Part shown: one piece after another, positions 1 through 41,967 of the stretch | Layout: every line of letters begins with the position of its first letter | Position numbering within the stretch: the stretch's first letter is position 1 | Source of the DNA: Calditrichota bacterium | GTDB taxonomy: Bacteria; Calditrichota; Calditrichia; RBG-13-44-9; J042 | Length of the DNA: 41,967 nucleotides | Direction: 5' to 3' | Assembly (NCBI GenBank): GCA_013150955.1 | Contig: JAADJD010000062.1 | Location: forward strand, 113,416 to 155,382 | Made by a program: the position numbers and the translations under genes | Notes under the pieces: generated by a model | Databases searched by the model: none | Seen by the model: only the letters and a program-made list of their open reading frames with translations | What the model was told of the DNA's origin: nothing

Positions 1-963
1 GACTTCGATGTTCGGCACCACCTGAAGGCTTTTCAGAAAATCGATTCCGGGCTTTCGGGTGTTCCAGTTGGAAACCAGCAACCGCACCTGCACCCCCCGG
101 GCCGCCGCCGATCGTAACGCATTGTCCAGCACTGGATAAAACATCTTCCCATATACCGGTTCGTAATTCAATAACTGAATGAAAATCCGTCTCTGCGCCC
201 GGGAAATCAGATCCAGCAGGGCTGTTTCATCATGGGTTAGATTTGGAAACGTGAGCGTGTCGTTGATTGGGCTGAAGGTGGGGAAGATTTCCACCCATTC
301 CTCTTTCCATTTCATTTGCAGCGGTTTTTGAGGAGAAATGAGGATTTCGTCTGCAACAGGGGGAAGGGGCTTCAGGGCGGCATCGGGATTTCCCGCCAGG
401 AACCAATCGCGATCAAAAATCTGCAAAATCAGACGCGCCAGCCGTTCGTTGCGAACGCGCAATCCCAGTTCATGGATATGTTTTAACGCCCGCCAGTCAT
501 AATTCTGGCTGCCGATGAACACGTCCCGGGCGTCAACCACAAAATATTTTGCATGCTGAACGCCACCCCGCTTGTTAAACCAGCGGATGATGCGCACTTC
601 GATATTGGACACCCGGTCGAGCGAATCCAGCATTTGAGGATAAATCTGGTAAAACCTGCCATCGGCCAGGATACGGATCTGCACCCCACGCCCGGCCGCC
701 TCCTGCAGCGCATGAAGAACCGTGTCCAGCGGTTCGCCTTCCTGATGGGACAGGTAAAATATTTCGATATCGATGCGCTCCCGGGCCCCCTGAATCATGT
801 CCAACCAGACGTCCAGTGTCCGCGCGGTTTCCGGCAGCCCCAGATCAACTTCCACCGGAACGCTCTCCACCACCTCAATTGGTGGCTGCGCCAGGGCCAA
901 TCCTGTCAGAATAATCGGGATCCAAACAAAGCGTAGCAATCTGCGAAACCCGGCAATCAACAT
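1..963 (-). CDS. Secreted phospholipase D-like (HKD) protein, C-terminus cut by window edge
   Basis: The frame is open from the ATG at 963 to base 1, so 321 residues are visible and the C-terminal part lies outside the window. The N-terminus has two arginines followed by a hydrophobic stretch ending in LALAQPP, a probable Sec signal peptide. Residues around 60-160 form a PLD-like half domain with the HKD-type motif HAKYFVVDARDVFIGSQNYD (His, Lys, Asp). The second half domain starts near residue 255 (QRRIFIQLLNYEPV) and its HKD motif would fall off the edge. The family hydrolyses or transfers phosphodiester bonds in phospholipids or nucleic acids; the substrate here cannot be told. A GGAAAGGTG ribosome site precedes the ATG. 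The gene follows rpoZ on the same strand but is separated from it by a terminator. Confidence 0.85.
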   Translation of the reverse strand, partial: MLIAGFRRLLRFVWIPIILTGLALAQPPIEVVESVPVEVDLGLPETARTLDVWLDMIQGARERIDIEIFYLSHQEGEPLDTVLHALQEAAGRGVQIRILADGRFYQIYPQMLDSLDRVSNIEVRIIRWFNKRGGVQHAKYFVVDARDVFIGSQNYDWRALKHIHELGLRVRNERLARLILQIFDRDWFLAGNPDAALKPLPPVADEILISPQKPLQMKWKEEWVEIFPTFSPINDTLTFPNLTHDETALLDLISRAQRRIFIQLLNYEPVYGKMFYPVLDNALRSAAARGVQVRLLVSNWNTRKPGIDFLKSLQVVPNIEV

Positions 964-1016
964 GTTTTCACCTTTCCATCAATGATGGGAACAGACGATT
1001 TGGCTTCAAAAGGGGC

Positions 1017-1041
1017 ATAAAAAAACCCCGCCGGAGCGGGG
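1017..1041 (-). terminator. Intrinsic terminator after rpoZ
   Basis: A six-base-pair GC stem (1026-1031 with 1036-1041, loop CGGA in plus orientation) is followed on the minus strand by a run of seven T (plus-strand A at 1019-1025). It lies about 20 bases past the rpoZ stop. Confidence 0.85.
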
Positions 1042-1062
1042 CGACTATCTTCGGGGAAAACG

Positions 1063-1365
1063 TTAACGTCTAACCGGTTCGTAATGAAATTCCAGCTTTC
1101 CTTCCAGAAATTCTCGCTGGGCCGTAACCACCGGATTTTCCTCTTCTTCGATTTCGGTCTTCTCCATTTCCACCTCTTCCTGCTCCAGCTGCAGGAAATC
1201 GGTTTCAAATCCCCCTTCCAGTTCTTCCAGAATCTGGCGGTCTCGCTTCTTTTGATAGAGTTCCTCATTAATCTGTCGGGCCCGCTTGGAAATGACCATG
1301 ACCGCTTCGTAGAGATTCTGGGCAATGTCCAGAAACTTTTTTAAATCCTGAGTACTTGCAGGCAT
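1063..1365 (-). CDS. rpoZ: DNA-directed RNA polymerase subunit omega
   Basis: This is a 100-residue protein. Residues 10-40 carry the omega/Rpb6 core pattern: NLYEAVMVISKRARQINEE matches the N-Y-E-A-V-x-x-x-x-K-R-A-R-Q-I signature by which omega embraces the beta-prime C-terminus and helps RNA polymerase assembly. The ATG at 1365 is chosen because AGGAGG sits nine bases upstream; an in-frame TTG at 1374 abuts that same AGGAGG and cannot use it. The second half is unusually acidic, with runs such as QEEVEMEKTEIEEEE, and is not part of the conserved fold I know. The gene has a strong promoter upstream and its own terminator downstream, so it appears to be a single-gene unit divergent from the PEBP gene. 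Confidence 0.85.
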   Translation of the reverse strand: MPASTQDLKKFLDIAQNLYEAVMVISKRARQINEELYQKKRDRQILEELEGGFETDFLQLEQEEVEMEKTEIEEEENPVVTAQREFLEGKLEFHYEPVRR

Positions 1366-1413
1366 ACCGGACAACCTCCTTTGATCTTATAAATTTTCAA
1401 ATTCCGAGCGCCA

Positions 1414-1442
1414 AATATAACACAATATTTTTGTGAGGTCAA
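1414..1442 (-). promoter_or_regulatory. Promoter of rpoZ
   Basis: On the minus strand, TTGACC (1437-1442) and TATATT (1414-1419) are separated by 17 bases. The -10 region continues to TATATTTG, which also fits the TAnnTTTG element of Bacteroidota-type promoters. Predicted start is near 1407, giving a leader of about 40 bases. Confidence 0.7.
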
Positions 1443-1532
1443 CTGTCGGAATAATTATCCGGAAAGCCGTCTTTGCTTCTTGTAATTTTTTTTGGTAACC
1501 CTTAATTTCTTTACAAAAATTGGAGGGGCACC

Positions 1533-2126
1533 ATGCAACTCCAGCATTTCGCCCGAAAATTGGCGGCATTCGGGTTTGGAATCGCGTTTATTGTTTTCAC
1601 AACCTGCTCCAGCAAGGCGGACAAATCGAATACCATACAAACCAAAAAAGGGGAGGAAACCACCATGTCCTTCATTCTGAAAAGCCCGGCCTTTGAACAC
1701 GGAAAACCGATACCTCTGAAATACACCTGCGATGGCCCGGACGTCTCGCCTCCGCTGAGCTGGAGTGGCACGCCGGCGGGCACTAAAAGTTTTGTGCTCA
1801 TCTGCGATGATCCCGATGCCCCCGTGGGCACTTGGGTGCACTGGGTAATCTACAACATTCCCGGAGACCGAACTGAATTGCCAGAGGGCGTGGCAAAGGA
1901 AAACATTGTGCTGGAAGACGTTCGACAGGGAATTAACGATTTTCAACGGATTGGCTATGGGGGACCCTGTCCACCGGGTGGCAAACCCCATCGTTACTTT
2001 TTTAAACTGTATGCCCTGGATATCGAAAGCAACTGGGAAGCCGGTCTGACCAAAGAAGAGGTGCTGGAAAAAATGGAGAATCATGTGCTGGGTCAGACCG
2101 AACTGATGGGAACCTATCAACGATAA
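1533..2126 (+). CDS. YbhB/YbcL-type PEBP (Raf kinase inhibitor-like) protein, possibly with two starts
   Basis: The protein has 197 residues. Residues 45-197 form a complete PEBP domain with the ligand-pocket motifs CDGPDVSPPLSW, FVLICDDPDAP, WVHWVIYNIP and GGPCPPGGKPHRYFF. The bacterial members bind small anions or phospholipid-like ligands, and their biological role is mostly unknown. The first start (1533) is preceded by TTGGAGGGG. It adds a positively charged hydrophobic leader ending near Cys25, an export signal and possibly a weak lipoprotein signal (FTTC is a poor lipobox). A second in-frame ATG at 1665 (Met45, MSFILKS) has its own GGGGAGG seven bases upstream and would give a cytoplasmic 153-residue form that matches the usual length of the family. 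The gene converges on rnpB, whose 3' end is only a few bases beyond the stop codon. Confidence 0.9.
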   Translation: MQLQHFARKLAAFGFGIAFIVFTTCSSKADKSNTIQTKKGEETTMSFILKSPAFEHGKPIPLKYTCDGPDVSPPLSWSGTPAGTKSFVLICDDPDAPVGTWVHWVIYNIPGDRTELPEGVAKENIVLEDVRQGINDFQRIGYGGPCPPGGKPHRYFFKLYALDIESNWEAGLTKEEVLEKMENHVLGQTELMGTYQR

Positions 2127-2133
2127 AAAAACA

Positions 2134-2589
2134 GCTATCCGGGGCAAATCTGTAAGCCGAATTCTGTCTCCCGTACCACGGGAGGGTGATCATTTATCTA
2201 AGCGGCCTACCCGGGAGTGGTGGGACCATTGTCCCGGCGAAGCGGGCCACTTCGCCCCTCCATTGGGAGGGTTCCTCCCCTATTTGGCCTTGCTCCGGGT
2301 GGGGTTTGTCCGGCCTGGGTGTTACCACATTCCCCTGCACGGGGGAATCTCCCTCTCGGGAGCCAGCCGGTGGGCTCTTACCCCGCCTTTTCACCCTTAC
2401 CTCCTGCCCACCCGCTTTCGGGAAACGGGTGCTTCAAACGGCAGGAGGCGGTATCGTTTCTGTGACACTTTCCATCCCGAAAAGCTTACGCTTTTCGAGT
2501 CCCGGATTCTCTCCGGGCACCCTGCCCTGTGGAGTTCGGACTTTCCTCCCCGCCCCTGCGGGGCGATCACCCGATTTGCCCCGGATAGT
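2134..2589 (-). ncRNA. rnpB: RNase P RNA (bacterial class A-like)
   Basis: The catalytic RNA of RNase P, which trims tRNA 5' leaders. Read on the minus strand, the 5' side of helix P4 is present as GAGGAAAGTCCGAACTCC (2531-2548), followed by CAGGGCAGGGTGCCCGG. The tRNA-CCA-binding loop region reads GGGTAAGAGCCCACCGG, and the 3' end has ACAGAATTCGGCTTACA (2151-2167), the P4/P2 3' side typical of bacteria. The ends pair exactly: 2573-2589 with 2134-2150 makes a 17-base helix P1 (5' ACTATCCGGGGCAAATC on the minus strand). P1 is followed immediately by a run of seven T on the minus strand (plus A at 2125-2131), so P1 probably doubles as the terminator stem. Open frames in this region are accidental. 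Confidence 0.95.
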
Positions 2590-2648
2590 TTGAAATTCGG
2601 GTGGATTTTCTAAACGCCAAACGCCACTCTACCAGAAAAGATCCCGGT

Positions 2649-3359
2649 TCACTCTTCGTTCATCCACACCAGAATACGTCCACAGAACTCGCAGGTGATC
2701 AATCGATTCAATTCTCGAATTTCCACAATCTTTTGCGGCGGAATGGCCGAATAACACCCTCCGCAGGAACTGCGTTTCACGGGTGCCACGGCGATGCCTC
2801 CCTTCGCACTCCGAATGCGCTCATACTGCCGATACAATCGCGGTTCAATCTGCGCCACTACCTCTTCCCGTTCAACCTTTAACCGCTCCTCTTCCGATTG
2901 GGTTTGCTGGGAAATTTCCTCCAGTTCCTGCTGATACTCATTCAATTGTTTTTGCAATTCCTGAATCTGGGTCGTCAACTCCGCGATTTCTTTGTCCAGC
3001 TCCTCCTCGGTTTCCAGGGTCTGCAGGATCTTGTTGTCCAGTTCCTCAATCTCCAGCTTCTTGGTATCTATTTCCAGAGAGATGGCATCGTATTCCTTAT
3101 TCGTCTTCACCTGGTACAGCTGTTCCTCAAATTTCTTCAATTGCTCCTTGCTGGCTTCCACTTCCAGTTCAAACATGCGCCGATCACTAATGATCTTTTC
3201 CTTCTGCTTCTGCAACTCCGCCAGTCGTCCCTGCTTTTCGTCCAGATCTTCCTGCGTTTGTTCAATCAGGAAGGGCAAATCCCCCTTCTGCAGCTTCAGC
3301 TCATCCAGCCGTGTATCGATGGTTTGAAGTTTGACCAGATTCGCGACAATCTGTTTCAA
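2649..3359 (-). CDS. Coiled-coil protein with C-terminal C4 zinc ribbon (DUF164/CT398-like)
   Basis: The protein has 236 residues. Residues about 10-175 are almost pure charged heptad repeats (long antiparallel coiled coil, rich in E, Q, K and L). The C-terminal part has a four-cysteine zinc ribbon, CGGCYSAIP followed by CEFCGRI. This is the architecture of the CT398/HP0958 family, whose members bind RNA, sigma-54 or secretion components in other bacteria; the role here is unknown. I start it at the TTG at 3359, because GAGGAGG lies five bases upstream. An earlier TTG at 3392 falls inside the T-tract of the tRNA terminator and has no ribosome site. The gene lies between the tRNA gene and rnpB on the same strand and probably depends on read-through from the tRNA transcript or on a promoter I cannot identify. 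Confidence 0.85.
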   Translation of the reverse strand: MKQIVANLVKLQTIDTRLDELKLQKGDLPFLIEQTQEDLDEKQGRLAELQKQKEKIISDRRMFELEVEASKEQLKKFEEQLYQVKTNKEYDAISLEIDTKKLEIEELDNKILQTLETEEELDKEIAELTTQIQELQKQLNEYQQELEEISQQTQSEEERLKVEREEVVAQIEPRLYRQYERIRSAKGGIAVAPVKRSSCGGCYSAIPPQKIVEIRELNRLITCEFCGRILVWMNEE

Positions 3360-3390
3360 TTTTACCTCCTCTTCCTTTGTACGTTCAGTC

Positions 3391-3425
3391 AAAAAAAAAG
3401 TGCACTCGTTTATCGGAGTGCACTT
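3391..3425 (-). terminator. Intrinsic terminator after tRNA-Ile2
   Basis: A perfect stem, AAGTGCACTC paired with GAGTGCACTT around the loop GTTTATCG, is followed on the minus strand by a run of about nine T. It lies between the tRNA gene and the zinc-ribbon gene and may act as an attenuator for the latter. Confidence 0.85.
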
Positions 3426-3503
3426 TCGGGTTTACAGGTTCTTGTTTCCGTTGTTGAAAGAAACGCCAAATACCTCAACAATTTGAATCTCCTCTCCATT
3501 TAG

Positions 3504-3577
3504 TGGGCCCTCCAGGACTCGAACCTGGGACCAGTCGATTATGAGTCGACCGCTCTAACCAACTGAGCTAAGGGCCC
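3504..3577 (-). tRNA. tRNA with CAT anticodon, probably tRNA-Ile2 (lysidine type)
   Basis: A complete cloverleaf of 74 bases: acceptor GGGCCCT paired with AGGGCCC, D arm TTAGCTCAGTTGGTTAGAGC, anticodon stem GTCGA/TCGAC with loop CTCATAA, T arm CCAGG-TTCGAGT-CCTGG, discriminator A. Anticodon CAT could be Met or Ile2. The GGnCCnTTAGCTCAG start and GACTCATAATC anticodon region match bacterial Ile2, in which TilS changes C34 to lysidine so that AUA is read. CCA is not encoded. Confidence 0.85.
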
Positions 3578-3621
3578 CAAAAAAGGCGACAAAAAATTTA
3601 ATTTTTCAAATTTTTAAATGC

Positions 3622-3649
3622 AATATAATTTTATTTCCATAATCGCCAA
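3622..3649 (-). promoter_or_regulatory. Probable promoter of tRNA-Ile2
   Basis: On the minus strand TTGGCG (3644-3649) and TATATT (3622-3627) are 16 bases apart in an AT-rich stretch, about 45 bases upstream of the tRNA 5' end. Confidence 0.5.
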
Positions 3650-3716
3650 AATTATAAACGTTAGAAGCAACCGGCATTGTTCCCTGAACCCTCATTTTTC
3701 TTTTCTTACTTTGGAA

Positions 3717-4052
3717 CCCAGATTATACATTCGCCTACGAATCAAACGAATTCACACAAACAAAAATAATCAAATCCATTTGATGATATCCGGATGAAAG
3801 ATGTGTTCCGGGATTTATCCCAGATTATGCAATAGCCTACGAATTACACGAATTAAAACGAATAAAAAACAATAAAATCCATTTGATGATATCTGGATGA
3901 AGATGTGTTCCAGGATTTCTTCGCGATTTTGCAGATATTTTTGGGTTTCATTCGCGTGATTCGCGGCTTAATGCATGATTTGGGTTTATTCGCTATTTTG
4001 AAGATGTTTTTAGAGTTCATTCGCGTGATTGGTGGTTGAATGCATGAGGTTG
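3717..4052 (+). repeat. Interspersed inverted-repeat element, locus A (partial unit, full unit, partial unit)
   Basis: One of four copies of a noncoding repeat family in the window. A left half unit (3717-3818) runs into a nearly full unit (about 3819-3982), followed by an extra right half (about 3986-4047). The left end reads CAGATTATGCAATAGCCTAC then GAATTACACGAATT; the right end reads TTCATTCGCGTGATTCGCGG then CTTAATGCATGATTTGGG, an imperfect inverted copy of the left end. The central core (ATCTGGATGAAGATGTGTTC, then TCGCGATTTTGCAGATATTT) is not symmetric and gives the unit a direction, here forward. The locus lies between the tRNA-Ile2 5' end and the 3' end of the cyclase gene. Confidence 0.85.
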
Positions 4053-4382
4053 AAACATCCACGGGGGAATCGTTTCTCTGAATGACGCATTTACAACGTG
4101 CCGATCCCACACATGGTTTCAACCATCCAGGACCGGCAAAGCAGGTAAATAAGCGATATAGTGGGACATGGCTTTTCGGGATTGACCGATTACGTCTGGC
4201 GGGCCTCCCCCGTGCGTGGACAGCCGTAGAACGCAACACCCGGAGTCATCGGAGTCAGGCAAATACAACAGGGCAGACGCTGACTATCCCGCCTGCCCTG
4301 CCTGGTATCTTTCAGAAATCCACGTCCAACCATCATTATTCTGGATTCATCGGATCTGCTAACGCCCTGTTGGTTTGGCTGA
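4053..4382. other. Noncoding spacer, no recognisable gene
   Basis: Between repeat locus A and the cyclase gene there are about 330 bases with short open frames on both strands. None has a ribosome site, a plausible composition or a family resemblance. No terminator with a clear T-run was found for the cyclase gene here. It may be gene remains, but nothing can be named. Confidence 0.4.
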
Positions 4383-5177
4383 TCACCCCTCCGGTACTCG
4401 CGCAACAATCCGCACCGGACCGCCACTGCCGCCTTTAATCTTCATGGGCAAAGCGATTACCCAGGCTCCCGTGGCCGGCAGCTGATCCAGATTGGCTACA
4501 TTTTCCAGGATGGGAATGTTCTGGCCATTCAGGATCTGGTGACTTTCGAAATGGGTCGACTGGCCATAATCGATGCTGGGGGTGTCCAGGCCGATCGCAT
4601 CGATCGTGCGATTTTCCACCAGCCAGCGTGCGGCGTCCGGATGCAGCCCTGGAAAATGCAACTTTGGAACCGCCTGGGCGCCCCGTTCGGCCGTTCCCAT
4701 ATATTTTTCCCGATCCGGCCAGAATCGACCGTATCCCGTTCGCAGAAAAACAATGGCCCCGCTGGGAATTTCCCCGTGCCGGGCTTCCCAGTTCTGAAAA
4801 TCCTCCACCGTCACCAGATAATCCCGGTTTTTCAACGCCTGTTCCGAAACATCAATCACCACCGCCGGCCCCATGAGTTGTTCCAGTGGAATTTCATTTA
4901 CCGGCCGTTTTCCCTGGGCAAAATGCACCGGAGCATCCATGTGGGTTCCCCCATGCTCCGCGGCGCAGAACTTATTCGCCGAATAATAAAATCCCTGATC
5001 GGTGACTCCCGAAAAAACCGTCTCCAGCTTAAACGGATCCGACGTGGGCCAGTAGATGGTCTCCTCCGAAAATTCATAACTCAAATCAATCCAGCGCCCA
5101 CCATCCAGCCCGACTTCTTTCCGGGCACATCCCAGTACCAGCAAACCCATCAATATGAATAATCCAAACCCTTTCAT
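4383..5177 (-). CDS. Cyclase-family metal-dependent hydrolase, lipoprotein
   Basis: The protein has 264 residues. MKGFGLFILMGLLVLGC is a lipoprotein signal with lipobox VLGC, Cys17 becoming the lipidated N-terminus, so the enzyme should sit in the periplasm or outer membrane. The metal-binding signature of the cyclase/kynurenine-formamidase family (PF04199 type) is present as HGGTHMDAPVHF; GLDTPSIDYG and ALPMKIKGGSGGPVR complete the fold. Relatives open cyclic amides or formamides (KynB, isatin hydrolase); the substrate here is unknown and no tryptophan-catabolism genes are nearby. The start at 5177 has GGGGAG upstream; a longer frame starting at a TTG (5204) has no ribosome site. It appears monocistronic. 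Confidence 0.88.
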   Translation of the reverse strand: MKGFGLFILMGLLVLGCARKEVGLDGGRWIDLSYEFSEETIYWPTSDPFKLETVFSGVTDQGFYYSANKFCAAEHGGTHMDAPVHFAQGKRPVNEIPLEQLMGPAVVIDVSEQALKNRDYLVTVEDFQNWEARHGEIPSGAIVFLRTGYGRFWPDREKYMGTAERGAQAVPKLHFPGLHPDAARWLVENRTIDAIGLDTPSIDYGQSTHFESHQILNGQNIPILENVANLDQLPATGAWVIALPMKIKGGSGGPVRIVARVPEG

Positions 5178-5302
5178 GGTAACTCCCCATCCTTTTTTAC
5201 CCAAATTTTAAAATAAATTAAAATACGAAATCATTTTTCGCAAATCCCCGGAACAGCAATTTTCCTTGCCTGCCCATGGATTCATCGCCCGGCTTTTCTG
5301 AA

Positions 5303-5330
5303 TTTTCCATATTAATGGAAAAATTTTTTT
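5303..5330 (+). terminator. Terminator-like hairpin in the leader of the HD-domain gene
   Basis: Stem TTTTCCAT/ATGGAAAA with loop ATTA is followed by seven T on the plus strand. No plus-strand gene lies upstream within 3 kb, so if it is real it would be a leader attenuator rather than a gene-end terminator. Confidence 0.4.
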
Positions 5331-5397
5331 ATTATTTTGGAGGTTCATGGAAAAACCAGCCAGAATGGAGAAGACGTAACGGAAAGGAGCCGGCGCT

Positions 5398-5949
5398 ATG
5401 AATCGTGAAGAAGCCTTTCAATTGTTAACGGAATACACAAAAAAGGAAAATCTAATCAAGCACGCCCTGGCAGTAGAGGCTGCCATGCGGGCCTATGCAC
5501 GCGAATTTGGTGAAGACGAAGAAACCTGGGGCATTGTGGGACTGCTCCACGATTTTGATTACGAGCGCTACCCCAGCCTGGAGGATCATCCCTTCCGGGG
5601 AGCGGAAATTCTCCGGCAAAAAGGGGTTCCTGAAGAATGGGTGGAAGCGATTCTGGGGCACGCCAATCACACCGGCGTTCCCCGGCGGACTCGAATGGCC
5701 AAAACGCTTTACGCAGTGGATGAACTCTGTGGGTTCATTACCGCCGTGGCCTACGTGCGGCCCAGCAAAAAAATTGCCGATGTCACCGTCAAATCGGTCA
5801 AGAAAAAACTGAAAGACAAAGCCTTTGCCAGACAGGTGAGCCGGGAAGATATTTTCAGGGGCGCCGAGGAACTGGGCGTGCCCCTGGACGAACACATCGA
5901 TCGGGTCATTCGGGCCATGCAAAGCATTGCCGATCAACTGGGACTTTAG
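5398..5949 (+). CDS. HD/HDIG domain protein, putative phosphohydrolase
   Basis: The 183-residue protein is an HD-superfamily metal phosphohydrolase: a His in IKHALAVE (about residue 22), the HD pair in GLLHDFDYERYP (51-52), further His in the DHPF and GHANHTG segments, and a late Asp in YAVDELCGF. This order of His, HD, His, His, Asp is that of the short HDIG proteins found alone in many bacteria, whose substrates (nucleotides or phosphate esters) are unknown. GGAAAGGAG precedes the ATG with normal spacing. It is followed after 44 bases by the sigma-factor gene. The 5' leader contains a terminator-like hairpin and a ten-codon open frame (5347-5379) with GGAGG upstream. Confidence 0.88.
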   Translation: MNREEAFQLLTEYTKKENLIKHALAVEAAMRAYAREFGEDEETWGIVGLLHDFDYERYPSLEDHPFRGAEILRQKGVPEEWVEAILGHANHTGVPRRTRMAKTLYAVDELCGFITAVAYVRPSKKIADVTVKSVKKKLKDKAFARQVSREDIFRGAEELGVPLDEHIDRVIRAMQSIADQLGL

Positions 5950-5993
5950 GAATTCGATGGTGCGCAACAATTTAAATTGCCATACGTAAACCC

Positions 5994-6590
5994 ATGTCCG
6001 ACTTTAAGAAAGAAGATCGAAAAAAAGAAGATCACCAGCTGGTACACCGTGCCCGTTCTGGGGATCAAAAGGCGTTCGAAGAACTGTTAAATAAATACCG
6101 GAACCTGGTTTATCACGTCATGTACCGAATGGTCCAAAATCCACAAGAAGCTGAAGACCTGACCCAGGAAGCTTTCATGAAAGCGTTTCATGCCATTCAC
6201 ACGTTTAACGAAGAATTCGCTTTCTCCACCTGGCTGATGAAAATTGCCACCAACAATTGCATCGATTTTCTGAGAAAAAAGAAACTGAAAACCTATTCCA
6301 TCGATAAACCCGTTCAATACAAGGACGAGGAAATTCAGATCGACGTCCCCGACACCGACCCATCGCCGGAACGCCGTCTGCTGGAAGATGAACGCAAACA
6401 ACTGCTGCAAACGGCCATCGACTCGCTCCCCACACTGTATCGCACGGTAATCCTGCTCCGCCATCAGGAAGAAAAATCCTACGAAGAAATTGCCGAGATT
6501 TTAAACATTCCCATCGGGACGGTTAAAGCACGCCTGTTCCGGGCACGGGAAATGCTCAATAAAAAAATAAAGGACATTTTGTACGGATGA
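5994..6590 (+). CDS. ECF-type RNA polymerase sigma factor (sigma-70 family)
   Basis: The protein has 198 residues. Region 2 is clear (residues about 25-95: EAEDLTQEAFMKAFHAIHTF, then FSTWLMKIATNNCIDFLRKK) and region 4 is a helix-turn-helix near 135-190 (EKSYEEIAEILNIPIGTVKA, then RLFRAREML). A short linker without region 3 makes it a group 4 (ECF) factor. The stop overlaps the ATG of the next gene by four bases (ATGA), so the two are translationally coupled. No classical anti-sigma factor (zinc-binding anti-sigma or RseA-like) is adjacent; the coupled toastrack protein takes that place. No good ribosome site is seen before this ATG, and the 44-base spacer from the HD gene is AT-rich, so it may have its own promoter. 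Confidence 0.93.
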   Translation: MSDFKKEDRKKEDHQLVHRARSGDQKAFEELLNKYRNLVYHVMYRMVQNPQEAEDLTQEAFMKAFHAIHTFNEEFAFSTWLMKIATNNCIDFLRKKKLKTYSIDKPVQYKDEEIQIDVPDTDPSPERRLLEDERKQLLQTAIDSLPTLYRTVILLRHQEEKSYEEIAEILNIPIGTVKARLFRAREMLNKKIKDILYG

Positions 6591-7486
6591 ATTTCCGGCG
6601 CTTTCCTCACTGGCCTGTTTTCTGGATCATCGGACTATCCCTCTGCGGATTGCTGCTGGCGGGTCCACCGGACCGGACCAGCAAGCTGCGTCGCATTATT
6701 GATTGGTCCGGCGAAGAGGCCCTGCACGCCCGCATTTACGTGGGAACCGGCCTGTTTTACCTGATGCCCGGTAGCTCCAAACGCATCATGGAAGGGGAGT
6801 TTCTGTTCCGAAAGATTCCCCCAAAAATCAGTTACGAAGTGGTGGGAGATAAGGGACAGCTTCGAATTCGCTTTACCGACAAACCTTCCAAAAAAAAGGA
6901 GGAAGATGAGGATCAATCGACAAACATATCCTCGCTGGATGAAATTTACGAAAACGAATGCAATCTGCGATTCACCCCGAATATACCCATTTCCCTCATT
7001 CTGGAATTCGGGGTGGTTAAAGGCGAAGTGGAGCTGGGGGGACTCCAGATGGAAAAATTGAAGCTCAGTGTGGGTGTTAGTGGACTGGATGTGAATTTCC
7101 AGAAACCCAATCCCATCATCATGGAAGAAATTGAGGTGGAAGCCGGGGTAGGGAAATTGCAACTGGAAAATCTGGGTAACGCGAATTTCTCTTATTTCAA
7201 ATTCGATGGGGGACTGGGGAGTTACGAAGTGGATTTGAGCGGCGATTTTCGGCAGAATGCCGACGTGGACATCAATCTGGGGCTGGGCAAACTCCTGCTG
7301 TACCTGCCCCGATCCATCGGCGTGCGGCTGAAGGTGAACAAGTCTTTTCTCACCTCCTTTAGCATTGACGACGTGTATAAAAAAAACAACTATTACTTCA
7401 ACGAAAACTGGGGCAAGGCCCCTTACAGCATGGACATCCGCATTGATGCCGGCATTGGACGCATTTCCATTGAGTGGGTGGATTGA
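6587..7486 (+). CDS. Exported toastrack/LiaF-C-like beta-repeat protein coupled to ECF sigma factor
   Basis: The 299-residue protein has an N-terminal hydrophobic segment (VFWIIGLSLCGLLLAG) that is either a signal peptide or an anchor, then no further membrane segment. The mature part is rich in alternating beta-strand patterns with repeated G-x-G/L turns (FGVVKGEVELGG, VGVSGLDVNF, AGVGKLQLENLG, LGLGKLLLYLP, AGIGRISIEWVD), typical of the toastrack fold found in LiaF C-termini and DUF4097-like adhesin domains. Those proteins sit at envelope-stress switches in other bacteria. The four-base overlap with the sigma gene suggests that the two products are made in fixed ratio. A role as a sensor or regulator of the sigma factor is inference. 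Lysine/glutamate-rich residues about 102-112 interrupt the first half. Confidence 0.75.
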   Translation: MNFRRFPHWPVFWIIGLSLCGLLLAGPPDRTSKLRRIIDWSGEEALHARIYVGTGLFYLMPGSSKRIMEGEFLFRKIPPKISYEVVGDKGQLRIRFTDKPSKKKEEDEDQSTNISSLDEIYENECNLRFTPNIPISLILEFGVVKGEVELGGLQMEKLKLSVGVSGLDVNFQKPNPIIMEEIEVEAGVGKLQLENLGNANFSYFKFDGGLGSYEVDLSGDFRQNADVDINLGLGKLLLYLPRSIGVRLKVNKSFLTSFSIDDVYKKNNYYFNENWGKAPYSMDIRIDAGIGRISIEWVD

Positions 7487-7539
7487 TCCCTTCTACCCCC
7501 AATTCACAGATTTTCTCCATTCTTACATTCAACCCTCAT

Positions 7540-7932
7540 AAAATGATGAACCGCGAATCACACGAATGAACACAAACAAATCCAGATTATGCATCAGACC
7601 ACGAATGACACGAATGAACACAAATAAACACAGATTATGCATTAGAACCACGAATTACACGAATTAACACAAATAAAACCAATAAAATACATTAGATTGT
7701 GTCTGGATGAAAATGTGTTCCAGGGTTTATTCGCGATTTTGTTGATATTTTTTGGATTCATTCGTGTGATTCGCGGTTAAATGCATTATTTGGGATAAAA
7801 TTTGGATTCTATTTGGATGAAAATGTTTTTCCGGAATATTCGCTATTTTGTTGGTTTTTTTCGAATTCATTCGCGTGATTCGCGGTTTAACCCATTATCT
7901 GGGTCTATTCGTGTGAATTCGTGTCATCCGTA
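7540..7932 (+). repeat. Interspersed inverted-repeat element, locus B
   Basis: Same family as locus A, forward orientation. Two short left-end fragments (from about 7548 and 7588) precede the best full unit, about 7629-7793: left end CAGATTATGCATTAGAACCA then CGAATTACACGAATTAACAC, right end TTCATTCGTGTGATTCGCGG then TTAAATGCATTATTTGGG. A second, degenerate core and right end follow (about 7800-7900), and a last fragment TTCGTGTCATCCGTAGGC lies just before the terminator. It fills the space between the convergent toastrack and ribonucleotide reductase genes. Confidence 0.88.
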
Positions 7933-7941
7933 GGCAACTAC

Positions 7942-7975
7942 AAAAAAGGGTCACCCCGGGGTGACCCTTTTCTTT
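7942..7975 (-). terminator. Terminator of ribonucleotide reductase (possibly bidirectional)
   Basis: Perfect stem AAAAGGGTCACCCC/GGGGTGACCCTTTT with a T-run of six on the minus strand (A at 7942-7947) and a T-rich tail on the plus strand. It ends the minus-strand reductase gene and could also end plus-strand transcription. Confidence 0.85.
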
Positions 7976-7998
7976 CCTGATTACTGTGACAAACGAGG

Positions 7999-10833
7999 TT
8001 ACGAACATCCCGTGGTGGTTCCACATTCAATGCACTTGTAGCAGCTCCCATTGCGCACCATGATGGATCCACACATGGGGCAGTTGGGCGCATCGGCCTG
8101 GGTGGTGAAGATGACCTTTTCCCGCTCCTCCAGGGAAAGGGATTTATCGGCGAGCGATTCGGTGTGCCCACCGCTGGCATCACCGGCGTTCCCTGCCGTG
8201 GCCTGCGTACCGGAAGGACCTTCCACCGATCGCACTTCCATATACTTTTCTTTTTCTTCCTTGGGTAAAAACTTTAATGCCAGCCAGCGGAAAATGTAAT
8301 CCATCACCGACTTGGCATAAGGAATATTGGGATTTCCAGTATATCCCGATGGCTCGAACCGGGTATGGCTGAACTTGTCCACCAGCACTTTCAAAGGCAC
8401 CCCGTATTGAAGTGCCAGAGAGATGGCGGTTGCAAAAGAATCCATCAATCCCGAAACGACGGAGCCTTCTTTGGCCATCACAATAAAGATTTCTCCCGGC
8501 GAACCATCCTCATACATGCCCACGGTGATGTAACCCTCGTGGCCTCCCACGGAGAACTTGTGGGTAATGGCCTTGCGCTCATCAGGCAGGCGCCGGCGGT
8601 ACGGCCGGCCGTATTCCTTCACCGCTTCCTTGGCAGCCGTGGAAAGCGGCTGGGTGCGTTTGGAGTTATCCCGGTAGATGGCAATGGCCTTCACCCCCAT
8701 CTTCCAGGCCTTCATGTAAATCTCCATAATTTCTTCCACGGTGGTCTCTTCCGGCACGTTCACCGTTTTGGAAATGGCACCCGAAATAAACGGCTGCACG
8801 GCGGCCAGCATTTTAACGTGGCCCATGTAATGAATGGAACGCACGCCATTGATGGGCTTAAATGCACAATCGAAGACCGGCAGATGTTCGGATTTTAGCC
8901 CCGGCGCCCCCTCGATGGTGTCGTGCTCGTTAATATAGTCGATGATGTCCCTGGCGGTCTTTTCATCATAACCCAGACGCTTCAGGGCACGGGGTACAGA
9001 GTTGTTCACAATCTTTAACATGCCTCCACCCACCAGCTTCTTGTATTTCACCAGGGCGATGTCCGGCTCCACACCGGTGGTATCGCAATCCATCATAAAG
9101 GCAATGGTGCCGGTGGGCGCCAGAACCGATACCTGAGCGTTGCGGTACCCATACTGCTCGCCCAGGTTCAGTGCCACATCCCATACCGAGGTGGCAGCCT
9201 CGTAGAGATAGTCGGGCAGGTAACGCGACTCCAGTTTGTACGCCGCATCCCGATGTTTGCGGATGACCCGCAACATGGGTTCCCGGTTTTTAGGGAATTC
9301 CTCGAAGGGTCCCATATACCGGGCCAGTTCGGCTGAGGTGGCATATGCATGACCGGTTAAAATGGATGTAACGGCACCGGCATACGCCCGACCTTCGTCG
9401 CTGTCGTACGGTAATCCCAGGGACATCAATAAGGCGCCCAGATTGGCATAGCCCAGTCCCAGCGTGCGGAATTTATGAGAATTCTGGGCAATCTCCTTTC
9501 GCGGATAACTGGAATTATCCACGATGATTTCCATGGCCGTAATCATCACCCGTACGGCCTTTTTGTAGGATTCCACATCGAAATGGCCTTCTTCATCCAG
9601 GAATTTCAACAGATTGAGTGAGGCCAGATTGCAGGCCGTATCATCGATGAACATGTATTCGGAGCAGGGATTGGACGCATTGATTCGGGCCGAATTGGGG
9701 CAGGTATGCCAGTCGTTAATGGTGGTGTCGTACTGCATGCCGGGATCCCCGCAAATGTGGGTGGCCTCGGCAATCATGTGCATAATGTCCCGCGCGCGAT
9801 AGGTATCCATGGGCTCGCCCGTGGTCACAGCGCGGGTCACCCATTCGCGATCCTCTTCCACCGCCCGCATGAATTCATCGGTTACCCGCACGCTATGGTT
9901 GGCATTCTGGAAAAAGACCGAACTGTAGGCTTCCCCATTGATCGAACCGTCGTACCCGGCATCGATTAAGGCCCAGGCCTTCTTTTCTTCGTTGGCCTTG
10001 GAATTAATGAATTCCACAATATCCGGATGATCCACATTCAGAATAACCATTTTAGCAGCACGCCGGGTCTTTCCACCGGATTTAATCACCCCCGCAAACG
10101 CATCGAACCCTTTCATAAACGAAACCGGTCCTGAGGCCTTCCCACCCCCCGACAGCGGTTCCTTGGAAGACCGCAAGACCGACAGGTTGGTACCCGTTCC
10201 CGATCCGTACTTGAACAACATGCCTTCGATCTTTGCCAGATCCAGAATGCTTTCCATGGTATCCTGAACCGAATTGATGAAGCAGGCCGAACATTGCGGC
10301 TTTTCTTCGATTCCCACATTAAACCACACCGGGCTGTTAAACGCGGCGTACTGATTCACCAGCAGGGCCGTCAATTCCGAATAGAACACCTCTCCATCTT
10401 CCGGCGTGGCGAAATACCCATCTTTAATCCCCCAGTCTGCAATGGTCCGGGCGACCCGATTGATCAGTTGCTTCACACTGGTTTCCCGTTCCGGAGTGCC
10501 CGGTTTCCCGTGGAAATATTTCGACACCACCACATTGGTAGCCAGCTGAGACCAGAACTTGGGAACCTCCACATCCTCCTGTCGGAACACCACCTCCCGC
10601 TTCTCGTTGGTAATTAAAGCCTCCCTCTTCTCCCACTCTATTTCATCGAAAGGGTGAATCCCAGGTCGTGAAAAGTAGTGCTGGAATTTCATCCCTTTCG
10701 GTTCTTGTTGTTGCCCCGAATCCTTTTGGGTATCCTTTTTCGTGGTAACCGATTGACTCGCACCTTCCTCATCCATGGGAAACAACCATTCCTCTTTGAC
10801 CGATGGACCCGACGGGGACTTCTTGCCTGACAT
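7999..10833 (-). CDS. nrdJ: Vitamin B12-dependent (class II) ribonucleoside-diphosphate reductase
   Basis: The 944-residue protein makes deoxyribonucleotides using adenosylcobalamin, independent of oxygen. The ten-stranded barrel core is complete: early Cys pair in PQCSACFINSVQD (181/184), KYGSGTGTNLSVLR (about 208-221), the active-site NPCSEY (Cys390, Glu392), CNLASLNL (401-408) and the finger-loop PTGTIAFMMDCDTTGVEPD. The C-terminal region after about 740 has the TSCPD-like GHEGYITVGMYEDGSPGEIF segment. The end carries a Cys-rich tail CPMCGSIMVRNGSCYKC, then CGTTTGC, a zinc-ribbon and redox-tail arrangement typical of long class II enzymes. AGGAGG lies six bases before the ATG. The promoter is about 100 bases upstream; I see no cobalamin riboswitch or NrdR box in that leader. 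Confidence 0.96.
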   Translation of the reverse strand: MSGKKSPSGPSVKEEWLFPMDEEGASQSVTTKKDTQKDSGQQQEPKGMKFQHYFSRPGIHPFDEIEWEKREALITNEKREVVFRQEDVEVPKFWSQLATNVVVSKYFHGKPGTPERETSVKQLINRVARTIADWGIKDGYFATPEDGEVFYSELTALLVNQYAAFNSPVWFNVGIEEKPQCSACFINSVQDTMESILDLAKIEGMLFKYGSGTGTNLSVLRSSKEPLSGGGKASGPVSFMKGFDAFAGVIKSGGKTRRAAKMVILNVDHPDIVEFINSKANEEKKAWALIDAGYDGSINGEAYSSVFFQNANHSVRVTDEFMRAVEEDREWVTRAVTTGEPMDTYRARDIMHMIAEATHICGDPGMQYDTTINDWHTCPNSARINASNPCSEYMFIDDTACNLASLNLLKFLDEEGHFDVESYKKAVRVMITAMEIIVDNSSYPRKEIAQNSHKFRTLGLGYANLGALLMSLGLPYDSDEGRAYAGAVTSILTGHAYATSAELARYMGPFEEFPKNREPMLRVIRKHRDAAYKLESRYLPDYLYEAATSVWDVALNLGEQYGYRNAQVSVLAPTGTIAFMMDCDTTGVEPDIALVKYKKLVGGGMLKIVNNSVPRALKRLGYDEKTARDIIDYINEHDTIEGAPGLKSEHLPVFDCAFKPINGVRSIHYMGHVKMLAAVQPFISGAISKTVNVPEETTVEEIMEIYMKAWKMGVKAIAIYRDNSKRTQPLSTAAKEAVKEYGRPYRRRLPDERKAITHKFSVGGHEGYITVGMYEDGSPGEIFIVMAKEGSVVSGLMDSFATAISLALQYGVPLKVLVDKFSHTRFEPSGYTGNPNIPYAKSVMDYIFRWLALKFLPKEEKEKYMEVRSVEGPSGTQATAGNAGDASGGHTESLADKSLSLEEREKVIFTTQADAPNCPMCGSIMVRNGSCYKCIECGTTTGCS

Positions 10834-10937
10834 ACGTGCCTCCTTTTGTTAAATGGAACAACAATCCCTCTAACCCATTATAAATGCGTTAATTACGTTA
10901 TCATTTTTAAATGGGGTTTTAATTTTTGATCAGCTCA

Positions 10938-10966
10938 AAAATATCATCCGTCCCCTAAAATGTCAA
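10938..10966 (-). promoter_or_regulatory. Promoter of the class II ribonucleotide reductase gene
   Basis: On the minus strand a perfect TTGACA (10961-10966) is followed after 17 bases by TATTTT (10938-10943), which extends to TATTTTTG, again fitting TAnnTTTG. Predicted start near 10931, leader about 97 bases. A second TATAAT-like site lies inside the leader (around 10891-10896). Confidence 0.7.
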
Positions 10967-11184
10967 ATAAAAAATGGGGCCGGGTCACATTTCATTTTTG
11001 TGGCAAAAATTGCAACCGAATTGCAAATCTCCAGCCGAATTCATCATAAATATTCTGGGACGTGTTGCCAGGCGGGATTGCCCCGCCATCTCCTTTCGTC
11101 ACGATTGGCAAAAGGAAGGCGTTTTCCGGTGGGAGTCGGTCACTCCGGGGCCATCCCGAAAAAGGCCCCGGAACACCCGATGGG
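10967..11184. other. Noncoding spacer with two GC-rich hairpins
   Basis: Between the reductase promoter and the small unknown gene lie about 220 bases with two strong stems: GGCGGG/CCCGCC at 11071-11087 and TCCGGGGCC/GGCCCCGGA at 11144-11172 (11-base loop). Neither is followed by a T-run on the minus strand. The base composition is markedly more GC-rich than the flanks. It may be a structured 3' region of the minus-strand gene at 11185 or an unrecognised small RNA; I cannot assign it to a known riboswitch class. Confidence 0.4.
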
Positions 11185-11367
11185 CTACAATTTGTCACTA
11201 AAGAAATCCTCGCTGCGCCGATGCGCCTTCTCGATTAATTTGTTCTTGTACTTTCCGTGTAATTTGGACATCTCCTTAAAGGCCTCTTCCTTGTCCTCGG
11301 GTAATTGCTTGGGATGGCAGGCGTAATAGATTTTCACAAACTCCAGGGCAATTTCATTGAAATCCAT
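11185..11367 (-). CDS. Small conserved-looking protein of unknown function (60 residues)
   Basis: The protein starts MDFNEIALEFVKIYYACHPK, is charged and predicted mainly helical, and ends with a basic-acidic stretch (KLIEKAHRRSEDFFSD). The ATG at 11367 is preceded by GGAGG at five bases, the best ribosome site nearby; a GTG four codons earlier overlaps that site. There is no signal peptide, membrane segment or cysteine motif (one Cys only). I do not recognise the family. It is divergent from the EamA gene and separated from the reductase gene by a structured spacer. A real gene is likely because of the ribosome site and composition. Confidence 0.6.
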   Translation of the reverse strand: MDFNEIALEFVKIYYACHPKQLPEDKEEAFKEMSKLHGKYKNKLIEKAHRRSEDFFSDKL

Positions 11368-11457
11368 GGCGACCTCCACTTATTTAATTCATTTTCAATT
11401 TTGTTGAATTTGCTTATTTTCCCGTTGTCCATATTAATTTAAAACGATCGGGAAATT

Positions 11458-11463
11458 TATAAT
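11458..11463 (+). promoter_or_regulatory. -10 element of the EamA gene, nearly leaderless
   Basis: A perfect TATAAT ends 13 bases before the ATG at 11477, so transcription should start only about seven bases before the start codon. No ribosome site precedes the ATG. The -35 region (around 11435) is weak. Confidence 0.5.
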
Positions 11464-11476
11464 AGCAAAATATCCC

Positions 11477-12394
11477 ATGCAAAGCAAGTCCGGCCCGGCA
11501 AAACTCACCATCTACCTGGTTCTGGTTTTTGCCGTGTTCATGACCTCCTGGGCCTCGATTCTGATCCGCTGGTGTGGCGAGACGCCCGCACTGGTGATTT
11601 CCTTCTACCGATTGCTGTGGTCGTTTGTTTTGTTTGGAATGATTGCCTCCCGTTCCGCTCGTAAGAACCTGTGGCAGCTAAAAGGCCTCTCCGGCCGCCA
11701 CTTTATGCTGGTGTTGACTGCCGGAGCCATGCTGGCCCTGCACTTTGCCACCTGGATTGCCTCCCTGAAATACACCACAGTGGCGCAATCGCTGGTGCTG
11801 GAATCCACCCACCCGGTTTTTGCCGTGCTGCTGTCCTGGCTGTGGCTCAAGGAGAAAAGCTCCCTGCGCACGGGCATTGCCGTTGCCATTACGTTTGTGG
11901 GTATCCTCATCATTGGTGGGCACGATGTGACGCTGGCCCCTCGCTATTTCATCGGGGATATGCTGGCCCTGGTGAGCGCCCTGTTTGTCACCCTTTACCT
12001 ACTGATCGCTCGCTATCTGCGGGGACATATCGATCTCTCCCCGTACCTGTTCGCGGTATACGGTTCGGCCACGCTGGTATTGTTGTTTATGAATCTTTCG
12101 GTGGGCCACGAACTCATCCGCTACCGCTGGCCGGTTCACCTGCTGATGTTTTTACTGGCGATGGGGCCAACGGGCATTGGACATTCATTGATCAACTGGG
12201 CAGCCCGGCACATCCCGGTTTACCGAATCAACCTCATGCTGCTGGGAGAACTGATTCTGGCTTCCATCCTGGCCTATTTGATTTTTCAGGAAGTACCCGC
12301 CCGAATGTTTTTCGTGGGGGCACCATTCATCATATCGGGTATCGTTCTCGCCCTGACGGAAACCTCCCGGACGGATGCTTTAGACCACGAATGA
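11477..12394 (+). CDS. EamA/DMT-family membrane transporter
   Basis: The 305-residue protein has ten hydrophobic segments arranged as two EamA repeats (about 10-140 and 150-295). Typical landmarks are SWASILIRWCGETPALVISF in the first repeat, ALHFATWIASLKYTTVAQSL, and the second-half segment GPTGIGHSLINWAARHIPVY. These inner-membrane drug/metabolite transporters export amino acids, nucleotides or other small metabolites; the substrate cannot be inferred. The last codons (LDHE then TGA) are contributed by the start of repeat locus C (CCACGAATGACACGAATGA), so the repeat supplies the native stop codon. A TATAAT just upstream and lack of a ribosome site suggest near-leaderless expression. Confidence 0.92.
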   Translation: MQSKSGPAKLTIYLVLVFAVFMTSWASILIRWCGETPALVISFYRLLWSFVLFGMIASRSARKNLWQLKGLSGRHFMLVLTAGAMLALHFATWIASLKYTTVAQSLVLESTHPVFAVLLSWLWLKEKSSLRTGIAVAITFVGILIIGGHDVTLAPRYFIGDMLALVSALFVTLYLLIARYLRGHIDLSPYLFAVYGSATLVLLFMNLSVGHELIRYRWPVHLLMFLLAMGPTGIGHSLINWAARHIPVYRINLMLLGELILASILAYLIFQEVPARMFFVGAPFIISGIVLALTETSRTDALDHE

Positions 12395-12908
12395 CACGAA
12401 TGAATATAAATAAAAACAAATTGTTAGAAGACAATGATTCCGTAAACAAAACTTGCCGGCACCTTAATAATAAGTTTTTTCGAAACGGTTGGTTTTATGC
12501 ACTAAACCACGAATCACATGAATGAATCATATAAACCCAAATTATGCAATAAACCTCGAATCACGCGAATGAAGCCAAAAAATATCTGCAAAATCGCGAA
12601 AAAACCCAGGAACACATTTTCATCCAGACACAATCCAATGTATTTTATTGGTTTTATTTGTGTTCATTCGTGTAATTCGTAGGCTATTGCTTAATCTGGT
12701 GTAATTCGTAGGCTATTGCTTAATCTGGGATAAAATATCTACAAAATCGCGAATAAACCAGGGAACGCATTTTCATCCAGACACAGTCCAATGTATTTTA
12801 TTGGCTTTATTTGTGTGAATTCGTGTCATTCGTAGGCTATTGCTTAATCTGGGATTATTTTTATTGGTGTTCATTCGTGTAATTCGTAGGCGAATGCATA
12901 ATCCGGGT
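12384..12908 (-). repeat. Interspersed inverted-repeat element, locus C (reverse orientation)
   Basis: Same family, with the core read on the minus strand. It begins inside the last codons of the EamA gene with CCACGAATGACACGAATGA. After a diverged stretch (12410-12500) and a left-end fragment at about 12504-12530, two full reverse units follow (about 12540-12700 and 12729-12853), then a right-end fragment (to about 12908). Each core reads CATTTTCATCCAGACACA then CCAATGTATTTTATTGG, the reverse of the core at loci A and B. A 29-base exact tandem duplication (12671-12699 and 12700-12728, TGTAATTCGTAGGCTATTGC...) lies between the two units. The locus separates the convergent EamA and MFS genes. 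Confidence 0.88.
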
Positions 12909-13024
12909 TTAATCATCTTAAATCCAGCAGATGATTGTGAATGCTTAATCCAGGTTGAAAATGATCCTGTCGCCGGGGAAAACGTTCTGGCAGCCAGGCC
13001 ATCCCCAGCATTCCGGCCACTGCA

Positions 13025-14332
13025 TCAAGCCTTTTTAAGCCGCTCCATCTCCCTGCGGCTGAGTTCCAGACCATGGCTGTCTGGCTTCATTTCGTTTTTC
13101 CGCAACAGGTAGGCAAACAGAAATCCAAAGAATCCCAGCGAGGTAAAAATCCACATCCCCAGGCGGTACCCTTCGGGATTTTCCGCACCCGCGCCCATTA
13201 AATCATTGGCCCAGCCGATGATCACATTAAACGCAAATAGACCGATGTTCTGAATCATGGTCATGACCCCGTAGGCCGTGCCCAGCTTCGACTGTTCAAC
13301 AATATAGGCCACCGAGGGCCACATGACTGCTGGAATGAGCGAGAAAGCGATTCCCATCATGGCCATGGGAATGTACAGGGGAACACTGGTGTAGGCCATG
13401 AGGAGATATACCGGGATGAGCAACAGGGAACCGAACATCATCAACAGGGCCCGCTTTCCGATGTAATCCACCAGCAGACCAAATAGCGGAGTAAAGATCA
13501 TCGCAAACAGGGTCAACATACTGTTCAAAAAGCCGCCCAGTTCGCGACTGGTACCATGGGCCTCAATAAAGAATTTGACCGCAAAGGTCTGAAAAGGAAA
13601 GATGGCGGAGTAGAAGGTAATGCACAAGAGCACGATGTACCAATAGGACTTACCGAAGCGGAAGATGTCCGCAATGACCACCTTTTCGGGCTCTTCTTCC
13701 TGACCCAGCACGTAGGTTTTTTCAGCGTGGGCATCCAGCAGCCAGTAGATAGCGGCCGCCACCACGCAAATCAATCCCGCAATCACGCTGATGAACAGCG
13801 GCCATTGCCAGTGGGCATAAGCGGCCTTGGCCCAGGTGGGAGAGTTCAGGGCGGCAAAGGAACCCAGACGAGCAATGGTCAGATTAATGCCGAAGGCGAA
13901 GCTCAATTCCTTTCCACGAAAATATTTTGCCAGCGCCGTGGTGACTGCCACAATCAACGATTCTGCACCCAACCCAAAAATTAGCCGGCCAGCAGCCATA
14001 ACTTCGAACTGCGGTGAAGCCGCCGTGAGCCCGGCCCCCACAAAGCAAAGAGAGGCAAAAATCAACGTGGCCTTGCGTGTGCCAATGCGATCGATGATAA
14101 ATCCGCCCACCAGCACCATAAAGATGTTGGGGAAACTGTAAATCGCATTAAGCATCCCGATGTTGGTATTGGAAAAACCCAGTTGCGATTTCAGCACATC
14201 GGCCAGGGGACTGATGCTATCGTACACATAATAATTACCAAACATGGCCATGCTGGCCACCACCAGCACCAACCAGCGATAAAACGCGGACGGTTCTCGA
14301 CGGGGCAAAGACGTGGATGCATCGATAACCAT
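13025..14332 (-). CDS. Major facilitator superfamily transporter (MFSD1-like)
   Basis: The 435-residue protein has twelve hydrophobic segments in two six-helix halves. The A-motif loop between helices 2 and 3 is GGFIIDRIGTRKATLIFA and its weaker second copy is FGLLVDYIGKRALLMMFG. The segment YFRGKELSFAFGINLTIARL resembles the MFSD1-like group, some of which carry peptides; the substrate here is only a guess. The C-terminus is a charged cytosolic tail (ELSRREMERLKKA). GGGAGATGATCC precedes the ATG, and a consensus promoter lies about 120 bases upstream. Confidence 0.92.
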   Translation of the reverse strand: MVIDASTSLPRREPSAFYRWLVLVVASMAMFGNYYVYDSISPLADVLKSQLGFSNTNIGMLNAIYSFPNIFMVLVGGFIIDRIGTRKATLIFASLCFVGAGLTAASPQFEVMAAGRLIFGLGAESLIVAVTTALAKYFRGKELSFAFGINLTIARLGSFAALNSPTWAKAAYAHWQWPLFISVIAGLICVVAAAIYWLLDAHAEKTYVLGQEEEPEKVVIADIFRFGKSYWYIVLLCITFYSAIFPFQTFAVKFFIEAHGTSRELGGFLNSMLTLFAMIFTPLFGLLVDYIGKRALLMMFGSLLLIPVYLLMAYTSVPLYIPMAMMGIAFSLIPAVMWPSVAYIVEQSKLGTAYGVMTMIQNIGLFAFNVIIGWANDLMGAGAENPEGYRLGMWIFTSLGFFGFLFAYLLRKNEMKPDSHGLELSRREMERLKKA

Positions 14333-14459
14333 GGATCATCTCCCGTTTTTCGATTGTCATTCCCTCGCTCACGGCCAGTTGCACGCCGCGGCTATCACAA
14401 GGGTTGCTGCACTTCGCTCAGCAATGTGTTACTGCCGGATCGTTCCAGAATTCCCTTCG

Positions 14460-14488
14460 ATTATACAGATTCCCGCGCGATTCTGCAA
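14460..14488 (-). promoter_or_regulatory. Promoter of the MFS transporter gene
   Basis: On the minus strand TTGCAG (14483-14488) is followed after 17 bases by a perfect TATAAT (14460-14465). Predicted start near 14453, leader about 120 bases. It is arranged divergently with the promoter of the GWxTD gene. Confidence 0.7.
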
Positions 14489-14591
14489 TAGGTAGACAAA
14501 TTTCTCTCCCAACACACCAGGGACAGCCTTTCCTGGAATCCGGAATTGCATGCTGGTAACTTCTGCCCTTCCGGACGAAAATGGATAACGG

Positions 14592-14620
14592 TTGCTTTTC
14601 ATTCCGCAGCCCCCTTATAT
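14592..14620 (+). promoter_or_regulatory. Promoter of the GWxTD gene operon, near-leaderless
   Basis: TTGCTT (14592-14597) and TTATAT (14615-14620) are 17 bases apart; the overlapping TATTTTTG (14618-14625) fits TAnnTTTG. The predicted start lies only a few bases before the ATG at 14631, and there is no ribosome site. Confidence 0.5.
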
Positions 14621-14630
14621 TTTTGAAAAA

Positions 14631-15941
14631 ATGCGAAAAATGAAAACACGGTGTACCACGGTACTTTTTTTTCTTCTTTTCTCTCTAACCATTGCTGCCC
14701 CTCAATACGAAGAAATTTATTCCTTAAAAGGCCCATTTGACCACATTGTACAGAAAAAACCGGTGGCCTTTCGTGCATTTCCCGTCTGGGAGGATTCACT
14801 CCGGTTTCGTATTTATCTGCTGGTGGAAATTCAATACGACTATTTACTCTTCATCATTCACGAAGGGAAATTCACAGCCTCTGCAGAAATTGAGGTGATT
14901 TTCAAAGAAAAAGATGATGAGCACGGGTTTACCCGCCTGTGGCAAACGTCAGTTCAAACATCCACTTTCGATTCCACCAATTTGAAGCACCTTTACCATT
15001 TTACCATGGACACGCTGACTGTTCCACCGGGAAATTACACCGTTTACTTTCGGTATACCGATTTAAACGGGGCGCTGCAGTTTAAAATCAAACAAAAGAT
15101 GAATTTGCAGGCGGACAAACCGATGTTTATCAGCGGGCCGGTATTGTTGTACCGGAACACACCACCACCCACCGGGTTTTCTCTTTTTCCCGAAAAGCCC
15201 TCGGCCTTCGGGCAGCACTGGGATTTCAACCGGGATGTCAGCTTCTTTTTTCACTTCAATTCCGCCCCGGACAATCCGCTTCAGTATTTCCAGCTCAGCA
15301 TTCGGAACCGGGAGACACGCCGGACGGAGCTGGCCATCGATACCACCTGGACTCACCCTCCGCAGGCCAAATTCCTGTCCATTCCACTGGCCACTCATCT
15401 GTTGGCAGAAGGCAAATACGACGTGCAGACCGTCTGGAAATTTCGAAACCGTACGATCAAGAAAAGTTACCCCTTTCGCATCATCTGGTTCGATAAACCC
15501 CTCAGTCTGTGGGACATCCGGCGGGCTATTAAACCACTACGCTATTTGATGGACACCGCGGAGTACATGGCATTTCGGGATGCGCCACTGCCATTGCTGG
15601 AGCGCCGGTTCGAAGAATTCTGGCAGGAACGGGATCCCACACCCGGAAACCCGTTCAACGAGGCCATGGCGGAATTTTACCGTCGGGTGGACATTGCCAA
15701 TCGCCGCTGGAGCGATGGCGGGGAGGAAGGTTGGGAAACCGACATTGGTAAAATCTTCATCCTTTACGGTGAACCGGATCTGATTGAAGACCACAGCCTG
15801 GATCCCGAAGGTCAGCCCTATCTAAAATGGATTTATTTTCTGGAAGATCGCAAGGTTGAGGTGACCTTTATTTCCGTTGAGGGACGAAAGGCCTATCGTC
15901 TGGAAAAACTGGAAGAGATACCCAATGACGACGAAGGATAA
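14631..15941 (+). CDS. GWxTD-domain exported protein of unknown function
   Basis: The protein has 436 residues from the ATG at 14631 (another ATG three codons on; a longer frame starting at a TTG at 14592 has no support). The N-terminus RTCTTVLFF-type basic plus hydrophobic stretch ending in TIAAPQ is a signal peptide (MRKMKTRCTTVLFFLLFSL). The middle is predicted beta-rich. The C-terminal region contains the naming signature of the GWxTD family, GWETDIGKIFILYGEPD (about residues 378-394), followed by the WIYF and VEVTFIS strands. GWxTD proteins are known mainly from FCB, Acidobacteria and similar genomes, and no biochemical function is established. It heads a run of three overlapping genes with an oxidoreductase and a membrane methyltransferase-like protein. 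Confidence 0.88.
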   Translation: MRKMKTRCTTVLFFLLFSLTIAAPQYEEIYSLKGPFDHIVQKKPVAFRAFPVWEDSLRFRIYLLVEIQYDYLLFIIHEGKFTASAEIEVIFKEKDDEHGFTRLWQTSVQTSTFDSTNLKHLYHFTMDTLTVPPGNYTVYFRYTDLNGALQFKIKQKMNLQADKPMFISGPVLLYRNTPPPTGFSLFPEKPSAFGQHWDFNRDVSFFFHFNSAPDNPLQYFQLSIRNRETRRTELAIDTTWTHPPQAKFLSIPLATHLLAEGKYDVQTVWKFRNRTIKKSYPFRIIWFDKPLSLWDIRRAIKPLRYLMDTAEYMAFRDAPLPLLERRFEEFWQERDPTPGNPFNEAMAEFYRRVDIANRRWSDGGEEGWETDIGKIFILYGEPDLIEDHSLDPEGQPYLKWIYFLEDRKVEVTFISVEGRKAYRLEKLEEIPNDDEG

Positions 15942-16956
15942 GGTTCACATTGGTGTGGTGGGCGTGGGGCATCTGGGACGGCTGCACGTCCAGCAATTGC
16001 AACACATCGAGGCTGCCCATCTGGTTGGATTTTACGATGTGGACGCGGATCGGTCGGAACAGATTTCCCGCGAATTTGGCGTCCAGGCGTTCCCCAGCTT
16101 CGAGGCACTGCTCCAACAATGCGACGCCATTAGCATCGTCACACCGACGTCCTTCCATTACGAGTACGCCCGAGCCGCCCTGCAGGCCAATCGGCATGTG
16201 TTCATTGAAAAACCCATCACCAGCACCCTGGAAGAAGCCGACGCGCTCATCGCTCTGGGAAGGGAACGAAATTTGAAAATACAGGTGGGTCATATCGAGC
16301 GATTCAACCCGGCCATTCTGGCCATCGAACCGCTGAATATCAATCCGTTGTTCATCGAATCTCATCGCCTGGCCAATTTTAATCCCCGTGGCACCGACGT
16401 GGCCGTGGTACTGGATTTGATGATCCACGACATCGACCTCATCCTGAGCTTCGTTCACAGCCCGGTAAAGGAAGTTCAGGCCAGCGGTGTGCGGGTCATT
16501 TCTTCCACCGAAGACATCGCCAACTGCCGCGTGATGTTCGAAAACGGATGCGTGGCCAATGTGACAGCCAGTCGTATCTCGGCCCGCAACATGCGCAAAA
16601 TGCGATTCTTTCAGCCACATGCCTACGTATCGGTGGACTTCCTGGAGGGGTTTTCGGAAGTGTACTATCTGGCATCGGAGCAGCTGCACATTCCGGGAAC
16701 CGAGCTGGCCTTTTCCCTGGGAGAAATCGAAAAAGGCATGGAGAAAAAGGAAATTCGTTACGCCCGCCTGGAAAAGCGCGATGTGAATCCCCTGCGCTAC
16801 GAACTGGAGCTATTCTGCCAGGCGATCCTGCGCGACACTCAACCGCCCGTTACCGCCGAAGATGGTCGCCGGGCCCTGAAAGTTGCCGGGATAATCCTGG
16901 AAAAAATTCATCAACATACGGAGCATGTAAAAAAACACTGGGGTGAATTGCCGTGA
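15925..16956 (+). CDS. Gfo/Idh/MocA-family NAD(P)-dependent oxidoreductase
   Basis: The protein has 343 residues. The N-terminal Rossmann fold has VGVVGVGHLGRLH-like glycines (HIGVVGVGHLGRLH), the cofactor-loop acid in FYDVDADR, and the family motif EKPITSTLEEAD with the conserved EKP lysine. GHIERFNPA and the DLMIHDIDLI histidine/aspartate segment complete the C-terminal domain. Members oxidise or reduce sugars at one carbon; relatives of this subtype act on UDP-N-acetylglucosamine in lipid A synthesis (GnnA), which is a possibility but not shown by context here. The start at 15925 (MTTKDKV) has GGAAGAG upstream and overlaps the GWxTD gene by 17 bases. A start 16 codons earlier lies deeper in that gene and is unlikely. 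The stop overlaps the next start (GTGA). Confidence 0.92.
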   Translation: MTTKDKVHIGVVGVGHLGRLHVQQLQHIEAAHLVGFYDVDADRSEQISREFGVQAFPSFEALLQQCDAISIVTPTSFHYEYARAALQANRHVFIEKPITSTLEEADALIALGRERNLKIQVGHIERFNPAILAIEPLNINPLFIESHRLANFNPRGTDVAVVLDLMIHDIDLILSFVHSPVKEVQASGVRVISSTEDIANCRVMFENGCVANVTASRISARNMRKMRFFQPHAYVSVDFLEGFSEVYYLASEQLHIPGTELAFSLGEIEKGMEKKEIRYARLEKRDVNPLRYELELFCQAILRDTQPPVTAEDGRRALKVAGIILEKIHQHTEHVKKHWGELP

Positions 16957-17534
16957 AACTGGGTGAGTTCTTTTTCAAATATCGGGGCGTTACACCGATA
17001 CCACTGGTGCTCGTTATTCTTTATTTTGCCCAACCCACACCGCAATCGTTTCTGTATGGGATTGGCCTGATGGTACTGGGAGAAATTATCCGCATCTGGG
17101 GGGTAAGCTATGCCGGTGGGGCCACGCGCACCCGCGAAGTGGGGGCACCCCGGTTGGTGACCAATGGCCCATTCGCTCACGTCCGCAATCCCCTGTACCT
17201 GGGCAACATGCTCATGTACACCGGTGCCGCCATCATTCCCAATGTCTGGACACCCCTGCTCATTGCCATCGTCTGGCTGTACTTCGGGTTTCAATATTAC
17301 TGGATCGTTCGTCTGGAAGAAGAAAAGTTAACTGAATTGTTCGGTGAGGAATACCTACACTACCAGAAAGTGGTGCCCCGTTTTTTTCCCCGGATAACCC
17401 CGGCCCAATCGCAACATCCCGTGCGCCCAAATTTGTGGGCTGCCCTGAAATCTGAAAAAAGTACCTTCTTGAGTTTTTTCACGATTCTTATTTTATTTTA
17501 TGTGAAGATGCGATTTTTCACGCATCCTTCGTAA
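16953..17534 (+). CDS. Isoprenylcysteine carboxyl methyltransferase/PEMT-like membrane protein
   Basis: The 193-residue protein starts at GTG, overlapping the previous stop by four bases, with GGGGTG upstream. About four membrane segments (YRGVTPIPLVLVILYF, FLYGIGLMVLGEIIRIWG, ALL-type segments around 95-115, and a C-terminal FLSFFTILILFYVKM helix). The SAM-binding signature of the ICMT/phospholipid methyltransferase superfamily is present: LVTNGPFAHVRNPLYLGNML, then RLEEEKLTELFGEEYLHYQK and VPRFFP. The acceptor substrate is unknown (lipid or small molecule). Close coupling to an oxidoreductase and a GWxTD protein suggests a shared envelope or lipid process, by inference only. The extra C-terminal helix beyond VPRFFP is unusual for the short members. 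Confidence 0.85.
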   Translation: MKLGEFFFKYRGVTPIPLVLVILYFAQPTPQSFLYGIGLMVLGEIIRIWGVSYAGGATRTREVGAPRLVTNGPFAHVRNPLYLGNMLMYTGAAIIPNVWTPLLIAIVWLYFGFQYYWIVRLEEEKLTELFGEEYLHYQKVVPRFFPRITPAQSQHPVRPNLWAALKSEKSTFLSFFTILILFYVKMRFFTHPS

Positions 17535-17606
17535 ACCGATCGCACCAATCGTCTGGATCTTTCTCATAAATCCACAAATCAGGAATCAAAATCCAGGGAA
17601 ACTGCC

Positions 17607-19031
17607 ATGGATCATCCATTATTATCGTCCCGGACAGGGATCACCATCGAAACCGTACGGGAGCAGGTGGTTGGGGTAAATACCCGGGTTCCCCTTTTTG
17701 ACGGCCGCCTTGTCCCCTATATTAATTTTGACAATGCCGCCAGCACCCCGGTGCTTAAGCCGGTGCTGGACAAAATGAATCAGTTCATGGCCTGGTACAG
17801 CAGCATTCATCGGGGAACGGGATTTAAATCCCAGCTAAGCTCCGAACTGTACGATCTGGCCCGGGAAGTGGTGGCTCGCTTTGTGGGACTGGAACTGCAG
17901 GGGCACACCATCATTTTTGTAAAAAATACGACCGAAGCGATCAACAAACTGGCCAATCGGCTGAACCTTACTCCTGACGATGTGGTACTGGTAACCAAAA
18001 TGGAACACCACTCCAACGATCTGCCCTGGCGCAAACGCGCGCGTGTGGTGCACATTGATGTGGACGAACAGGGCCGGTTGCGGGAAGCGGATCTGGTTCA
18101 ACAGCTGGAACGCTACGGCAAAGCCACAAAACTGTTTGCCGTGACCGGTGCCTCCAATGTGACCGGTTGGGTTAACGACATTCACCGGCTGGCCACCATT
18201 TGCCATCAATACGGGGTCAAAATCCTGGTGGACGCTGCCCAGCTGGCGCCCCATCGAAAGATCGACATGAAGCCTCAGTCCGATCCCGCCCATATTGACT
18301 TTCTGGCCTTTTCCGCACATAAAATTTACGCCCCCTTTGGAGCCGGAGTGCTGATTGGGGATCAGGATGTTTTCGAATCCGGGGAACCGGACATGGTGGG
18401 CGGGGGAACGGTGGACATCGTATCGTACGACCATGTGGAATGGACGGCGCCACCGGAAAAGGACGAAGCGGGTACCCCAAACACCGTGGGAGTGCTGGCC
18501 ATGGTCAAAGCATTAATGGTGCTGGAAGAAATCGGCATGGATCAGGTGGCGGCACACGAAGCGCGATTGACCCGTTATGCGCTGCAGCGCCTGCGGGAAA
18601 TCCCCGACATCCGTATTCTGGGAAGCGACGATCCAGAAGACGTGGAAAACCGGCTGGGGGTGATTACCTTTAATATTGGTCAACTTCATCATGCACTGGT
18701 GGCCGCCATTTTAAATCACGAAGCGGCCATTGCCGTACGGAACGGCTGTTTTTGTGCTCATCCCTACATCAAGTTAATGCTGGGCATTTCCGATGAGGAA
18801 GCCGCCCGGTTAGAGGAAGACATCCGGCGGGGCGATCGCTCCCGCATCCCCGGGGCGGTGCGGGTGAGCTTCGGGATTTACAATACCGAATCGGAAATCG
18901 ATGTGCTGGTCGACATTCTGAATAAAATTGCGCGCAAACAGTGGCAGGGGGATTACGAACTGGATCGCCAGCGAGGGGCCTATTTCCTGAAACATGCCAC
19001 GATCGATTACCACCGATTCTTTCAATTATAA
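17607..19031 (+). CDS. Class V aminotransferase, cysteine desulfurase (SufS/Csd)-like
   Basis: The 474-residue PLP enzyme has the class V pattern: YINFDNAASTPVLKPVLDKM at the N-terminus, KNTTEAINKLANRL, the His pair in KMEHHSNDLPWR, the cofactor Asp in ILVDAAQLAPHR, and the Schiff-base lysine in FLAFSAHKIYAPFGAGVLIG (Lys of SAHK). Near the C-terminus RNGCFCAHPYIKLMLGIS places cysteines where SufS/NifS enzymes carry the persulfide Cys. The protein is longer than SufS (about 410), with an extra N-terminal 30 residues and a C-terminal tail (QRGAYFLKHATIDYHRFF). No suf/isc partners are adjacent, so desulfurase activity is likely but physiological role is open. AGGGAAACTGCC precedes the ATG. Confidence 0.88.
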   Translation: MDHPLLSSRTGITIETVREQVVGVNTRVPLFDGRLVPYINFDNAASTPVLKPVLDKMNQFMAWYSSIHRGTGFKSQLSSELYDLAREVVARFVGLELQGHTIIFVKNTTEAINKLANRLNLTPDDVVLVTKMEHHSNDLPWRKRARVVHIDVDEQGRLREADLVQQLERYGKATKLFAVTGASNVTGWVNDIHRLATICHQYGVKILVDAAQLAPHRKIDMKPQSDPAHIDFLAFSAHKIYAPFGAGVLIGDQDVFESGEPDMVGGGTVDIVSYDHVEWTAPPEKDEAGTPNTVGVLAMVKALMVLEEIGMDQVAAHEARLTRYALQRLREIPDIRILGSDDPEDVENRLGVITFNIGQLHHALVAAILNHEAAIAVRNGCFCAHPYIKLMLGISDEEAARLEEDIRRGDRSRIPGAVRVSFGIYNTESEIDVLVDILNKIARKQWQGDYELDRQRGAYFLKHATIDYHRFFQL

Positions 19032-19219
19032 AGTTAATGGTGGTCGAAATCCCCCTATGACTCCTGTCGGCGTGGCGGATAGGCGGCACGGTTCCTGAAA
19101 CGGGCATCAACCCGTGGAATCCCTGTGAAACCGGGTAGCACTGGAACAAGCGAATGACACCTTTCGTTTTGGGTGAACTTTTCATTCCGAACTGGAGGAG
19201 GAAAAGCAGGGGGTACACC
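19032..19219 (+). other. Long leader with possible RNA structure before the GATase-like gene
   Basis: The 188 bases between the aminotransferase stop and the next start contain a stable hairpin (ACGGG CATCAA CCCGT, about 19098-19113) within a GC-rich segment with paired candidates on both sides (19060-19145). I could not match it to cobalamin, SAM, TPP, c-di-GMP or guanidine riboswitch consensus. An in-frame ATG at 19154 would extend the next protein but lacks a signal-peptide character. Confidence 0.35.
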
Positions 19220-21127
19220 ATGGGCAGGGTCAAAGTAAGCGCCATTCTCCTGGCGCTATATATCGGTATAAACAATCTGGGTGCAATCAATGGGGCCACA
19301 TTTGCCATTTACGTGGGGCCGGGCGCGTGGATTGATGGAGTCATAGCCTTCGAGAATTTTCTGGATTGGAAGGGCATCTCTCACGAGCGGGTGACACCAA
19401 CGGATGTGAATACCATCGTACTAAAAAATTATTATCAGGCCATTTTCATGCCCGGTGGCGATGCCTATTACTACAAACTTTACATCGATTCCAGCGGCGT
19501 CCAGCACATTCGGGATCTGGTATTCTCCGGTGGGGGCTATATCGGTACCTGCGCGGGCGCCTACTACGCTTCCGATTCCATTCGATGGGAAGGCGGCACC
19601 TACGATTATCCCCTGGATCTATTTCAGGGATTTTCCAATGGCGCCATCGACGTGATTGCTCCCTGGCCCAACTACACCATGACCCCCATCAACATGAATC
19701 CCAACAATCCCATCAATCAATACGCTCCCGCGGCGATGACATCTCTGTATTACGGCGGGCAGACATTTGTCCCCCATGCCGGTGTTCAGGTCGATACCCT
19801 GTTTACCTGGGCGGCCTATCACGACAGCGTGGGTGGCATCAGCTTTACCTACGGCAGCGGGAGGGTTTTACTAATGGGGATTCATCCCGAAATTGATGAA
19901 AACACCAATCGGGATGGAACCACCTTTGCGGACAGCCTGGACGATCGGGAATCGGACTGGAACTGGCTGTGGACAGCCATTGACTGGTTGCTGAAAAAAC
20001 CACTATCCACTCCCCAGATCTGGATTAATGAATTCCATTACGACAATGCTGGAACGGATGAAAACGAATTTGTTGAGATTGTGGTGCCGGCATATTTCAC
20101 AGACCTGGCCAATGTGACCCTGAACCTGTACGATGGCGCCACCGGAACAATTTACGATTCCCACACCCTGAATACCTTTTCGGCTGGCCTTCGCCAGGGC
20201 GATTTGCAAATCTACTACAAAACCATTCCGGGCATTCAGGACGGCCCGGACGGCTTCAGCCTCGATTATAAGGGGAACCTCATTCAATTCATCAGTTACG
20301 AAGGGACATTCACCGCCTCGACTGGCATTGCCTCCGGTTATCGCAGCACGGATATCGGGGTTGCGGAAAGCGGCACCGATGCCCCTGGATTATCCCTTCA
20401 GCTCCTGGGAAGCGGAACGGCCTATCCGGATTTCAGCTGGGGCGGCCCCTATGGTCAAACGGTCGGCAATGTGAATTCCGACGGGAACACCGACCAGAGC
20501 CTCCCGGTACAGTTGCGATTTTTCCGGGCGGAGCCCCAACCCCAGGGAGTATTGCTGGTGTGGGAAACGGCATCCGAAATCAACAATCTGGGATTTGTGC
20601 TGGAAAAGGCCACTGAAGACAGCACGGCCTTTCAACTGCTGGCCAGCTATGCGTCCCACCCGGCCCTGCAGGGTGCTGGAAACAGTACCCAGTCGCGACG
20701 ATACGAATTTCTGGACAGGGAAGTCACCCCCGGGCAAACGTACTGGTACCGTTTATCCGACGTCTCCGTCAGCGGGCAACGCACCCTCCTGGCCACCATT
20801 CGCGTGGACGGGAATTCCGAAGACCTTCCGCTGGCAAATCACCTCTCTCCCCGTCAATTTCGGCTGTATGCCTGCTACCCCAATCCATTCAATCCAATCA
20901 CCACCATCGCTTTCGACATTGCCGAAACGGCTGACCGTTCCATTCCCGTGCGACTGGATGTTTTCAACACCCGCGGTCAACGGGTGGCCACCCTGCTTCA
21001 CACCTCCCTTCCGCCGGGTCAATATCGCATCCCATTTGACGCCGGTGAATTGCCATCGGGTATTTATTATTACCGCTTACAGGCGGGCCACTGGGTATCC
21101 ACCCGAAAGATGGTGCTGCTGCGTTGA
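19220..21127 (+). CDS. Secreted class I glutamine amidotransferase-fold (BPL_N-like) protein with lamin-tail-like and T9SS sorting domains
   Basis: The protein has 635 residues from the ATG at 19220 (GGGGG upstream). A signal peptide (KVSAILLALYIGINNLGAI...) is followed by a GATase1-like domain (about 28-260): AIFMPGGDAYYYK, nucleophile elbow GTCAGAYYAS (Cys111) and LLMGIHPEID (His222, Glu224), i.e. a Cys-His-Glu triad as in class I amidotransferases and the N-terminal domain of some biotin protein ligases. Residues about 266-400 begin WINEFHYDNAGTDENEFVEI, a lamin-tail-like beta domain found in secreted nucleases and adhesins. Residues about 435-550 are FN3-like (LVWETASEINNLGFVLEKA). The last 75 residues are a T9SS type A sorting domain (YPNPFNPITTIAFDI ... 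VSTRKMVLLR). Function unknown; an intact triad in a surface protein is unusual. Confidence 0.87.
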   Translation: MGRVKVSAILLALYIGINNLGAINGATFAIYVGPGAWIDGVIAFENFLDWKGISHERVTPTDVNTIVLKNYYQAIFMPGGDAYYYKLYIDSSGVQHIRDLVFSGGGYIGTCAGAYYASDSIRWEGGTYDYPLDLFQGFSNGAIDVIAPWPNYTMTPINMNPNNPINQYAPAAMTSLYYGGQTFVPHAGVQVDTLFTWAAYHDSVGGISFTYGSGRVLLMGIHPEIDENTNRDGTTFADSLDDRESDWNWLWTAIDWLLKKPLSTPQIWINEFHYDNAGTDENEFVEIVVPAYFTDLANVTLNLYDGATGTIYDSHTLNTFSAGLRQGDLQIYYKTIPGIQDGPDGFSLDYKGNLIQFISYEGTFTASTGIASGYRSTDIGVAESGTDAPGLSLQLLGSGTAYPDFSWGGPYGQTVGNVNSDGNTDQSLPVQLRFFRAEPQPQGVLLVWETASEINNLGFVLEKATEDSTAFQLLASYASHPALQGAGNSTQSRRYEFLDREVTPGQTYWYRLSDVSVSGQRTLLATIRVDGNSEDLPLANHLSPRQFRLYACYPNPFNPITTIAFDIAETADRSIPVRLDVFNTRGQRVATLLHTSLPPGQYRIPFDAGELPSGIYYYRLQAGHWVSTRKMVLLR

Positions 21128-21156
21128 AAAACCGATTGGTCTGGTCAGTTTATCCC

Positions 21157-21480
21157 GGTTGATGCACTAACCTACGAATTACACGAATAAACACGAACAA
21201 AAAGAATAAAATCCGTTTGATTATATCCGGATGAAAAATGTGTTTTATTTGTTTTATTTGTGTTCATTCGTGTCATTCGTGGTCTAAAGCATAATTTGGG
21301 TTCATGGTTTATCCCAAATTATGCAATCAACCACGAATCAAGCGAATGAATTCGGAAAAAATCAACAAAATAGCGAATATATCCGGGAAAAACATTTTCA
21401 CCCAGATAGAATCAAGTGCATTTTATTATTTTTATTGGTGTTAATTCGTGTAATTCGTAGGCTAATGCACAATTTTGGTT
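21157..21480. repeat. Interspersed inverted-repeat element, locus D (forward fragment plus reverse unit)
   Basis: Same family. A forward left half (GATGCACTAACCTACGAATT then ACACGAATAAACACG, core to GGATGAAAAATGTGTT) runs at about 21245 directly into a right end (TTCATTCGTGTCATTCGTGG), forming a shortened palindromic unit. A reverse-oriented unit follows (about 21309-21475: CCAAATTATGCAATCAACCA ... GTAATTCGTAGGCTAATGCA). It lies between the convergent GATase-like gene and tRNA-Phe. Confidence 0.87.
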
Positions 21481-21498
21481 TATCTCATTATTTGGGAT

Positions 21499-21530
21499 AA
21501 AAAAAGGGCACAATCTTTTCGATTGTGCCC
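21499..21530 (-). terminator. Intrinsic terminator after tRNA-Phe
   Basis: Perfect ten-pair stem GGGCACAATC/GATTGTGCCC (21506-21515 with 21521-21530) with a T-run of seven on the minus strand (A at 21499-21505), eight bases beyond the tRNA 3' end. Confidence 0.9.
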
Positions 21531-21537
21531 CTGACGG

Positions 21538-21610
<73 letters not shown>

Positions 21611-21874
21611 ATCCTGTTTAAAGCGAAGCAAATTTACACGGGCAGCCCTGAAAAATCAAGTCAAATTTCATCTTGCTCGCTCACCCCACGCGTGGCAAAA
21701 GACCTAAAAAAATAACGGGTTACACCTATCCAGGGTTCCCTGTATGCCGCAGACATCCCTTTCTTGTTTCACCCTTCCCCGCCCCCGGAAGCAGCCAATC
21801 GACTGGGATCGCCCCACTGTCGATCGTGCGATTCTGGATTACCCATCCGGTTCCTTTTTGGTACCACCTCATGC
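21611..21874. other. Spacer between tRNA-Phe and the mannan locus
   Basis: About 260 bases with no gene. On the minus strand TTGATTTTTCAGG ... TAAATTTG (around 21625-21655) is a candidate tRNA-Phe promoter, with TTG and TAnnTTTG about 20 bases apart. No clear terminator of the beta-mannosidase gene is visible. Confidence 0.4.
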
Positions 21875-24355
21875 CTATTCCACCTTTCGATAAAACTCGT
21901 TGAGGCACCACACCTTCACGTCCGCTGGCCGGGCCGAATTGGTTTTTCTTTTCCCGGTAATCTGCACCGAATCCCCCGGAAACAGATCCAGCCAGTTATC
22001 GGAAAACTCCACGCCCGGCGCCTCCAGAAAAACGCCGGGAACAAAGGTGTGGGCATTCAATCGGATGCGAATTTCCTCCCCGGTCTCATCCTCAACCGCC
22101 CACTGCAACCCTTCTGGATCCAGGTGCAAATGTTTTAAAGGCAAGTACGTCCAATAATGGCGGGAAATTTCCTCTCCCGCATCATCCATCAAGCGCAATA
22201 ACCAGAGGCGACAGGCCTTTTCGTCATCGGAGATCGGAGTGTGCCGCTCCCACACGGTGAGCACCTGACCTGCTGGAAGCTGAACGGCCTGAGTGCCTGA
22301 CCACACGGGGGCGTTTTCCTTCAAATCAAAAAGAGTCAGCTGAAGTTCGCCATTCCAGACCGTGCTATCCAGATTCAGGGCACGGACGCAGATCTTCTCC
22401 CCATCGCCTTGAATGACTGCCCGCTGTTTCTGGAAAAACCGCCGCGCGGCAAAATAAGCGGCCTTGGGTTGCAGGTTGGCATCAATCAACGCCCAGCTGG
22501 TTACCGGCCAGCAATCATTAAGTTGCCAGATTAGACTGCCCGACGTCTGTGGCCAGCGAAAACGCCAGTGATCCACACAGGTTTGCAGGGCCAGTGCCTG
22601 GTTCAACCAGGTCAGGTAAAGAAACGCCTCCCAGCGGGTGGAAACAGGCAAATGTGCCACCAGAAAGCGAAACAATCGTTCGGTGCCTTCTTCCTGCTTG
22701 TTATGATGTTCCACCGTGCGGCTCCAGGGATACCGTTCCCCGGGTTCGATTGCTGCTTCCAGGGTTTCCCGATTCGCCGGCGCCTGAAATCCAAATTCGG
22801 TGACGAAAAGACTGTCATCCGCTTCCACGGTGCGATAATCCTGCCAGATGCTCCAGATGTTCCACTGATGCCGATTGCCACTGCGGGTATCGTTGGGATC
22901 TGCGTCGTCACCAAACGGCGAAGACGGCCAGTAAGCCCGGGTGGGATCCAGTTGCTGGCACAATTCCGGCAACAATCGATGGAAAATCGAATATCCGGGC
23001 ATGTCTTCCGGGGAACGTCCGGTACGCTGGTACCAGATCCATTCATTCTCATTATTCCCACACCAGATTACCAGACAGGGATGATGCTGCAGGCGGCCAA
23101 TCTGATAGCGCGCTTCCCGACGCACATTTTCCAGAAAGGCCTGGTGCTCGGGATAATCCCCGCAGGCAAACATGAAGTCCTGCCACACCATCAATCCCAG
23201 GCGATCACACCATTCGTAAAACACATCCGTCTCATATACGCCGCCACCCCACACCCGGAGCATGTTCATCCCGGCATCCCGGGCCATCTGCAACAATCGC
23301 CGATATTTTTCCGCCGATACGCGGGGTAGAAACGCATCCGCCGGAATCCAGTTGGCGCCCTGAGCATACACCGGGCGACCATTAACCACAAACCGGAATA
23401 CGGGGTTTCCCTGATCATCCTGACGCTCCAGGGTAACGGTTCGAATGCCGACGAACCAGGTGCGCTCATCCACCACCTCTTTTCCGCTGAATAAACGCGC
23501 CTCCAGTTTATACCGGAAGGGTTCTCCCATCCCGTTAGGCCACCACAACCTGGGATTCTTTATCTCCAGCTGGCAGTCCACGGCGTTTGAATTTATCGGC
23601 ACGCGGGTATTCCAGACGGGTTCATCCACCCCGGGCTCCCGCAAGACGATTTCCAGTTCCCCGGATTCGTCTGCAAACCACTCCAGCTGAACCTCCACCC
23701 GAACGACCGCTTTCCGGGACGATGCCGAAAGGGTGTGAAATCGCAGATGATCCAAGCGACCCGCATGCAGCCTTTCCAGATACACCGGTTTCCAGATGCC
23801 CACCGTGGGCAGGGATGGCCCCCAGTCCCATCCAAAGGCATACTGCGCCTTGCGGATGTAAACCCGCTCGGCGCTGTTGGGTGCCGAAAGCGGGCCATAT
23901 TCCGCCACCTGCGAACGGGCATACAACACCGGGGATTCGAAGATAACTTCCAGCACATTCTCCCCCGATTTCAATAAATGGGAGACGGGAAATCGGTAGG
24001 CCAGGAACATGTTATCGGTGCTGGCTATCTCTACCCCGTTAAGCCGAACGGTGGCAATGGTGTCCAGTCCCTCAAAAACCAGAAAAATTGGATGTTGCGG
24101 ATTCAACCACTGAGGATCCACCTGAAACGTTTTGACGTATCGCCAGCGCTGATCATGTACCCACTGCACCGCCACCTCGTTGCGGTTTACAAATGGGTCG
24201 GGAATGATGCCGGCCGCCAGCAAATCCGTGTGAATGGTTCCTGGAACCTGTGCCGGCAGGCCATCGGATGGAAACGCTCGTGCCACTTCCCCGGGAAGGG
24301 ACTCCATTTCTGGATGGACACGCCAGTCCCCACACAAATCCAGGCGCTCTCGCAT
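21875..24355 (-). CDS. Beta-mannosidase, glycoside hydrolase family 2
   Basis: The 826-residue enzyme releases terminal beta-mannose from manno-oligosaccharides. Full GH2 architecture: sugar-binding jelly roll (1-190, with the beta-mannosidase signature VPGTIHTDLLAAGIIPDPF), immunoglobulin-like domain (about 195-305), catalytic TIM barrel (about 305-620) and C-terminal beta domains. Catalytic acid/base is Glu436 in WCGNNENEW and nucleophile Glu520 in FVTEFGFQ; RVWGGGVYE (367-375) is the barrel strand near the active site. There is no signal peptide, so it acts in the cytoplasm on imported oligosaccharides, consistent with an ABC importer in the same gene run. GGGAGG precedes the ATG. It is the last gene of the minus-strand mannan locus. 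Length matches the family. Confidence 0.95.
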   Translation of the reverse strand: MRERLDLCGDWRVHPEMESLPGEVARAFPSDGLPAQVPGTIHTDLLAAGIIPDPFVNRNEVAVQWVHDQRWRYVKTFQVDPQWLNPQHPIFLVFEGLDTIATVRLNGVEIASTDNMFLAYRFPVSHLLKSGENVLEVIFESPVLYARSQVAEYGPLSAPNSAERVYIRKAQYAFGWDWGPSLPTVGIWKPVYLERLHAGRLDHLRFHTLSASSRKAVVRVEVQLEWFADESGELEIVLREPGVDEPVWNTRVPINSNAVDCQLEIKNPRLWWPNGMGEPFRYKLEARLFSGKEVVDERTWFVGIRTVTLERQDDQGNPVFRFVVNGRPVYAQGANWIPADAFLPRVSAEKYRRLLQMARDAGMNMLRVWGGGVYETDVFYEWCDRLGLMVWQDFMFACGDYPEHQAFLENVRREARYQIGRLQHHPCLVIWCGNNENEWIWYQRTGRSPEDMPGYSIFHRLLPELCQQLDPTRAYWPSSPFGDDADPNDTRSGNRHQWNIWSIWQDYRTVEADDSLFVTEFGFQAPANRETLEAAIEPGERYPWSRTVEHHNKQEEGTERLFRFLVAHLPVSTRWEAFLYLTWLNQALALQTCVDHWRFRWPQTSGSLIWQLNDCWPVTSWALIDANLQPKAAYFAARRFFQKQRAVIQGDGEKICVRALNLDSTVWNGELQLTLFDLKENAPVWSGTQAVQLPAGQVLTVWERHTPISDDEKACRLWLLRLMDDAGEEISRHYWTYLPLKHLHLDPEGLQWAVEDETGEEIRIRLNAHTFVPGVFLEAPGVEFSDNWLDLFPGDSVQITGKRKTNSARPADVKVWCLNEFYRKVE

Positions 24356-24416
24356 CGATCATGCCCTCCCAATCTATTCCAGTAAACACCTCTTTCTGCA
24401 GAATACCCCCATCGGG

Positions 24417-27400
24417 TTAGCGGACGAGCATGAGCTTACCATACTGGCTGGCCTGCCCGTATGCAATGCGGTAGAAATAAATCCCCGAAGCCACGCTTAC
24501 CTTCTGGGCATTCTTGCCCTGCCAGCGAAACCGTACGGTTGTCGGTTTCGAGACCGGCAATTGCTGTCGGTAAATTTCCTGCCCCAGAATGTTGAAAATC
24601 TTCAACTCCACAAAGCGGGCCCCGGGCTGGGGATCGTGGATCTGCACCACAAACTCCGTCGTATCGTTAAACGGATTCGGGAAGGGGCCCCGCAGACTCA
24701 GTCGTTTTCCCCGTTGCACTTCCGGGGTTTCGGCATCGGCAATTTTTACCAGATTCTCCACCGTCGCCATGGCGAAAGCCGTCCCCGCTCCATAAATTTC
24801 CTGACCTATCTGTCCAGACTTTTCCCATCCTTCCCGCAAATCTTCCAGGGGGATGTAAAGATCCGGGTGATTCAGCGAACCGTAGCGGGCCGTATCCGTG
24901 TGCACCACTTCCAGCGGGAGATGGGGCGGATAGGTGTAATACAAAACGGCCTGTGACTGCTCCACAAACGCCTGAATGAGCTGCTGGACAAATTCTGGAA
25001 CGATGCCTCCCACCAGCTGGGAATATTCCAGCAGGTACAGCACGGTCTCGTATTGCTCCTTGGGTGTAATCACCGCACTGTGCTTCATGGGGGAGAGCCC
25101 CATAAAGGTCTGGTAGTACTGTCCATATCCGTAATCGCATTCCCACATCCAGGTGAGCCGGAATATGTTGGCCAACGCCACGTAACTTAACCCGAGGTAC
25201 CAGGGATCGCCCGTCATGGCATACAGACGCGCACAGGCGGCAGCCCCAATGGCGCTCATGTGAACCTCGTACATGAGGTCAAATCCTTTGCCTTCAAAAT
25301 GGGAGATCCCCGCAATAGCTTCTCGCAGGTAGGTGCTATCCCCGGTTAGCTCAAACACGTCCAGCATCAAATAGGCATAACCGCCTACCGCATCCGGCTC
25401 CGATCCGTAAAGGGGTTGATTGCCGGCGTAAGCAAACTTCACTGGAAATTCGTAATTCACGTTATGGGCCAGATCGATGACCACTGGAATGGATTGCAAC
25501 AACAATCGCCGCGCTGTGGAATCCCCCATCTTTGCCAGCGCCGACAGGCCCATGTGCAACTGCATGGTGTACCAGCTATCGCCCTCGGTAATGCCTTCGT
25601 TAGGATAATCGTTCACGATGGTCTGGTACTGCTGGTTGAAAAAGTACGGCAGGGTTGCCGAAAGGGTCTCATCCAGGTCGGAAAGTTCGCCGAAAAGATT
25701 TTCGTAGCGCTTCAGCGGAACCAGGACGTCCAGCTGGGCGATCATTTCCGCACTGTTGAATCGGGTGATGTCCACATACGCCCTCAGAAACGGTTTACCA
25801 TTCAGCTGCACCCAGCAGGAGGGATCTTTTAAATCCCGGGCACTTTTGCGAGCAATCTCCTGCCAGTTTACCGTCATCACCGGCGGAACGGAAATCTGCC
25901 TCAGCACCTGAGCCAGGCCTTCCAGATAGCGCAACATGACGTCATCTTCGCTGCGGGGATGATCTGGATAGAGTTTCAAAAAAGCATCGGTCAGGATTAG
26001 TGGACTGTTCGGGAAGGTCTGGTTCACGTCCACCGCGCGCAAATACCCAAAATCCCGCCGGCTGGTTTGCACCACATCGCGAGGTTTGACTCGCAGTCGT
26101 TCAAAATACGGATTCAATCGGGAAAAATTTTGAAAATACAGTATGGTTGCCTCCGTTCCTCCCTGATCCACCAGAAAGGTGAACCCGGTTGCCAGCGGTA
26201 CCTGACTGGCAAAAACCCGTGGCGATGCTTCTACCCATTCATCACGTCCCCGATGGTAAAACCGAAATTCGCGGGCGGATTGATCGATGGGGTGGGCGGA
26301 ATGTGCCTGCACCTGCCCCACAAACCGCAGCAAACCCGGTGCATCCCGATAGGCCACCACCTGACCAACCATCTGCCCCCACGACCGTTCCGCTTCCAGG
26401 CGAACGACGATGGAGTCCTCGTTTTGATTCACGGTCACCGCCTTCAGGCCTTCTGCCGCGGTGAGATTCAGGGAAGGTGCATTCAGGATGCGGGTGGCCA
26501 GTGCCCGCTCGTTACCATTCAGCGGGGAAATCAAAATATAGTCGTCGTAGCGACCGGCCTCATAAAAAACCTCGAATCCTCCGCTGATCAGGCGAAACCC
26601 GTTCTGCCACAGGGAATCCAGGTAAACCGCAGAGGCTGCGGCCAGGGTAGTAACCGTGGTTGTCCAGACGGCCTGTCCGTCCACGCCATCGGGATCGGTT
26701 ATGCGGGCCTGCACTTCGTAAGTGGTATTTTCCTGCAGTCCGTAAATGGTTTTACGAAACAGACTATCCTCCCGGCTCATCACCCCCACCGGGATCCAGT
26801 CTCCATCTCCCCGCAAACGGTACCACAGCTCCACCCGCCCGTTCCGATTGGCGTCGCCCCGGTACTGCAGTTCACAGGTCACCCGGTGAATACCAGCCGC
26901 CCGGACGGTAAACGCCAGCGAAACCAGTCTGGGGGTTTGCAAACGCACACCGGTAAAGCGCTGGGGATTGGGCCCCACTACGCCATCGTTGTCGGTGGCA
27001 CGGATTTCCACTTCGTACGTCTGATCGGCTTGCAAACCACTCAACACCCCCTGGAAACGAAAATCCCCGCGCTGCAGGGATTGCTCTGCTGACCAGTCTC
27101 CATTCTCCGGCCGGTAGCGCAGAAACGCCTGACCATTCCGGTTGTCATCCCCCCAGAACGGCAGGGTAATCCGCACCTCGCTGACGGTTGCTTCCAGTTG
27201 GGCTGTCTCCAGCACCAATCGATCCTCAGCTCGGGTGGTCAATTTCAGCACCGGGCGAAAATATTCCGGGAAATATTCCCGGGAGGCAACATCCAGAATG
27301 CCGGTACCGGCAGCCGGAACGGGCTCCCGAACCACCAGCCCCATATTGCTATCCGGGTGGACCAGCCAGAATTGCACCAGCGGGGTCAGATTCCACTGCA

Positions 27401-27959
27401 ACCACTGGCCGGTGGCCATGTCCGGCGTAACCACCAGGCTATCTACCGGGACGCCCTGACGGTCTGCGGGAATGCCATCGGCTCCCGGCTGATCCCATAA
27501 CAGCGATCCCTGGCGGGCCGCCAGCCAGCTGCACTCTCCCGTCCGGGCCGGCCGGCCATCGTAGCCACCCGGATCGTCTCCCTGACCTTCTCCCCATGGC
27601 TTCTTCAAGCGGTACACCGCCAGGGTTTTTGCCACCGATTGTTCGGTGCGTCGTTGCACCAGGTATAATTGTAATTCGGCCCGGTCAATTTCCAGCGACC
27701 GGGGAAGGTGGGACAGATCGAAGCGCAACAGGGCAAATTTGGCATCCGCCATGGCCCCGTTGCCGGTCACCTCCAGAAAGGTTTCCGCACCCGTGTTGTT
27801 TTCCGGCTTATCGGCCAGAATGTGGGCATCCTGTGCCCCCTGGTAGCCGTTTACCCCGCCCTGCAAAATCACCGTTTGCTGGGCAAACAAACCACTGTTG
27901 ATCAGAACTCCCCCCAATACCAGCCACAAAACCCCAAAGATGCCGTGCTTCATCGTCAT
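24417..27959 (-). CDS. Large T9SS-exported multidomain protein, putative novel mannan-active enzyme
   Basis: The 1180-residue protein has a signal peptide ending near FAQQ (26-28). Residues about 28-245 form a DNRLRE/CBM96-like beta-sandwich (ALLRFDLSHLPRSLEIDRAE, QWLQWNLTPLVQFW). Two FN3-like domains follow (about 250-345 and 345-440; each ends with a YEVEIRATDNDG/YEVQARITDPDG strand). Residues about 440-1090 match no family I know. The first part is beta-rich (EVFYEAGRYDDYILISPLNG). The rest looks helical, with paired aromatic-rich segments (GITEGDSWYTMQLHMGLSAL, YGSEPDAVGGYAYLMLDVFE, FDLMYEVHMSAIGAAACARL, WECDYGYGQYYQTFMGL), the layout of an alpha/alpha-toroid glycosidase or lyase. Residues about 1095-1180 are a T9SS sorting domain (FPNPFNDTTEFVVQI ... 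SQYGKLMLVR). Context implies an extracellular mannan-degrading or mannan-binding role; activity is inference. Confidence 0.85.
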   Translation of the reverse strand: MTMKHGIFGVLWLVLGGVLINSGLFAQQTVILQGGVNGYQGAQDAHILADKPENNTGAETFLEVTGNGAMADAKFALLRFDLSHLPRSLEIDRAELQLYLVQRRTEQSVAKTLAVYRLKKPWGEGQGDDPGGYDGRPARTGECSWLAARQGSLLWDQPGADGIPADRQGVPVDSLVVTPDMATGQWLQWNLTPLVQFWLVHPDSNMGLVVREPVPAAGTGILDVASREYFPEYFRPVLKLTTRAEDRLVLETAQLEATVSEVRITLPFWGDDNRNGQAFLRYRPENGDWSAEQSLQRGDFRFQGVLSGLQADQTYEVEIRATDNDGVVGPNPQRFTGVRLQTPRLVSLAFTVRAAGIHRVTCELQYRGDANRNGRVELWYRLRGDGDWIPVGVMSREDSLFRKTIYGLQENTTYEVQARITDPDGVDGQAVWTTTVTTLAAASAVYLDSLWQNGFRLISGGFEVFYEAGRYDDYILISPLNGNERALATRILNAPSLNLTAAEGLKAVTVNQNEDSIVVRLEAERSWGQMVGQVVAYRDAPGLLRFVGQVQAHSAHPIDQSAREFRFYHRGRDEWVEASPRVFASQVPLATGFTFLVDQGGTEATILYFQNFSRLNPYFERLRVKPRDVVQTSRRDFGYLRAVDVNQTFPNSPLILTDAFLKLYPDHPRSEDDVMLRYLEGLAQVLRQISVPPVMTVNWQEIARKSARDLKDPSCWVQLNGKPFLRAYVDITRFNSAEMIAQLDVLVPLKRYENLFGELSDLDETLSATLPYFFNQQYQTIVNDYPNEGITEGDSWYTMQLHMGLSALAKMGDSTARRLLLQSIPVVIDLAHNVNYEFPVKFAYAGNQPLYGSEPDAVGGYAYLMLDVFELTGDSTYLREAIAGISHFEGKGFDLMYEVHMSAIGAAACARLYAMTGDPWYLGLSYVALANIFRLTWMWECDYGYGQYYQTFMGLSPMKHSAVITPKEQYETVLYLLEYSQLVGGIVPEFVQQLIQAFVEQSQAVLYYTYPPHLPLEVVHTDTARYGSLNHPDLYIPLEDLREGWEKSGQIGQEIYGAGTAFAMATVENLVKIADAETPEVQRGKRLSLRGPFPNPFNDTTEFVVQIHDPQPGARFVELKIFNILGQEIYRQQLPVSKPTTVRFRWQGKNAQKVSVASGIYFYRIAYGQASQYGKLMLVR

Positions 27960-28022
27960 GTGTTCTCCTTCACATCGGTGTCACGTTACCAAATAATGAT
28001 TTCAGGGAACAACTCCCCGGGA

Positions 28023-28955
28023 TTATCCCACCCGGTGCTTCCACAGCGCGTCGATCAACCGGGATACTTTACCCACCGCCAGACCCACCACCTTATCCGC
28101 CCCTCCGTAGAATACCAGCAGATCGTCATCAAAAATGGCCGTTCCCTGAGGAAAAACCACGTTATTCACATCGCCAATTTTTTCGTAGTCGCGTTCCGGT
28201 TCCAGAATGGGATACGGCAGGCGGGCAAGTACCTTTAAGGGATTGCGTTCATCCAGCAGAACGGCTCCCGCCCGGTAAGTCAGCTGCTTATCCACCCCAT
28301 GGTAAATCAGGATCCAACCGGCATCGGTTAAAAACGGTGGCGGGCCGGCTCCGATTTTTTCGGCTTCCCAGATCTGCTCCCCGTACAATACCGTATGGTC
28401 ATCCAGATTGGCCAGGTGACGTTCCCAGTACTCCGGCTCGGGTTCCAGAAAATGATCCAGATCGTCAAACAGGGCGATCTGAATGTTGGGCTCAATGCGG
28501 TGCATGAAGGCCACCTTGCCATCCACCCGACCGGGAAACAGCATGGCATCTTTGTCCCAGGTATCCGGCCCAACCTGACCAATTTTATGGTATTCCCGAA
28601 AATCTTTTGTTTCCGCCATGATGATGCGTACCTCTTCCCCATCGAATCCGGAATAAAACACAAAGTAGCGATCCTCGAAGGGAACGATACGTGGATCCTC
28701 ACATCCGCGGGATTCCTGAGGAAGGGTACGCGAAATGACCGGTTCGTCATGGCGTTCCAGCACCTCGCCATGGCGATTCAACCGGGCATAGCCGATGGTG
28801 GAATAGTTATCCCCCTCCACGGCTCGATAGAGCATGTGGATATCTTCGTTACCGCGAACGGTGCCCGGATTAAACGCTGCTCGCGATTCCCAGGCATTTT
28901 CCTCTCGCGGCCCCAGGATGATCCCGTTTACTCTTTCCAGCTGAAACTGACCCAT
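28023..28955 (-). CDS. GH130 family beta-mannoside phosphorylase/mannosidase
   Basis: The 310-residue protein is a five-bladed beta-propeller enzyme of GH130. Diagnostic segments: FNPGTVRGNEDIHMLYRAVE, the catalytic Asp87 in GCEDPRIVPF, TWDKDAMLFPGRVDGKVAFM followed by HRIEP, the IYHGVDKQLTYRAGAVLLD blade and VVFPQGTAIFDDDLLVFYGGAD. Family members either phosphorylyse beta-1,4- or beta-1,2-mannosides to mannose-1-phosphate or hydrolyse beta-1,2-mannosides; I cannot decide which from sequence alone. There is no signal peptide, so it is cytoplasmic, beside beta-mannosidase. The start is the ATG at 28955 with AAGGAGA upstream; a GTG nine codons earlier lies before the ribosome site. It is 36 bases downstream of the preceding gene in the operon. 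Confidence 0.93.
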   Translation of the reverse strand: MGQFQLERVNGIILGPREENAWESRAAFNPGTVRGNEDIHMLYRAVEGDNYSTIGYARLNRHGEVLERHDEPVISRTLPQESRGCEDPRIVPFEDRYFVFYSGFDGEEVRIIMAETKDFREYHKIGQVGPDTWDKDAMLFPGRVDGKVAFMHRIEPNIQIALFDDLDHFLEPEPEYWERHLANLDDHTVLYGEQIWEAEKIGAGPPPFLTDAGWILIYHGVDKQLTYRAGAVLLDERNPLKVLARLPYPILEPERDYEKIGDVNNVVFPQGTAIFDDDLLVFYGGADKVVGLAVGKVSRLIDALWKHRVG

Positions 28956-28991
28956 CTGCCCATCTCCTTTTTTACATTCCACGATTTACTT

Positions 28992-30425
28992 TTAATTCAA
29001 TGTTTTCTTGAACGTTGCTCTGGAAGCGTCATTCAACTGCCGGCGGAATCGGTTCATTTCGGCCCGCGCAATGGGATTCCGTTCAATGGCCTGCAGAATC
29101 ATCAATGCCTCGATGGTCGACTCGGCACCGGCATTGCGATTGACCCGAACCGATCCTGCGGGCGATTTACCATCCCCGGTCATGGAAGGTTCCCGATACA
29201 GCCCATCGAAGCAGCGTCCTGTCCGGGCATCGTACATTACGGCTCCGGCGGGATTGTTCCCGAAGAGCCAGGCGGCCAGCTGCCCGGCCTGACGTGCGTA
29301 GGCCTCCTGCCCGGTGATCCGATACGCCATCAAACTGGCCATGACCATGGGACGAATATCGTAGGCAATTTGCGGGAACGCCTCCCGGCGCACCACCTGA
29401 ACCCCCGCCGCGCTTCCCCGAAACTGCAGCGCGTGCAGGAACCGGTTTTCCAGCAAATAGTGGTAAAAATAGCGGACTTCCACCAGGGCGCGACGCACCC
29501 ATTCTTCTTTCTGCAGGAAAGATCCCAGGGTCAACAGTGCATGGGACTGGCTATTGCCCCAGGCATGCCAGAGATTTCGCCAGCTCCGAAAGGCTCCAAA
29601 GGGAAACCGAAGGGAATCGCCTGTTTGCATGATAAGGATGCCCCTGGCCAATCGTTCGGCCAGGGCCACCAGATGTCCCCGAAACTCTGGGGAGGCCTGT
29701 GGTAAATATTGATCCAGTGCCAGCAACATCACCGCTGCCTGATCGGCACCGGTTTCTACCGGCAGGTAGGCCGGACAAACCAGTCCATCATAAACCACCG
29801 TATCTGGATACGTTGATAAAACGCTATCGTAAAGGGAAAAACTCAATTCCAGGGCATGCTCTGCCTGTAACGCCAGGGGAACATTTTTGGCGCGTAGCAG
29901 GGGCAGGGCGCGTGCCAGCGCCCACTGGGCGCGCCAGGTCCACCAATCCGGACGATTCGTACTGGTCTCTCCATCACGATTGATGGAATAATCCTCCTGA
30001 ATAAAATTGTAAAATGTGCCCTCCGGGCTTTGCATGTGAAGTAAAAAGCGCACCAGCAGTTCCACCCGGCGCCAGGAATCCATCCGCCCGTGGCGCTCGT
30101 AATCTTCCAGGTACACCAGAATGGCCCGCGCGGCATCATCCACACAGGCAATGCCTTCTCCCGGCGCAGCAATGGGCCGGTAATCCGGATATTCCGCGTA
30201 AATCCGCACAATGCCCATTTCCGAATCACCCGTGGGTACGACCTGGAAGAGGGCATTGAGGTGAGACAGGTTTACCAGCGGCAAGGGGCGACTGGCACAC
30301 CGCCAGCCTATCACCAGCAACGGCAACACCAGCACCAGTAGTCCCCCTCCAACCTTCCACCAACAGAATCCGGAGGTGTGCCCGTTTTTCCGGTTCATTG
30401 GACGATTGTTTCCCTTTCTCCTCAC
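28992..30425 (-). CDS. Membrane-anchored putative alpha/alpha-toroid (six-hairpin) glycosidase-like protein
   Basis: The 477-residue protein starts at GTG (30425) with AAGGAG nine bases upstream; an ATG at codon 10 has a poorer site. Residues about 24-42 are a single hydrophobic segment, signal anchor or signal peptide, not a clear lipobox. The rest is all-helical in pattern with repeated aromatic and acidic segments: GEGIACVDDAARAILVYLED (about 94-113), FLLHMQSPEGTFYNFIQEDY, WWTWRAQWALARALPLL, SWRNLWHAWGNSQSHALLTL and GRCFDGL near the C-terminus. Such paired helices with conserved Asp, Trp and His are seen in six-hairpin glycosidases and unsaturated glycuronyl hydrolases, but I cannot place it in a family. 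Its position between the ABC permeases and GH130 suggests a periplasmic mannooligosaccharide enzyme. Confidence 0.75.
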   Translation of the reverse strand: MRRKGNNRPMNRKNGHTSGFCWWKVGGGLLVLVLPLLVIGWRCASRPLPLVNLSHLNALFQVVPTGDSEMGIVRIYAEYPDYRPIAAPGEGIACVDDAARAILVYLEDYERHGRMDSWRRVELLVRFLLHMQSPEGTFYNFIQEDYSINRDGETSTNRPDWWTWRAQWALARALPLLRAKNVPLALQAEHALELSFSLYDSVLSTYPDTVVYDGLVCPAYLPVETGADQAAVMLLALDQYLPQASPEFRGHLVALAERLARGILIMQTGDSLRFPFGAFRSWRNLWHAWGNSQSHALLTLGSFLQKEEWVRRALVEVRYFYHYLLENRFLHALQFRGSAAGVQVVRREAFPQIAYDIRPMVMASLMAYRITGQEAYARQAGQLAAWLFGNNPAGAVMYDARTGRCFDGLYREPSMTGDGKSPAGSVRVNRNAGAESTIEALMILQAIERNPIARAEMNRFRRQLNDASRATFKKTLN

Positions 30426-30431
30426 TGCGGT

Positions 30432-31247
30432 TCACTCCTTTAATCCGGTTGTGGCCATACTTTCAATGAAGTAGCGCTGGAAGAACAGATAGGCCAGCAC
30501 AATGGGCAACGCCAGCATGGTTGCCGCCGCCAGCTTTACCCCCAGCTGGGCCTCCGCCCGTCCCCCCACCGCAAACAGGGCAATCAACTGAGGCATGGTC
30601 ATCAACTCCTCCACCCGAATCACAATCAGTGGCCAGAGCACCTCGTTCCAGGTATTCATGAAGGTGATGATGCCCACGGTCACCAGCGCCGGTACAGCAT
30701 TGGGCCAGAGAATCCGAAATAAAATCTGCAAATCGCCGCAGCCATCGATGCGTGCGGCATCGATGAGATCCTGCGGAATGCTCATGAAAAACTGGCGAAA
30801 CATGATGATGCCAAACGCATTCATGATGTAGGGCACGATCAGGGCCAGATAGGTATCCACCCAGCCAAATTTGACCATCAGGATGTACTGGGGAATCAGG
30901 GTAATCTGAAATGGCAGCGTCATCGTAAAGAGAATGACGTAAAAAATCAGATTGCGTCCCCGGAAGCGCAAGCGCGATAGCGCATACCCCACCATGGAAC
31001 CAAACACCAGTACTCCGGCCGTTACGGCCGCGGAAACCAGCAGACTGTTCAGCAGTGCCCGAAAGATCGGGATTTTCTCCACCACCTGTTGATAGCTGTG
31101 CAAAGACATACGGGAGGGCAACAGCACCAGCGACTCGATTTCCTTCTCCGGTGCCAGCGAGGCCATCACCATCCAGAAAAATGGATAGGTGAAAACAATC
31201 ACTCCGGCAATCAGCACCAGGTAAATCATCCATTTGCGCGAACCCAT
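30432..31247 (-). CDS. ABC sugar transporter permease, MalG/UgpE-type
   Basis: The 271-residue inner-membrane protein has six membrane helices and the cytoplasmic EAA loop DAARIDGCGDLQILFRILWP near residue 180, which docks the ATPase. The N-terminal MIYLVLIAGVIVFTYPFFWM and the periplasmic loop LLPSRMSLHSYQQ are typical of CUT1 family MalG-like subunits, which import oligosaccharides. The ATG at 31247 (MGSRKWM) has GGGG upstream; a TTG ten codons earlier is unlikely. It is six bases from the next gene but 196 bases after the other permease. No ATPase gene is in the locus, so a shared MsmK/MalK-type ATPase encoded elsewhere is expected. Confidence 0.94.
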   Translation of the reverse strand: MGSRKWMIYLVLIAGVIVFTYPFFWMVMASLAPEKEIESLVLLPSRMSLHSYQQVVEKIPIFRALLNSLLVSAAVTAGVLVFGSMVGYALSRLRFRGRNLIFYVILFTMTLPFQITLIPQYILMVKFGWVDTYLALIVPYIMNAFGIIMFRQFFMSIPQDLIDAARIDGCGDLQILFRILWPNAVPALVTVGIITFMNTWNEVLWPLIVIRVEELMTMPQLIALFAVGGRAEAQLGVKLAAATMLALPIVLAYLFFQRYFIESMATTGLKE

Positions 31248-31443
31248 CTGATGTCCCCGTGTTAAATGCCTTCCCAATCGTTCATTACGAAATTTTCAAA
31301 AGCGGCTGATGGCATCCCGTTCCCGGAATATTCTCCATTCCATGAAATGGTAACCGGAATCATCCGCCCCGCTGGAAGGGCGGCTTTCAATCTGGACATG
31401 ACTGTTTTGCCCCTCTTCACGAATTCACCCCTTCCTGTCACCC
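31248..31443 (-). other. 196-base gap between the two permease genes
   Basis: Permease pairs normally abut. This gap holds a 61-codon open frame (31262-31447) whose TTG start overlaps the stop of the upstream permease and has GGGAGG seven bases before it. The deduced product, rich in Gly, Arg and Asn, resembles nothing I know. It could be a small protein, a remnant or chance. No promoter or terminator is evident. Confidence 0.3.
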
Positions 31444-32304
31444 TCAAATCGTGACCTCCCGTTCCACCAATTTTTTCTGGATGACCACCACCAGCATGAT
31501 CAACAGGGCAAAAAAGAAGCCCAGGGTAGCGGCATATCCCATGTGGTAAAAAAAGAATCCTTCCTTATATATATAAAGCACAGCCGAAAGGGTACGATTG
31601 AGCGGCCCGCCTCCGGTTAAAATGTAGGGTTCAATAAACAGGGAAAACCCACCAATGGTGGACAGAACCACCACCAGGAAGATGGTGGGATTGATCATGG
31701 GCAGGGTAATGTGGCGAAATTTTTGCCAGGCGGTAGCGCCTTCCAGATCGGCAGCCTCGTACAATTGCGCCGGCACGCTCTGCAGGCCGACCAGGAACAA
31801 CACAATGTACAACCCCACGTTTTTCCAGGTGGCCATCAGGGCGATGGACGGCATGGCCAGATCGGGATCCACCAGCCAACCCACTTTCCCCAGACCGATG
31901 GCCACCAGCAGCCGGTTCAATAATCCAGAATCGTAACTGAAAAGCCGCTGCCAGAGGATGGTCACCACCACCCCGGAAACAATCACCGGCAAAAAATAGG
32001 CTGCGCGGAAAAATCCCCGCAAACGCAATTGGCGATTGAGCAATTCCGCAAAAAACAGGGCCACGACAATCTGCAAGGGAATATGGATCAGCAGGAAAAT
32101 CAGCGTGTTGCCCAGTGCCCGGAAGAACAATGCATCGTTGGCCAGCCGGTGGAAGTTATGCAATCCCACAAACTCCATGGGTGCAATGATATTCCAGCGG
32201 TGAAACACCAGCACCAGCGAAAAACCCACCGGAAATGCAACGAACAATAGAAAATGCACCACGTATGGCAACACGAATCCGTAGCCGGTGTAACGTCGGG
32301 TCAT
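31444..32304 (-). CDS. ABC sugar transporter permease, MalF/UgpA-type
   Basis: The 286-residue inner-membrane protein (292 if started at the ATG at 32322) has six membrane helices and the EAA loop YEAADLEGATAWQKFRHITL near residue 190. The N-terminal GYGFVLPYVVHFLLFVAFPV and VEPYILTGGGPLNRTLS-type final loop (EPYILTGGGPLNRT) are characteristic of CUT1 MalF-like subunits. Its partner is the permease downstream and the solute-binding lipoprotein upstream. I prefer the ATG at 32304 (MTRRYTG), which has AGGTGG at five bases; the upstream ATG has no ribosome site. Confidence 0.94.
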   Translation of the reverse strand: MTRRYTGYGFVLPYVVHFLLFVAFPVGFSLVLVFHRWNIIAPMEFVGLHNFHRLANDALFFRALGNTLIFLLIHIPLQIVVALFFAELLNRQLRLRGFFRAAYFLPVIVSGVVVTILWQRLFSYDSGLLNRLLVAIGLGKVGWLVDPDLAMPSIALMATWKNVGLYIVLFLVGLQSVPAQLYEAADLEGATAWQKFRHITLPMINPTIFLVVVLSTIGGFSLFIEPYILTGGGPLNRTLSAVLYIYKEGFFFYHMGYAATLGFFFALLIMLVVVIQKKLVEREVTI

Positions 32305-32386
32305 ACCTTCCACCTGTTTCATGCTTTTGTCATGCCGGTCTCAACCGGTTTTACAGAAAAACGATTCCCCATGCAGATCGCCGGGA

Positions 32387-33730
32387 TCACAGCATCAGCC
32401 TGACTCGGCGGGCGGCTTCTTCCAGCGCCTTATCCACCGGAACCACTCCATAGATGACACTGGCCTCGAACTGCTGGGAAATGGCGTCGAACACCTCTTT
32501 CAATACCGGGCAGACATCGGTGCCCCGAACATACTGTGCCTGCCGGGCAAATGGCTTCATCCGGGGATTTTTTTCAAAATACGCCTGAAAGTAGGGATCC
32601 TGAAACAGATTCCGTCGCCGGGGCAGCTGATCGGTGGTCTCCAGAAACAGGCGATCGTTTTCCTTGCTAATCATGAAGCGCACAAATTTCCAGGCCAGTC
32701 GCGGATTGGGACTGGTTCCAAAAATGACAATGTTTTTAGGATCCCCATAGGTGTAAACCGGGCCCTGGTGATCATCGGGAACCGGCACGGGTGCAAATCG
32801 ATATTCAAAACCTTCCGGTTTAAATTTTTCCAGATACCGCACTACCCAGGGGCCGGTGAACTGGGTGGCCACCTGTCCCGCAATAAACGGATCCTGCCGG
32901 CCTTCCATGGGATCGCGGGGTAAATGGCCGCCCGCATACAGGCGACGGAGAAATTGAAACACTTCTCGGGCGTAACGATTGTTAAACACGACCCGATTGC
33001 CCGTTACCAGTGGGGCACCCTCACTGGCTGCCAGATACAGGGGATAAAAATCGAAGAGCCGTTTCCACCAGGTGACATTCACATTCAGGTAGCCGATCCA
33101 CCGATCCACATAGCCATCGCCATCGGTGTCGGCTTTCATTTTTTCTGCCGCCTGTAAATATTCGCTGTAGGTGGCCGGGGGCCGATCCAGGCCGATCGCC
33201 CGGAAAAGCCCCACATTGTACACCATCATGATGGGGTTAATCTTCCAGGGAACCTGGTAAATGTGGCCATCTTCCGAAGTAGCTTCCCGCACCACGGCCG
33301 AATCGCAGCGCTGGTAAAGAAATTCCAGAAATCCCGGAAGCGTATCCAGCGGCACCAGCACCCCTGCGCGGGCAAAGGCTTCCACATCCCCCTGCCACAT
33401 GTTGGAATACACATCGGGCGTGGTTTTGCCCACCACCGCGGCCAGAATGACTTCCTCGCTGGACTGTCCCTCTGGAACGGGCTGATAACGCACCGGCGTG
33501 TCCGGATGCCGACGATTCCATTCGGCCACTACCAGGCGGGCAAATTCAATCTCGTAAGGATTGTTCGATGACCAGTAGATGATTTCGTTGGGATTGCGCT
33601 GACGGGTGGATGTGCAGGCCAATCCTGAGAGGATCAACGCGCTGCAGACCGCCAGGTAAACCACCTGACGACAACGCCAAACCATCCGTGCCCGTCTTAC
33701 CGATCGACCATCAAAAAAATGCATCACCAT
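32387..33730 (-). CDS. ABC sugar transporter solute-binding lipoprotein (family 1)
   Basis: The 447-residue protein has a long basic N-terminus, hydrophobic segment and lipobox-like SGLAC (Cys39), then a Thr/Ser/Arg/Gln-rich linker. The mature part is a type 1 extracellular solute-binding protein: IIYWSSNNPYEIEFARLVVA, PDVYSNMWQGDVEAFARAGV, the KINPIMMVYNVGLFRAIGLD segment, GPWVVRYL and the C-terminal RLAWKFVRFMISKEND. Such proteins capture oligosaccharides in the periplasm for CUT1 importers; manno-oligosaccharides are the expected ligand from context. GAGG precedes the ATG by seven bases. It is 76 bases downstream of the PorV-like gene with no promoter visible between them. Confidence 0.93.
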   Translation of the reverse strand: MVMHFFDGRSVRRARMVWRCRQVVYLAVCSALILSGLACTSTRQRNPNEIIYWSSNNPYEIEFARLVVAEWNRRHPDTPVRYQPVPEGQSSEEVILAAVVGKTTPDVYSNMWQGDVEAFARAGVLVPLDTLPGFLEFLYQRCDSAVVREATSEDGHIYQVPWKINPIMMVYNVGLFRAIGLDRPPATYSEYLQAAEKMKADTDGDGYVDRWIGYLNVNVTWWKRLFDFYPLYLAASEGAPLVTGNRVVFNNRYAREVFQFLRRLYAGGHLPRDPMEGRQDPFIAGQVATQFTGPWVVRYLEKFKPEGFEYRFAPVPVPDDHQGPVYTYGDPKNIVIFGTSPNPRLAWKFVRFMISKENDRLFLETTDQLPRRRNLFQDPYFQAYFEKNPRMKPFARQAQYVRGTDVCPVLKEVFDAISQQFEASVIYGVVPVDKALEEAARRVRLML

Positions 33731-33806
33731 CCACTTTCCTCAACCCTTGACCGCGCCTTCCATCCCCCCACGGCGGCCCCTATTCGTTCACACTCCCAAT
33801 CGCCGT

Positions 33807-34841
33807 TTAAAAAGCCACGTTAATGGAAAACCGTTGAACATTTTGCAGCCGACCAAAGTCGGCGTAGGCGTAATCCAGCTTCACCTGAAAATTCCCCAGA
33901 AACCGAACATGAAAACCGGCCCCCAGGGTAAAGCCTTCCTCCCCATCCCGCAGGAACAGGTTGCGGAAACCGCCCCGAAGGAAAAACTGTTCCCGGAAGG
34001 CATATTCCATCCCGATGTTCATGCTTTCGGTATTGTCGATGGGATGGAGCGCATCCACTGCCACGGTGAGGCGCTGTTGTTCGGTCTCCCAGGGTTCAAT
34101 GGCCAGGCCGGCCTGAAAAATCAGCGGCAACGGCCACTGGTCGGTCTTCAACTCCGCAAAAATTCGATCATTGTTTCCCAGTTTGTAGGGATCGATATCG
34201 TGGTAAACCAACAGATTGTCCCCGCTCATGCGCATGTCGGTACCAAAATTGGTTAATGCAGCGCCGATGCGCAATCCCTTCAACCCGGTTCGAAACAGGG
34301 TACCCACATCGATGGCAAATCCCTGAGCGGTCTCTTTCCAGATGCGCTGGTAGATGTACTTGGCGGTCATTCCAAAGGAAAAGCGATCGGTCAGGTTAAA
34401 TCCGTAACTGAGGGCCAACGCCAGATCCGAAGCCGAAAAGCGCTCCCCGGTCCCTTCGGGCTCTTCCACCGTGCGCACCAGCATTTCTCCCATACTCAGG
34501 CTGGTCAGGCTGGCTCCCAGGGAACCGTACACTCCCAGGGGAATGACCACGCCGGCATAATCGAAGCGAATATCAGCCAGCCAGTTGGTATGGACGAACA
34601 GCACCTCCGGTCGTTTGAGCTGGGCAATGCCGGCCACATTCCAGTACAGCGCACTGGCATCGTTAGCGGTGGCCACAAATGCTCCCCCCATGCCAATGGC
34701 ACGGGCACCCACACCGATCTCCAGAAACGGTGCCGCCGTTGTTCCCACATTGGACACGTTCTTCACAAATTGTGCCTGAACGGAAAACACCAGTGCCCCA
34801 ATCACGAAAAGAATACCCCTGATGAAGCTGGATGCTTTCAT
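33807..34841 (-). CDS. PorV/PorQ-family outer-membrane beta-barrel protein
   Basis: The 344-residue protein has a signal peptide (MKASSFIRGILFVIGALVFS, cleavage near VQAQ). The PorV-like N-terminal signature is clear: APFLEIGVGARAIGMGGAFV followed by ANDASALYWNVAGIAQL, then alternating beta-strands of a FadL-like barrel to the end with a terminal Phe (INVAF). PorV-type proteins carry T9SS cargo from the translocon to the surface in Bacteroidota; paralogs next to individual cargo genes are common in this superphylum. The start at 34841 has GGTGG six bases before it; a much longer open frame runs upstream through the neighbouring gene on the same strand but is a frame shadow. It lies 13 bases after the 1073-residue surface protein, so it may serve that protein. 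Confidence 0.9.
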   Translation of the reverse strand: MKASSFIRGILFVIGALVFSVQAQFVKNVSNVGTTAAPFLEIGVGARAIGMGGAFVATANDASALYWNVAGIAQLKRPEVLFVHTNWLADIRFDYAGVVIPLGVYGSLGASLTSLSMGEMLVRTVEEPEGTGERFSASDLALALSYGFNLTDRFSFGMTAKYIYQRIWKETAQGFAIDVGTLFRTGLKGLRIGAALTNFGTDMRMSGDNLLVYHDIDPYKLGNNDRIFAELKTDQWPLPLIFQAGLAIEPWETEQQRLTVAVDALHPIDNTESMNIGMEYAFREQFFLRGGFRNLFLRDGEEGFTLGAGFHVRFLGNFQVKLDYAYADFGRLQNVQRFSINVAF

Positions 34842-34854
34842 GACCATCCACCGC

Positions 34855-37800
34855 TTATTTGATGATTGCAAATTTTCCGATCTTTTCACCAATTCCCGGT
34901 GCTTCCACATGATAGATGTACACCCCGTAAGCAATTTCCTGATTGTCCTTGGACAACAGATTCCAGGCTGCCTGACCATTGTTGACATCGCTGTTGTGTT
35001 CAATGACGTCCACCAGATATCCCCGAATGGTGTAAATGCGAATGGTGCACTTCGGGGGCAAATTGATGAAGTAGATGCGGCGTTCTCCGCGGCCAAACCG
35101 GAATGGACTTCTTGGCTCCCAGGATGCGGCCACCACGTACGGATTGGGCACCACGGCAATCCGATCCAGATCCGATTTTGCCTTTTCTCGATCAAATCGG
35201 CTTCCCCGAAGTTTAAAGGTGAACCGGTCGCCCGTGCGGAACGGCTTGAAAGTGGCAATCCGGAATACGTCCCCCGGCTGGGGATACCGCGGCTTTCCTC
35301 GGGTGGGATCCACTTCCAGCACCAATCGCCAGGTGGTACTGTATTTCAAAATCGATTCGGGGTTTTCTTCCACGATGAGAATCTGCTCCAGCGAATCGAT
35401 GCTCTGATCCTCGGTTACCGGCGTCAGGGTACTGTCTCGGTACTGATCGTAATATTCCCGGAAGATAAATTTTGCCGGCCGATCTTCGGTGAGATTGTAA
35501 ACCGAAAATTTGGTGGGAACTGCCGGGAATCCCAGGAAACTGTACGAGGTATCGATGATCTGATCGGAAAACCGAATCTCATAATCCGCCGGGTACTTGG
35601 TGTTCAGGATGGCAAAGCGATCATCCAGGCTCACATCCCACTTCAGATTGCTATCGCCAATCAACCAGCCGGTGTTTAGCGGATCCACATCCACCTCCGT
35701 GTGATTGGTAATTTTCACCACAAATCCATCCACAATTGGCGAAACCGTTTCCTCGTGAACCACGGAAGTATCCAGTTTCAGCACCTTCTGGCCGTCGGTG
35801 ATGTCGTAAATCATGTAAAAGGGCGTTCCGCGGTCGTGCAAGACCGTGGTATCGGCAAACTCCACCTGATAGGTGTGCCCATCGCGGATGGAATCCGGAA
35901 TGATAAACTGAACCTCAAAATCGCCCGTACCGGCAGTTTCCCGGATGATTTCCCCGTCCAGCTCGGGTGGCACATAGCCGGCTGCCGGGGCGGTGGGGGT
36001 CACCACCGCGGTATTGATATCCACCTGCACATTGCCGGCAATATCCACTTTGATCACACTGGGACATTCCGAGGGGGCAATCCCTTCCAGCGTGCCGATC
36101 GCGCTGGTATCCACAAATCCCCGGTCATAAGAAACCACCGCGTAATAATAGGTTTGGCCGTTCTGCACATCCGTGTCCACGTACACGTGGCGCAGACCGG
36201 TATCTTCGCCCAGGTCAAATTTCACTCCCTGCACATCGATGGGATGCAATCCCTTGATGCCATTTTTCAGATCGAACTGGGCAATGGGTTTCCGGAAGGT
36301 GAGTCGGCCATAGGCATCGGTGATCAGCCGCCGTTCCAGGAATTCCGGCTCCGTGCTGCGGTAAATGCGGTAGCCCTCAAAATCATATTCCTGCAGGAAG
36401 GGATCGTAGGACTGTTCCGCCCGCGTGTCCCAGATCAGGGTGACCTTTTTATCTCCGGGAATGGCAATCAGGCGGGGCTTGTCCGGTGGTTTCGCAAAGC
36501 GATAATCGGCATTGTAGATTTGCTGGACCGTCTTCTTTGTCCGGATGAGATCGTCCCGGTCTTCGGCAAAGATCAGGGCCATGGAATAATTTTCAGTCTG
36601 TCCCGCTTTTAAGGGGAACGATCCCGAAGAGAAGAACATACCCAGATTTGCGGTAACCTGACCTGCCGAAGGCGGCGGTGCGGATTTAAAGACCTTCCAG
36701 TTCTGTTCCTCGTTCCACAGTTCGTACGTATGCACCGGGAAGATGCGGAACCCGGTTAAACCAATCTGATCCGACTCATCCTTATCCGTCTTATCGAAGT
36801 TGGGTTCCCCATCGGTGGGGATGCCATCGGCCTCTCCTTCATCCGGGCCGGTGTAATTGGGATCCAGCGGGCCAATGCCATCGGCGCCCACGTCGTCGTT
36901 GAGCGGTTCGCCGGGATCCCATTGCCCGTTTTCATTCACATCCTCGTAGGGCCGCCAGTCCTGATCTTCGTCGCCAGACCAGTGCGGCCGGGGCTCCCGT
37001 CCGTAAAACTGGATGAATTTCTCCACATCATCCACGCCATACGGATACGTGTCCAGCCACACACCGGGGCCGCTATCCCGCCGTTCGTCCACCAATCCGT
37101 CGTCGTCGTTGTCCACATTGTCATCCTTAATTCCCGGACTTTCCAGAAAGGCAAATCCCGCAACCCCCACGGGGAACCAGCGTCCGGGCGTGCCGTAGCC
37201 GTCGTAATCCCACGCCCAGGCAATATCCAGGGTTAAATCGTATTCGCCGGTATCGTCGGAGGAATCATCGGTGCCACCCACGCCCCAGTCGATATAAAAT
37301 GCATAGTAGACCGAATCGTAATTGGTCTTGCCCTCGTTGGTAATGAAGTAAACGGCAAAGATGACATCCTCGGCCAGAACCTGCGACCACTGGAAATAGC
37401 GTGCAGCCACTTCCAGTCCCAGTCCCCGGCGCGTGGTGTCGGTGGGATCGGGATAAAAATCCCATTCTTCGTCGGGATCATCGTCAAACACGAAATAGGT
37501 TTCCAGATCGGCATTGCGCACGCCTTTTCCGAAAAAGCCGTTCCAGAAGACCACATCATCCACCAGGCCATTCTCATCGTTATCGATGCCATCGCGCACT
37601 TCACCGGGATTCACCCAATCGGGTTGATCGGGCCACACATCCGGCCAGGTGCTGGGGTCGTCGCTCATCGCGGGCTCGGTGGACTTGGGGTAAAAATAGC
37701 CCGGCAAGGGTGCCCATCCCCACAATTCGCCCTTGGGGCCGGTGTCCACAAATTCCCGGTACTGGGTTTCCATGGGGTGAATCACATTTCCATTGTTGTC

Positions 37801-38076
37801 GATGGCACGGGCCTGCACAATCAGCGCCACGCCGTCCACATACTGATGCCCCGTCCCCTTGGGCCATTCCCCGGAGGGTGAATCGGGCCAGTGGGCAATT
37901 TCGCCCCAGTTAATAAAAATGGTACGCACCAGATTCCCATCCATAATGCCCTGCCGGCGCCAGATGGGATCGCCCACGTTGGGATCCGGCGTGCGCTGGG
38001 CCCACAGGGCCATCAACGCTCCCGATAAAAGCAAGAGGTGAATCCACAACCTTATAGTGGTTCGACGTGTCCTCAT
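34855..38076 (-). CDS. Large acidic surface protein with EF-hand/TSP3-like Asp repeats, FN3 and T9SS-like C-terminal domain
   Basis: The 1073-residue protein has a signal peptide ending near ALWAQ (residue 27). Residues about 100-440 are very acidic and contain calcium-binding-type Asp repeats, DGIDNDENGLVDDV (162-175) and DDNVDNDDDGLVDE (318-331), then VNENGQWDPGEPLNDD (380-395). Residues about 505-660 resemble an FN3 domain (KPRLIAIPGDKKVTLIWDTR, FEGYRIYRSTEPEF). The last 75 residues are a FlgD/T9SS-like sorting domain (IRIYTIRGYLVDVIEHN ... GEKIGKFAIIK). It lies directly between the TonB receptor (12 bases) and the PorV-like gene (13 bases). In Bacteroidota this place is held by SusD, but no SusD-like tetratricopeptide features are visible. 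A glycan-binding surface partner of the receptor is my inference. Confidence 0.85.
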   Translation of the reverse strand: MRTRRTTIRLWIHLLLLSGALMALWAQRTPDPNVGDPIWRRQGIMDGNLVRTIFINWGEIAHWPDSPSGEWPKGTGHQYVDGVALIVQARAIDNNGNVIHPMETQYREFVDTGPKGELWGWAPLPGYFYPKSTEPAMSDDPSTWPDVWPDQPDWVNPGEVRDGIDNDENGLVDDVVFWNGFFGKGVRNADLETYFVFDDDPDEEWDFYPDPTDTTRRGLGLEVAARYFQWSQVLAEDVIFAVYFITNEGKTNYDSVYYAFYIDWGVGGTDDSSDDTGEYDLTLDIAWAWDYDGYGTPGRWFPVGVAGFAFLESPGIKDDNVDNDDDGLVDERRDSGPGVWLDTYPYGVDDVEKFIQFYGREPRPHWSGDEDQDWRPYEDVNENGQWDPGEPLNDDVGADGIGPLDPNYTGPDEGEADGIPTDGEPNFDKTDKDESDQIGLTGFRIFPVHTYELWNEEQNWKVFKSAPPPSAGQVTANLGMFFSSGSFPLKAGQTENYSMALIFAEDRDDLIRTKKTVQQIYNADYRFAKPPDKPRLIAIPGDKKVTLIWDTRAEQSYDPFLQEYDFEGYRIYRSTEPEFLERRLITDAYGRLTFRKPIAQFDLKNGIKGLHPIDVQGVKFDLGEDTGLRHVYVDTDVQNGQTYYYAVVSYDRGFVDTSAIGTLEGIAPSECPSVIKVDIAGNVQVDINTAVVTPTAPAAGYVPPELDGEIIRETAGTGDFEVQFIIPDSIRDGHTYQVEFADTTVLHDRGTPFYMIYDITDGQKVLKLDTSVVHEETVSPIVDGFVVKITNHTEVDVDPLNTGWLIGDSNLKWDVSLDDRFAILNTKYPADYEIRFSDQIIDTSYSFLGFPAVPTKFSVYNLTEDRPAKFIFREYYDQYRDSTLTPVTEDQSIDSLEQILIVEENPESILKYSTTWRLVLEVDPTRGKPRYPQPGDVFRIATFKPFRTGDRFTFKLRGSRFDREKAKSDLDRIAVVPNPYVVAASWEPRSPFRFGRGERRIYFINLPPKCTIRIYTIRGYLVDVIEHNSDVNNGQAAWNLLSKDNQEIAYGVYIYHVEAPGIGEKIGKFAIIK

Positions 38077-38088
38077 AACCCACCCACG

Positions 38089-40767
38089 TTAAAATTCAAT
38101 TTCAAATCCCAATTGAACCTGTCGGGGTTCCTTGTAAAAGTCCGGTCGGATGTAATAATCCTGCAGCTTGTTCAATCCTCGCGGTCGCAATCCCCCCACA
38201 TACAGGGGTGCCAGCGTGTATCCCGCCCGACCCGTATCGGTAAACACATTGACCTCATTCAAACGATCGAACAGATTGAAAACCCGTAAAAAGAAGGAAA
38301 ACTTGAATCCAAACAACTGAATGTCCTTGTAGGCATACACATCCACATAGTAGATGTCCGGCTTGCGCCCGCTATTTTCCACCGCCGTTTGCACGTTTTG
38401 AAAGGTGGGGGTATACGGAAAGCCGGTACCATAGCGAGCCACGATGCTGACCGCCAGGTTGCCCGGCGTGCCCAGGGTAATGGTCGCATTCAACTGATGG
38501 CGGCGATCCCAGTCTAACGGAACCAGCTGTTTGACCGTCTCCTTGGGGGGATCGGTTTGCTGATCCAGATAAGCCGTATTGGGATCCGAGGCATTTCCCT
38601 TGGCGATCTGGTAAGTATAGTCAATGGCCGCGTAAATGCCGTCAGAATAGCGCTTTTCAAATTCCAGGGTCACCCCGCGCACGTAACCGTAGTCGCGATT
38701 GATATACCGCGCATACTTGATGCCCTCCAGCGTGTACAGCACTTCCGTCCCCAGCAGGTTCCGAATATCTTTAAAGAACGCGGTTACCGAAAGGCCGTAG
38801 TCCCGCCCCAGCTGCTGCTGCAACCCGATTTCATAGATGACCGTTTTCTGCGGCTTGAGCTCCGCATTCCCCACCGTATTCAACAGGCTCTGTGGGGGTG
38901 GGGAAGGGGTACTTTGCAGCGGATAAATATCGAATTCTGGATTGGTATACAGGTAAAAGAAGGTTGGTATTTGAAAGAAATGGCCATAGGAAACATGGAT
39001 GACCCCGGTTTCGGAAATGGGATAGGCAATGCCAAAACGCGGGCTGACCTGATAACTGGGTTTAGCCTTCGTCCGTGGCGATTTTCCGGGATTGCTGAAA
39101 TCGGTGGGCACTTCGCCATCGGGATCAAAATAATCGAATCGCACCCCGGCATTGACCACCATGTAGGTGAATTCCATCTTGTCCTGCAGGTAGGCCGAAA
39201 ATTCAATCGGATAATGCGTATACTTGTTGTTGTTGTACTGAGTGATCGGGGGGATCCGTTCGGGCAATTCGGGAACCACTTCAAACTCGTGCATCCACAA
39301 CCGGTGGCGGCGATATTCCACTCCCCCCTTCAACTGATGCATCGGGGTGACCTGGCTGGTAATGTCCCATTTCACCAGATGGGTCGTGGTACTGCGTTTA
39401 AAATGCCACATCTGTTGCCCGCCACTCAAATAGGCGTTGGCTCCGGTATCCTGCAACCGCTGGGCGCTGACATAACGCGGATCGAAGGGATCTTCATAAA
39501 CATACTGCTTGTAGCGGGTGTAAAAATACGCGTAGCGCAAATCCATGAAGGTGCGCTCATTGAACACATGGTTCCAGGCCACCGTTTGATGGATGCTGGT
39601 TCGAAAACGCCGGTAATCGCCATCGGGATTCAGGCGGAACCGGTGGTCATATTCCCGCCACTGCTTTTCCTGGTAAATGGTTTCCAGGTTGATTTTGTCC
39701 AGCGTGCCCAGGCGATAGGTCAGCTTGGCATTCAGCGTCAACCGTTTGCGATTGTTCATCGGGACGGCCGGCGCTTCGGCAATTAATCGTTCCGCCAGAT
39801 CTTCAGAAAAATTATACTGCCTCCCGCGACTTTCCACAATCCAGTCTTCCGGTTTCTCCGCCGTAAAGTCCGAATGATCCGTGGGTAGAAATACCCGCTT
39901 TCCGTAAATGTACCCTTCCGTTTCGTACAGGCGGCCGCTGGCAAAAAAGGTCAGATTTTTAAATATGGGGCCACTCACGTTGAACTGATAATTGCGCACG
40001 GGATTCAATGCATCGATGTTCCAGAAAATATCCTTATGCCGACTGATGTAATCGCCAAAATAGACGGTGGCATTTCCGGTAAAAACATTGGTGCCTTCTT
40101 TGGTAACAATGTTGACCACTCCCGACATGGCCTGACCGTACTCCGCGTTAAAGGTGCCGCTGATGACGTTCAGCTCCTGAATGGCGTTGTTTTCCACTTC
40201 CACAGCAAATTCCCCGGAGTACACATCATTCACCGGGATTCCGTCAATCATGTACACCACCTCCCCAATGCGTCCGCCCCGGAAGTGGCCCTCGATTACC
40301 CCGGCCTGCAGGTTCACCACATCGGTGAAATTTTCCACCGGCAGGCTTTCGATCACATCGCTGCCAATGTTGGTTTCGGTGGAGGTAAGATCCCGCCGTA
40401 CCAGAGGACGCTCGGCCACCACTTCAATCGTCTCCCCCAGTTCCACCGCCGTTTCCCGCATCTGAAAGTCGATCCGGGTGGTCTTGTCCACATTCACCCG
40501 CACATTACTGACCACCACATCCTGATACCCGATCATGGAGGCCCGCAAGGTGTATACCCCCGGGGGTATCCCGATAATGATGTAGGTGCCATCCACATCC
40601 GTGGCGGCGCCAAAGGTGGTCCCTTCAACAATGATGTTGACTCCGGGCAGGGGCTCACCGGTCTGAGCATCCACGGCGGCGCCCACGATTTTACCGGTCG
40701 TGCCTGCCCACAACACCACGCTGCTAAACAATAACACATTGACGATGCGACAAACCCATTTGCCCAT
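38089..40767 (-). CDS. TonB-dependent outer-membrane receptor with N-terminal carboxypeptidase-regulatory-like domain
   Basis: The 892-residue protein has a signal peptide (NVLLFSSVVLWAG), then a CarboxypepD-regulatory-like beta domain (about 25-105: GAAVDAQTGEPLPGVNIIVE, YIIIGIPPGVYTLRASMIGY), a plug domain (about 110-235: ETIEVVAERPLVRRDL, VYMIDGIPVNDVYSGEF, GTFNAEYGQAMSGVVNIVTK) and a 22-strand barrel ending in LGFEIEF with a terminal Phe. It is of the SusC-like style but lacks an adjacent SusD. It should import large oligosaccharides across the outer membrane using TonB energy. GGGAGGAAAAT precedes the ATG. It is the first gene of the ten-gene minus-strand run. Confidence 0.95.
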   Translation of the reverse strand: MGKWVCRIVNVLLFSSVVLWAGTTGKIVGAAVDAQTGEPLPGVNIIVEGTTFGAATDVDGTYIIIGIPPGVYTLRASMIGYQDVVVSNVRVNVDKTTRIDFQMRETAVELGETIEVVAERPLVRRDLTSTETNIGSDVIESLPVENFTDVVNLQAGVIEGHFRGGRIGEVVYMIDGIPVNDVYSGEFAVEVENNAIQELNVISGTFNAEYGQAMSGVVNIVTKEGTNVFTGNATVYFGDYISRHKDIFWNIDALNPVRNYQFNVSGPIFKNLTFFASGRLYETEGYIYGKRVFLPTDHSDFTAEKPEDWIVESRGRQYNFSEDLAERLIAEAPAVPMNNRKRLTLNAKLTYRLGTLDKINLETIYQEKQWREYDHRFRLNPDGDYRRFRTSIHQTVAWNHVFNERTFMDLRYAYFYTRYKQYVYEDPFDPRYVSAQRLQDTGANAYLSGGQQMWHFKRSTTTHLVKWDITSQVTPMHQLKGGVEYRRHRLWMHEFEVVPELPERIPPITQYNNNKYTHYPIEFSAYLQDKMEFTYMVVNAGVRFDYFDPDGEVPTDFSNPGKSPRTKAKPSYQVSPRFGIAYPISETGVIHVSYGHFFQIPTFFYLYTNPEFDIYPLQSTPSPPPQSLLNTVGNAELKPQKTVIYEIGLQQQLGRDYGLSVTAFFKDIRNLLGTEVLYTLEGIKYARYINRDYGYVRGVTLEFEKRYSDGIYAAIDYTYQIAKGNASDPNTAYLDQQTDPPKETVKQLVPLDWDRRHQLNATITLGTPGNLAVSIVARYGTGFPYTPTFQNVQTAVENSGRKPDIYYVDVYAYKDIQLFGFKFSFFLRVFNLFDRLNEVNVFTDTGRAGYTLAPLYVGGLRPRGLNKLQDYYIRPDFYKEPRQVQLGFEIEF

Positions 40768-41242
40768 ATTTTCCTCCCGGGAACCCTGGACAAAATCACC
40801 GTTTACCCATCAAAAATTTTAGATCTCCATGCCACACGAAAAACCTTAACTCAAATCCTTCCCGGATTGATCGTACCGGATCCCGAAAATCCTGCTCAAT
40901 TCCCACCCTCTTAGCAGCATAAAAAGCTACCCACCCATGAAGAAACGTTCTGCAATGTTCCTCCAGATGAAACCGTTGCGACAACGCTTCTGAATTTACT
41001 GCGATAGACGGGACATCTCCTTTCCCTACCTGACCGCTCCTACCGAACCCGCCGTTGCTCACTGATGGGAATCGTTCGCACCTTATTCTGCAACTCCTGC
41101 CGATCGAAACATCACGCTCCGGTGGTTCCGGTGATCGATTGGCTGACCAACTTTTTTTCAAACATCCCGCAAATCGGATACAGATAAAATAAGGCGGTGG
41201 ATCATCCGGTGATGATCCCCCGCCCGTATGGAGTGGAGTTCA
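40768..41242. other. Upstream region of the mannan locus
   Basis: 475 bases without a supported gene; short open frames have no ribosome site. The promoter of the TonB receptor run should lie here on the minus strand; I see an AT-rich TAAAATTTTTG (about 40810-40825) but no confident -35. No regulator gene is adjacent. Confidence 0.4.
41199..41218 (-). terminator. Terminator-like hairpin after the T9SS-tailed partial gene
   Basis: Perfect stem GGATCATC/GATGATCC with loop CGGT lies 24 bases after the stop at 41243. On the minus strand it is followed by ACCGCCTTATTTTATC, T-rich but interrupted. Confidence 0.5.
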
Positions 41243-41967
41243 TTACTTGATCAGCATCATCTTCTTGGTGATGAGGGCGTTGTCTCCCCGCAGCTGATAC
41301 AGGTATACACCCGTGGCTACCTGACGTCCCTGATCGTCACGACCATCCCAGACCACCCGATACTGGCCGGGCGTCAGGTGACCGTCCACCAGCGTACGAA
41401 TCTTCTGACCCAGCAGGTTGTAGATTTCCAGCTTCACCGGACCGGCCTTCGGCACCCGATATTCGATCACCGTGATCGGGTTGAAGGGATTGGGATAGTT
41501 CTGGAACAACTGATAGTTGCTGGACAGGGTGGTCACGGGCGTCTCAGGATCCTCGATGCTTACCTGAATCACTTTGAGCTCCTGAATGCCAAAATCATCG
41601 TACCAGGCCTTACCTTTGGGGAAGGAGGTAAATCGCGCCCGCATGCTCACGCCAGCCGCATCTGCGGGGGCCTGAGAAACCACGGCATAGTAAGTCCAGC
41701 CGCTTCTGGGCTCACGCTGATCGATGTAGAAGAACTGATCGCCCTCGGTTAGATCCCAGGCGGTCTTCAATGGCGCCCGATGATAGAAGAAACAGTAACC
41801 CAGACGATCATTGTCACGGGTTTTAACGACATTGGTGGGATAGAGCGTATCGCCCGTGCTCAGGCTGTCGGTGCGCACCCAGCCACTGATCAAATACCAC
41901 TTACCCGGCGTCACCGGAACCGGCTCGCTGTAAAACACAATCTCATCCGCATTGTCATCCCGCTCAA
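41243..41967 (-). CDS. T9SS-exported protein, N-terminus cut by window edge
   Basis: The frame is open to the right edge of the window, giving 240 visible residues; the N-terminal part lies outside. The visible N-terminal region (FYSEPVPVTPGKWYLISGWV, then WTYYAVVSQAPADAAGVSMR and WYDDFGIQELKVIQV) looks like the end of a carbohydrate-binding-type beta-sandwich (CBM4/9/22-like). The C-terminal 85 residues are a textbook T9SS type A sorting domain: FQNYPNPFNPITVIEYRVPK, VKLEIYNLLGQKIRTLVDG, VWDGRDDQGRQVATGVYLYQ, ITKKMMLIK. Surface location follows from this. A carbohydrate-related role is suggested by the sandwich and by the neighbouring mannan locus but is not proven. It appears to be a separate transcription unit from the TonB receptor run. 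Confidence 0.88.
   Translation of the reverse strand, partial: ERDDNADEIVFYSEPVPVTPGKWYLISGWVRTDSLSTGDTLYPTNVVKTRDNDRLGYCFFYHRAPLKTAWDLTEGDQFFYIDQREPRSGWTYYAVVSQAPADAAGVSMRARFTSFPKGKAWYDDFGIQELKVIQVSIEDPETPVTTLSSNYQLFQNYPNPFNPITVIEYRVPKAGPVKLEIYNLLGQKIRTLVDGHLTPGQYRVVWDGRDDQGRQVATGVYLYQLRGDNALITKKMMLIK

Follow-up and report, generated by a model that had tools for sequence, protein, structure and literature searches.

A secreted toroid protein of an unnamed family as a candidate beta-mannan depolymerase in a Calditrichota gene cluster

GH130 beta-1,2-mannoside phosphorylases are known in bacteria, and the open-access literature searched yielded no report of an enzyme that cuts inside a beta-1,2-mannan chain. 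A 41,967-nucleotide stretch of a Calditrichota bacterium genome (contig JAADJD010000062.1; here, the window) raises the question of which protein opens the polymer in such a pathway. An earlier note on this DNA had read it as a mannan locus that lacks an endo-mannanase. Both statements hold: the cluster encodes a GH130 enzyme and a GH2 enzyme closest to beta-mannosidases, and neither GH5 nor GH26 nor GH113 was found anywhere in the host genome (99.7% complete). Between these two enzymes, the cluster encodes the 1180-residue protein considered here.

The ORF at 24417..27959 (minus strand, as are all features below) is open throughout, and its translation and relatives confirmed a real gene for a secreted multidomain protein with a toroid core. 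The product starts with a putative signal peptide (residues 1 to ~26; 27882..27959), read by eye from the hydrophobic N terminus MTMKHGIFGVLWLVLGGVLINSGLFAQQ, followed by a DNRLRE domain (residues 43-241; 27237..27833; NCBIfam NF033679, E 6.7e-17). The latter had been called CBM96-like; Pfam CBM96 gave no match at E<=1, and DNRLRE is, judged by its profile match, the best name for this module. Two FN3-like modules (residues ~245-438; 26646..27227) had also been proposed, for which the Pfam matches were weak and below threshold (fn3, E 0.03; FN3_DSCAM, E 0.008). The type A sorting domain of the type IX secretion system (T9SS) at the C terminus was recovered above the cut-off (residues 1093-1177; 24429..24683; TIGR04183, E 2.5e-7), with FlgD_ig as its Pfam match, and the host genome encodes ~60 similar tails. 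On these sequence features, i.e., the signal-peptide-like N terminus, the sorting domain, and a T9SS-bearing host with a PorV-family gene, the protein is a predicted T9SS cargo.

Between these modules, residues 440-1090 (the core) had been said to match no named family, and this was borne out: no Pfam family was found at E<=1 and nothing exceeded a curated cut-off, NCBIfam models gave no match, and neither did phmmer against PDB sequences. Profile searches returned just short toroid-repeat matches (E>=0.003), among them a weak GH76 match over a single stretch (E 0.003), together with repeat-level C5-epim_C and GH88 matches in two to three family members (E ~0.01). The TIM-barrel models of GH5, GH26, and GH113 did not match the 1180-residue protein in Pfam or profile searches. 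On sequence (Pfam, NCBIfam, PDB, and profiles) and fold, we rejected the named families as the identity of the core, which belongs to a family that has neither a Pfam or NCBIfam model nor a solved relative and is new with respect to those resources and the PDB.

The fold was predicted with AlphaFold2 on an alignment of 16 relatives and read via DSSP and Foldseek. The confident model (mc0399b559e15; pLDDT 91.7, pTM 0.92) consists of an N-terminal beta-sandwich (residues 445-664; 25968..26627) and an (alpha/alpha)6 toroid (residues ~671-1076; 24732..25949) with six inner and six outer predicted helices, as the earlier note had anticipated. Foldseek matches in the PDB were toroid enzymes, with E values down to 5e-8 and a best query-normalised TM score of at most 0.40; the best 50 listed included GH76, GH94, GH63, GH15, and sugar epimerases. 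Across the 23 members, which come from many phyla, D856, E968, E1039, and D1040 are invariant, residue 940 is always acidic (E/D; 23/23), and W796, Y797, Y836, W939, Q1053, and Y1056 do not vary either. In the model, the N termini of inner helices carry these conserved acids or have them close by, a placement from which we infer an acidic cleft. No His is conserved (maximum 15/23, at residue 832), one position is near-invariantly Arg/Lys, and E1039-D1040 is the sole invariant adjacent acidic pair, there being no invariant Asp-Asp.

Comparison with known toroid enzymes set the core apart. GH94/clan GH-Q, GH63, GH15, and GH116 enzymes share with it the succession of beta-sandwich and (alpha/alpha)6 toroid and the acids near inner-helix ends, but TM scores of 0.2-0.31 over the query, ~9% identity, and no profile match separate them. 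GH76 alpha-1,6-mannanases have the toroid and the mannan context in common with the core, whereas their adjacent catalytic Asp pair (D136/D137 in 6y8f) has no invariant equivalent in the core family, and the core's beta-sandwich lacks a counterpart in GH76 (TM ~0.39 over the query). A functional rather than structural parallel is offered by the beta-1,2-glucanases of the SGL clan (GH144, GH162, GH189, and new families; PMC12102758), which act on a 1,2-linked beta-glycan; none of their structures was among the core's profile matches or the best 50 Foldseek matches listed.

Relatives of the core (24-89% identity over this region) occur in many phyla, all as unnamed proteins, and their sequence conservation is far beyond chance; the viral contigs searched yielded none. 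Homologues in Asticcacaulis (WP_013481118) and Spirosoma (WP_232563406) are among them. The full architecture of the 1180-residue protein recurs in several of them (L023, L025, and L026), whereas many other members, e.g., that of A. excentricus, have no visible signal peptide and would act in the cytoplasm. The spread of the family is wide but thin, with some members exported and others apparently cytoplasmic. At 10 of the 19 loci with readable flanks, the core gene has a GH130 gene no more than 2.3 kb away, and these loci are scattered across the family tree; two GH130 genes in a 4.07-Mb genome would place one within 5 kb by chance in ~0.5% of cases. Mere co-occurrence in host-phylum genomes is uninformative because 26 of the 39 have GH130. 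The other nine loci have no GH130 close by. Three of them carry an ABC importer alongside the core gene; in the two of these that could be read further, genes for a Kelch propeller and for a MocA-type oxidoreductase are present as well. The family may thus act on several substrates. In L036, a downstream ORF was set aside as an apparent out-of-frame translation.

In the window, the core gene belongs to a co-directional cluster with short gaps, ordered as TonB receptor, T9SS cargo, PorV-like protein, ABC importer, toroid lipoprotein, GH130, 1180-residue protein, GH2, and hairpin. The TonB-dependent receptor has a CarboxypepD_reg domain (38089..40767; Pfam). It is followed by a 1073-residue secreted protein with a weak T9SS tail and no other family in Pfam/NCBIfam searches (34855..38076), whose gene is also found next to that of the TonB receptor in L023 and L027, and by a PorV/PorQ-family outer-membrane protein (33807..35258; NF033709, E 4e-72) that probably starts downstream of the listed TTG, as the profile match opens at residue 173. 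The importer comprises a solute-binding protein (32387..33730; PF01547) and two sugar permeases (31444..32322 and 30432..31277; PF00528). The next gene encodes a putative 477-residue lipoprotein (28992..30425) that has no match in Pfam or NCBIfam. Profile comparison refuted a GH130-like propeller for this protein; its AlphaFold2 model is a second toroid akin to PDB 7tem (YPO2471, a putative exported protein), with TM scores of 0.74/0.87 and 38% identity in Foldseek. The same structure is a remote toroid match for the core. Contrary to the earlier note, the 1180-residue protein is not the sole secreted candidate of the locus, given this second toroid and the 1073-residue cargo. Downstream of the core gene, the GH2 enzyme (21875..24355; Pfam; PDB 5n6u, E 1e-182) shows no signal peptide at its N terminus, and its gene is followed by a terminator-like hairpin (21504..21532; 12 pairs plus a T run in a consensus scan, a pattern whose chance occurrence is not rare).

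The GH130 gene (28023..28982; Pfam PF04041; best PDB matches, 9fj8 and 7fip) was informative about linkage. According to the residue criteria for the beta-1,2 type taken from PMC4264767 and PMC4599007, its product carries beta-1,2-mannoside phosphorylase signatures: Glu95 precedes the catalytic Asp96, and Lys144 is present. All 12 GH130 sequences that neighbor core genes share this Glu, carry Lys in place of the Arg of beta-1,4 enzymes, in a column that we take to be Lys199 of BT3780, and retain the phosphate-site basic residues invariant among aligned phosphorylases. Their closest PDB matches are beta-1,2 enzymes. By sequence, the neighboring GH130 is thus of the beta-1,2-mannoside phosphorylase type, like Teth514_1788/1789 (PMC4264767), which resemble the partner of the core and not the core itself, and these signatures point to beta-1,2-mannan rather than plant-type beta-1,4-mannan. 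The Lys signature was first regarded as strong evidence; a background count found it common among other GH130s of the same genomes, and it was therefore down-weighted to evidence of type and no longer counted for a particular core-GH130 link.

The core gene thus lies repeatedly beside a GH130 for an unusual mannose chain and may encode the enzyme still missing for the first cut of this sugar. Judged by fold and context, we give about even credence to the core being a new family of toroid glycosidases, represented here by an extracellular depolymerase of beta-mannan, probably beta-1,2-linked. The ORF with its domains and fold, the invariant acids, the gene cluster, the recurrent linkage to GH130, and the residue type of these GH130s were computed directly; from them we infer hydrolase class, endo action, substrate, linkage, and step order as follows. 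Export of the protein would proceed by the Sec pathway and then the type IX system, and its DNRLRE module would keep it close to the polysaccharide. There the core, as an endo-acting glycoside hydrolase, would cut beta-mannan, most probably beta-1,2-linked, to oligosaccharides. These would cross via the TonB receptor together with its secreted partner, might undergo trimming by the 477-residue toroid lipoprotein, and would enter the cytoplasm through the ABC importer, where GH130, by phosphorolysis to mannose 1-phosphate, and the GH2 beta-mannosidase would split them. More tentatively, the core may found a GH family whose GH130-linked members are endo-beta-1,2-mannanases feeding beta-1,2-mannoside phosphorylases, acting extracellularly on environmental beta-1,2-mannan and intracellularly on the cell's own beta-1,2-mannan store. 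The family, found beside such phosphorylases in several phyla, is a concrete candidate for the depolymerase and bears on whether bacteria depolymerise beta-1,2-mannan at all. Its activity would provide an annotation for a group of "hypothetical proteins" and could yield a tool for analysing the beta-1,2-mannans of, e.g., Candida and Leishmania.

Among the alternatives, the same new toroid GH family could act on beta-1,4-(gluco)mannan or a mixed-linkage heteropolymer, with GH130 and GH2 processing several beta-mannoside linkages. Beta-mannosidases, to which the adjacent GH2 is nearest, usually act on beta-1,4-mannosides, and a GH5-like protein is encoded near the core gene in L024. We nonetheless regard this as unlikely in view of the beta-1,2 residue type of the GH130s and their best PDB matches, and of the GH130s adjoining group II core members, which are nearest Lin0857 and Uhgb_MS; for Uhgb_MS, the PDB describes a complex with a 1,2-beta-linked ligand.

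Two relatives keep the importer/477-residue/GH130 cluster without the core, and so does a Sphingomonas plasmid, there with a GH130 of the Arg type. The core is therefore an add-on, and the 477-residue lipoprotein, likewise a toroid, could be the depolymerase; the 1180-residue protein would then have an accessory enzymatic role or bind glycans while being catalytically dead. This appears quite improbable, as the core stays GH130-linked in Spirosoma and Alphaproteobacteria with no 477-residue kin found nearby, and the invariant acids speak against a dead enzyme.

A GH94-like toroid phosphorylase or transglycosidase, whose cytoplasmic members feed GH130 directly, would agree with the apparently cytoplasmic members that adjoin GH130 and with GH94 among the Foldseek matches. 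It is very improbable for a T9SS cargo, phosphorolysis outside the cell being unlikely, and for a family in which no His is conserved and just a single Arg/Lys position is near-invariant. A toroid polysaccharide lyase or uronosyl C5-epimerase, suggested by the weak C5-epim_C and GH88 repeats and by lyase 5nok among the listed fold matches, deserves scarcely more than mention: the cluster yielded no uronate genes, the 23 members, compared with the lyase catalytic set (His/Tyr/Asn/Arg), have invariant Tyr residues but no conserved His, and the invariant carboxylates fit a hydrolase. Finally, AGE-superfamily epimerases and isomerases (5x32, YihS, CsCE) top the Foldseek list, and 2-epimerases partner GH130 in beta-1,4-mannan pathways; an AGE enzyme with an extra sandwich domain is already disfavored and merits hardly any credence, as the named active-site mutants of AGE enzymes are His (YihS H248, CsCE H247), which the core family does not conserve, and TM scores over the query are only 0.31-0.39.

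The minus-strand ORF at 24417-27959 encodes a protein of 1180 residues, in which NCBIfam recognises a DNRLRE domain (residues 43-241, E 6.7e-17) and, at residues 1093-1177, a T9SS type A sorting domain. Residues 440-1090, hereafter the core, matched no Pfam or NCBIfam family and no PDB sequence. Translation and these searches thus bore out the ORF, the T9SS tail, and the family-less region described in the earlier note; of the flanking modules that it named, the tail was recovered by NCBIfam, whereas the two FN3-like stretches gave only sub-threshold matches. The host genome (66 contigs totalling 4.07 Mb, 99.7% complete) encodes about 60 similar T9SS tails. Residues 181-211, within the DNRLRE domain, also match Pfam TGFb_propeptide (28.0 versus a cut-off of 25.8 bits), probably a model overlap and a trap for automatic annotation.

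An AlphaFold2 model of the core built from 16 sequences (mean pLDDT 91.7; pTM 0.92) displays strands over residues 445-664 followed by an (alpha/alpha)6 toroid at 671-1076. Foldseek searches of the PDB retrieved toroid enzymes, namely mannose isomerase, AGE epimerases, GH76, GH94, GH116, GH63, GH15, and a lyase, in agreement with the toroid fold anticipated from sequence. Query-normalised TM-scores did not exceed 0.40, so the predicted fold places the core clearly in the toroid superfamily but not clearly in any known family. Four acidic residues (D856, E968, E1039, and D1040) are invariant in 23/23 members, as are W796, Y797, Y836, W939, Q1053, and Y1056; residue 940 is E or D throughout, and no His is conserved (the best position reaches 15/23 members). 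The active site of toroid enzymes lies at the N-terminal ends of the inner helices and in the loops leading there. According to the secondary structure of the model, residues 794-797, 856, 897, 968, and 1053-1056 are at or near such ends and 939-940 and 1039-1040 in loops running into inner helices, i.e., the conserved residues would sit at predicted active-site positions.

Among known toroid families, GH94 was discarded for want of a profile match and of conserved phosphate-site residues, AGE epimerases for want of a conserved His, and GH76 for want of an Asp pair. The SGL beta-1,2-glucanase clan (PMC12102758) was absent from the profile matches of the core and from the fold matches listed. 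We rate the core as a new family within the toroid superfamily, new relative to Pfam, NCBIfam, and the PDB.

The core gene belongs to a run of ten consecutive minus-strand genes separated by 6-166 bases, except at the uncertain PorV start. These encode, in order, a TonB receptor, a 1073-residue T9SS-like protein, a PorV-family protein, a solute-binding protein, two permeases, a 477-residue lipoprotein, GH130, the core protein, and GH2, which is nearest to beta-mannosidase structures (PDB 5n6u, E 1e-182); beyond GH2 comes a hairpin of 12 pairs followed by a T tract (21532-21504). Another T9SS tail is encoded by a probably incomplete minus-strand ORF (41243-41938) that lies at the contig end, upstream of the TonB receptor gene. 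The 477-residue putative lipoprotein (28992-30425, minus strand) is a toroid protein without Pfam or NCBIfam match, 38% identical in structure alignment to uncharacterised YPO2471 (7tem); its gene repeatedly adjoins ABC sugar importers and GH130, and it is a second enzyme candidate without assigned family. The 1073-residue protein (34855-38076, minus strand), with a weak T9SS tail and otherwise no family, is a possible surface glycan-binding partner; its kin lie between TonB receptor and PorV-family genes in loci L023 (twice) and L027.

Ten loci, scattered over the core tree, have a GH130 gene no more than 2.3 kb from the core: the window with same-genus L022/G026 (counted once), L030, L024, L025, L026, L031 (two GH130 copies), L032, L015, L016, and L017/L018. 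The chance of a GH130 within 5 kb is about 0.5%, given two such genes in 4.07 Mb. None was found in the readable flanks of nine loci (L023, L027, L033, L035, L036, L037, L083, L084, and L085; flanks incomplete in L027 and L084), and 8/8 genomes searched outside the host phylum have a GH130 somewhere. The window GH130 is nearest to 1,2-beta-oligomannan phosphorylase 9fj8 and beta-1,2-mannobiose phosphorylase 7fip (199 and 177 bits versus 116 for the next), and that adjoining the Spirosoma core homologue to Lin0857 and Uhgb_MS. Marks of beta-1,2 GH130 enzymes are a Glu preceding the catalytic Asp (PMC4264767) and a Lys touching O2 of the +1 mannose (PMC4599007). When 12 neighbour GH130s were aligned with 9fj8, 7fip, Uhgb_MP, and TM1225, a single column (window K144) was Lys in 12/12 neighbours and the two beta-1,2 enzymes and non-Lys in the remaining two, taken as beta-1,4 type. 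Glu95 is likewise present in 12/12 neighbours, which also keep R162, K/R209, and H228. The majority of the other GH130s that could be read in these genomes have the same Lys, which on sequence grounds appears to mark enzyme type, not a special pairing with the core. The second host GH130 (L019), also Lys-type, adjoins a GT4 glycosyltransferase and could serve the host's own beta-mannan cycle.

We consider it highly likely that the window core is a toroid carbohydrate-active enzyme and reasonably probable that it is a glycoside hydrolase of a beta-mannan; a beta-1,2 linkage in its substrate is proposed tentatively. The enzyme would act endo, outside the cell and ahead of the importer, as its extracellular place upstream of that importer and the lack of GH5, GH26, and GH113 suggest. 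None of these families was found in the host genome, which extends to the whole genome the earlier remark that the locus lacks an endo-mannanase. Among the open-access papers searched, none describing an endo-beta-1,2-mannanase was found.

Other loci limit this substrate assignment. Genomes G037 and G036 carry the same cluster (importer, 477-residue protein, and GH130) without the core. That of G037 also has GH2 and kin of the 1073-residue protein, and in place of the core (L091:15338-19999, L094:353-2827) a Laminin_G_3 T9SS cargo, with some 590 N-terminal residues lacking an assigned family, and a GH94/MGH1-like toroid lipoprotein. A Sphingomonas plasmid combines the 477-residue protein and importer with an Arg-type GH130. 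Conversely, three Chloroflexota-group loci pair the core with an ABC importer and no nearby GH130, and the two readable further also have a Kelch propeller and a MocA-type oxidoreductase; L083:2456-8935 and L085:4303-10839 combine core, propeller, ABC sugar importer, oxidoreductase, and an unassigned protein of 230-310 residues. In Anaerolineales, an SDR gene comes after the core, as does a gene joining a GT4 to a toroid akin to the 477-residue protein (fusion at L035:12855-15278). Core-less clusters and GH130-less core loci together indicate that, in loci of this kind, the core is an interchangeable enzyme, and that its family may have several substrates.

The family is rare. Scanning some 85,000 species genomes yielded 16 core loci, in Calditrichota, WOR-3, TA06, Anaerolineae and other Chloroflexota, Spirochaetota, Couchioplanes (Actinomycetota), and Pirellulales. 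The core occurs in 5/40 genomes of the host phylum (host counted), 5/400 of the Chloroflexota group, and 1/296 and 2/299 of two further groups, one of the latter two being a marginal match. The complete DNRLRE-FN3-core-T9SS architecture is common to L023, L025, and L026. By eye, some other members have lipoprotein-like or ordinary signal sequences, and none was seen in those from Spirosoma, Alphaproteobacteria, and Actinomycetota or in part of those from Chloroflexota. The core is plasmid-encoded, and annotated as "hypothetical protein", in Spirosoma, Novosphingobium, and two Asticcacaulis. Between core and GH130 in Spirosoma oryzicola, a non-genic stretch (L015:14142-14252) matches the C-terminus of the SDR placed there in Novosphingobium and is apparently a decayed SDR gene.
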